DNA of 64,000 nt, taken from Bugulina stolonifera (lineage: Eukaryota > Bryozoa > Gymnolaemata > Cheilostomatida > Bugulidae). The stretch lies in contig OW285187.1 of the NCBI GenBank assembly GCA_935421135.1, forward strand, positions 31,250,818 to 31,314,817. The letters run 5' to 3'. Positions 1-64,000 of the stretch are shown piece by piece; position 1 is the first letter of the stretch; each line of letters opens with the position of its first letter. Made by a program: the position numbers and the translations under genes. The notes beneath the pieces are model-generated. The model was not told the DNA's origin. It made no database searches and saw only the letters and a list, made by a program, of their open reading frames with translations.

Positions 1-384
1 CGCTGTATACAGTGTGGCCAGATGAAACACCGGACCTACCAATAAAGGCAGCTAATTATTGCCAGCAAAAGTAAAGCTCAGAAAAATTCAAAAACTTGCA
101 CAAGTTATCCTACTGCTATATTAGTAAATCCTGTAAAATCATTTGTTCACTACTGTACTCTTTCTATGCAAACAGTTTAAATTCAACAATTTTCTCTATA
201 TAACATAAAGCACGCAGTTGCGTCTTCATAACAAAGTTGCGTTTGAATCAGCATCCACTAGTGCTAGTGTGTCAAGCATGGGCAAGAGAACACAACTCTG
301 CTTATAGTAGCACAAATGTAATAAACCTAAGTAAGAGATGCTGCTTTGAACATTGACATAAACCACATGTCATAACCCCTTTAA
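1..384. repeat. Dispersed repeat, copy 1 (cut by window edge)
   Basis: This block matches 24454-24837 base for base in register, with roughly 20 substitutions and no length change. The likeness ends at the motif CCCCTTTAA in both places. Copy 1 lies upstream of the first visible SMG1 exon, probably in an SMG1 intron, and copy 2 lies in an NAE1 intron. No long coding frame, clear terminal inverted repeat or tRNA promoter box is visible, so the class is unknown. Its left end may lie outside the window. Confidence 0.85.
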
Positions 385-499
385 CTAACTGTATTTATCA
401 AACTGTTTTACTATGTATATTATTAGTAGTTAGAGTGAACTCTCCTCTGAATAAGCATATGCAGTACAGTGTAGCTAATATCTATGTTTCTCTTCACAG

Positions 500-7637
<7,138 letters not shown>

Positions 7638-8401
7638 GAATGAGAGGACGGAGTAATCTGGTTGCTGTAATAAGACACCTGATGCTGCGGTATCGTATTC
7701 GTCTACGAGTTCTGAGCTGCTGCTCTCTGGTCAGAGATAAGAAAGACTATTATTATTGGTTCGAAAGTGTAATGTTCTGTCCGTGACCCGGAAGAATTAT
7801 TTGCACTGTAGGGTTAGTGATTTAGTCGAAGTGCTGCTGCAACTGAATTGTAAAACAACAAACGAAGCCAGCAAGTATTATACATCTACAAATTCTACTG
7901 ATACAACACAGAAATCTATTGTCAACTTATCTATTGCATATTTACTTGTGAATTAAATTAATTTGATTTGTTAGTAGATATCAGTGCATAGTTTGACTAG
8001 ATATAGCAGAGATCAATGCTAGTTCCTGGTTCTTCTATTGCACAGGTATGGATTAATCTCTGGTGTTATCTAGTATGGTTCAATAATTCCCTGCTGTAGA
8101 GATCGCTAAGTTTGGCAGTGTGTATTAGTATAATAACATTGTTTATTTCCAAATCCACTAAATGTGGGAAACATCTTTTCCAATATAAAACAGGAATTGC
8201 ATTATAGTGTAATAGTATTCACCAGTATTAATATCTACATAACATTTTAGTAGTCTTATTTACATAATCATTATTTCCACAAAACATTTGTTTCATAGGT
8301 CAAGTGGATGAAAAATTGTTTACTGGAAAACTGATTTTAAATTAATAAAAATATACATAAGTTGAACTTTGAGGTTGTTGTCATGTTGCCATCTAGTATT
8401 A
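7638..8401. other. Tail-to-tail gap between SMG1 and SF3B6
   Basis: This 764 bp stretch holds the 3' untranslated regions of SMG1 (+) and SF3B6 (-). The ORF at 7756-7956 starts on a non-ATG codon and shows no family resemblance. I see no gene, RNA or mobile element here. Confidence 0.6.
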
Positions 8402-10845
8402 CTATTTGCTGTGATCAGGTGTATTCAGTCCATATTTCTGTTTGACATCATTTAGCTCATCTCTCTTCTTCTCCACATCGGTCTTTTTGAATTGCTACGA
8501 GTAGAAAAGATGCAACGTTGCATTGAATTCAAACAGAAGTTTTACTGGTGCCTGATAAAAGCAGTTTGCAATATTTATATACTCCCATATTGAATGATAG
8601 TTCTGACAACATTTAGATAGCAATTTGGAACATGCATGTAAATATAAATAGCATGGTTGGTTTTTTCCAAAACATTTGAATTTTTGGGAACAATTCATGA
8701 ATATCTTGGGTTTTACAAAAATAACACGTCTTGTTAAGGGTTCAAATTACCTTATTGGGTTGGTAGTACAATACCACTAGATATCTGTTACACACATTAA
8801 ATCCTGATAGATGATCACATGCATTCTTTGCATCAAATATATCTTCGTACACTACATACGCAGTGCCTTTAGTCTCAGCTGTTGTGCCTCTATAAAATAG
8901 CAGTACAGGTCATATCCATGCTAATTCCTCATTCTTATAGCCCTCAAACATCTAGCTCAACGAATAGGACGATTCAACAAAGTAATATTATGACATCAGT
9001 AGGCTATAGATTACAAATGGTTACATTTCTAAACAAAAATTCAAGGTGCAGAGCATACAAGACAATTTGACTAATTGTTATAGCACAGGAGTACTCACAC
9101 TCGGATCTGCCGAATGGCTCCATATTTCCCAAATATATCGTACATCTCCTCGGCAGTGATTCTGTATGGCAGATTCTTAATATATAAAATTCTGTTTACT
9201 TCTGGAGGCAATCGAACCTACAAGTGGCAAAGAAGATTGTGATTATCATGGTGCTCCATATGTGATAATACAACCCCAACCTATTAATACTATGATATCC
9301 ATGTATATAGACACACATCCACATAAATATCATAGCTTCTTTCTACTCGCATAGCATTTACTGTATGAAATTTCAACATAGCATGGTGCAATATCAGGTT
9401 ACATATGTGTATTTAGGTCGTTATTTAAGCCTATGAATGAATTTACATGGTGCGTAGGACAATACACCATCTATACACTATACTACTAGCTATCACAAGA
9501 GATACGACCATTATGCCTAATGATATAAGCTATGTGTACGAGTGGTAGCCTAATGAGATGAACTACAATTTATATAATAAATTCTGGAGGTTGCCGCCCC
9601 AAAAACATGATTTTCAGCCACTATAATAACAGTGAGACTTCATCCTAAAATATTGATAGTCAGTTTCAGTATCTAAATTAATATTACGCCATATGAACAT
9701 ATTATGTTAATTGCAATGTTACGATATCTGGATATCCTGTTCAAAACATAGTCATAATAGTGATAGCGAATTGGAATAGTCACAATGGTAGTCACATAGA
9801 GTGTTAATGGTAGCATAGACGACTGATGATGTTACCATGGTGGTAACAGTTACTGGATGTTATAGGATAGTCATAGTAGTAGTTAGAGGAGATGACTAAC
9901 ACCAGACTTACATGTACATAGTTGAGTCAAGTGAAGGTCAGCATGGGTATCAATAAATCGATCAAAGGCATTAGTGTCGGTAATCCACATTCCACAACAG
10001 CTATACTATCTGGTCGCTGATTCAGTCATCAGAGAATTGTTTTATTAACTACTTATTGTTCCACTAACTACATAGGCCTATATTTTATGTTAAGATTTAG
10101 GATTCCACATGACATTCAAAGTCATTATCATCATAGTCACGATTATCATTCATAGTCTAATGATTATATTTCATTAGCATAATTCATAATAATATAATAT
10201 TATCTTCAAATCATATGTTAATCAATTTAAATGTTGACTGTTTGTTATCAGTGGCGTAGATGCGTGAGAACTCAGAAATCAAGATTAAGTAATATAAAAA
10301 ACACCACATTATCTATATCAATCATAAGTGATAATTATCATAATGATAATCATTTCATATGCCTACTGGATAGAAAAGAATGCCAACATCAAATAAATAT
10401 CAATATAAAATGCCATGTAGTTATGCTAGTCTATCTTAATCTAAATCTTATCTAACTATTACTATAATTATATATTAATTTATATATTTTATTATCTAAT
10501 ATCAATATATATATTATAAATATAGCCTAATAATATAAATATAATTTTATTTTTAATATCAATTTGAATTTCACTGACTATAAATATTATATATAAAATT
10601 AAACAATGATTATTTAATTTTGTATATCTATATTAAAAGTAATAACGAAGAAATGAGTAAAGATTTGATTATAATAATAATTATTATATTTTATTTATTT
10701 AATATAACTAAAATATTGATATTCATATTGATGATATTCAACTCTTTTCTTACTTTTATTCGTTATTATTATAATTATTATTATAATTATGCCCTCTTAT
10801 ATCTGAAAAATTACTTACGTTATTAGACTTTTTACTCAAAGCCAT
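8402..10845 (-). CDS. SF3B6: Splicing factor 3B subunit 6 (p14/SF3B14)
   Basis: SF3B6 is the U2 snRNP subunit of the SF3b complex that contacts the branch-site adenosine. The exons are 10819-10845, 9099-9217, 8751-8889 and 8402-8494. Joined in phase they give 125 residues, the same length as the human protein. The RRM fold is near-identical to other animals: RNP2 LYIKNLPY, then [16 protein letters not shown], and RNP1-like [16 protein letters not shown]. The start is the only in-phase ATG, nine codons before an intron of 1.6 kb that is extremely AT-rich near 10140-10800. The acceptor before 8889 was chosen because it restores [12 protein letters not shown]; the nearer AG at 8876-8877 breaks the frame. 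The gene is divergent from RPL7. Confidence 0.95.
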
Positions 10846-11221
10846 TTTGTGTATACAATTCCCAAAGACAACTTTAAAAGGCTCAGTAGTTACAGATTGT
10901 TTTGGTCTAGAAAGCTATCCACCCGCGCCAAGATTAGCTGCCGTCGAGGAACTTCGGTCGATTGTGTTTATAATTCAACACTAGCAAGAGACACTATAGT
11001 CTCAAAGAAGAATACTGCTAAGTTCTATTACCAAAATAATATAGCTCACCTAATTTTCTAACACTGTAATATTTACATTTGTCAATTTTAAGCTGCATAA
11101 ACTTTATATTGAGTGCAGTTTCGTCATAATATAGCTGTTTTAAATAAAACTTGAATTTAATATAGGGTATATTTTTCTACATGAAATCCTTTTCCGCTTA
11201 GAGCCGCTAGAAGAACACGCC
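10846..11221. promoter_or_regulatory. Shared head-to-head promoter region of SF3B6 and RPL7
   Basis: Only 376 bp separate the two start codons, so the promoters must share or abut. A pyrimidine stretch, TCCTTTTCCGCTT, ends about 20 bp before the RPL7 ATG and resembles the 5' terminal oligopyrimidine start typical of ribosomal protein genes. No TATA box stands out. The ORF at 10849-11061 begins on a non-ATG codon and is taken as chance. Confidence 0.55.
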
Positions 11222-12706
11222 ATGGTTTCATCGTAAGTTTTTATTCAAGGCAGTTTCAATCGACATTCATCCGTTTCATTCTTTAAAATTTTAATACAGA
11301 AAATCGAACAGTTCAGCCATAGTTGTGTGGCGTACAAGTAACGTAATAATAGCCGTTCATCCTGCCTTGCAGCTTGGTTTTCCCAATTTTTGGTCAATAT
11401 ATTTATAGTTGTAATTTGTGCCAAGTACCCTCAGAGCATTGTTTCTGTATCTTAGATGGTAAATAACTACCTGTACACTTTGATTTTAGAAAGACTCCCA
11501 AAGTCCCAGAGACTCTTGCCAAGAGAAAAAAGCTTGCCGAAGAGTCCAAAGCTAAGCTTGCTCAAGCAACATATTTGCGCAATAAGGTACATATAATAAA
11601 TATCTTATCCGTGTCATGTATGGCGATAGTAATATTACTGATATAAATGTATATAAGATATATAATAATGTCTTGTGTAAAAGGTTTCTTAAAAATTGGT
11701 TGCACAGGCAGTTTATTATCCATGACCCATGGTGATGGTTCATACTGATGTGCTAGAATAACAATGGCATTACCAAGGCTCATAATGATCTATCTTGATG
11801 TGTCACGAATGTCGATTAACACTGTAACATTTTTTGTTCAGGCAAAGAAGGTAAAAAGGCAGGAAATCTTCAAGAGAGCTGAAACCTATGCTAAAGAATA
11901 TGAGAAGGCTGATAGAGAACTGATTAAAAATAAGAGAGATGCCCGTAGAGCTGGAAATTTCTTTGTTCCTGCCCAGCCGAAGGTGGCCTTTGTAATCCGT
12001 ATCAGAGGGTGAGGTTAAATAAAAGACATTCACATTATTAAGCTTTAAAAGATATTGGTTTTCATTGTATGCAGGGAGAGTTCTTGATTTTGCCGTCTCT
12101 TACAACTTTTTAATCTTTTATTTTCAGTATCAATGGAGTTCCACCAAAACCAAGGAAGGTTATGCAGCTGTTGAGACTCCGTCAAATTAATAACGGAACA
12201 TTTGTTAAACTGAACAAAGCTACCATCAACATGCTGAGAATTGCTGAACCATACATCACATGGGGTTTCCCAAATGTAAAATCAGTAAGAGATTTGCTGT
12301 ACAAAAGAGGTTTTGGTAGAATTGACAACCGCCGTATAGCTCTCACCGACAACACAATCATTGAAGAAAAGCTTAGTGAGTATATTCAATTGTTGCGACC
12401 TGACAAATTCTGTTTCGTGATCAGTGTTAGATGCTCTCATGCCTGCTCATGACACTTAATATTTAGATTATGCAAAATGCTGTTCTTGTATCTGTAGGCC
12501 GAGCTGGTATCATCTGCATGGAAGATCTGGTACATGAATTGTACACTGTCGGTCCCAACTTTAAGAGAGCAAACAAGTTCCTTTGGCACTTCAAGCTCAA
12601 CACTCCAAATGGTGGGTGGAGAAAGAAGGGAAACCATTTTGTCGACGGTGGTGATTTTGGATGCCGTGATGACATGATCAACCCCTTGTTGAGAAGAATG
12701 ATATAG
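11222..12706 (+). CDS. RPL7: 60S ribosomal protein L7 (uL30)
   Basis: This is a component of the large cytosolic ribosomal subunit. The exons are 11222-11232, 11490-11586, 11842-12008, 12128-12375 and 12498-12706, giving 243 residues against 248 in human. After a very short first exon (MVS) the basic N-terminal helix follows ([13 protein letters not shown]). The L30 fold includes [35 protein letters not shown] and [19 protein letters not shown]. The C-terminus is [18 protein letters not shown], ending in [10 protein letters not shown]. An AATAAA signal lies about 50 bp after the stop. No C/D or H/ACA snoRNA could be shown in the introns, although ribosomal protein introns often carry them. 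Confidence 0.97.
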
Positions 12707-12752
12707 TGCATTTATTTTGTATCTTATTAAGATGCTTTCTTGGAAGCAAATG

Positions 12753-12758
12753 AATAAA
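12753..12758 (+). terminator. Polyadenylation signal of RPL7
   Basis: AATAAA lies 47 bp after the RPL7 stop codon, in the expected position for the cleavage and polyadenylation signal. Confidence 0.6.
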
Positions 12759-12958
12759 TGTATTACCATCTATAAATGAATCTAGCCCGTTGATCACCTA
12801 CCCACACATAAACACTCATTGCGTCTAAGTCTGTGACCACTGTTCTGTGTGAGACTAGCCATTGATGGTGGAGGTGCTGGTGCTAAGATTGCTGCCATCT
12901 AGTCAGTTCAGCGGTGTGGCCCAACTAGTTTTTTATGACTCTTCGGGTCTTTGATATA

Positions 12959-13313
12959 CAGTGGAACTTGGTTAGCTTAAACTGTTAGCCTTGGTCCCTA
13001 TTCAGCACTATACAGATGACTTCAAATAATACAGACTTGCCATCTGTAATTCAAATTTCATGCCGCTTGGGCTCACACTGATCAATGATAATACTATCAC
13101 AGCCAGCTAGTAATATTAGTAGTTACTGCTGCAATATTTCTGCTCAAAATAACCTGGGAATCCCGCTAATTACTTTATTGTTCTTTAGCTAAATGCGTTT
13201 TTATGCTGTTGTCCTGTACATGTGATGCATGTCGTTACATAAAATGAAGAGATCGCCCAATTCAAACCAAGTATGGTGGGTCGTTGGGAGTTTGAATTAC
13301 GCAAGTTCCACTG
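12959..13313. mobile_element. Tc1/mariner-like MITE with TA target duplication
   Basis: The 355 bp element starts CAGTGGAACTTG and ends with the exact inverse, CAAGTTCCACTG, at 13302-13313. It is flanked on both sides by TA. Terminal inverted repeats beginning CAGTG with a TA duplication are the pattern of Tc1/mariner non-autonomous derivatives. There is no transposase frame inside. Confidence 0.8.
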
Positions 13314-14250
13314 TATTCAATTGGTCCAGGTTGTGCCACTTGACTTTTGTGGGCTGATCTAGTCTTTCATAGCATTTGAGTGGGGTAGCAGGGGAAGTTG
13401 ATATACTTTGTTGTAAACAGTAAAGCTTGTTAGTTTGACAATTGCCGGGTCAGCTTGATTTCGAGCACCAGGCTTGCTAGGTACTGTGCCTGGTGTGGAA
13501 TTTGGGGGAGTGGCTGTTGGGTGGGATGCCAAAATAGGGAATGGGAAGACTGGGCAAAATCTTGTGGGCATTTAGAACCATGAGGGTAGATGGCTTATAC
13601 CAGACATATCTTGCTAGGTCAACCCAATGTCCTGCTGCTTGAGCTACATGTAATTTCCCAAATTGATCTGAGGTGGTGGTTGGGTCATGAGCTTCTACTG
13701 GTGTCTGATTGCTCTTTTAGAGCTGTGGTGAATGTCGGGTCTCTTGCAGCTAAAGGTTGAGTGTGTAAAATGAGTTTGATCCTTCACTGGCTGGTTCAAG
13801 TCCAGCTGAAATGGTGCGACCACATTTCATGTTCAGGGCACAGTGTTGGTCAATTGAACTTTTTAACCACAATTTTGCTTGGCATAAGGTGCGTTGGTGG
13901 ATGACAACTTCTAATTGTTATTAGGAGTGCCCACTTTAGAGTTATCTCCTCGACTAAAACACCTAATCGGTATTGCATGGTAGTATTTCTGTACACTTGG
14001 TAACTACACTGTATCTTTGTTTACTGCCATGCTCAATCAGGTTGTTTTTTCGCCTATGCAATGCTGTTAGTTTTACACATAGATGCAGACTCCAGTTATA
14101 TAATTTATTAGAAATCAGTTTTGGTTAAATTGCAAATTACACTTATGTCAGTAGCAAGTGAGGAAATCTCCCTGAGAGGTTTTCTGTATCGCTAACTAGA
14201 TTACGATTGGTCTTGTGTAAATAATCATCATGTTCTGGGTAGGATGAATT

Positions 14251-17200
14251 CTAACGTTTCTCGCAAACATCTGTGATGGACTGATACCTGTTCCGTATAA
14301 CAAATGCTGCAGGTTTTGGCTGGCGCTGTCTGGTGAATATACCCTTTCGATTGCCATATGCTCTGTTGACACCTTAACATAAGAATATAAGTGCATGGTC
14401 AAAACTATTCGGTATGATATAAGAAACATCATTATAATTGATAACATTACTAACATGCTGTGATGCCACTCTTACCTTGAACAGTCATGAAGTCTGCAAA
14501 GTTCCATACCATCTCACCAACCAGGTAATCTCTACGGAGTATGTCAAACATTACATGGTGTGCTTGCAGGTAATCTACTTGGAACTCCTCTGTGAATGAT
14601 GTGGATGGAAGCTGAAAAGCAGGATACAGCATACCATGTACTAGCCCTTTTGGATTTTAGTCAAAAGTTAACAGCCTCTAGATTCATAGGTAAACCAATC
14701 ATTTTTATACAAATCCCAACTTACACTGTGAAATCCTGATATTGTATCAGCTCCATATTCACTTAGTATAATGGCTTTATTGAAGGTTTTGTGCCACATA
14801 TCAAGGTCTTGCTTGAGTTGCATACCAATGACTTCGATATGACCCATATCCGAATACCAACCATAGTAGTGGTTGACACACAGAATATCTACGTACTGAG
14901 CAGCTTTTTCTTTCCAATAATCACTCGGACCAATGACGAATGTGACCAATCGGGTGTTATCAGCTGCTCTCGTTGTACCAATCACCTCTCTAAACACGGC
15001 GGAATATCACACTGTACTTGTACACCACATCTGTAGCTATTTTAATACATGCAATGCATGGGTTTTTCAACATTCAAATACAACTGACATAACTGACGTT
15101 ATCCACAGGTTCAGATCAACGGGTCTCGTGTCTAACATAACTTACATGACGTAAACTTCTAAACATTGGAATAATGGACATATACAATGTACTTGTACAT
15201 CTAAATATATGCAGGAACAAATTGACAAGTAGTGCTGCTATGTATGACATGGGGAAATAATCCCAAGTCTGACCTACTTGAAGTAATGCTCAGCATTAGG
15301 GTCTGCAGATACAGGTTCATTGGCTACTGACCACATGATCACACTTGGTCGATTCTTATCTCTGGCTACCAGCTCCTTCATTACAATTTTGTGGTGTTCC
15401 AAAGATATGTTGCCAAGATTGTTTGATCTAAACGTATTAGATGAAATACATTTCACACAGACACTATGATGCTCTCAGTGCTCTGTCACAAAGTATTAGG
15501 TCATTTGACAATATTAATCTACTCACATTTATTATTTGAGCAAAAACAGAATGCTATGGAGTTGTCTTCTTTCTCTTTCATAGAAATCAAGAGGAGACAA
15601 CTACGAATGATACTGCAACGCATGCTCCTACATGTGCCAATCAGAATCAAGTAGTTTATTTTGGTAGTAAATGAACTAAATTAACTTACTTGATTCCTAC
15701 GCCAGGGCATTCATCTATTACCACAATTCCTTGTCGATCAGCCTCGTCCATGATCTCTTCAGCGTAAGGATAATGTGAGGTACGAAAGCAGTTGGCTCCA
15801 AGCCAACGTATCAAGTTATAATCTCGTGCTATTAAAGGTAGGTCTACACCTTTTCCCCTTATCTAGAACAATAATGAGCATAGATGTTCACTTCAAAGAG
15901 CAAATACAAGCATTAATCACAGGGTTAGAAATGTTAGAAAATGGTTATTCACCCTGCCTATATCAATATGACCATGTTATATAGTACTAAAGAATATTAC
16001 GGCAAGTATAACAATATAATACTCTGTGTATGAATCGAAATATACTACATACATCTGAGTCCTCGTGTCGACCTAGACCTCGGCAGTAAAATGGCTTGTT
16101 ATTTATGAATAACTCCTTGTCCGTCACATTCACAGTCCTGATTCCGAAAGGCTCCCTGTACACATCTATTAGACTACCATCTGATTTAGACGTCAAGCGA
16201 AGCTACAAAATATATACACCCACTGCAATGTTTCTCTACAGAAGATATCAGACATGGAGAGTATGTTTGCAATAGCAAGACTTGGGCTATCAGTAGGCTA
16301 CACAAGTAATCACAACATATTATAGGCCTACACTGTAGGTAGGTTTAACAGTGTATTGAAGGTTTACAAGGGGTTGATTTCAAAACATACTTGGAAGTTA
16401 TCTCCTCTTCAGGAACAAAATGAATTTCCGAAGGGCACTGGAGCACCCAGTAGTACTGAGTTCAGATCCATTCAAGAATTTTCACAGACTCGATCCCTTT
16501 GCCTTGTTATTGCACTAAGATGTGCATCCCAAAGAATACCCACCTCCACCCTTGACGAGGTCATTCACCCAAGAGAAAAACATTATTTCCTAGATCTGCT
16601 TGTTTTGTCATTTCAGATTTTCGTTGTACTGTTTGCTGTTTCTCCAAAACAAAGGAGTTAGCAGAATGAGTTATGCCAGGGGCTACAGACAAAACCATAC
16701 TCTACTCATATTCTACCCCATATCATTACTATCACCACTACTCAACAATTAAATAATGCTATTTTTGCACAAACAAATAGTGTAGCTAATACTGGTTAAT
16801 AGTTACAAATGCTGAACCATTTTTAGACTCTACCAAATGGCGCTTGAGTCACCAAAACGCTTCAACCACCTCTCCAACACTCAAACAACTGTGTCCTACA
16901 TGTATGTACCATCACGTTGAATACACAGTTTTGATATAGAGACTGTGTGTTGTGAATCTCGATGGCTAGACATATTTGTTAGTTTACACGAAGCAAAAAA
17001 TAAAAAATGCATTTCATCATATAACATGACGTACATGTAGACAAAAGTGAAAGTCTTGTTCAATAATACTACTATGTTCATAGAATAAAATAATAACTAT
17101 GAAACTCACATACTTACCTCTAAGGTATATAGATAGGCGTATGACTTGTTACTCATTGTGTATGGCCACCACAAACTAAAGTTGGTTATAACCATGAGGC

Positions 17201-19385
17201 CTTGCAACCCTTTGTCCACTGCTACCGTCTCACCTTCAGCATCTAGCACATGAGCTATGAGGACTGCTGAAGGTGCGTCCACCTCTGCTGTGTACCTTAC
17301 GGATGCTAAATATAGAATACCATAATAATTAAAATATGCCATCCGAATACATATGCGTGTACATTTAAACAATTATATTATGACAATGTAAAATATTATA
17401 ATAATGTATTCAACCAACATTGCGTCTCTGTGCTGATCTTCATATAATTTATAAAACAAGTCAAATATCATACATATACTGTGGAATAATGCAACCTCTT
17501 CTCCAACCATTTCGAATTAATAAAATTACTATTTTGTTCTCACATAACATTGGAGTATGATGTAGGAGTTATTTTCCCACTGAACATTGGTATAAGATAG
17601 AGCACAACTCCAAACTGAATTATGATTATTGATGATTATCTCATTGAGCACTTTTTGTAAGAATGCTCCTAAGGTTTCTGCATGGTTATAGCAATAATTA
17701 ACATCAGGGGCAGATATAGGAAAAACTTCAGCACCAGCCTATTTTCAAGAAATCATGGATTTCACGTGTCTGAGTCAGTTAATACAAGATAAGTGTGAAA
17801 CATGAACATGTATGGGTACAGTCTACACAGATAACATGACTATTACAGCACTATACAATGACTGTACTGCCTGAGCAAGTAAATAGAAAATGAATTGAAG
17901 CCTGGACATGCATAGTATTAACAGTTTACAGAGCACAGCTAGTATTGCAGGCTTTATTAAACACACGCCTAGGATGGTGGTGTGGGTGCCTATAGCCGCC
18001 CCTGATTATCATGGCGGTTATGGTTAAGACAAGACAATATTTCAATGCAGGTCAGTGGTTCGTGTATAGATGCATTGGATATGACTCACCACCAGTCTGA
18101 TTAAAGTCCGTTTTGATGGTGACATCGCTGATATATTGACGAGGAGTTGTATACAGAAGGACAGGCCTGTGTATTCCAGCATAGTTAAAGAAGTCCATCT
18201 GAAGATTTTGTGTGAAGTAGCCTTTTGGATACCTAAAGTAACTCTATATGTATAATATATTAATAGAGACTTTATAGGAACATTTCGTAACTATTAATTG
18301 GAAAATTTACAAATATATATTTTTCTTTTTCACCTGGTAGTATCATTCTTATAGGTTATGGTGCCAGGTGGTAATGTAGTGGGAGTTAATGTATTATTAA
18401 CTGCAACTGTTAGCCGGTTAAGAACTCCGGGTTTTAAATATTTGGAGACTTCAGTTTCAAATGGTAAATGACCACCACTGTGTGCCATTACACCCATCGA
18501 ATTCACCCACTGCAAAGAAAAGAAACACTTCTCACTAGACCTGTGACAACGTGAAATCTAATTTGAATGACTATCATTCTTTTACATTAAAGTATAGTAA
18601 AATTTACTAAGTAACTTGAGAATTCCATCCTAATTATTTCTAATACATAGTTGCATTACGAAAATATTGAATTATATAATGTTTCCTACATAATATTCAA
18701 GGATTATTAAATTTTAAAATTTGTTTGGCAACAGACTTTCGGAAACAACTTCCTGCATTTCCATACATCCTAGTCTACTAACATTACTTACCACCATAGC
18801 GTTGTAATGGGCGCTACCGAAACGAAGCATTATTCTTCTACCAGTTGCACCGAACCAGTCTTTGCTGACATAAAAGTTCGTCTCGTACCAAACCCATCCG
18901 ACAAAGTCTCTGAGAGAGCTGTCAGTTGTTATATCATTATAACTTGAAGGAACTGGCATAGGTATTACATCACCTGTCTACAATTGGTTACATTTGAAAC
19001 AGTTTACAACACAGTAGAGTATATCGAAAAAAGGCATTAATAACACAATCATCAGCTGTCATAGATAAAAATTGATTATCAACACCATTCTCATATTTCT
19101 ATTGAACAAAACAACTGTAATTGTAGAGTTTAATACATCAACTATTCAGCAGAGAAGTAGAAATTTATCAAGCTGTAACTTGTGTACCTTTGCCAAAGAG
19201 GTTTGGAACCACTTCTCTTCAAACCCCTTATTACGATTGTCGGAGTAGTCTGCTCTAAACTTCCACATTCCAGACAAATCTTTAATATCTCTAGATTCAG
19301 ATTCCCTTGGTTGAAGAATAGCTGTACCACAGTAGTTAGTCAGCACTGTGAATGCAGCTAATAGAAAGCATATTCCTCTATGCAT
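14251..19385 (-). CDS. GUSB: Beta-glucuronidase (glycoside hydrolase family 2)
   Basis: A lysosomal or secreted enzyme that removes terminal beta-D-glucuronic acid from glycosaminoglycans. Eleven exons join in phase: 19188-19385, 18792-18977, 18334-18509, 18090-18232, 17118-17305, 16053-16202, 15690-15862, 15278-15427, 14725-14989, 14476-14611 and 14251-14372. They encode 628 residues (human 651). The start [20 protein letters not shown] is a good signal peptide; an upstream in-frame ATG at 19460 would bury it. The jelly-roll sugar-binding domain includes [13 protein letters not shown]. The TIM barrel carries the GH2 signature [17 protein letters not shown], the acid/base Glu in [10 protein letters not shown] and the nucleophile Glu in [14 protein letters not shown]. 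The end has WNFADFMT and [18 protein letters not shown]. All catalytic residues look intact. The introns host one hAT-like MITE. Confidence 0.96.
17705..18004. mobile_element. hAT-like MITE in a GUSB intron
   Basis: The 300 bp element has imperfect inverted ends: CAGGGGCAGATATAGG on the left and the inverse of CAGGGGCGGCTATAGG on the right. The flanks ATTAACAT (17697-17704) and ATTATCAT (18005-18012) match at 7 of 8 bases, as for an aged 8 bp hAT target duplication. CAGGGGCGG-type ends are common in hAT elements. There is no transposase inside. Confidence 0.78.
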
Positions 19386-22300
19386 TGTGGCACTGTGGGG
19401 CAAGAAAAAGCAAAAATTTATGTAAGGTGAATGCACAATAGGCATATTCGGATATTGCACCGTGCAAGTTTATAAATAGCAATCTGCGGCAATAACAATA
19501 TATTTTATTCAATAATATAGCGCTAGGTTAGGCGTGCGTGGTAAAAATATTTATCAATAAACAAGGGGAAGCCCCTTCAAATCAAGCATTAGTCACGCCT
19601 GAACGCTAATGTTGTGTTCGGATATTTAAACCAGTCCAATATGAACCAGTACAGTTTCCAAATACGCCTAATATCTATCACAAACTAGTTACTGATTCCT
19701 TAGAAATAATGTGAATCTAAAGCCCTAGCCAAAAAATAAATAATTAATAACTTTTTCACATCTTGGATGCTGCTGGATAACTAGCAGCAAGGCACTGATA
19801 GGCACCGCCAGGTGTCAGCACATGGTATCAAATACCATAATTATTTTATTATAAGGATCTTTAAATATCTTAAGGGCTGTCAGGATGACACAAATGTAAG
19901 TTCACAGTCTATTTAGAGCTGCAGACTAAGGTTCAAACTTCATTCACCCTGCCTCTTGTGTGGCCCAGCACTGTGGAACTGTCTGTGGTACATACGAACA
20001 ATTAGAACCATGGCATTGAAATTGTTATAAAAGAGCCAAGCCAACACACTTCAGCAAATTGACAAATAAAAAACAGATTACAAAGTCCAATATAATATAT
20101 AATACGTAGTGTCACCTATTGCATATAAAATACAAATTACCCTACCAAGTATACAGTTATCATATATAGATATACAAATATGGATGATGCAGGCCTAACT
20201 TTCTTGTCAGCCAATAAAATAAAATTTATAAAATAATTTACAGATTATTTAGTGATTTCAATTAACTTCTAAAGACTTAGCAACAAGCTAACAACATGTT
20301 TGTCACTGCTGCTGACCTATCATTAATTACATGTAGTTGTTCATTAAACTACAGATAAAAAAATAAATAGTGTGTATCCAGTCATAATATTTTGATCTTG
20401 GTTGAAACTTGGCCACTTCAAAGCACACGCCTCTTTTTCCAGCATCGGTGATTGGTCACTTGGATACTGGATGGCCAGCACCATTGGTTGAAAATATATG
20501 ATCCCGATTCCAATTAAACTACGTTAAAAAACTAGATTAGTCTGGGCTTCTAATTTACGTGTCCCGGTGTGACGCTATCATATAGTTCAATAACAGCCTG
20601 TATAAAACTCTTAGTACTGCTTAAGGGGAGAGGCTAAAATAAAAAATTGTCTAAAAGAAACAAAAAATAATTCATTCTGGTCTCCAGTCCGTGTATTGTA
20701 TGTGAATACCAAAGATTTCAATCAGCAATATGTGTCTAACTAGTGAACTAACAATGGCGCGTATCTGTATGTGTTCGATAATTTTTTAATATAAAGATTT
20801 ACGTTGATTTTAGGTTACCAACGTGAAGGTTAAAGAAGTCTAATTAAAAATATTTATATTCTTAATATTAATTAAATTATTAATTTATATTTATTATAGT
20901 CATTATTTATTGTTATATAAATAATCTACATGTAATGTAATTTGAATTTGCATTCAAAAGACAAAAATAATTGAAGCAAACGAAATTAAATTTAAATTAT
21001 TGTAGTAGAGTATTATTAAACTATCCTTAGGATAGTTTAATAATACTCTACTACAAACACCCTCGATAACGCAACGTCAAACTGCGGGGACTTTTCTATA
21101 AGAATGGCGGTCGCATTTTAGACCAATTTTGAAATGGGATTTATGATGTTAAAGACTGCAATTAGACTAACAATGTTTACATCTCCTAAAAGTAGAGACT
21201 TTGGGGGCGCCACCACACGTGGTCTCCTCTCTGTCAATAGAATATCTAAATATTAATAGGGGTTTAAACTTGTACTATGTTCAGAGGCCATAAAATAATA
21301 TAATTTTTCTTAGTTGATCAAGTCTGACCTTACCTGCCCCTGCAACCAAGTCTCCTTTACCATTTCCTGAATTATTGTTGTGATTTGTGGCAAATTCACA
21401 GATAAAATGTCATTTTTGTAGTGAAAAAACTTTTTTTCGTCGACCATTTTACTTAATGTGACCAGCCAATCAGGGTTCAGAATACTTAGGTTTCCATAAT
21501 AAAGAAGACAACTCCTCTATTGTTGATGCTATTTATACTACAATACGTGCTTGGATTACACCTGTACCCTCAAGCTCCATGCAAATCTTGTATAGTGAGT
21601 CATACAAGCGATACTTGCAGTTGCATACTGCTTCCATTGCACATGTAGATGTACATTACTGTAGGCTACAAGCACAGCTTGTTACTGCTCATGTCATATG
21701 ACATATGGATATGGTTGTAGAATATTAATAATTATGATATAAGCATATTATTATTATTAGTACATAGCCATGCATCCAACATATCACGGTCACTGTGCTG
21801 CTATAATATATCCTACATCTTCCATGCTACATTTTTGTCATACTATACATAGCAGATCTATTCTACCCTTGTTACATGTTCTAAATATCTTGGAATAGCT
21901 TACGGTTTTGCATTTGTAGAATATTTGCATTGTACAATCTATTAAATTATGTAGTGCTATAATAAGTATAGTCACCTAAGATTATTACACATTACACAAT
22001 GTAGAATATACATGTATATTACAGTATTATGATGATGACATACATAATAATATACATGTATGTAATATATGTGTGTAATTATGTAATATGTAATATAAAA
22101 CTTGAGTGAAAAGATGTAATCATGTTAGCATTAAAATAGTTTTGTGCTATAGCAGTGGTGTCTAGTCTACTACATGCTACATAGTTCTTGTACAGTTCTC
22201 TCAATCCACAGTTTTCGCTGTTTATACATTTTCACCAATCTGTGCTATACAAGATTGAAAGATCCATCTCCAGTATACATCTGTTATTCAGTGGAATATT

Positions 22301-23793
22301 CTGGATGTCATCTACTGTGTACATCCACTATTCAGCTGGCAGTCACTGCATGACTCATCGCCTGCAACAGTTACATAGTGTATCATTCATTATAGTAACG
22401 GTATGCTGCTGGCACAGTGCCAATAGCCTTCCAGTAAAAAACTTGGGACAGATTACAATGGGATTTTTTGGTTGATTTTCCAAAATTCAATTTAGCATAG
22501 CATGCACAGTTTTTGGTCTAGGGTTATAATATGCACATATTTGGAATTCTCATGAAATGGGCTTTATCATGGTGTTAAAATTTATGACATGTGTTCATTT
22601 TGAAAAAACAGTTTGTAGTGCCTATTAATCCTATGTAGTAGGCCTACATGTGATCATGTATAAAGTTTAAATGTAATTTAAAATATTATCATTATTTATA
22701 ATACACACTAAGCCGGGTAAGTAAAATTATTGTAAATGTTTGGCTAACAAGAGAAGGGTTCCCAAGTCGTATATTTAAATTATTTTATAAGTATGTAATG
22801 TAGCATGAAATCTATCATTATTAATTAAATATATTTGAATCATTGCTGTTAGTAAATTATATCAGGTTATGTGTAACTTGTTGTGAATTGAACAACTTTT
22901 TTGCACAGTAGCAGCAAAAAACTTAACAAGCTTTCAAGCATAAAGTACATATAAAATATCATCTTTGAAATTATAACAAGCATCGCCCTCATAGTTGCAT
23001 TGAGAAAAAATAATAGAAAACAGATGCGCAACATCGGTGACAAAGATTTAGTCGCCAATCTACATTGCAACAGCTGATGTGGCTGTACACTACATGCTAC
23101 TTACCCACACCTAGTTACAAGCAAATTTATGTCGCATTCCTCGCTGAAAACATGTTCAACCAAATAAAATTGATGTCGCTCTCCCTGTTAAAGCTTTAAG
23201 GTTTGGTATCCAATACATTATTGTCTGATATTGCAAATTTTATATTGGGTATTGGAAATATTACTTTTTAATATTGGCATTAGATATTGGAAATTTTTTT
23301 GTTAGATATTGGACTATGTGAAGCTCGAGTATACGCTATTCTAGATTTACTGTTTGTGCAAACATGAATTGAGTTTTCATTGGGTACCCATGAGTAAGTA
23401 ATCTTGGAATTGTGAACTTTAGTAACTGAAAGACAAGTACTTGGATAATACACCTTGGAATATCTCCAGATGATCCCAGTTTACTCATGTAGCTGTTTCT
23501 ATTCTGTTCACACTGTATTTAGTATATCGCGAACACTAAAGGGTGTGAACCACTAGCATCGTGCAAAGATTGCAAAAGTGTAGTTACTTGTAGTAAATGC
23601 GAAAGATCAGTAGGATATAAATGATTTTGATCCCATAGAAGTCCCCTCAAACGTTGGCAATTCAGTCGACTGCTCATTTTGCTTGGCAAAGCTCAATATC
23701 TTGAAATCTGTGCAGAATTAGACCAATGTTTTACTATGCTGTTTTACTCTGCTCTAGAGGAATATAATATTAAACAGCAATCTTGCATTCAAG
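19386..23793. other. 4.4 kb gene-poor gap between divergent GUSB and NAE1
   Basis: The gap is AT-rich and no convincing coding region was found. The longest frame, at 22188-22475, starts on a non-ATG codon and has no recognisable domain. It contains a 55 bp near-perfect palindrome at 21001-21055 and loosely repeated ATTGGAAAT/TAGATATTGGA words around 23220-23310. The promoters of both neighbours are presumably at the two ends, but no clear core elements are seen. Confidence 0.55.
21001..21055. repeat. Near-perfect palindrome, 26 bp arms with 3 bp loop
   Basis: The arm 21001-21026 (TGTAGTAGAGTATTATTAAA, then CTATCC) is matched exactly by its inverse at 21030-21055. Only TTA lies between. No flanking direct repeat is obvious. 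It could be a minimal fold-back element, or a structure formed by replication slippage. Confidence 0.9.
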
Positions 23794-26700
23794 ATGATGG
23801 CACCATCTGAAAAGTCACAGAAATATGATAGGCAGTTAAGGTAAATATCTTTATTTTGAACATATTCCAAGTTTTATAGACTCTCTCAAATTTGTTTATA
23901 TTCAATAGAATTTATGTAGTCTATATTCTACACTTTTTTGTGTTGTATTCTCTTTTACCCAATTCACTATTAATCGCAGACTTACATTGTATTCACTACC
24001 ATACATTAAATTATTGTTTCTAATTATGACACTTTTTCTTGCATATAACAGGCTGTGGGGTGATCACGGTCAAGCACTGTTAGAGTCGGCTAAGCTGTGT
24101 CTAATCAATGCAACAGCTACAGGCTGTGAAATTCTAAAAAATCTTATTCTACCAGGGATTGGCTCCTACTCTATCATTGATGAGCATGAAGTAACCGAGG
24201 AAGATTTGGGAAACAAGTATGATGATGCTACGCACTATGATAACATGGTTTTATAATGTTAAATGGGTTATGCCACGTGTTTTCAGGTAGCATTAAGACG
24301 CACTGAGCTATCTATTGGCACAATAATATTGAGTGCCTAGATATTTACTATTCTAGTACTGTTAGTTATCCTATGCTTGCGGCTTCCGGGCTATGTTTAG
24401 AACAACTAGACCACAACGCAATGTATAGGCATGTAGAATAACGCAATGATAGCCGCTGTATACAGTGTGGCCAAATGAAATACCGGACCTACCAATAAAG
24501 GCAGCTAGTTATTGCCAGCAAAAGTAAAGCCCAGGAAAATTCAAAAACTTGCACAAGTTATCCTACTGCTATATTAGTAAATCCTGTGAAATCATTTGTT
24601 CACTACTGTACTCTTTCTATGCAAACAGCTTGAATTCAACAATTTTCTCTATATGACATAAAGCACGCAGTTGCGTCTTCATAACAAAGTTGCGTTTGGA
24701 TCAGCATCCAATAGTGTTAATGAGTCAAACATGGGCAAGAGGACACAACTCTGCTTATAGTAGCACAAATGCAATAAACCTAAGTAAGAGATGCTGCTTT
24801 GAACATATACATAAACCACATGTCATAGCCCCTTTAATAATAAGGCATTTTCAGTTACAATACTCTTGCTCGACTACACACTGCGCATATAACTTTATTA
24901 TTTCACAAAATATTGAATTTATATTGAATGCTAATTCAAAAGTATCATTTTTATTGCAGCTTCTTTTTGACTGATGAGAGTTTGGGTCAGGTATGTCTGT
25001 TAGAATTTCTTTATTGTTATTATTTATCTACTCTCTATGTATAATCATGGATGGTTTTCTAGACCAACAATTAAATGCTTCATTGTGCAAGCCTTGACTA
25101 GCGTGTGGGTTTATTTTATCACAATATCAAATGTTGCTAAAATATCTTTGTTTACAAAATTTATTTGTTATTGAGTAGTATCAAAATTGAAAGTGCGAGT
25201 ACATGCAGTGTCACAAGAGCATCTGCTATAACTTTATTGTGAAATTCTTTACTAGAGACGAGGTAAAGCAGCTAAAGATTACCTTCAGGAACTGAATGAA
25301 GAGGTCTTTGGAGAGTTTATTGAGGAGGTAACATCTAGTAAGATTATACTCGTCTTGGTCAACCTGTTATCCAATTAGATAATGTTATATAATATGTCAA
25401 GGTTCATCAAAGCTTTGGTTGTGGATGCAATGGTTATATCTACAGTGTGACTGTGCCTGCGTTGTGATTATACCTGCGTTACTTTTTTACAGAGTGTGGA
25501 TACTCTCATGAGAAAAAGTCCTGAAACATTCTGCAAGTTCACTTTAGTCATCGTCAGCTCACTTCCCTCTAAGTAAGTTCTGTAATATCTCTTGCTTGTT
25601 ACACTTGTCAGTTGTTATGCTGATTAGTAAGGCATCAGTCGCGTTCTGCATGAACTATTTCTGCTTTTATAAGGTGCAATTACTCCATTTATTTAGATTA
25701 TTTATCATTCCACTCTGTTGCTGAACCCGTCTGTCTAACCAGCTATATTATGTTGATGTTATTTGCAGATCTCTAATCCTGCTATCAGAGTTTCTCTGGT
25801 CACATGGTATTCCCCTGGCTGTCTGCTGCTCCTATGGCATGATTGGTTACCTCAGGCTCATTGTACACAATCACACAGGTAGTTATTGTTATTATAACAT
25901 GAAGACAGAATAGCTGGAATGTGAGTTGTCTATCCTCATCTGCTTTCAATAAAATTATTATTTGGTCATTATAGTTGAACCATGCTGTCACACATTGGTT
26001 TGTTTGTACATGTATAATATACGCGTATAAGGATATAATATGCTGTAAGCTGATTGGCTCATACATCTATTTATATGTAGTTGTGGAAGCCCACCCTGAG
26101 CACCCGCACTCTGATCTCAGGCTAACGCAGCCCTTCCCAGAACTTGTCAAGTTCTGTGACTCCATTGATCTGGAGAAACTGAGTAAGAAAGAGCACAGTC
26201 ATGTACCTTGGCTGGTTCTCATCTACAAGTACTTACAGATATACAAGTCAAAAGTAGGTTATTTACAAGTCTCAGCTTATATACATGTCTCAAGTTATAT
26301 ACATGTCTCAAGTTACATGTATGTACAAGTCTCAAGTTATGTACAAGTCTCAAATTATGTACAAATCTCAAGTTGTGTACAAGTCTCAAGTTATGTGCAA
26401 GTCTCAAGTTATGTACAAGTTTATTTTTAAAGGGGTATCATCAGGGAGCAGTATGGACACGCAATAGCATATCAAAGTGTTAACCATTTAATTGTAGAAT
26501 AATGGGAATATACCAACATCATACAAAGAGAAGAAAACTCTTATAGAGATCATCAAAAGTGGTGAGTGGTTGCGGCAATATACATTCACATGTAAATATA
26601 TATTATACTATCTGCATATGTTGTGCTAGGTGTGAGGCATAGCGAGGTGTTGTCTATCTGTATATGTTGTGCTAGGTGTGGGTGTGAGGCATAGCGAGGT

Positions 26701-29700
26701 GTGGTCTACCTGTATATGTTGTGCTAGGTGTGAGGCATAGCGAGGTGTTATATATCTGTATTATGTTGTGCTAGGTGTGAGGCATAATGAGGAGGGAGTG
26801 CCAGAAGATGAAGAGAATTTTGAGGAGGCAGCTACTGCAGTAAATACAGCATTACACAGCACCACCGTCACCTCAAACCTTAGAGAGATATTAGACCATC
26901 CATTAACTAGTGAAATAAATGCTGAGGTAAGACTAAGTGATGCTGAAGAGATGACATGGTTGAAAGGATTCTTGTCTTGACTATATAAAGATTTAGTAGT
27001 GATAATTCTATCATCATTGTCATGGGAACTTACCAAGGTCAAACAGCAACACTTGCAAAATGAAATCGCTTTTATATATTCCATTTGTAGAGCAAGAACT
27101 TCTGGATATTAGCTCGAGCTCTAAAAGATTTCTTGGACTCCGAAGGTGTGTTAACTCTTTGCCAGTATTCTGTTGTTGATAGTTTGTTCTCAGGTGTTCT
27201 CTTTACGCAGCAGGTATTGCAGATTGTACAAGCATCAGGTGGTCATACACATATACATGTACATATAATTGTCTGTATATTTCACCAGGTTGTCTCCCAC
27301 TTCAAGGTTCTATACCCGATATGACTGCTGATTCAAAGTCATATATAGCTCTTCAACAAATATACAAAGATAAAGCTACTGAGCATGTGCAGAAAATATA
27401 CGAGAAAGCCAGTGAAATTAAATCATCTGTGCAAGGGGTGAGGTTCTGCTTCATGTTCCCAATGATATTCTTTCATTATAATTAGCCCTTTCTCTCTATC
27501 TGAGGAGGAGACAATTTCAAATTAATGCTCAGTCATTGTTTCCTCAATGGGGCTTGCTCATGGGCAACGTGACTTGGTGACTTACCTCAAGCAGTTAAAT
27601 TGCATAGTCAGCTGCTAAAAGGAGCTGGACATCCGTGAGCATGCCCTATTAGCACTACCCCCATGATTCTAGAGTATTTTCTTGTTGACGATACTGAATC
27701 CTGAATTTGGAAATGTTGGTGTGGGTAGGAAGTTTTATGATATAAAGTAATATCTGACGCATTTTTTTAGTTTTATCTTCCTGATATTTCGATACCAGTC
27801 CTAGTATCATTAACAAAGGAATATTTATATAATCAGAAAATGCGGAAAATGCGTCTTGTACTACTTGAATCCTGGATGTTTGTACAAGGATAGGTGAAGT
27901 TAGTACATATGGTTGGCTCTTTTAGTGCGAGTTGACAAGCAAACCTATAATGCTGGTACGTACAGTGGTTGATAAGCAATAAGACGGGAAATATTATGAT
28001 GGCTGTATAAAACTTGTCACGTTGCTGTTTCTAGTTCTGATAGAGCATAAACCTGTTGGCCTGTTGACCTATTCCACTGCATGCTACTACTTGTTAATTG
28101 GCCTCATAAGCTACTCATTATAACACCCAAGTTGTCCTCTCTTTGGTCTTATTCTTTCCTCTCCCAGGTTCCACACCGATTTCTCAAGATGCCTCCTCAT
28201 AACTAGTCCTTCCAACAGTTATATTCAGTAGAAAACTGCTGTAATAACTGCATTCTCTTATCTTTCAATTACCTATGAGATGATAAGCTGTATAGTCGTA
28301 GAGTCAAAAATCACCTGAGAAATATACCTGAATATTTATATTAAATGTCTGCTGCCTATTGGTTATTGAATTGGAATAAACTTACATGTATTGTGACCAG
28401 TGAAAGAGAGCACAACTCCAGGTTATAATCAATAGATTATGAATGCATGTGTTCTTAGTGGTTTTTAATTGCTAGTACAAGCAGTGTGCTGGATTGTTTG
28501 AAGTTGGCCATGATTATGTCTTACAATGTAGCTTGCGTTATGATGGATAATTTATATTTGGATAAATTTATGACTAGTAGGAATAACTATATTCTGTATA
28601 GTCGGGTTTAGCTGTGCACTGGAAGTTATTTTACATATTTATGCAGATTTATATTTACTTTGTAGCCTGTTGAATCTATCACAATGGAAAGTGTTCATCA
28701 GCTCTGTAAGTGATATAACATACTATTATTACTTAATGACTGTAATAACTACAATATACAAGCTTAGAATAGCAGTACCATGACACTAACTAACTCTGTT
28801 TATAATTCTAGAGTGATTGCTCTCCTGTGTTGTCATCACTTTAAAACTGCATGTACATGGACCTACTAAAGCCATCAAAAATTAGATTAACTGCTACTAG
28901 TTTACTAGTTCAGTGTTAGTAGTTGGCAGTAGTTGGCAGTTAATCTAGTTTTGGTGGGTTTTATTTCAACTTCTATTTCATGCTCCTATTTACCATCGAG
29001 TACTATTGTGTACATGTACTGACTCCTGTATATGCATGTATGTATCTTGTATTTACCTACTTTCTTCATGCATTGTATGTACATCAATCCATTGTATAAT
29101 ACATATTGTATAGCTGTATAATATACTTTGGCCTTCATTCCACACCTTTAAATTTTCAGGTCGAAATGCATCCAATTTGACTCTCATCAACTGTAGAAGT
29201 ATTAACTCAGAGCTGGACCCAAAGACGATGAATACACAGCTCTTAGGTACAGTTTAGAATTGTATAGTAGTAGTACGGCCCTCCATTTATGTGTATCCTC
29301 ATCTCACTTTCTCACCACTACTTAGCAGTGGTCAAAATCTAAGAAAAGAGGTGGGGGGTCTCTAGGGTAGCAGACATGGTCACTTGAGGGCGCAAAGCGC
29401 GCTGGCGGGGAGGGTGCGGGAGGGGCGCCTGAGCACCCTCCCGGAAATTGGAAACTTCATCAAAATTAGACACTGAAATGGTGCAAAATCCAAGAACTTC
29501 AGATTAAAATATGGTCCAAGATGTTAAGGTAAAATATGGTCCAATTAGTATTATTATTGTAATAGTAGTCTGTAGGGGGTCTATCAGTCTGAGGGACCCC
29601 CTGAAATTTATGGTGGGGGGACTGTGTCCCCCACGATCCCCCCCCCAACTTTGACCACTTAGCAGAGAATAGATTGGAACCTCCATATTGTCAGAACAGA

Positions 29701-30732
29701 CACCATCCACCAGGGTGTGTGTATAGTTCCTGTTGCTAACTGTAGTTGTAAATAGTTACAAAGATAATACAAATTACAAAGATTCACCAAACTGCAGTCT
29801 AATGGTCTAAAATTCTTATTGAATTGAGATTCTGATTGAGGTTATGTACTGGATTGAACACTCATTGACAATATACACTTTCAAAGTTGGTGTCTTTGCA
29901 TGACTAATGTCAGAAGAGATTGTTTGAAAAACATAATGTTCCGAATATACACAGTGCACCAACACCAGCTCAATGGTGGAGAAGAAATACCACAAAAAAG
30001 ACAAAAAATATGCCCTAACTACTGGATGTGTATTTCATGTAAATGTATTCTAATTGGTATTTCAGTATAAATACTGTTTATACATGATTGTACTTGCAGC
30101 CAGTCAGCTGGAGGACAGTGGGGGTGAGGGCTGTGACGCTGTGTACTACATAATGCTAAGAGCTGCGGATGAGTTCCATTCTCAGTATAACAAGTACCCT
30201 GGATGGTACGATGACCAGGTCGAGGCTGACATTCCGCTACTAAAGGTACATAAGCTAACAGGGTTCAGTGTCAGTAGATTTACCAACAGAGTAAAGACAA
30301 CTTGAAATTTATTACTTTACCAATTTAATGTTTTTATCTTTCCTTTACAGGCAATATCTACAAAACTGCTATCAGATGCTGGTCTTACACTCAACATAGG
30401 AGAGGACTATATACATGAATTGTAAGTCGTCTGTCTGGTCAGCCATTATATAACTACGTAATGGTGTTTGATGCCTCTCCATTTGACAGTTTTCTACCAA
30501 TAAGAACAGCTGTACTGTAATGTCTACCAATAAGAACAGTTAAACTAATCACCACTCATTACTTTGTTACAGCTGTTCATATGGAGGGGCGGAGCTACAC
30601 TCAATAGCAGCATATATGGGAGGCGTGGCATCTCAAGAGATCATCAAGCTGATAACTAGACAGTACATACCAATACACAATACATACATATACAATGCAA
30701 GTACACAGACTGGTGTCACCCTTGACCTCTAA
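23794..30732 (+). CDS. NAE1: NEDD8-activating enzyme E1 regulatory subunit (APPBP1)
   Basis: NAE1 pairs with UBA3 to activate NEDD8 for cullin neddylation. Sixteen in-phase exons are 23794-23840, 24052-24216, 24960-24990, 25256-25327, 25493-25572, 25769-25878, 26081-26253, 26498-26561, 26775-26926, 27091-27145, 27289-27437, 28666-28705, 29160-29246, 30100-30245, 30351-30421 and 30573-30732. They give 533 residues (human 534). Key matches are [33 protein letters not shown] and [14 protein letters not shown] (the ThiF-like adenylation fold), [36 protein letters not shown] and the end [20 protein letters not shown]. As in the family, this subunit lacks the catalytic cysteine domain of UBA3. The introns contain a dispersed repeat, an 18 bp array, a repeated splice acceptor and two small mobile elements. 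Confidence 0.97.
24454..24837. repeat. Dispersed repeat, copy 2 (NAE1 intron 2)
   Basis: This 384 bp copy aligns without gaps to bases 1-384 of the window, with roughly 5% difference. It sits between NAE1 exons 2 and 3. The ORF at 24690-24974 that overlaps its end is chance. Whether the repeat extends left of 24454 cannot be judged, because the other copy is cut by the window edge. Confidence 0.85.
26263..26420. repeat. 18 bp tandem array in an NAE1 intron
   Basis: About nine copies of a unit close to TGTACAAGTCTCAAGTTA follow directly on the donor of the exon ending at 26253. Because 18 is a multiple of three, several frames on both strands stay open and give spurious ORFs of 60-150 codons. 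Confidence 0.85.
26613..26786 (+). repeat. Tandemly repeated 3' splice site of NAE1 exon 9
   Basis: The block TATGTTGTGCTAG followed by GTGTGAGGCATA occurs four times, at spacings of 46, 52 and 47 bp. The last copy is the real acceptor and start of exon 9 (26775). The three upstream copies (potential exon starts 26630, 26676 and 26728) each carry an AG at the same place. Confidence 0.85.
28872..28957. repeat. Small fold-back element in NAE1 intron 12
   Basis: The left arm 28872-28894 (CCATCAAAAATTAGATTAAC and TGC) is the near-exact inverse of 28936-28957, with one length difference and about two mismatches. The pair brackets a roughly 40 bp loop with its own TAGTAGTTGGCAG repeats. It is probably a very short MITE. 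Confidence 0.65.
29329..29657. mobile_element. G-rich MITE with 8 bp target duplication
   Basis: The 329 bp element is flanked by exact copies of CTTAGCAG (29321-29328 and 29658-29665). The ends TGGTCAAAAT and the inverse of TGGTCAAAGT form short inverted repeats. The interior is much richer in G and C than the host intron. An 8 bp duplication fits the hAT superfamily. There is no transposase frame inside. Confidence 0.75.
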
Positions 30733-31241
30733 GACTCTCCCCCACTTTACCCTTTTTACTAGTATGCTCAACAGTGTGTAAGTTGGTTCTAGTTCGAAAG
30801 CATTTTTTCTATCTTGACTCCGGTACATATAATTTGACATATACCTGTATTTTACTTGCCTGTACACAAAAATATCAAATATTTGCATTTAATATAATTT
30901 TTATTATCATCATCATGAATTAGTATAATAGAATGCTATGATGAAACATAAACTATGTTTGTCATTAAATAAGAGAATACAAGTCAATAAAATATTGTGT
31001 TATTACATGACTGTATAAGCCCTAGCCAAGTCATGATATTATTATTATACGTGTATATAATCTGTATGTATTCAGACACACAAAATATTTATAATAATAG
31101 AGATAGAAGTGGTACAGTCAGTGTTGTGAATGTGAAAAGTAATGATGACTTATGAATGGCTCTCTTCAAGTTAAATTAAAGTCTCACTTTGTCCAGTATA
31201 TGCATTTATAAATATAATAATGAATAGTGACCAATGAAATA
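30733..31241. other. Tail-to-tail gap between NAE1 and GOSR1
   Basis: These 509 bp hold the 3' untranslated regions of both genes. The ORF at 30601-30888 is antisense to the last NAE1 exon and is a shadow. Nothing else was seen. Confidence 0.6.
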
Positions 31242-34200
31242 TCAGCGTAGAACCCACCATAACAGAAAGACTACACACGCTGAAATAACTCCACCAAGAA
31301 TTAAAGAGTCTCTCTTTTTCCTAATATTAACTCTGGACATGAGATTGTTGATAATGGGAAATCGATCTAAGCATCAGAGTTAAGGAATTGTCTTCTATCT
31401 AGAGTCATGACAATGTAGTCCAAGTGTGACAAAATATTCTTTCCCTCGAAAACTGCTAAAATAACTTGGCATATCAATGGCATACCCATAGTGGAGGTTC
31501 TCATACAGCAAAGGCCAAAGGTTGAGGGCCGAAATGGTTATTGCCATCAGCTCAGTTACAAAGTTCCCCCACCCCACCTTATTATAAGCCAACACTACAC
31601 TAAATGTAAAAGGATACTAGACATCTCCTGCATTTTCTTAGATATCTGTGTGAATGTGTTCCTCTGGGAGTGAAGATTTTCTTTAGTGCTCATGGCAATA
31701 CTGTAACATATGAATAGTGTTTGATAACTACACTATCTACTACTATCTACTACTAATACTCAGTACTACACTATCTACTACTATCTACTACCATAATACT
31801 AGTACTACACTATCTACTACTATACTAGTACTATATCATCTACTACTAATACTAGTACTACACTATCTAATACTAACTACACTATCTACTACTATAATAC
31901 TAGTACTATACTATCTACCACTATACTAGTACTATACCACCTACTATTAATACTAGTACTCCACTATCTAATACTAACTATACTATCTACTACTATACTA
32001 GTACTATACTATCTACTACTATACTAGTACTATACCACTTACTACTAATACTAGTACTCCACTATCTAATACTATACTAGTACTATGCTATTGTACCTAA
32101 AATGAGCCAATTTGATGCCATAATATAAAGTGACCCTCCACAGCTGACAACAACTCACAGGAATAAAATGCTAAACTTAATTTTAGAACCACATTGGCAT
32201 AAATATAATATACCAAAGTTGTCCTCTCTTTGCTGTCAAATTTTGCTAAGACTAAAGGCTAGCTGGACCAATCTACACCTACATACATTGTACATGTAGG
32301 TATTATCCTGGGTGCAGAGGTACAGCACAATACAGACATATAAATCCACTAGCACACACAGACATAGACATATTAAATGCATAAGTACAGCACACATAAA
32401 CATATAAATTCCTTAGCATACACAGACAGGCATATAAATGCAGTAGCACACACTACAGCACAAACATACATGTAACTATAGTTAGTACACAAGTCATGTA
32501 ATACATGTATATACAAACACATGAAGAGATATATAGAGAAAAGTACCTGATTTGCTCATCTATTAATCTTTCAGAGCTAAAACACAAAAATTTCACATTA
32601 TACGTAAATATATATGTTGCAGTAAAACCTTTTTGCAACGTGGAAAGATAAAAAAATGAAACCAATGTAACTGTCATCAAATACCCAACAGGCTAGGCTA
32701 AGGAACATGAAATTCAGTTTAGTGGTGCTATAGAATCATCTGAACACGAAGAAATGGAATATAAAACAAATGAACCATAAGATTTTATATTCCTATACAT
32801 GTACATGTATTTAATTTACAACAGTATGTGCTAGTAGTGAGAAGTCATTCCTATATTTGAATGTGTGGTTATATAAGTGAATAGAATGATGATATGAACA
32901 GACTTACTTCCTGAGGTGCTCATTCTCTTTAAGATATAAGTCGGATTTTCTGTTCCCTCTGTAACCACTAAATTCATGATAAAATTTAGGAATCTGATAT
33001 AGAACAACATTGATCACTGATAATTTCAACAAAACTGTAGAGATATTACAAAGTAACTACATGAACATAGCCATAGGCACAAATAGTATATCACATGACT
33101 CATGCATAACCCTCAATTCTCTAACTACATATAGACATCATAATTATGTCACTATGCCTTGTAGCTTGGAAAGTGTGAATGCAATGTACACACAGGGACT
33201 ACAGTCTGAACCCAATGAAATCAACTATAACAACTCGACCAATGAGCATACAGTATACTCTACAGTCACACTATCTGATTGGTTACTCACTCCATATCTC
33301 GTCTTACACCTCCCATCAAGTCTTCTCTCTGTCTGTACTGTTGAATGTTAGACTTTGTTTTGCGGAACTCGTTGCTATAGTCTTGCAGTATTTCTCTGTG
33401 TCTCTGCATTGTGTGTAGGAGAGCAGCACTGCCTGAATTCATGCCTACAATTGTACATTTCATACATGTACATGTATATACACGCTGAGTACATGTATTA
33501 TACACATTGAGTATATGTATATACACACTGAGTATATGTATATACACATTGAGTACATGTATATACACATTGAGTACATGTATATACACATTGAGTATAT
33601 GTATATACACATTGAGTACATGTATATACACATTGAGTACATGTATATACACACTGAGTATATGTATATACACATTGAGTACACGTATATACACATTGAG
33701 TACATGTATATACACACTGAGTACATGTATATACGCGCTGAGTACATGTATATACGCGCTGAGTACATGTATATACACACTGAGTATATGTATATACACA
33801 TTGAGTACATGTATATACACATTGAGTACATGTATATACACATTGAGTACATGTATATACACATTGAGTACATGTATATACACACTGAGTACATGTATAT
33901 ACACACTGAGTACATGTATATACGCGCTGAGTACATGTATATACGCGCTGAGTACATGTATATACACACTGAGTATATGTATATACACATTGAGTATATG
34001 TATATGCCCATCACGGTACATGCATATTATACACAAGAGACAGATCCATGACATTAGCACCATACTTTTATGCGATTCTAGTAATGTTTCATAAAATGAA
34101 TAATATAATATATGATGGGATTACTCTCGCTTCACAGAAACAACTACCGCAGGTAAAGTATATACTGTACACTGTATGCTACCGCAGGTAAAGTAATATA

Positions 34201-35685
34201 CTGTACATTGTATGCTACCGCAGGTAAAGTAATATACTGTACATTGTATGCTACCAATCTGGTAGGTTCTCCTGTATTATACTCTGAACTCACAATGTAG
34301 TTCTATTATATTACATGTATATATCACTACATACCAAGGTTATGAGTATAATCCACCATCTTATCATTGATTCTGGTAAGTCTTGACAGCAGCTCCTCCA
34401 ACTCCACCACCATAGTCTCAAACATATGGTCATTGCTAAGAAGGGGTGACGAGTCACTGTAACCAAACCATTTACTGATGCTTACACTTGTTCTCAATGT
34501 GTATGGTGGGTTATAAATGTGTGTAATCTATAATTAACGATTACATTGCAACCGCAGTGCTCGTTGGACGAGCACAATGCTGGAGGGATATACAAGTTTG
34601 TGCTTTCACAGGTTATTGCCATTAATAAATAGTCACTGCGCTTGGCAAAGACAGAATGATTCAGTGCTCTTTCTTATAAATTCACTTTAGATACTAATTT
34701 TAGGCCGAGAGTGGAAATAAAGGTTGTGATGTGGAGACTAAGGCTATATATACCTCAGACTACTGTCTCTGTGATTACTGTAACTTGTTCCAAATTTACT
34801 GAACGAGATAAGTTTAAGATCAATGTCATTCTCAAGCTGTCTTGCCTGCTTTCTGAGATCTACAATAGCCAAATCAATGGTAAACGGTAACAGAGGCATG
34901 TATTTATTCATACAACCTAGCAGGGCTGGGACTAGCTAGCTTTGAATGTAGTTTCTATTTTCTCTTCATCACAAACCTGTTTCCCACTGGAAAAATCAAA
35001 TACCAGTGAATAAGGAATTCAATCACTAGTTTGAATTTGATAATTTCTGTGGTTATTTAAACAACATTATAGCACTACACATGTCGAGTAAATTGAGTGA
35101 ATGTTACTCATCAGTGTTGTTTATTATATTATTATAAGTCTTCTTAAAAGAAACTCCCATTCTTTTTAACAATAAATATTCAATATCATTTTCACAAAAT
35201 AACAAAAGCAATTCTCTATAGCCCAAGCTAAGAATTGCAGCATAGCTGAAACTGAAGTTGTCCTCTCACTAGATTAACAAACATAGAGAGGACAACTTTG
35301 TACTGTCGCTTTTTCATGCTTCTACATTTATTTCTTTCCAGTAGTTCGATTACACCATAGATGCAATAGGTTTAAAATGTAGCAAAAAGAAACACTCATG
35401 GGCATCCACTGCTTTGTAAGATTATTATAATATTGTATATTATCATTTTGTAAATTGGAGTTGGGAAGCTTGTTATGATTGCATAAAACAAGTGATTTGC
35501 ATTTCTGCAATGAAAGAAAATGAAACCAGCACTTCTAACGTATTCGGTAGTAAAATATCAGTAAATAGTCTTGTGATTCTACCATGCTACTCTCAACCCT
35601 GATTATTAGTTATATGCAACACTGACTAGCTAGTACTCAGGAAATTTGCACAGTAACATTACCTACCTTCCCACTCAGTAGCCAT
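31242..35685 (-). CDS. GOSR1: Golgi SNAP receptor complex member 1 (GS28)
   Basis: A Golgi v/t-SNARE acting in ER-Golgi and intra-Golgi vesicle fusion. Eight exons are in phase: 35667-35685, 34754-34859, 34335-34456, 33291-33444, 32908-32967, 32547-32576, 31618-31700 and 31242-31366. They give 232 residues (human 250). Seen are MATEWE then DLRKQARQLENDIDLKLISF at the N-terminus, DHMFETMVVELEELLSRLT, AALLHTMQRHREILQDYSNE and FRKTKSN, then DLYLKENEHLR. The SNARE region SERLIDEQISIAMSTKENL runs into RFPIINNLMSRVNIRKKRDS. A C-terminal membrane anchor (LILGGVISACVVFLLWWVL) ends the protein. Two introns carry long tandem arrays. The first and sixth exons are only 19 and 30 bp, so automated models may miss them. 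Confidence 0.95.
31732..32090. repeat. Degenerate ACTATCTACTACTATACTAGT array
   Basis: About 360 bp of irregular repeats built from CTATCTACTACTA and TACTAGTACTATAC, in a GOSR1 intron next to the acceptor of the exon at 31700. The 70-codon frame here is a by-product. Confidence 0.85.
33470..34010. repeat. 21 bp minisatellite in GOSR1 intron 3
   Basis: About 25 copies of a unit near TACATGTATATACACATTGA plus G. Variants end CACATTGAG, CACACTGAG or CGCGCTGAG, and a block holding two CGCGCTGAG units recurs 189 bp (nine units) later, which shows higher-order duplication. The 21 bp period keeps frames open on both strands, giving spurious proteins of up to 258 residues. The array begins about 25 bp upstream of the exon at 33444. 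Confidence 0.92.
34144..34255. repeat. 36 bp tandem repeat, three copies
   Basis: Three consecutive copies of a unit starting ACCGCAGGTAAAGTAATATA lie in GOSR1 intron 3. The first copy is one base shorter. No other feature is attached. Confidence 0.85.
35255..35298. repeat. Short hairpin with AAGTTGTCCTCTC arms
   Basis: AAGTTGTCCTCTC (35255-35267) is matched exactly by its inverse GAGAGGACAACTT (35286-35298) across an 18 bp loop. Related hairpins occur at 36698-36734 and 59216-59264, and single arms occur elsewhere, for example near 28130, 32217 and 60017. It looks like a dispersed miniature fold-back family. Confidence 0.75.
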
Positions 35686-37667
35686 TCCCAAATAACCACT
35701 TGATAAATTTGTTAAAATCTTACTCCTGGCACACTGTAATAACAGAACAAAATATTCTTTATTAGCAAAATATTATAGATGACATTAAGCCTATGCATAT
35801 TTGATATAAATTGTGCACACCTGTTATTAAATTTACCATACTATGACTCTAACAGATAACAATCGCTACCAATTATATGTAAATAATAAAATATAAATAT
35901 TAAATATAAACAACCACATTCATATTAGGTCATACAATTCTTAACTTATAACTGTATGTTGGTGATTACTATCTGATTCGAGTCATAGGTGTAGTGTCTA
36001 GCTTTGAGAATGTCATCTCTCTGTTTGATTTTTAATAATAGCCGTAGAGTATTCTAAATTCATATTTACTATGACTCTTTGCTTATACTATACAAGCATA
36101 AGTGGGCGAGAATAGATATAGCATAAGAATACAATAAGATAATAAATCAAGTTTTATATGTGACAAAATGAGTCATGCTAAAAATAAGATTAAAGATACA
36201 CGTAGAATTAAAAATAAAATAAAAATACAAATTCAGAAATTGAAATTCAGGGAGTCATAACAGCGAGCCTAGACTATGATTTTGCAAGCCTTGAATTGTC
36301 TTGCTTGTTTGGCTAAATTGCAACAAAAATGTTTTCTGTTATTAGGCCTACTTCATATTATTTACCCTATACTATGAAATTAAATAATCAAATAATCAAA
36401 AGAAAATCAAATCAAATGACATGGAACTTCTTAAATCAACATTATTACTTCATATTAAAACCCAGAGTGCGTACCTAGACTCAGCTTGTTGGTTTGGTAG
36501 ATACACCAAATAGATCATGACCCCTTGCTTCTACGAGTTGCATATTTAGCGGTCACAGGCTAAAGCAAAGTTTCCACGTCAATAGTTTAGCAGGTAATAA
36601 TAAAACATTCTGTATTCACAGTAAAACAAGTTTGCGTGGCACGGATTTTCTATTCTATCGTTTCCATTTATTTATTTCTTTTACCTTTGTGATAAGGAGT
36701 TGTTCTCTTTTGTAAAATTGAGAGAGGATAACTTTATTACGAGTCATGTCGTACTCGCAAAGTAAACTGATCACAATATTAGAAGTTGTCCTCCCTTAAT
36801 CGCTATAGCCTTACGAGTGCATATTATTATTATTTATTACACATTGTATAAGCTCATACATGTAAGGTACTATTAGATCTGTGATGGTTTGCATTCTCTA
36901 AGGCTAATAAATATCAAGGAGATGGATAAGAAATGTCAGCATGAGCACTTTGTGAAATCAATGTGGTTCAATTTAATCCTGAAATTCACATTACTATTTC
37001 TATATTATTATAGTTCTAAGGACCACCCTAAGCACTGACTGAATCAATTCAGAACACCGAAGACAAAAATTTCAGTTTGGTCAAATCTGTATTATATCCA
37101 ATTCAACCATATGTACCTAAGCATGACTCAGAAGAAAAGGAGAATAATGATAATGTGACTTAAATACATAACAAATAACTGTGAATACAAGCAATGTACA
37201 TCAAAATATATATTTTAACCTTTGCCACATTATTAATATTAATTTACTAACAGCAAACACAAATTTGAATAGTTCATTTTCTCTAGCAGTAAATACTGTA
37301 AAATTCTACTATTATAAGATACTTGGTAATATAAATACTATCTTAGACATTGAATAAACTACTAATACTACATAATGCAAGTATATATGGAGAACAAGAA
37401 AAATGATTGAATCTTTGTTCTCTGAAATAGTGCAAATAGGCACACCCAATTTCAATTAATTCAACAAGAAATTTTATATTCTATAAAAATAATTACAACG
37501 TAAAAGCATAATTGTGGAATAGGCTTTTCAACTTTTGGAGAAAACCAGTTTAGACCTTCATGAAGGTATCAAAATACTTTACAGAATAGGCATGTATCAT
37601 TACACCCATAATGCATTTTTGGCAGGAAATAAAATATTTACAGTACAATGTCAGCGTGCTGTAAAGG
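35686..37667. other. Gap between GOSR1 start and Wnt 3' end
   Basis: About 2 kb of AT-rich sequence contains the GOSR1 promoter region and the Wnt 3' untranslated region. One degenerate hairpin is listed separately. No coding region, RNA gene or larger element is supported. Confidence 0.55.
36698..36734. repeat. Degenerate member of the AAGTTGTCCTCTC hairpin family
   Basis: AGTTGTTCTCTT on the left pairs imperfectly with GAGAGGATAACTT on the right. A further single arm, AAGTTGTCCTCCC, lies about 50 bp downstream. Confidence 0.5.
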
Positions 37668-40600
37668 CTATCTTGGCACACACGTAAACTTCTCTACTGT
37701 TTTTGTGCAATTATCACACCTAACTTCACAACACCAATGAAATCGGCAGTTACAAGTTGAGTTTTCAGTTACTAACATCCGCTTAACTTTCAGCCCACAT
37801 GATTTACAAAGTCTGTTGCATGATTTTCTTTCCCAGCGATTTACGGAATTCCTCATTGAAGGTCGAGAACAAGCTCTTCCTACTGAACCCGTTGTACCAT
37901 AGTCGCTGTTAGCCGTACAAAAGTTTGGTGATGGTTCTAAATATACTAAATCCTGTTTTGATATCTTTAGGATGTCTCTTTCGTCTCTTCGCTGGGCACT
38001 GTTGCCTTTACGCAGCTGTCCATTTTGTGCATCAACCATGACAGCTCTAAAGTATTTCCGTTTAAGGAAATCACCAACTTTTCTGAAATCAGGCAGCTCC
38101 TTCCAGCACGTTCGAACACTGCAGCTACCCGAAACCCCATGACACTTGCATGTTAGTTTCAAAGTTCTCCAGACAGCCTGGAATTTTCCAATAGAATCAT
38201 TATCTACATGTAGCAAGGAATAGTGAATATAACATTCAACATAAGACAATCTATTGAACAGGAAACTTCTGTTCAACAAAAATAGACAACTCCAACATTA
38301 GAACCGATGAATTATAATTGCTCAAACCAGAGTGGACCTATCTAACCGGTCAGAACTATTATAAACTGAAATCCTATAGAATAGCCCAAGATTTCAGTTT
38401 TATGACACAATTAAATAAGACCAATTTAAAACTTTTAATTGTTGTTCTGTTTTAGACATGAATTCTGCATTAGATTAGAGTGTATGACTACCATATTGTC
38501 ACAGCAGCCTAGGACTAAGCTATGTATCTTTGTGAAGCTCTACAAGAGCTGAAAGCTCAAAGTTTCTAATTTACATAAATTCCCTAACAGATAGATTTAC
38601 CTGATTGCATCTAATTATAACTTGTTAACACCATAATATATACACATACATGTAAAACACACTATAGATTTCTCTGGTATGCACCATTAAAAACACATTT
38701 TCAAAATATATTTCATGGAGACTACACCATTTTTTATAATTTACATATTAATCTAATTTTTCAACATCATTGTGGTGAGAATTTTTCACAGCATATAATT
38801 TTGTATCAATCATGTTGTACATTTTGAAAATATTCCAAACAAATTTATTTGCAAGATAACATACAGTGTAGCTGTCAGCAACGCAGACTCAACTATAATA
38901 ATTTATTATAATACATCAGAGCATTAACATATCATTGCGAAACAAAGCCGAGGTATAATTTATAGGCAGAGTACAAGTGCATGTACTTTATAATTCACAA
39001 ACAGCTCTGACTTCTAAGACTAAATTGTAGGTTATTCTAATTCGGTGTGTTTGATGATTTCATCAATAATTTGATGTTTAAGTAAGATACTAATAATTAA
39101 AAGGCATGATGCTGGTAATATTATTATATGTTACTACACTGCACAATAAACAAAGTTGTATATGATATAAAAGACAAGACAACTTATGCCAGAGATGTCA
39201 TGTTACATTATAAAGGTAATGATCATATTAGAAACATCAACTAGATAGTATGTAGTAGATAAATGTGAAGGGAACAGCCTACCTTTCTGCCAACCTCGTT
39301 ATTGTGAAGATTCACTATTGCTCTCTCATCTACACCAGTTTCTAGATTGTCTATATATTCTTTAGCTGCCCTTTCACCAAATGCAACATTGTCACTGCAG
39401 TCCCCCCAACTCCAATCCTTGTCACCTAAAAATAATTGAACACTTACAAACTCACTCCAAAGTAATTTACTACGTAATGTATGGAATAGGTGTATTGTGG
39501 ATATAGTTCTAAAATATCATTACTTGGAAATTCGTATCATATTGACACTCCTTCTGGAGTATGAAATAAATTCTCAAGGGGTTGTTGACACATCGATGAC
39601 ATTACAATATAAAGTATAACATAATTATACTGAAAGGAGTTATTCCGCCCACATTTTATGTAGAAGCACCAATGTAAATAAAATATATTATTTATGCTTA
39701 GGAATATTTACAACAGTCACAAGTTACTCTGAGCCATGGTTAATATGTGTATCTCCTTTCTACACATGATAAAACAGCTTGGAACAGTTGCTATCGTTGT
39801 GAGACTAACAAAGACAGTCAGCTGCTGTTGGTAGGACATAGGACTAAAATATAATGTGATACAAAACTGTCATCTGGTTTTGAAGTCTTTAAAGTTGCTA
39901 TTTTTTACAATTCCAAAGTTGTATTTCATGTCTGCTTTTCTGTGTTGTGAACAGAATTGGACCAGTTGACCATTGTTGGCTGTCGACTTTGGACAACTTC
40001 AATAAGCTATAGGCAGTCATATTGGCAAGCTCAAAAAGTTAGGAACCCAGGCCAGTTCTGTGGGTCACTGCCATTGGTAATTTGTGTAAGTGCCTCTTTC
40101 AGTAGCAGTGAGAACTTGTCTGAAATGCCTTTCAGATGTCAAAGTATTCTTATCATAACACTGTATTACTGTACTACTGTATTACTGTATTACCGGATTA
40201 CTGCATTGTTACCGATGAGATTCTTACCTTTAGAACCAGATTTGCTCTTGTCACAGCTGCAGGTTTTAAAGTGTCCCATACTGCAGTTCAAGGTGAGGGT
40301 GTACATAACTCCAGCAGAGATTATCGAGTTTAAGAAGGCCACTTCCCTAATAGCTAAACAATAAACAAACAATAATCATAAATATAGGCCCCCATGGAAT
40401 GTGCCAAATTGAGGTGGTTATCATAGGGCAGGTAATTCGGCTGTTCTACACAAATAAAGACTGCAGCACATTTAGATCAGTGAGAAATCCTATAGGATTT
40501 GCATAACTCCACTGGAAATTCTTTAGAACCAATATGCTCAGGAATTTGGCTACAGTTGGTTATAGCATTAAACTCACATAACATTCTTGGGTGTGAATAT

Positions 40601-42758
40601 AAGTACCAAATAATACATCCCAATAATTATCAGGGTTATTGTAACAAAACTACAGTAAATACTGTGTTGTTTCGAAATTTAATTGCTGTTAATTGAAGAC
40701 CCACAGTGTAGGTATGTACATGTACATACATGTACAAGAAGAAACTGTTTTATTAACCTGGATTATGAATTCCACTAAATATTACATACACTGTAATGTA
40801 GCTGGTAGTTAATTGTAGAAGACTTATTTGGACCATAAATTCTCACAACAGTCATTATACCAACAGTAGATCAACCCACCCAGGCGTTTGTCTAGAACGA
40901 AGATTATGCCAACATAATTATATTTGCATGGTCTACAATACTACATGTTGCAATGAAAGACAAAAAATGAGTCTAAATCTAATAAGATTGAAACAAGATT
41001 TGCAATTGCTGCCTACCAGTAGGTAAATCGTTCTCATTAAACAAAGAGACTGAAGTTTTGGGACAATTCCATCTATCCCACTTGAATTGATGCCGGCATT
41101 CCTCCATGGCCAGCATACCGCCAGCAGCTGCACTTTCTGAGAACATTGCTGATGCCTAAAATATAATCTGAAGATATCAATGAAAAGTTAAAGCTGAAAA
41201 CAAATATTATTACAAATATGTCATAGTAACTTCTAGACTGTTTTCACAGTTTTGTTAGCAGTGGCAGCCAGTGCCACTAATAATATTGATAGTTAGATGA
41301 AAATAGTTGGCTATGAGAGCAACTCAATAATTTATTATTATTAGATATAAGCTTCACTTTGAGTGAAACTCATTTGAACTTTATAAATAACCTGCCACTT
41401 GACTGTGATTATTAATTCATGATTGTTTAATCTTTTAAGTGATGATTACAGAAGAAATTTTAATCCAATTTTAGACTTTCTCTCAATAAATACATAGGCT
41501 ATAGGCATACATGAATACTATTGACAAAAAATGCTGTTGTTTGCTGAGAAATCATCGTTACAATAGGATAGCTTGACATGATATGACAAAATTAATAATT
41601 CAAACATTCCGTCAAAACATAAGCATAAGCATAGGAGAGTGGAACTTTGGCTAGTCAAGTGGTAATCAGCAGAAATTGACTATACTTAAGTGTTACCTGC
41701 AGGCAGGTCCTGCTTGAGTAATAATTTGTATGCTGCCATTAGAAAATCAACAATTCAATAGACTAGACTAGTCTTTAGCCTAGCTGTTAATTTTAAGAAA
41801 TACATATGAGTAGTATAGTCAGTGCAGATCTACACAGACACCCGGCCCTTTCCGCGTCGTATTAGCCCTAGATCCAAAAACTCCCCGGGCGGACGACCAC
41901 CCCACCCGTCCTCTCGCCCCTCCTCTCCCCTAAACCTCACTCTATGTGCAAAGCCCTAGAACCTACTCCCCCCCATCGCGGGTGGGGTTTCAAAAACCTC
42001 ATCGGCTGTTCCGCGGAACCCAGTCTAAAGAGCAAACCCCTCGCCCCGTCCCACGGCTCGGGCGAGGGGGCGCGCGCGTACGCGCGCGCCCCCCCGCCCC
42101 GCGAACCCCACCCGTCCTCCCTCCACCCGTCCCCGCCCCTCCCCACCCCTCCCCACCCCAAACCCCTCCGCCTCGCCCTCCGCCTCGCGGCGGTTCTCGT
42201 TCGCGAGTCCAGCCGTGGCCCCACGCCGCCCTCCCCCCGCCCATCCCCCGCCCCTCCCCCGCCCTCCCGCCCCAACGACCCGTCGCGACCCTCGCGGGCG
42301 GACCGTCGGCTGGAGTAGGGTGAAGCGAAGGAAAATACGGGTTAGAGTAATGATAGGCTACACCCGTGCGGAGTGCCCGTGCAGAGTTTACGACGCTGAC
42401 TATACTACTATAAAAAACTTACCGAGTGGTGGTGGTGGTGTTTCCGGATGATTTCTTCGCCGGGGACTGTTGAGACTGAACTGGTCGGGGTGACACCGCA
42501 CTCGCGCGCTCCTCCGTTCGAGCGCCCCCGGACCTTCGATGAAAGACTCGCGTCTTAACCCTCATTTTCCCCGGACCCTCCCCTAGGGAAATCGCCCGTC
42601 CCCGTGACGAGCGGCGAGAGAAAGTGAAGGCGGTGGCTCTTCCGCGCTTCAAACCGTAGACTTCGCGAGGAGGTTAGCCGACGACATCATCGCTCGGAGG
42701 GGTAGAAATAGAAATAGATAAACGGGATAGATGGACGCTTGTCTTCTCATCGCCATCG

Positions 42759-42808
<50 letters not shown>

Positions 42809-45800
42809 CAAATAGACCCGCCTCTACGATGATGTCGTTGACTCGCCACCAATTTCTTTGACCACCGCGTCCACTTTCCCCCGGGTAGCAAACTCCGATA
42901 GGGAGAGAGCGCATCGTGCGCGTGCGATGTCACCCCCCACCTACGAATGAAGACAATAGAAGAAATGTGAACTGATAAGGGGTGAGTATGAGCGGAAGCT
43001 GCGCTAGTATCGTCTACCCCTTTGGTTTGGAGAGGTAAATGGTTTTTAATGTATTAGCTAGTGTTTTATTGCTCGGTTTTAAGGCTACAACCGGTAAACC
43101 CTCCGTTTTGAGGACGGAGACCCCTTACAATAGAGAGTGAATGTGAAAAAAATTATACGGGTATATGTACAAGGGTTATGATGCACTGTTCGTTTACTCT
43201 CCAATTTATCGAATGAAGTAGTCTCATCTCCGAGAAATCAGTACTAGCATTCTATAGGACTCGTACTCACCCCGTCTTCTGCAACCTTCCGCTTACCATA
43301 GAAGTAGGTGAGTCCGGTCTTTAGCTGGGTGTAGCTATACGTTTGGTTTCCTCTTCTGATAAAACCCCGATTGTCCCCTCTCACCGACTCCCCTGTCCTG
43401 AGCACGGAGAGGAACTTCTCTTTGGTTAGGGCGTTTCCTCTTTTGTTTAGTCCTTTGCTGCTATACTTGCTATCACCATCAGCGGACCAGCAAAAGTATG
43501 TTTTTGAGTTGAGCGCGATGACCCCCTCCCCCCGAAACTCCTCCTTAAACAGGCCGGGGGTTCGTGTTTCGTATCGTTGCACCTTCTCACAACATTCCCT
43601 CATCTCCCACTCTTGGCCAAGCACCTTGGTCGTGATAAAGTCTTCCTTGTGCCTATCGCAGAAGGGTCTGGGAAACCATCTACCATATTCTCTGTAGAAC
43701 TCTTCTTTTTTATCTTTTCGGATGACCTCATCTATACTACGAGCACTCAGAGCCATGTAAGCGCTATCCGTGTCCATTTCTACGTACTCAAAGTCCTCTC
43801 TGCTGACGAATCTGTGAAAATAAAACGGACGGGTTGTAGGGGGGGGTTGGGGTTGACACCAAAGAATAAATAGAGAAGGATTTGATAAAATCTTTGTATA
43901 GTCTAGTGCTACTTACCTATCCATAAAGTCGTAGTAGAATTCTAGCATTCTCAACTTGGCTCTCTGGAGGATAACGAATCCTACGACAGATGGAACATCC
44001 ATTCGAATCTAAAAGAAAGAAAGAGAGAGAGAGAGTTTACCCTACCACTCAGAAAAAGTTTCGTCAAATCAAGAATCAAAATAAAAAAAAAAGATTGTCA
44101 ACACTTGCCTTTTTCTTGTGAAGCTCTATCTCAAAGTAGTTTTCATCAACTTCGTTTAGACTAGAAAAGTGCCTACTCCTCACTTTGACAGCCGCCTCCT
44201 CTACTGTCTCCACATACTTGACAGTCTTATGTTTCTCTTTATTTGTTATGGTCTTTCCGTAGGCTGAATTCCCAACGAGCTTGCTGGTGCTGGCCAAGAG
44301 GGCCAGGTCGGGGTTCACATCCCCACCTCTTCTTGCGTCTGAGACCGAAGAACCAAAGTCTTTGTAGATGGCTCGTGGGATAAAGTGAACAAACTGATAG
44401 ATCCTGGTAATTATCAAACCTTGATCTAGATACCATCTAGCCAGATCGGAGAGTAGTGTGATTCGCTCGCCAAAAAGACTCCCCACGAGCATTCGCTGAG
44501 GTCTCTTCAAGAATCCGTTCTGTTCGGCAAAAGCGCGCATGTGTTCGCTAAGGTGTTCTCTTCCCACGTTTATATTCTTGAAAATAGGTGCCATCTCAGA
44601 GAACTTCGCTTTTAGCTCTTCGGGTACGGAAATGTCACACTCCACTAAACCATAGTACTCTCCACTACGAATGTTATTGATTATCTTATCGAGGTTGACG
44701 TAACCCCTCTCCGGATAGAGAGAAGAAAAGAAGATGGCGAGAAATGTCCTAACTTCTACATCCGAACGAACTCGCGCTTCCCACTCACACTGCCGAGTGG
44801 TGATGAGCTTATAGCCTAGAGCCTTGATGTAATCTTCTTTCCTTGCAGTGTCCACCCGGAGCTCTTCATTCGTCATGTTTCTGACACCTTTTCCGTTCCC
44901 TCCTAGCTCGCACTCGTGCCCATGCCAGTAGCAACCGTGGAATTGGTACACCGTCCGACTCTGTTCGCTATAACCATCCACTGGTAGGTTGTGACAGCCT
45001 ATCCTCATTTCTCCTCCATTCTGTTGGTGAAGGATGACCTCTCCTCTCTTCCACGATTGGAACTCTAACCAACCATGCGCCACTTTGCTGAACTTTTTAA
45101 TAGGTTCTAGAGCAAAGCCTCGGCTCTCTAGCCTCCGCCTGGGATAACCCGTAGGCATATTCCCCATCATACAGTATAGGTAGAGGGCGTTGGCATCAAC
45201 TCCCAGAATGGACCTACAGGGTTTTGCGGATGTGCCATACATCTTCTCTCGAATAGAGGTCACTCCAACTTCATGATGTCTGTGAAAGATAATGCTTGGC
45301 CCTCCCACGAGGTTATCGCGAAGAGTATGGTACAGACTTTTGCTCTCCTCATCGAACAGACATATGGGTTGCGAGTTGCAAAGTTCGTCTCGGAGAGACA
45401 TTAACCTATGCAGCGGAAGAGCGGCTTGTGGAGGAGAGTAGCCATAAGGTCGGGCCTCCACCTCCATAAACAACCATCTGATAGCCAAGCCTGGAAGCGA
45501 GATTGCGGATTTCAACATGTCAATACCCTTTTGTCGATAGATAGAGCTCTGACGTGCAATGGCCTCGATGAATGGGGCCACATCGAGGTTGTTGTACCAG
45601 ATGAGAAAATCCCTGAACGTTTCCATGTTCTCTCTTTCCCACACGACCTGACAGTGGTGATAATCTTGCTCGCTCAATTCTTGCTGAGTCAGCGAGTTGA
45701 AAAAACTCTCTCGGGGAGGGAGTCCATAATAATCCAACCTTCTCAGGGAATCTACCCAGTCGTAAGGAAAGAATCCCTTACTCTCTGACACGCCAAATGC

Positions 45801-48800
45801 CTTCAAGTATTTGGAGTAGTTGAAGCCCGGTGCGATAAAGTTGCATATGTCAAGGAACCTAAAACGTCTACTCTCCACGCAGGACATACTGTTAACACGC
45901 TTAACGATGAAGACAAAATCTTCTCCCTCCTCCTCTTGTAGAGAGCGAAGCAAAGGTCCCTTTAGTATATTTAGGTCATACTTTTGTGAGTTGAAACCAA
46001 CCACCGGAACGCTGGAGATGTGTTGTTCTAACTCTCTTTCTAATCCGGAGAGACCGGACTTCACCCTGTAAGTCGAGACGTTAGAGAACTTTTCGTCAGC
46101 AAAGGCTTCTTCTCTATCCGCCCGATCCGCAAGGAAAGTAGAGAGTCGCTTGCGTACATCCCGGAATCTTTCTCCGAACAAATCTCCTGCCACGTCAGCA
46201 ATCTTTGCTATGTAGTGGACGAATTGACGAATGCACTTCGTTCCATCCTTGCTGTCGACACTCCTCACAAAGCACTTGGCCTGCTCAAACCCCGGGACGT
46301 TAGAACATACAGATATGCTCAGTAACTCGTGTCTTGCACTAAAAGTCATTGTGGAGGTGTTAGTTTGTAGGTTGTCTTTTGGCATGAAGCATTCAATATC
46401 ATAGGTGATATAGTAGGGGTAGTATAAGAGGTCGGGGTTCACCACCTCTATTCCCGCCACTCGCTTGAGTTTTGTGAATATGGTTGGCGGGGGTCCAAAC
46501 GTTCCACCAGGGAAAACAAACACCGATGCTTCCTCTGGCGAGCACTTATGTCGCCGTAGGCTGGACAAACGTGTGAAAGCGCCATCGCACAACTTGCAGG
46601 TGAAACATCTGGCAAACGAATCAACATTCTTTATCCAGCTGAAGTGTTTTTCGTACATGTTGACAAAGAGTTTACGGGCTTTGTTTCGTGCCCCAGATGA
46701 CCAAACTATCGGAGCTACCCCCTCATCAGTTAGGCAGAAGACTATTATAGATATGTCAAAATGATCTTCCAAGGCCAGCAGATCACTCGCGCCCACCCCG
46801 GGAAAGTCTGACAAAGTTGATGAGGGTGGGGAAGAAGATCTAGATTGTCTCATGTATTGTTTAAACAAGCGATGTGTTGTGGTCTGAGAGGGGCGATGAC
46901 AGCAACATCCCTTCTTTGGGTCGCAGTTACAGTCATACATCATGGCCAAACATCTAAAGAAACACAATTTGTCTGGGTAGGGACGGGCACCTCCTCTGGC
47001 CCAAAAGTCTACATCTAGTGCTATCACATGTCGGTTGTTAAGTATGTAGTCTGGGAGTTTGCTCACTACACCGCCCACCTTGCCAATCTCTAGGAGTTTA
47101 TAGATGTAGAATGTCAGATTCGCAATGTGACGTAAAGCCCAAGCGGTATTCGGTCTCCTTTGTGCTGACCTCTCTCTCAAGTCGAGCTCCTGCACAGATT
47201 CGCAAAACTCTCTCATCTCATTCTCTGCTCTGATCAGTCTTGGCTTGGGGAAGAACGCGGCATTGTTGCTTGATGAGTGAAAGTAGCGCAACTCTCCACT
47301 GGTCTTATGCTCGAGGATGACTCCAGCGCTACAGTTAATCTTCACAGTACAAGGTACTCTCTTCCACATCGCTCTCAATTTAGTCCACACCTCTTCATCT
47401 CCTTCATCTTCACATTCCCCTCTCCACACTCGAACGTTGAGAATGTCTTCTACAGGACGAGAGTGTATTGTGGACCTGATCGAGCTCCAATAGCGGGCTA
47501 GTAGCACCCCCATCTCATCCCCCTCTTCAGCTGTTGGAGGTTTGGACCAGAAAACATCATCAAACTTCTCTGCATCCCCCTCATCTTTTTCCGCCTTGGC
47601 CTCGCTATGAAATCGTCTCATGTGATGACCTAGCTTTCTCCTCCCATCAAAACATCCACCACAAACCGGGCACTTGTGTGGGTGAGCCTGTGCATGCATT
47701 CTCTTCGTGTGCCTGTCTAGAGAAAACGCTGTTTTGAGAACCAGACCGCATAGTTGACAAGTGTGCTCGGCCTGACGAGAGCTCTCCCCCCCTATAAAAA
47801 TACAAAATAGTAGGGTGTAAGTTATTCTTTTACCTCATACTACTATTAGCAATCCACAATTGTTACCAACTACCTCATTTAGCACTAACCTTTTTTACTT
47901 GTTGACATCTCTGATCAGGTGCTGACTAGTAGGTAGGTGTCTCTGTTTAGTCTCCCTATAAAAAATATATAGTAGTAGGGTGTAAGTTAATTTTTTTTGT
48001 TTTTGGCTCAATAGCGTTATATACAATAGACACTTCACAATTGCTGCCGATTACCCTATTTAGCACTAACCTTATGTTGTACTTGTTGACATCTCTGATC
48101 AGGTGCTGACTAGTAGGTAGCTGTCTCTGTTTACTCTCACTCTGTTGACCAGAGGCTGATTGTTCATACTGCTAGAGTGAGAAACTCATACCTTAAATAG
48201 TAGTATTCAGTGGGCGGAGTCTAACCATTTCCCCACCCTTGGCAATACCACCCCGATGTGAATCCGATGCATCCCGATGTGAATCCGAAGCTTCCCGATG
48301 CATCCCGATGTGATTCCGAAGCTTCCCGATGCATCCCGATGTGAATCCGAAGCTTCCCGATGCATCCCGATGTGAATCCGAAGCTTCCCGATGCATCCCG
48401 ATGTGATTCCGAAGCTTCCCGATGCATCCCGATGTGAATCCGAAGCTTCCCGATGCATCCCGATGTGATTCCGAAGCTTCCCGATGCATCCCGATGTGAA
48501 TCCGAAGCTTCCCGATGCATCCCGATGTGATTCCGAAGCTTCCCGATGCATCCCGATGCATCCCGATGCACCCCGATGTGAATTGACACATCGGGACACA
48601 TCGGGATGCATCGGGAAGCTTCGGAATCACATCGGGATGCATCGGGAAGCTTCGGAATCACATCGGGATGCATCGGGAAGCTTCGGATTCACATCGGGAT
48701 GCATCGGGAAGCTTCGGAATCACATCGGGATGCATCGGGATGCATCGGGAAGCTTCGGAATCACATCGGGATGCATCGGGAAGCTTCGGAATCACATCGG

Positions 48801-51800
48801 GATGCATCGGGAAGCTTCGGATTCACATCGGGATGCATCGGGAAGCTTCGGAATCACATCGGGATGCATCGGGATGCATCGGGAAGCTTCGGAATCACAT
48901 CGGGATGCATCGGGAAGCTTCGGATTCACATCGGGATGCATCGGGAAGCTTCGGAATCACATCGGGATGCATCGGGAAGCTTCGGATTCACATCGGGATG
49001 CATCGGGACACATTGGGATTGGATAATAAAAAGGGAGGAGTCAAGAAATGAGCAGATGTATAAAGGGAGAGTGGGATCACAGTCTCAGCATTCAAAGTTC
49101 AGCACATCACTACTGTACAGGAACACTACTACAATAGTACATTATCAATGGATACTGACAACATAGTCCAGAACCAAGAAGAGTTATTTGCGGGCTTAAC
49201 GGACTCACAAATGGATGGAATTATTGAAGAAGAAGAGTGCAGTCAGAAGAGGAAAGAAGAGGTGGATGCGTTAAAAGAGGCACGGAAGAAGGGGAAAATA
49301 ATAGGAGTGGGGAGTCTTGCCCGAAAGGATCTTTCTAACATGGCGGACTCTCCGTCCTCCCCGGAGCGGGCCTCGGATAGGGGCGAGACCACAACAACCA
49401 AGAAGAGGAAGAACCCAAAAGGAGATGAAATCTGTGCTAAGAAAAAAAAGAAACCCCAGGTGATTGTAATATCAGATGATGATGATGATGGCCACGGAGC
49501 CGATACGGCTACGGAAGAAATGGATGGTGGTGAGACGACGAAGGGAAAAAAAGCTACCAAGTCCCCTTGCAAGGGGAAGAAAAAGAGCGGGGGACTAAGC
49601 CTGGAGAAAGCTCGTGCAGTGGCGGCAACCCTAATGTAAGTAGCCCTATTCGTATATCTATAAATTACCGTACTATCTTTCTCCCGTTTAACCACTTTGT
49701 CGGATCTATATACACCACTTTCATTATTGTAGGAGCATGGGACCGGAGAAGAGGAGCTCTCTGCAGACAACGGTGAAGCTGTCGGAGCTAGAGCCAGGAA
49801 CTGTGCTAGAAGTGAGTGGAGGTTCGGTGGTTGAAACGGCATTCGGAAAAGCATTCTTAGCCAGGGCAAGCTATGTGGATGACAAGGGGATGAGACATTG
49901 CATCAGCTTTCACACCAACATTCGTCACGCCATGCCCAAGCTAGCGGATGTCAAAGAAGAGGAGCTAAAGGACCTTACCCTTCCACCTAGGATCATGGTG
50001 TACTTGGGACAGCAGGAGACCGCTAAAGGACAAAACACATTCAACCGTATCGAGAGCGTGTGCTCCCTGCCAGGAGCAGCCATGAAAAAGCTGGCCGGTG
50101 ACTTGAGAAAGAAGACCTTGGCCCAGTTGGAAGAATTTTTTCGAGTGCAAACGCTATCTTCCTTCCCCGTTGGTTCTGTGCTGGTGGTGACCGCGCTCCG
50201 ACCCACATACATCCCAAGATGCGGTGATGGTGATAATGCGAGCAACTCCATTGCCACCTACGAGTGCCGGATTGGAAACGAAGAAAAAAAGGGAGAAGTC
50301 TTCCTTCCGGGACGTCTGGCAGTTTCGATGAAAGAGCTCCTCCCCTCCGTGATGGTGTACAAGGGACAGAAGACTTCCAAGAGCGGGAGAACATTCTACG
50401 ATTGTGCCATTCTAGACTCCATCCTCGGCGAGCGTCTCCTCCCCGCCACTGCACAGTTTTGAGGCAAAAACTTTTGTCATTCACACTCATTCGTGTCTAC
50501 TTATCAATTGATTTTATATTATTACTCTCAAACTCGTGTATCGTTAGCCTTACTCATATTTTTCATAGTCGTATATCGGTTTTTATCGATTGATTTTATA
50601 TTATTACTCTCAAACGTATTGAAAATTAAAACAAACTCGTGTATCATTACCCTTACTCATATTTTTCATAGTCGTATATCAAGTTTTTTATCGCTTGATT
50701 TTATATTATTACTCTCAAACGTATTGAAAATTAAAACAAACTCGCGTATCATTACCCTTACTCATATTTTTCGTAGTCACATATCAAGTTTTTTATCGAT
50801 TGATTTTATATTATTACTCTCAAACGCATTGAAAATTAAAACAAACTCGTGTATCATTACCCTGACTCATATTTTCATAGTCGTATATCATCTATTCTAG
50901 AATACATCACACACCATTACTCTAACCCGTATTTTCCTTCGCTTCACCCTACTCCAGCCGACGGTCCGCCCGCGAGGGTCGCGACGGGTCGTTGGGGCGG
51001 GAGGGCGGGGGAGGGGCGGGGGATGGGCGGGGGGAGGGCGGCGTGGGGCCACGGCTGGACTCGCGAACGAGAACCGCCGCGAGGCGGAGGGCGAGGCGGA
51101 GGGGTTTGGGGTGGGGAGGGGTGGGGAGGGGCGGGGACGGGTGGAGGGAGGACGGGTGGGGTTCGCGGGGCGGGGGGGCGCGCGCGTACGCGCGCGCCCC
51201 CTCGCCCGAGCCGTGGGACGGGGCGAGGGGTTTGCTCTTTAGACTGGGTTCCGCGGAACAGCCGATGAGGTTTTTGAAACCCCACCCGCGATGGGGGGGA
51301 GTAGGTTCTAGGGCTTTGCACATAGAGTGAGGTTTAGGGGAGAGGAGGGGCGAGAGGACGGGTGGGGTGGTCGTCCGCCCGGGGAGTTTTTGGATCTAGG
51401 GCTAATACGACGCGGAAAGGGCCGGGTGTCTGTGTAGATCTGCACTGACTATACTACTCATATGCATTAAAACAATACTATTTGACAAATCAATGTGTGC
51501 TATATGATCTTATAATTACTAGTCAACAATTAATACAAGTAAAAGAAGAAAAAGTAAAGTGAATTACATGTATGACAATCTTGATACTTCCAGTATAATA
51601 TGCCACAGGCCTCTAAACTTCCTTTCAATTGAATGCTAATTGAATTCCTATTCCCAAACCACATATTACAAAGCATAAATAGATAGACTATGATGTCTAG
51701 AGATAAAAGCAGTCTCCAAGTTACTCATACATTCATGTAAATGTAATTGAGTCGCCTCCTGTGTTTTTATTTAACATTTCTAGAGGGCGTTTGAGGAAAA

Positions 51801-52888
51801 TATTCTTTATTAGATTTCACATTATTCATAGCCCACACCTATGTGTGGGGCCTGAGTGTGTGGCATGTGTATGTGTGAGGCCTAATAGTGAGCGTGTGTA
51901 TGTGTGTGCAGAACAATAAAGAAGAAGACAGACAAACGAAACCTTACCTTTTGTCCAGCCATCATGAAACTGTTGAGTGACCTAAAGGAGATCAAAAGAT
52001 AATTTACACAAAAACAACACACACACATGCATGTACATATACATATACATATACATATACATGTACATGTACATGTACATGTACATGTACATGTACATGT
52101 ACATGTACATGTACAAGTACATGTACATGTACATGTACATGTACATATACATATACATATACATAATTATACATATACATGTACATATACATGTACATAT
52201 ACATGTACATATACATGTACATATACATGTACATATACATGTACATATACATGTACATATACATGTACATATACATGTACATATACATGTACATATACAT
52301 GTACATATACATGTACATATACATGTGCATATACATGTGCATATACATGTATATGTACATGTATATGTACATATACATGTACATATATATGTACATATAC
52401 ATGTATATATACATATATTATGTACATGTACAAGCATATGTACATGTATATGTACATGTATATATACATGTACATGTACATATACATGTACATATACATG
52501 TACATATACATGTGCATATACATGTGCATATACATGTATATGTACATGTATATGTACATATACATGTATATATACATGTACATATACATGTTTAAAAGTA
52601 TTGTTGACTTTAACTATAATTTAAAAGGATTTCATATTTTTATGTACATAAATGAGTGGCAACCATAATAAAGTAAGTCCACAGTCTATCTCACAATCAT
52701 GCGGGTAAAAGAGTCATTTTGAGGTGGGAAGCAGAATTACCAATTTGACAACGAAACAGTTATTTACACAACGAATTTAAAGAAAGTTTACAAGTGTTTA
52801 CATGCAACACAACTTACCAAGTGCTGTAGGTATGAGCAAATTGAGCAAAAATAGCTGTAATAAGTATACTTGAGATCGTCCTCCACAT
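37668..52888 (-). CDS. Wnt family secreted signalling ligand
   Basis: A secreted lipid-modified ligand of Frizzled receptors. Six in-phase exons are 52818-52888, 51948-51981, 41017-41155, 40228-40353, 39283-39425 and 37668-38177. They give 340 residues, a normal Wnt length. The start is a signal peptide ([20 protein letters not shown]). Then come [56 protein letters not shown] and [16 protein letters not shown], the last holding the Ser that is palmitoleoylated in the family. The end is cysteine-rich ([19 protein letters not shown]). The 34 bp second exon was found by phase and splice sites and is the least certain join. The subfamily is unclear. Intron 2 is 10.8 kb because it holds the 9.65 kb mobile element. 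Confidence 0.9.
41803..41808. repeat. Target site duplication CATATG, left
   Basis: CATATG directly precedes the first base of the left terminal repeat and is repeated at 51459-51464 after the right one. It is itself palindromic, so in principle it could be counted as part of the inverted repeat. Confidence 0.8.
41809..42352 (+). repeat. Left 544 bp terminal inverted repeat
   Basis: It mirrors 50915-51458. The stretches I compared, and all translated frames, are identical in the two copies. It is GC-rich with long C runs on the plus strand, so G runs on the other strand may form quadruplexes. A perfect 28 bp palindrome of alternating CG around a central TA lies at 42066-42093. Its inner end, AAAATACGGGTTAGAGTAATG, borders the internal region. 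The 80-125 codon frames on both strands are low-complexity by-products of base composition. Confidence 0.95.
42396..42409 (-). repeat. Internal inverted copy of the element terminus
   Basis: CTGACTATACTACT is the exact inverse of the first 14 bases of the element (41809-41822), in the same orientation as the right end. It lies 44 bp inside the left terminal repeat, so 41809-42409 is itself bracketed by 14 bp inverted ends. Confidence 0.85.
42758..42806. repeat. (CAT)n microsatellite
   Basis: About 15 CAT/ATC triplets in the left subterminal part of the element. They translate to poly-Met, poly-His or poly-Ile and are not coding. Confidence 0.9.
43244..47908 (-). CDS. Family B DNA polymerase (viral/organellar type) of the element
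   Basis: Predicted replicative polymerase, probably protein-primed as in Polintons. Exons 47890-47908, 44109-47791, 43917-44008 and 43244-43811 join in phase to 1453 residues. Order: two C2H2 fingers (C18/C21/H34/H39 and C47/C50/H63/H68); a region at about 280-395 with LCFFRCL and MYEKHFSWI, reminiscent of an OTU-like Cys/His fold (inference); a third finger near 403; exonuclease motifs YDIECF (about 472), [10 protein letters not shown] (about 608) and YNNLDV (about 740); motif [11 protein letters not shown] (about 872); an insert with FHGCYWHG and [15 protein letters not shown] resembling a Vsr/PD-(D/E)XK nuclease; motif [11 protein letters not shown] (about 1180); motif C MDTDSAY (about 1277). 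All catalytic motifs look intact. The 44009-44108 intron uses a GC donor. The start is the ATG of a duplicated short exon. Confidence 0.92.
47791..48160 (-). repeat. Duplicated 5' exon and leader of the polymerase gene
   Basis: Two copies of a roughly 160 bp block lie upstream of the main polymerase exon. Each holds an acceptor-like TTTTTATAG or leader, GATCAGAGATGTCAACAAGT and a GTTAGTG donor. The inner copy gives the start codon (47906-47908), with six codons before the donor. The outer copy (ATG at 48074-48076) meets TAA just before its donor, so it can only be untranslated leader or a tiny upstream frame. Confidence 0.75.
48193..48203 (-). promoter_or_regulatory. Possible TATA-like box of the polymerase gene
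   Basis: On the minus strand TACTATTTAAGG lies about 120 bp upstream of the outer leader ATG, between the 31 bp array and the duplicated exon. It is a plausible core promoter for leftward transcription, but a second TATA-like stretch (CTATATATTTTTT, near 47965) also exists. Confidence 0.35.
48251..49020. repeat. Inverted array of 31 bp repeats, possible origin/promoter
   Basis: The left arm (48251-48583) repeats a 31 bp unit, CCCGATGCATCCCGATGTGA plus ATCCGAAGCTT, with A/T alternation at one base. The right arm (48586-49020) carries the same unit inverted, about 13 times. The axis is near 48584. Each unit holds the palindromes GATGCATC and GAAGCTTC. The array separates the two divergent genes. 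Frames stay open on both strands but are artefacts. It resembles iteron-type origins or binding arrays; function is inference. Confidence 0.93.
49059..49065 (+). promoter_or_regulatory. TATA box of the rightward element gene
   Basis: TATAAAG sits about 30 bp before an initiator-like TCAGCATT and 83 bp before the ATG at 49148. It lies just outside the right arm of the 31 bp array. Confidence 0.6.
49148..50462 (+). CDS. Unrecognised 405-aa element protein, possible ssDNA-binding protein
   Basis: Two exons (49148-49635 and 49733-50462) join in phase (AT|G) to 405 residues. I do not recognise the family. Residues 1-165 are charged and probably disordered: an acidic start, lysine clusters such as KKRKNP and KKKKKP that look like nuclear localisation signals, and an Asp run after VIVISDD. 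Residues about 170-400 hold two related halves. Each has a start like PGTVLEV or VGSVLVV and ends with [16 protein letters not shown] or [17 protein letters not shown], a pattern suggesting two OB-like beta barrels. With a replicative polymerase as its only partner, a single-strand DNA-binding or replication accessory role is the best guess. A terminal protein is another option. The ATG follows a good TATA box. Confidence 0.8.
50498..50898. repeat. About 106 bp tandem repeat beside the right terminal repeat
   Basis: About 3.7 copies of an AT-rich unit containing TTGATTTTATATTATTACTC and, later, TGTATCATTACCCTTACTCA. The first copy is shortened. The last degenerates into CATTACTCTAACCCGTATTT, the inner edge of the right terminal repeat, which suggests the repeat and the array share ancestry. 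It forms the 3' flank of the rightward gene. There is no equivalent array on the left. Confidence 0.88.
50915..51458 (-). repeat. Right 544 bp terminal inverted repeat
   Basis: Inverse of 41809-42352, with the 28 bp CG palindrome at 51174-51201. It ends in CTGACTATACTACT, followed at once by the CATATG duplication. The 112-residue frame at 50992-51330 is the exact counterpart of 41937-42275 and is not a gene. Confidence 0.95.
51459..51464. repeat. Target site duplication CATATG, right
   Basis: Second copy of CATATG, directly after the last base of the right terminal repeat. Confidence 0.8.
52027..52591. repeat. ACATGT/ACATAT hexamer array in Wnt intron 1
   Basis: About 94 hexamers of ACATGT and ACATAT, with a 12 bp alternation over much of the length. 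It is self-complementary and alternating purine-pyrimidine in parts, so it can form cruciforms. All reading frames on both strands are open and are spurious. Confidence 0.93.
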
Positions 52889-54220
52889 GCTGCAATTTTA
52901 GAATTATACAGATCTGTAAGATATATTAGCACATCATCTGCTGCATATAGTGTAGCCTGCAATAAGGGTCCTAGCGAGTTGGATAGCACACACCACCCTG
53001 AATAATGTACGATTCTCCCTGCTTCCAGCTCCAACCTCTCTGAGTACAATGATCAGTATGAATTATTACAATTCTAGTCACAACAGTAATAAGGCTCAAT
53101 AGAAACTGGCCCAATGCATTTATGGCACATGCTTATATGACTTAGAATGACTTACAATGATACGTGCTTATTATTATTAGCCCAGGGCTAACTAAGCAAA
53201 TACATTTGAAATGTACCAATAATTCTAGCCACAACAAACCCACCTAGTCAATTGAAGTCATTGTAAAAAAAGTGTAGATATAAATATAGGTCCTGTTTGA
53301 TGTGGCATTTTACAAGATAATTTTTGCATTGTTTAACTTGATTATTTTAATTACTATTCAATAGACTGAGAACTATCGGTATGACACACACAATGTGTAG
53401 GGGAGTTCTACTGTCCAGCCACTAAATACTCACATACTTTTTATCCACCAAAGAACAAAGAAGGACTAATGCATATAAACTTTGTTAAAATATTATGCCT
53501 TTAAATTTTGAGGTAGTCTGTGTTGTATAGACCAGGAAATCTTTAAATTGAAGTAATTACATTAGTATGTATTCATTTTACAAGAGAGCTAGCACCACCA
53601 CATAACAGTGGTCTTGCTGCTGTAAATAAAATAATCATATTTCTAAGCAGACGTCAAATTGATTTAATGATGAATAATAATAATATGTATTGTGCAAGAC
53701 TGAATAAAAGTCATAGGAAGGATTTTGAGAAGAAGCCTTGTTTGTTTTTGTACAAGCCATGTATTTTATTATAATTTAGGCTATTTTGAACCCAAGAGGT
53801 ATATTTACTGCTACTGTATTACAAAGTGACATTTATGTACCGGTACATTCAATTAAGTTAGCATGGGTTCCAAACCCACCCTCCCCCCTCAAGTAATGAA
53901 TCATGGAAAGTTGATGATTGATACTGTATATATAATTATGCAGTTATAAAACATTATAATGTGGAACAACGTGTTTAATCTATCTTAACAATAGCTCCAG
54001 TCATAAAAATAAAATATAGCTTGAAAGGTAAAAAATGATTGGTTTTCTCATAATCCGGTGCTACATCTGAACGCATTGATCAATAGTTAAATATTCTAAC
54101 ATGACGTTTAACTCCTGCATGTTACCGCAGAATCTAACAAAAAAGAGTTGCTGAGTCTATAATTAGTCTGTGTCTTGTCTTGAGTATAATTAATTAGATA
54201 ACAATTAGATTATTATGTCA
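52889..54220. other. Gap between Wnt start and aminopeptidase 3' end
   Basis: This 1.3 kb AT-rich stretch should contain the Wnt promoter and the aminopeptidase 3' untranslated region. I found no coding region, RNA gene, mobile element or clear core promoter motif. Confidence 0.5.
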
Positions 54221-57200
54221 TTAATTATTGTTCTTCAGCCAACCGTTGACTTCACTCTCATATCTATCCTTCCAGCTAATGGCTTGTTTGATAGATTCTA
54301 TAGATTGCTCTCTAGATCTCTTCCCGGCTCCTGCATCTGGGTGCAACTTGTAGAACTCTTCAACCTACAGGAGACCAGCAATCCTTCATATTAACATAAT
54401 GTACTATACTGTGTCACAGATGGAGTGAAGATGTATACATAAAACTACATCAACATAGTATACCTGCGTGTACATTGTAAGAGTTCAACTGAATATACCA
54501 TATTTTTGCTAATAAGCAAATGTTATTCTTAATTATACCTCAGCTAGTCTTTCTTGGGTTTTGAAGCCATTGGCTATCCTCGGCACCATTCTGCCAAAAT
54601 ATCTGTTATCAGCCCCCAGTCTACATAAAAAGCAATATATACATTGTATTGTATGTATGGCTATTATATTTGATCTCTTAGACTATCCAATTTCTCTGCA
54701 ACAAAAAAGCTGTTATAAAATTGATGTCTGCCACTGAATAAACCTTTGCATCTAAATATATGTACATGATAACTATGTTATTATGAAAAATCATTAATTT
54801 TCTGTGAAGTAGACAACAATCTACCAGTGCTATATCATGCAATGTACATTGTACATGTACTGTATATACATTGTACGGAGGACAGTGTAAATGCTAGATA
54901 GTCTACGTACCTATCCCTAATAGTAAGATAGTGCTTTTTTGTCCAGTTCCAGACAATTGGTAAAGCCACTTTGTTCCCAGACAGATAACTAATAACACTG
55001 GGGAAATCCTGATCAGCCACTTTACTCTTGTCTGAGGCATAGTTGAGATACCTGTATCAAACAAAGCAGCTAAAACTTGTAAAAATACGTGCCATTATAC
55101 TTTTGGAGCAGCCGTGGCCTAGTGGCAAGGGCTCTGGACTTCCATGTGGGAGTCCCAGGTTCAATTCCCATGAAGGTCATTGGTGGTGTTAGGAAGAGCA
55201 TCCAGCCACAATTGCTCCTGTGCCTCATATAATACTTTGCCATTGGTGAAGTGCCTTCTTCACCCCAAATTTGAAAAAATGCAGATCTCTTTAGATCCTT
55301 GCTTTCTTACCTGGGATTAGTAGTGGGTAGTAAAATTGGTAGAAAAAATACTTTTGGAATGTGTTTGTTGATAATATTGAGACAAGAAATTATTTTATGA
55401 GAAATTACAAGTATTGATCATAAAGCTGAGACTGTTACCTACCTCTAAAGACATAATGTATTATATTTGTATAATATTTACATGTACATGTATATATTTA
55501 TGACATTTTAATTTTTGTCTTGTGTAGCAGACATTGGAAAATATAATCAGAGGCTTACTCACAATATTTTAACATTTCAATATTTTAAATCTACTGTCAG
55601 GTTTCCTAGGAATAGGTTTAGATTATGACCCTATCAACAACCTGCTAGCATTTAGTAGAAACTTATTCTTGATACAGAATAGTAGTTAGTTGTTTCTTTT
55701 CATTGCACAAAATTTTCATTGTGATTAATTCATATTTTGGGGAAGCTAGTTGATTATTATTCATCAACTTCATATTGAATATTACATGATGCATTGTATG
55801 TATGTGTGTACTTCCTGCATACAATTATTTTGTATTACATACTTATTAATAAGAGCAACATTGTTGGTCCTAGCAAGACCCCTTCTCATGTCTACTCTTG
55901 CTGAGGCCACAGGTTCCGTACTGTATCTAGACCAAACAATGTCCCACTGCTCCTCCGTCACATCTACCATACCGTAGGTAAGCACCTCGTATCTCTGGGT
56001 CACGTCTAACCTTTAAGATGTAAAAATTTATATTTAAACAAGGATTTTAACACCAAATTCGTGAATCATCAATTTCAGAGTTCAGCCTGGTTATAAAATA
56101 TATTACTTGTATTCATACAAAAAATGAGGGTCAGCTTGAAGCAAATTAGTGTGGAAAAACCAAGAAATTTAAGAGGGCACTTGAACTATATAATTCTATG
56201 CTGTTCATACCAGTCTAGTTCCCACAGAACTGTGAATTCCTGTCCACTGCACTATTTTACTAGGACATGTATATTGTACAAGGAACAATGAATTCACAGT
56301 AAGGAATGCAGCAAACAAAGCTATCATCGCTCATAAATGTTGCTGAATATATTGTTTGCTAGTCATATTATGTTATGAGTACAGTGTGGGAATAGGTAGC
56401 CGCTAAACACTACTAGTATTTCAATTACTCCAGTATAAAATTTTATACTATATCTATAAAAGATCATGACTTACTGGTTATTCACCGGATCAGCAACCCA
56501 TTGAGTAAATTTACTTTTGGCCACGTCTAAGCATTCGGAATATTCATGGCCACATGCTAGTCTGATGATGGTCCCTCTTAGCAAACTGTAAACAATAATT
56601 GCTGTATGCACTTAGAGCTTCCACATGCTCTACTTTTAGGTACAATATTTCAGACTTGTAATAAAATGTAATAAATCGGGTTGCACTAAGTATGAAATGT
56701 AAAGGAAGCATATTACAACATTAAATTCTACTCTGCATAATATAATTTTTAGGTTACATTTTAATTATGTTGCATAATAATTATACTTGTATGACGATAA
56801 TAAAAAATAGTTGAATCTTTTAAACAATGGCCTGATTCGAACATACAGATATAATATGTACAAATAATGCACTAATAATATTACCATATTAAGTAATGTA
56901 CTCTTAATACCTCCAATCTAAGCAGTTATAATAATAGCAACAAGAAAGTTCATCACAAGCATGAGGGGTCCAGACTGATCATAGCTAAATATCACTCTAG
57001 TGTCAGTTAGTAAAAAGTGTAAGCTATGCACATGTAATTACATCATACATTGTATATTGCATAACATAAATATACATTGTACATGTATATATCTCCATCT
57101 TCATTTTGAGATAAATAGAAGCTAGTTGAAGGTTCAAATAAAGGGCACAGAAATATCTGGAGAAATACAATTAAATATGGAAGTGGATCCTTATAAAGTT

Positions 57201-60200
57201 ATTATATAATATATTATACATAACAAAGTGTGAATATTATTCTATATTCATCTTACTCATCAGTATGTGAGCCTCCCGTCTTCCATGCTAAATTGTCATA
57301 TGACTTTTTAACCAGTTTTTGAACAAACGCCTACAATTATATAACACTAATGTATATGCATGAGATAGTAACACTTCTTTTTTGTCAAGACAAAGTAGTA
57401 AGAAGAAACCATATCATTCATAGTCTTACTAGACATATTGAGTTACAGACATGATACAAGCACCCAATATATTTTCTGAGAATAGGGATTTGCTACAGTG
57501 CTACATACTCTCCATTTTGTCGCGTCAGTAAGAAGGTTACGGATCTGAAATAAATCGGAGCTGGCAGCAAGCCATGGTACATAGTGGACTTCATCTGATA
57601 GGTAGGTTAGGAAGTTGAGTGCTGTCTCATATCCCATACGGTCATAGGGAGGTAGAGTTATCGCATCATTTACCAACCCTGCTCGATCTCCAACAGGCAA
57701 GTTCTGTAACACAAAGCCATGGCAATGCAGTGAAATATATGTCCATGTGAGATTCCCTGAGCAATAACATATATATGCAAATGCATAGAAGCCATTTTGT
57801 TGTTAATAAGAAATATTTAATGAGAAATTCTGACATTTTATACAGGTATATGTTCATGGACGCTCATAAGCTATTGACAGAATTTTCTGTGAGAGGAACA
57901 GAAATTGGGAGAGGACAACTTCTAATTACGATCGATAGCTTACATGCTGCATTGTATTGTACCTGTACTTATTTAGAGCATGCTATATTACGCGGAAATG
58001 ACAGTCATATATGAAATAAAGTTAATGTCGTAGAGTACAGATATACTGCTACTTTCTCATGTGGTTATAATACCCTGTCTACACTTGCATTAATTTTGTT
58101 GTCTGCAAAAGATAAATAATTTGGAACATGTTATTTGGATACCTCGATATTCTGTTTGAGAAGATCTGTGAGTTTCTGCCACCATTCCTCTGGGTAGGTG
58201 ACTTTATAGTAGCCTGTGCTGTCCTTGTTAAACTTCAACCATTGGGTCCCGTCACTCAGATCTACTGGGCTAGGAAACGTGGCTAACAATAAGTATAGAG
58301 TAGTTCAGTATAATTACTGGTGTGAAATTCCTATTGCTATTGTAACTAATATTATTACTACAGTAAAATGTAAAACATACATGTGCATATTAAAGGATAC
58401 ACAAGGTATGGATATTAGGCTAGATATTGCAAGAAATCATATGTATTCGTAAAACCAAGGGCTGTGCTTTGTAAATGGTCCATTAATATACAACACAATA
58501 TACATGTACAATTCACATGTTGTATAACATTGATATATTATATGTACATTATACAGGCCGTGGTATGACATTGTTTCTTATGCAGGTAACTCTCACCACA
58601 CTTAGGCCTTAGTACAATCTTAGTTTATACTGCTTTATTGTATAGATAGTGCACATCTATACTGAGTATGAGCACATGTATGATGTATAGCTAAGCTGCA
58701 TAATACAACTTCTGATTTACCAGTATCTCCTGTTCTGTGAATCCATGGGAACGTTGTGTCACTACTTCCATTATTAGACACATAGTGAAGAGGCACCTCC
58801 CATAGATAGCTGCAATGATTGGAACATCATGACTTATGAAATAGCTAAGTTTATTCACCGCAATATTTGAAGATATCTGTTACACTAGTCCATCTACTGT
58901 ACACGCATATGTGTAATACACTTGTACAGATATACAATGCATGTACAAATACATGCACACATTATTTCATGTAAGCAGTACTTATGTGGGAAGATTTGCT
59001 ACACAGGTATATACATGTACATGTACAGGAACAGTAATGTATAGATACATGTACATGTACAGGAACAGTAATGTATAGATACATGTACATGTACAGGAAC
59101 AGTAATGTATAAATAGTTATATTTATCATGTAATTTCTAGTCACATTTTCGCTGCCTAAAGTAAAAGTACATTGATGAAAGTTGCATGCACTTCACCACA
59201 ATGCTTATAATTTTAAAGTTGTCCTCTCTCTGCTAGTGGACACAAGTATAGGAGAAGACAACTTCTATCAAGCATATGAAACAAGGTGACGATGCATTTG
59301 AACTACGTATATGATAATTATCATCTACTGTATTATATGAACAAACTTGAATGGTGATTTGGGCCACTCTGCTGTTTCTGCTCTGTCTTTGCACAAAGTC
59401 TGTTTGGCGGTGATCATCTTGGTATCTCTGTCATACGTAATAGTGACCAGAGGGTACCCACTCTGCTTAGTCCATGTGTCCATGATGAGCTCCACATCCC
59501 ACTCCTTAGCGTGTTGACCAATGCTTTCCCATAGCTGATATGTCTTGGCATTATCATACTGGTATCTTTTTAAATAGGCCTAAATATTTATAAAGCAATA
59601 TATAAAGTTGACTAGATAAATCTGAAAATTCTAAAATAGCTGTTTTGTTTTATCTAGAATGGAAATGGCTCAAATAAGTAATGAGAAATATTAGCACTTA
59701 GCATAACTACAGTATATTATGTTGTTACCATGGAAACACCTCAGGTATACAATCATGTAAAAATTATAAAGTTTTAATAAATTTATTCTGCTTACCGTTA
59801 GACCTTCTTCAAATACTTTTGGTCCAATAAATGCCTCCAGCATTCTGATGACTGAAGCACCCTAGAATATTGTCTTGAGTTACAATATATAGAAATAGAA
59901 CATGTAGTCTCAAAGTCACAACTTTATTATTGGCTACGCTAAACCATGACAAATACCTCCAAGTAGATTGGCTATCAGCGAGTCTATGTCTTGGTAACTC
60001 CACAAGTTATTCATTGGAAGAGGACAACTTCACATAATAGTCAGTGGCCTAGAGAGATTCATGGCCTCAACTAAACGGTTTCAAACGATTTCAAACGACT
60101 TCAAAGGACTTCAACGCCCTTTTCAAATACTAGTAGTTTACCAATTGCTTCCCAAGTCATACTCAAGTACAACCAGCTCAGCGTTAATTCCCGCAATATA

Positions 60201-62348
60201 AGATTCTATTCTCGTACCTTATTATAAGATATTGCATCAAAGACTGCAGTTATGTCCTCCGGTCTCTTCACAGGAACTATTATAGGATGTGAGCTGACTA
60301 CAGAGTCTTCTGGCATCACATTAAATGCCTCGAGAGAAGCAAATTGACTGAACTAAAACAAGGGGAGGCGTATACACATGCATGTATAATTGTTGTAACA
60401 AAGATAGCAGCAACTGATTAGATTTACATAAGACGAAACATGGACCATACCATGTACATTCCTTGATGGATGATAATCTCATTCATAAAGTGCTTCTGTG
60501 ATTATTAGTAATGCATATATTTCAGCATTGCAGTACCTGTTAACTAAACTTCGCCCTGTTTTATAAGCATGTTGAAGGTACATGCATAGGCGTTACCATG
60601 CTTTTGTAGCATAAATGTATTTAGTTTCTACCTACCACTTGCATATCCGGTTCAAACTCCTCGGTTCCAATGTATGACATAAATGTAGCAAATCCTTCAT
60701 TCAGCCACAGGTCATCCCACCAGTCCATTGTTACAATGTTACCAAACCACTGTCAATAATTGTAAATCATGTATAACATTGTTCTACTTATATGATATCT
60801 TATGGCGGCATATTAAAGCTTGAAATATATGTCCACATGTCCCATAATATCCTCAGTTGCTATTACTGTAGATAGAACTAGACAGGTGCCCTGCAGGTAG
60901 TCAAAATAAGTGTACAGTTCTTTGTTGACAGGTGCAGCAATGTTAGAATTGAACCATTTGAGGTAGGCACAATCCCAACTGCTGGATTTAGGGAGTATTG
61001 AGACTCAGGAAATGCCTGTTTGAGCATTACTTAGAGCAAAAAAATGTGCATTTCTGGAATAACACAATCCTAGCCAGCCAATAGCCTATGTATTGAAGTC
61101 TTGAGGCCTGTTAACTTTATTGCTAGTGAAACTAGCAATAAAGTGAGGGTGCATGCTTGCTGATCATGTGCTCTCACTTCTAACACTGAGGTGTAGTGTT
61201 GCATTACCTGGTGAGCAAGCTCATGGGCGACAACTTCAGCTATTCTCTGTTTATTAGATGGTGATGACACGCCCTTTTTATACAGCAGGTTGGTTTCTCT
61301 GTATGTGATCAATCCCCAGTGCTCCATTGCTCCAGACACAAAGTCAGGTATAGCTATCATATCTACAGTCAGAAGATGTCATGCCTTTGTGAGGTTTCAA
61401 TAAACGAGTATATGTGTGTCCTCGAGACCTTTAGGATCCACATACATTTGACCTAAGCGATAATAAACACTAACCTGCATTTTGTATGGCTGAAGTAAAA
61501 CATCTCCAGCTCATTAGCAGAGACAAGTATCTTACAAAAAGGAGTTGCTTTAGGTTTGACTTGATCTAATACATTCACGGTATTTGCACCTGGAGTGGGC
61601 CAAACTGTGACTGAAACTTGGGTGACGCATTGAAAGTAGTAACACCTATAGTCTAATAGATGTCTAAAGTGTTTGTCTTACCCATTTTTGGTAACGGATA
61701 CTCTAGTCCAAAGTATGTTTCAAAGTAATCTGTGACGTTAGCTCCAAACTCCAGTGCGTAATCGATTTGATCTTCACTGCCTTCCACAGCATAAACTCTA
61801 AACTACACATGCAATATAAATACAATGTTGAATATAAAATTAATAATGGACTAACTCAACAATTTAATTCCAGCAAAATAGAGCCTACTATTTTCAAGAT
61901 GAGGTCATGGAAATAAATGTACGCATGTACCTTCTTGTTTGACTTGAGTATCTTTTCCTTATAGTTGCACTTGCAGACAATGAAGCATGCTAGGTAAGTA
62001 CTCATTGGCACCGACTTTTCAAACCTTGTTTGTTTCAGACCATCTGTTCGCATAAATTCCTCCTAAAAATATGAGATAATACAAAGAATAGAGTTTCCAT
62101 AAAACAATGTAATACTGGATAAAACTGAAAAATCACACCATGCAGGTCCAGTTATTTATGATAGTGCTTATAGCACGATTTGCACTGGTAGATGTATAAT
62201 TGTTACCTCCACTGGCATGTTAGACAGAGCTACAAAGTCCGGTTTATGAATCAGTGTCGTAGTGAAAGTTGCTTTCAGGTTTGGTTCATCGAAACATGGA
62301 AATGCTTTACGTGCATCCACGGGTTCAAATTTAGACGTGGCCATTGCT
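54221..62348 (-). CDS. M1 family zinc aminopeptidase (N-terminus missing)
   Basis: Removes N-terminal amino acids from peptides. Seventeen in-phase exons: 62207-62348, 61931-62062, 61682-61802, 61208-61362, 60636-60749, 60218-60352, 59796-59861, 59347-59579, 58721-58809, 58143-58282, 57509-57703, 57257-57330, 56475-56585, 55843-56010, 54911-55051, 54539-54620 and 54221-54364 (about 747 residues). Seen are [20 protein letters not shown], the zinc site HELAHQ-WFGN with NEGFA 18 residues on (HExxH-x18-E), [12 protein letters not shown] and an ERAP1-like helical C-terminal domain ending NGWLKNNN. The exopeptidase motif, usually GAMEN, reads GAMEH here. It resembles the aminopeptidase N/ERAP/LNPEP branch. 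About 150-250 N-terminal residues, including any membrane anchor, were not found before 64000. One intron holds a SINE. Confidence 0.92.
55108..55347 (+). mobile_element. tRNA-derived SINE with 11 bp target duplication
   Basis: The 240 bp insert is flanked by exact ATACTTTTGGA copies (55097-55107 and 55348-55358). Its 5' part is tRNA-like, with an A box TGGCCTAGTGG (55115-55125) and a B box GGTTCAATTCC (55158-55168). The middle part (GTGTTAGGAAGAGCATCCAG) and an A-rich 3' end complete the structure. Presumably moved by LINE machinery in trans. It lies in an aminopeptidase intron, antisense to the gene. Confidence 0.9.
59010..59113. repeat. 34 bp tandem repeat, three copies
   Basis: Three copies of a unit starting ATACATGTACATGTACAGGA lie in an aminopeptidase intron. 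Confidence 0.9.
59216..59264. repeat. Hairpin of the AAGTTGTCCTCTC family
   Basis: AAGTTGTCCTCTC on the left pairs with GAGAAGACAACTT on the right, with one mismatch. It is 49 bp in total and lies in an aminopeptidase intron. Confidence 0.6.
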
Positions 62349-64000
62349 CTGAAAATCAAGTAAATATGCAACAAATTCATCACAACATTGTTTATCTAAT
62401 AGCAAATAGATAGTACATAAATTGGTTTGGGTTTTTCCACCAACAAACAAATCACCACTATTATTATGCTAATTGGAAAGGAACTTTAGTGTGCTTTTCT
62501 ACACTTGTTCACATAGAATGGATACGACAACTCCAATCTTCATTTGCAATAGTGAAAGTTGTCAGCACATGAAGTCATGCATGTTGTGGGACAGGTACAA
62601 ATAATGATAATAATATGCTCTCTACAATGTTGTATCTACTATGCTGTCAGTGTTCAAAGTGTTAGTACATGGGAGAACATAATGTGCACCCACGTCATTT
62701 TGAGTGGTTACACGATTAGCAAGCGTGTACCCTCTTGTTAGTGTTACTGACTTTTCATGGTTAGCGTTTGATTTTTCTGGTTGCTTAGCAATTACGCTGA
62801 TCAATTGTCCAATTGCATACGGTGATAAACATACGTCTATAGTCTTGTTCTACATGTATATATACAAAAGTAGCAAACATTCAACCTGAAGTCTCAGAGA
62901 CAGCTGCAAGTTTTCTTTTGGACATAGCCAACTCACAAATAAAATCATTTTTAATGACTAATCAAATCTTTCGAGTTGCAAGTCAATTCTTTGCATGAAC
63001 CCATAGATTCAAGTTGTTTTCAAATTATCTAGACCGGCCACAAATCCAGTTCAATTCAATTCTTTTCTTGATTAGCTAAAGTTCTTTGTAGGGTTATTGG
63101 GCTACTACATATGTATTCAAATTTTGATGGAATATTATAACTTAAACGTCAAATGTTTCCAGAAGTTCAGACCTTAAGCCAAAATATGATATAATTTCTC
63201 TAATTTTGATTGCGATTATTTCTATTCATTGAAATTTGCAGCTTCTCAAAGAAAACTGATTTATGGAATATTTCAACATAATGACGTGGATGTTAAGTGT
63301 CCTTGGACTTTGTCAATTCAAGTCACAAGCTTTTGATAGCAATATATCCAAGTCATGAGTCATTTTATTGAACCGCTAATTGCTGCTTGAATCAACTGGG
63401 TGAGAGTCTTTATCTCGAGTGTGGCATCTCTGACTAAAGGTGATACAGATTCACAACTGTAACTGTTTGGCGTCAATACATAAGCTATAACCTAACAAGT
63501 ATGATGTTATTCAAGAAATACCATATTTTGTAACAAGTAATGATGAAAAAAAACTTTAAGAACTCCAAATTCTTGAAGCAATATTGTGGCCGAGGTTCTA
63601 CTCTGCACTCCTGTCATATTTGCTGGAGAATGTTGTACCATTGACTGGGAGTGCACCCACCTCTTTTGTTCCACTTCAAATACTGAATGCTGACTATACT
63701 TGAAGCCTACATGTATGAAGCAGAATTAGCATTCATTCTTGTTGGATTTTCGCAGGAATTAACAGTTACTAAATCCAGTCTAGGAGACATCTACATGTAT
63801 ATGTTATGGTTAGAGTTTGTGGTAAAAGCGGACAACTTACAAAATGAAGAGAAGACAGCTCTCATTCAGTGCTACATTATAACATATATTATGATGATTC
63901 TTGTTACAGATTTAGTGCAAATTTTTGCCTCGTTTTCGCTATCAAAATAACTGTGTAAACAGGAAAACCGCACGACGTTCATGTCATATACCCTCAGAGC
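62349..64000. other. Right edge, upstream part of the aminopeptidase gene
   Basis: The N-terminal exons of the aminopeptidase should lie here or beyond the window, but none could be matched. A minus-strand ATG at 62923-62925 opens 13 codons ending near a weak GTTGAA donor; it is too short to support. The 87-codon plus frame at 63687-63950 has no recognisable family. Confidence 0.45.

Follow-up and report, generated by a model that had tools for sequence, protein, structure and literature searches.

Polintons can be expected to carry their own integrase, and the question raised by this locus is how a Polinton-like element that encodes a DNA polymerase, one other protein and no recognisable integrase came to be inserted in an animal genome. 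The window, i.e. the whole stretch of 64,000 nucleotides of Bugulina stolonifera contig OW285187.1 that was analysed, contains a two-gene element of 9650 bp (41809-51458), the features of which are collected in Table 1. The element possesses the Polinton/Maverick hallmarks, namely terminal inverted repeats, AG/(AGT)2 ends and 6-bp duplications, and its termini read AGTAGTATAGTCAG...CTGACTATACTACT, which is of the (AGT)2...(ACT)2 type. The computed repeat length of 554 (41799-42352 / 50915-51468) comprises the 544-bp arm, the palindromic CATATG duplication and four further bases. A first-pass annotation, made from the sequence alone, had described 544-bp inverted repeats with AG ends and a 6-bp duplication, a family B polymerase gene with one other gene, and the absence of integrase, protease, ATPase and capsid. 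All of this was borne out, the arms being identical and CATATG being present on both sides, a polymerase and a 405-amino-acid gene being found, and Pfam scans being without any match of the missing kinds.

Table 1. Features of the two-gene element and its target site, in window coordinates
Feature	Position	Strand	Basis
Target site duplication CATATG, left copy	41803..41808	.	Sequence reading; partner 51459-51464
Left terminal inverted repeat, 544 bp, starts (AGT)2	41809..42352	+	100% complementary to 50915-51458
PolB C-terminal exon, palm motif C (YMDTDSAY)	43244..43811	-	Frame list; limits by eye
PolB short exon	43917..44008	-	Splice sites by eye; alignment consensus has similar residues
PolB main exon	44109..47834	-	Frame list; PF03175 in Pfam scan, E 2.4e-06; low limit (GC donor) by eye
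Vsr-like endonuclease insert within PolB	44745..45062	-	Pfam and structure matches
Tandem 31-bp units, left arm of central inverted array	48264..48558	-	Repeat analysis
Tandem 31-bp units, right arm of central inverted array	48597..49008	+	Repeat analysis
Gene 2, first exon, encoding a charged N-terminal part	49148..49635	+	Exon by eye
Gene 2, second exon, encoding two predicted OB folds	49733..50462	+	Exon by eye; structure prediction
105-bp AT-rich unit, 3.5 tandem copies	50529..50890	+	Repeat analysis
Right terminal inverted repeat, 544 bp	50915..51458	-	Inverted-repeat comparison
Target site duplication CATATG, right copy	51459..51464	.	Sequence reading

The polymerase (PolB) is a family-B polymerase of the group-I Maverick/Polinton kind. 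Its main exon, open for 1252 amino acids on the minus strand in a frame that runs to 44079, contains zinc fingers and, recognised by eye, the exonuclease motifs together with motifs A and B of the palm. The best PDB match of the predicted structure is phi29 DNA polymerase (E 1.4e-04), and by this match, the PF03175 match and its close relatives in full Polintons of the host PolB belongs to the protein-primed type of family-B polymerases, protein priming by this PolB itself being a presumed step. The exon model covers the main, short and C-terminal exons, with limits set by eye and the first (N-terminal) exon lying outside it; the stop is possibly the TAG just below 43244, or one more splice follows. 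Four scans of viral contigs, based on the element's PolB, on an alignment of PolBs and on two distant PolB sequences, yielded no confirmed related locus, and a search of phage records for relatives gave one weak, partial match. Gene 2 encodes 405 amino acids in two exons assigned by eye, the first of which has no match in Pfam or PHROG, and a single-sequence search retrieved two relatives, a profile search three. With its predicted OB folds the protein may bind single-stranded DNA. In a one-sequence search it matched an OB-like frame of a full Polinton of the same genome (F1, described below) at 22% over ~100 residues (E 3e-06), a possible kinship that we treat as tentative because profile comparison returned a probability of only 21.8% (E 0.001).

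For the rve integrase, no match at E <= 1 was obtained by Pfam in the four coding stretches and three leftover frames of the element, and the same scan did detect rve in full Polintons of the host. Pfam scans of the coding stretches and leftover frames were equally without protease, packaging ATPase or capsid, and Pfam scans of the element gave no Cas1 domain; according to the frame list, the stretches without an assigned gene, apart from the array and the introns, are ~0.9, 0.4 and 0.45 kb long. The full Polintons of the host contain close relatives of the element's PolB, and two of them, F1 and F4, encode rve-chromo integrases plus protease-like and ATPase-like frames. Adenovirus-type protease matches were obtained in full Polintons when frames were scanned one by one with Pfam; the genome-wide Pfam search for this protease was insensitive, giving no match for the control either. 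A genome-wide Pfam search for rve, in which 150 out of 986 candidates were scored, brought no Polinton integrase to light; by eye, the four candidates fetched resemble integrases of Copia or Gypsy.

The first-pass annotation had proposed a test for full Polintons with matching ends, and a partial match was obtained: F1 (14,681 bp, AGTAGT ends, duplication AGTCAC), a complete Polinton of 14.7 kb, agrees with the element in the first seven bases and in duplication length, whereas the remaining repeat sequence differs. Of the two readings offered at first pass, a reduced Polinton moved by integrase acting in trans and a distinct replicative transposon, this agreement favours the former. We consider it probable (roughly 0.7) that the element is a Polinton (group-I Maverick) derivative cut to its replication module, which copies itself and borrows its integrase. 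The host genome holds hundreds of closely related copies, many with replication genes, without a visible integrase gene, and full Polintons reside beside them; the integrase is therefore most likely supplied in trans by these resident Polintons.

A different source of the insertion activity might be PolB itself. The Vsr-like stretch matches PF03852 with E 0.00019, below cut-off, in the Pfam scan, and 1vsr with E 0.028 in one comparison; in the PolB structure search 1vsr stands at rank 18 (E 0.041, probability 1.00), and D514 and H532 are invariant across 26 aligned rows. If this domain, or a host nuclease, made a staggered cut in the target, PolB and a putative ssDNA-binding protein would constitute a complete self-synthesizing, self-inserting transposon with no rve integrase, in line with a window element lacking a detectable integrase and a sister copy of the same two-gene length. 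However, the Vsr insert is a mark of group-I Mavericks in general (PMC10328495, in the part available), and because those with integrase carry the same insert, it is no integrase substitute. Moreover, the ends and 6-bp duplications equal those of integrase-bearing Mavericks, and the same genome is home to full Polintons that possess integrase genes, so that we judge self-insertion unlikely.

The size of the copies bears on a further alternative, in which a full Polinton with the same ends is still in circulation and the element is merely its ephemeral product, formed by internal deletion. A 40-base end pattern (<=3 mismatches) matches the host genome 309 + 308 times and the control pattern 0 + 0 times, hence the element ends are no chance match. 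Among 49 end pairs measured, out of about 308 in the genome, 31 span 9.3-9.9 kb, the range is 2.7-11.1 kb and none exceeds 11.2 kb; like the element itself they lie below the size criterion for Polintons/Mavericks of 15-20 kb. In the single 11.1-kb copy, of which 4.0 kb was read, only a duplicated stretch was seen. The possibility, named at first pass, that every other copy with these ends is larger and equipped with integrase and capsid genes thus does not agree with the measured pairs. A sister copy of 9735 bp, from a second subfamily, contains the same two genes with a PolB 95% identical to that of the window, and one copy of this subfamily displays the family ends and an exact 6-bp duplication. 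The two arms of the sister copy share 14 substitutions relative to the window and differ from each other in 5 columns. PolB dS between the two subfamilies is ~0.15, and dN/dS against two sister sequences is 0.140 and 0.152. With both genes present in the sister copy and dN/dS at 0.14, the two-gene form is old and its PolB under selection. Although Polinton counterparts exist for PolB and perhaps for gene 2, and deletion derivatives of the element itself do occur, purifying selection is not expected of a passive deletion product, and the layout common to both subfamilies (one sister copy read whole) means that the two-gene form is not a single stray deletion. A passing deletion product is accordingly quite improbable.

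The long copies are very young, and the 37 best PolB exons that were scored, out of 538 candidates, were full length without stops. Codon-change counts hide frameshifts, and the PolB frames of ten long copies were therefore checked: the main exon lies in one frame in nine, and one frame is broken. Together with the identical arms, these data support the recent activity that had been surmised. Young long copies could also point to occasional insertion, from outside, of the DNA of a linear virus or plasmid that lives freely, with no transposon lineage in this genome, and those proteins that come closest to PolB are unnamed ones from public contigs of no known context. This origin nonetheless has little probability, given that no capsid or other virion gene was found in the element, that ~300 insertions and an older subfamily exist within one genome, and that palindromic derivatives have multiplied to several copies. 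An assembly artefact, for which no supporting evidence was found, can practically be dismissed: PolB copies are spread over eleven contigs, and each of 20 further copies fetched (20/20, contigs 1-4) has its own exact 6-bp duplication, with 19 distinct sequences, which makes misassembly very unlikely.

The derivatives are informative on how a replication module with a borrowed integrase might operate. End-swapped and palindromic copies carry exact duplications, derivatives without intact genes were nevertheless inserted, and the two inverted junctions that were inspected showed no apparent microhomology. Both the palindromic and end-swapped forms and the co-variation of the repeat arms suggest that a free linear form is replicated. 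PolB would copy this form by strand displacement, starting from the inverted repeats, an activity reported in vitro for a Polinton-type PolB of Entamoeba (PMC3511435). The predicted OB-fold protein would coat the displaced single strands, and the rve-chromo integrase of resident full Polintons would insert the copies, acting on (AGT)2//(ACT)2 ends and leaving 6-bp duplications. PolB may have been kept and the integrase lost since the replicase has to recognise repeats peculiar to the family, whereas an integrase would need only generic last bases and could be shared.

The element shares with group-I Mavericks/Polintons a PolB of the protein-primed type that contains a Vsr insert, (AGT)2//(ACT)2 ends, 6-bp duplications and long terminal inverted repeats, but differs by its 9.65 kb, its two genes and the absence of a detected integrase, protease, ATPase or capsid. 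Bidnaviruses are single-stranded DNA viruses with capsid genes, none of which were found in the element. What both have in common is a protein-primed PolB of Polinton type (PMC4061559, PMC11071296; partial texts). The end motif and the duplication length of 6 bp recur in vertebrate Mavericks, intact ones measuring 12.7-24.6 kb (PMC8097293, as far as available), and the accessible part of a phylogenetic study calls rve integrase universal in Mavericks (PMC10328495). In one survey MCP, protease and ATPase are missing from 9/72 Polintons, and its available text describes loss of virion genes and reports no loss of integrase (PMC4028283); the element resembles these capsid-less Polintons and additionally has no integrase. 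A study of the family-B2 polymerases of Entamoeba histolytica reports Polinton-type PolB in a genome from which integrase, protease and ATPase could not be recovered, and the sections at hand make no mention of an element present in many copies that has repeats and duplications (PMC3511435). Casposons likewise combine PolB and inverted repeats without capsid, but are prokaryotic, have Cas1 predicted for integration and, in the portion available, no relation of descent to Polintons (PMC4046053). The open-access texts at our disposal contained no report of a many-copy, integrase-less, PolB-bearing Maverick.

As a rule, non-autonomous elements have lost their enzymes and retained their ends. The present element reverses this, with a replicase retained under selection, insertion seemingly outsourced and ~300 end pairs within a single genome. 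The replication module of Polintons would thus be separable from the integration module, with a replication half that can thrive, which bears on the origin of related plasmids and viruses. Polinton replication is narrowed to two candidate proteins and one repeat pair, and the proposed copying mechanism could therefore be put to the test on purified proteins, independently of virion genes. Finally, a Wnt-like gene was read by eye, in keeping with an animal genome.

The element is bounded by 544-bp inverted repeats whose arms are 100% complementary and begin AGTAGTATAGTCAG, with CATATG flanking it on each side. A polymerase gene (-) and a second gene (+) point away from each other on either side of a central array of 31-bp units in inverted orientation, which might serve as promoter, origin or fold-back site. 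G+C content, in 2-kb windows, is 0.464-0.532 in the element versus 0.295-0.412 in the remaining window. The insertion lies upstream of Wnt exons, with Wnt and M1 aminopeptidase exons on its two sides. At 51885-52670 and 33290-34120 lie long tracts of simple repeats in which several frames are open; no gene was inferred from them.

Coordinates of the element, neighbouring features and a full Polinton of the same genome
Feature	Position	Strand	Remarks
Two-gene element	window 41809-51458		bounded by the 544-bp repeats
Inverted array of 31-bp units	window 48264-49008		745 bp, between the two divergent genes
Wnt gene exons	window 37671-39516	-	read by eye; beside the insertion
M1 aminopeptidase exons	window 57446-61378	-	read by eye; beside the insertion
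F1 Polinton	C2:22639544-22654224		14,681 bp; AGTAGTAATG at its ends; flanked left and right by the duplication AGTCAC

For the gene search, frames of at least 60 aa were listed, and Pfam searches with the four coding stretches and three leftover frames of the element gave no match to an rve, protease, ATPase or capsid domain at E <= 1. Stretches without an assigned gene lie next to the left repeat (about 0.9 kb), upstream of the polymerase (PolB) gene (about 0.4 kb) and next to the right repeat (about 0.45 kb of tandem repeats). The two-gene element without integrase, protease, ATPase or capsid proposed in the first-pass annotation is real. As the integrase and virion genes were not found in it, it is not a Polinton by a strict test, and we consider it an element derived from Polintons that consists of their replication module. 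Polintons without a capsid have been described (9 of 72, PMC4028283), whereas the integrase is called universal in Mavericks (PMC10328495).

The main PolB exon is an open frame of 1252 aa, and palm motif C is carried by two further exons, read by eye. Pfam assigned DNA_pol_B_2 (E 2.4e-06), with weaker C2H2 zinc-finger matches. Of 7987 candidates scored in a set of 5.8 billion proteins, 319 were relatives at E <= 0.001; among the 120 matches listed, the top ones were unnamed proteins from public contigs, about 50% identical, and Branchiostoma and Patiria proteins were 34-36% identical. A tree of 44 PolBs placed the window family among unnamed relatives, and by identity the nearest host Polinton is that of family F1 (43%). 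For a structure model of residues 440-1252 (mean pLDDT 84.5), phi29 DNA polymerase was the best PDB match (E 1.4e-04). The Vsr endonuclease of E. coli took rank 18, with E 0.041 and a probability of 1.00; on its own, the Vsr stretch matched PF03852 below cut-off and 1vsr at E 0.028. A VSR-like insertion of roughly 140 aa marks group-I Mavericks, according to a passage of PMC10328495 citing Kapitonov and Jurka 2006.

Throughout the host genome (235 Mb, 27 contigs), the 40-base element end was present, with at most three mismatches, at 309 forward and 308 reverse places, against 0 and 0 for the control. The first 100 of these places, all on contigs 1-4, gave 49 end pairs and two singles, the pairs spanning 9.3-9.9 kb (31), 7.2-8.4 kb (16), 11.1 kb (one) and 2.7 kb (one). 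The spans of these 49 pairs count against the possibility that same-ended copies are all larger and carry integrase and capsid genes. Over the 4.0 kb read of the 11.1-kb copy, a stretch of about 1.5 kb covering parts of gene 2 and the array occurs a second time, with no new gene. The unpaired ends lie at C2:27651832 and C2:11683695, one of them 2.9 kb from a complete copy. Repeats were 100% identical over 544 bp in 40 of 40 scored (677 candidates), and PolB exons were full length without stops in all 37 scored, the best 37 of 538 candidates.

Exact 6-bp duplications flank all 20 copies read (19 distinct, AACATG twice). Ten are long (9.3-9.9 kb), with 5 to 60 substitutions relative to the window element, many within the array; the main PolB exon is a single open frame in nine (broken in L013), and both gene 2 exons are open in all ten, with frames of 191-192 and 256 aa. 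The 20 also include nine of the 16 shorter pairs. In L009 and L017 an inverted left end stands where the right end should be, L012 and L019-L023 are large near-palindromes whose frames do not exceed 220 aa, L025 is a rearranged copy that no longer has gene 2, and L024 (2.7 kb) is truncated too. An uninterrupted PolB exon and gene 2 are missing from all ten of these short copies (nine shorter plus L024), but each has a perfectly duplicated target; they were therefore most likely replicated and inserted by enzymes made elsewhere.

In the part of PMC8097293 concerned, intact vertebrate Mavericks have (AGT)2//(ACT)2 ends and a 6 bp duplication, and the window element shares both these ends and the duplication length. 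Since such ends and duplications belong to integrase-bearing Mavericks, an integrase of the same class most likely inserts the element. Two families of full Polintons with integrase genes are resident in the host, F1 and F4 (loci L034, L035, L038; L036, L037). F1 has an integrase (rve, E 7.2e-14; chromodomain, 3.2e-08) and an ATPase with Adeno_IVa2 and Pox_A32 matches over cut-off, its adenovirus protease and double jelly roll frames matching below cut-off only; a frame next to its PolB is weakly like gene 2. F4 has an integrase (rve, 1.4e-13, plus chromodomain), an adenovirus-type protease over cut-off and a presumed ATPase below it, with no capsid match for its presumed capsid frame and no duplication at the ends examined. 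Of the two readings initially offered, a distinct replicative transposon and a reduced Polinton served by integrase in trans, the latter is favoured by the Maverick-like ends and duplications and the resident full Polintons, whose integrases would be the best candidates for a putative helper. That PolB was kept and the integrase dropped suggests a division in which replication would be specific to the family's own repeats and integration would require just the last bases of the ends. Strand displacement has been demonstrated for a Polinton-type PolB of Entamoeba (in a portion of PMC3511435).

A genome search with Patiria PolB (28 of 961 candidates scored) sampled seven PolB families, of which F5 and F6 share 95% identity with the window PolB and the others 32-43%; F2, F3 and F7 are known from PolB alone. 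Gene 2 is also present in the F5 copy (C6:2398259-2407993, 9735 bp), which shares the terminal bases of the window element and is flanked by the duplication TGTAGG. PolB dN/dS is 0.140 between window and F5 (dS 0.148) and 0.152 between window and F6, the latter read over PolB only. The matching two-gene layout and these low ratios indicate that the two-gene form predates the split and that the polymerase has been under selection since. Gene 2 dS between the subfamilies (L046 versus window 49148-50462) is 0.03-0.04 on 15 changes, versus about 0.15 for PolB, which suggests recombination or conversion between them. Their terminal repeats (L010, L018 and L027 versus L047) are 96.7, 96.5 and 96.5% alike, versus 90.3, 92.9 and 94.3% for adjoining DNA, hinting at constraint or exchange of ends.

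The repeat arms also co-vary. Among 19 of 21 elements (the window element and its 20 copies, omitting L024 and L025, whose repeats are truncated), the two arms of an element show a median of 1 difference (range 0-5, counting positions and gaps), in 18 of 19 cases less than the copy's median distance to other copies (3 to 13), L016 being the exception; eight of these elements have swapped ends or are palindromic and hence are not independent evidence. Stronger evidence is one sister-subfamily copy, whose arms have 14 substitutions and 3 gap columns in common relative to the window element and differ from each other in 5 columns. Such co-variation would be expected if a linear molecule is copied with each end serving as template for the other, but not from cut-and-paste movement. 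The six near-palindromes form an amplified derivative group, with two inverted arms made of element ends and central array; L012 and L022 have about 1.3-1.8 kb per arm without a match to the window element, and the 31-bp-unit array also lies near the middle of these derivatives.
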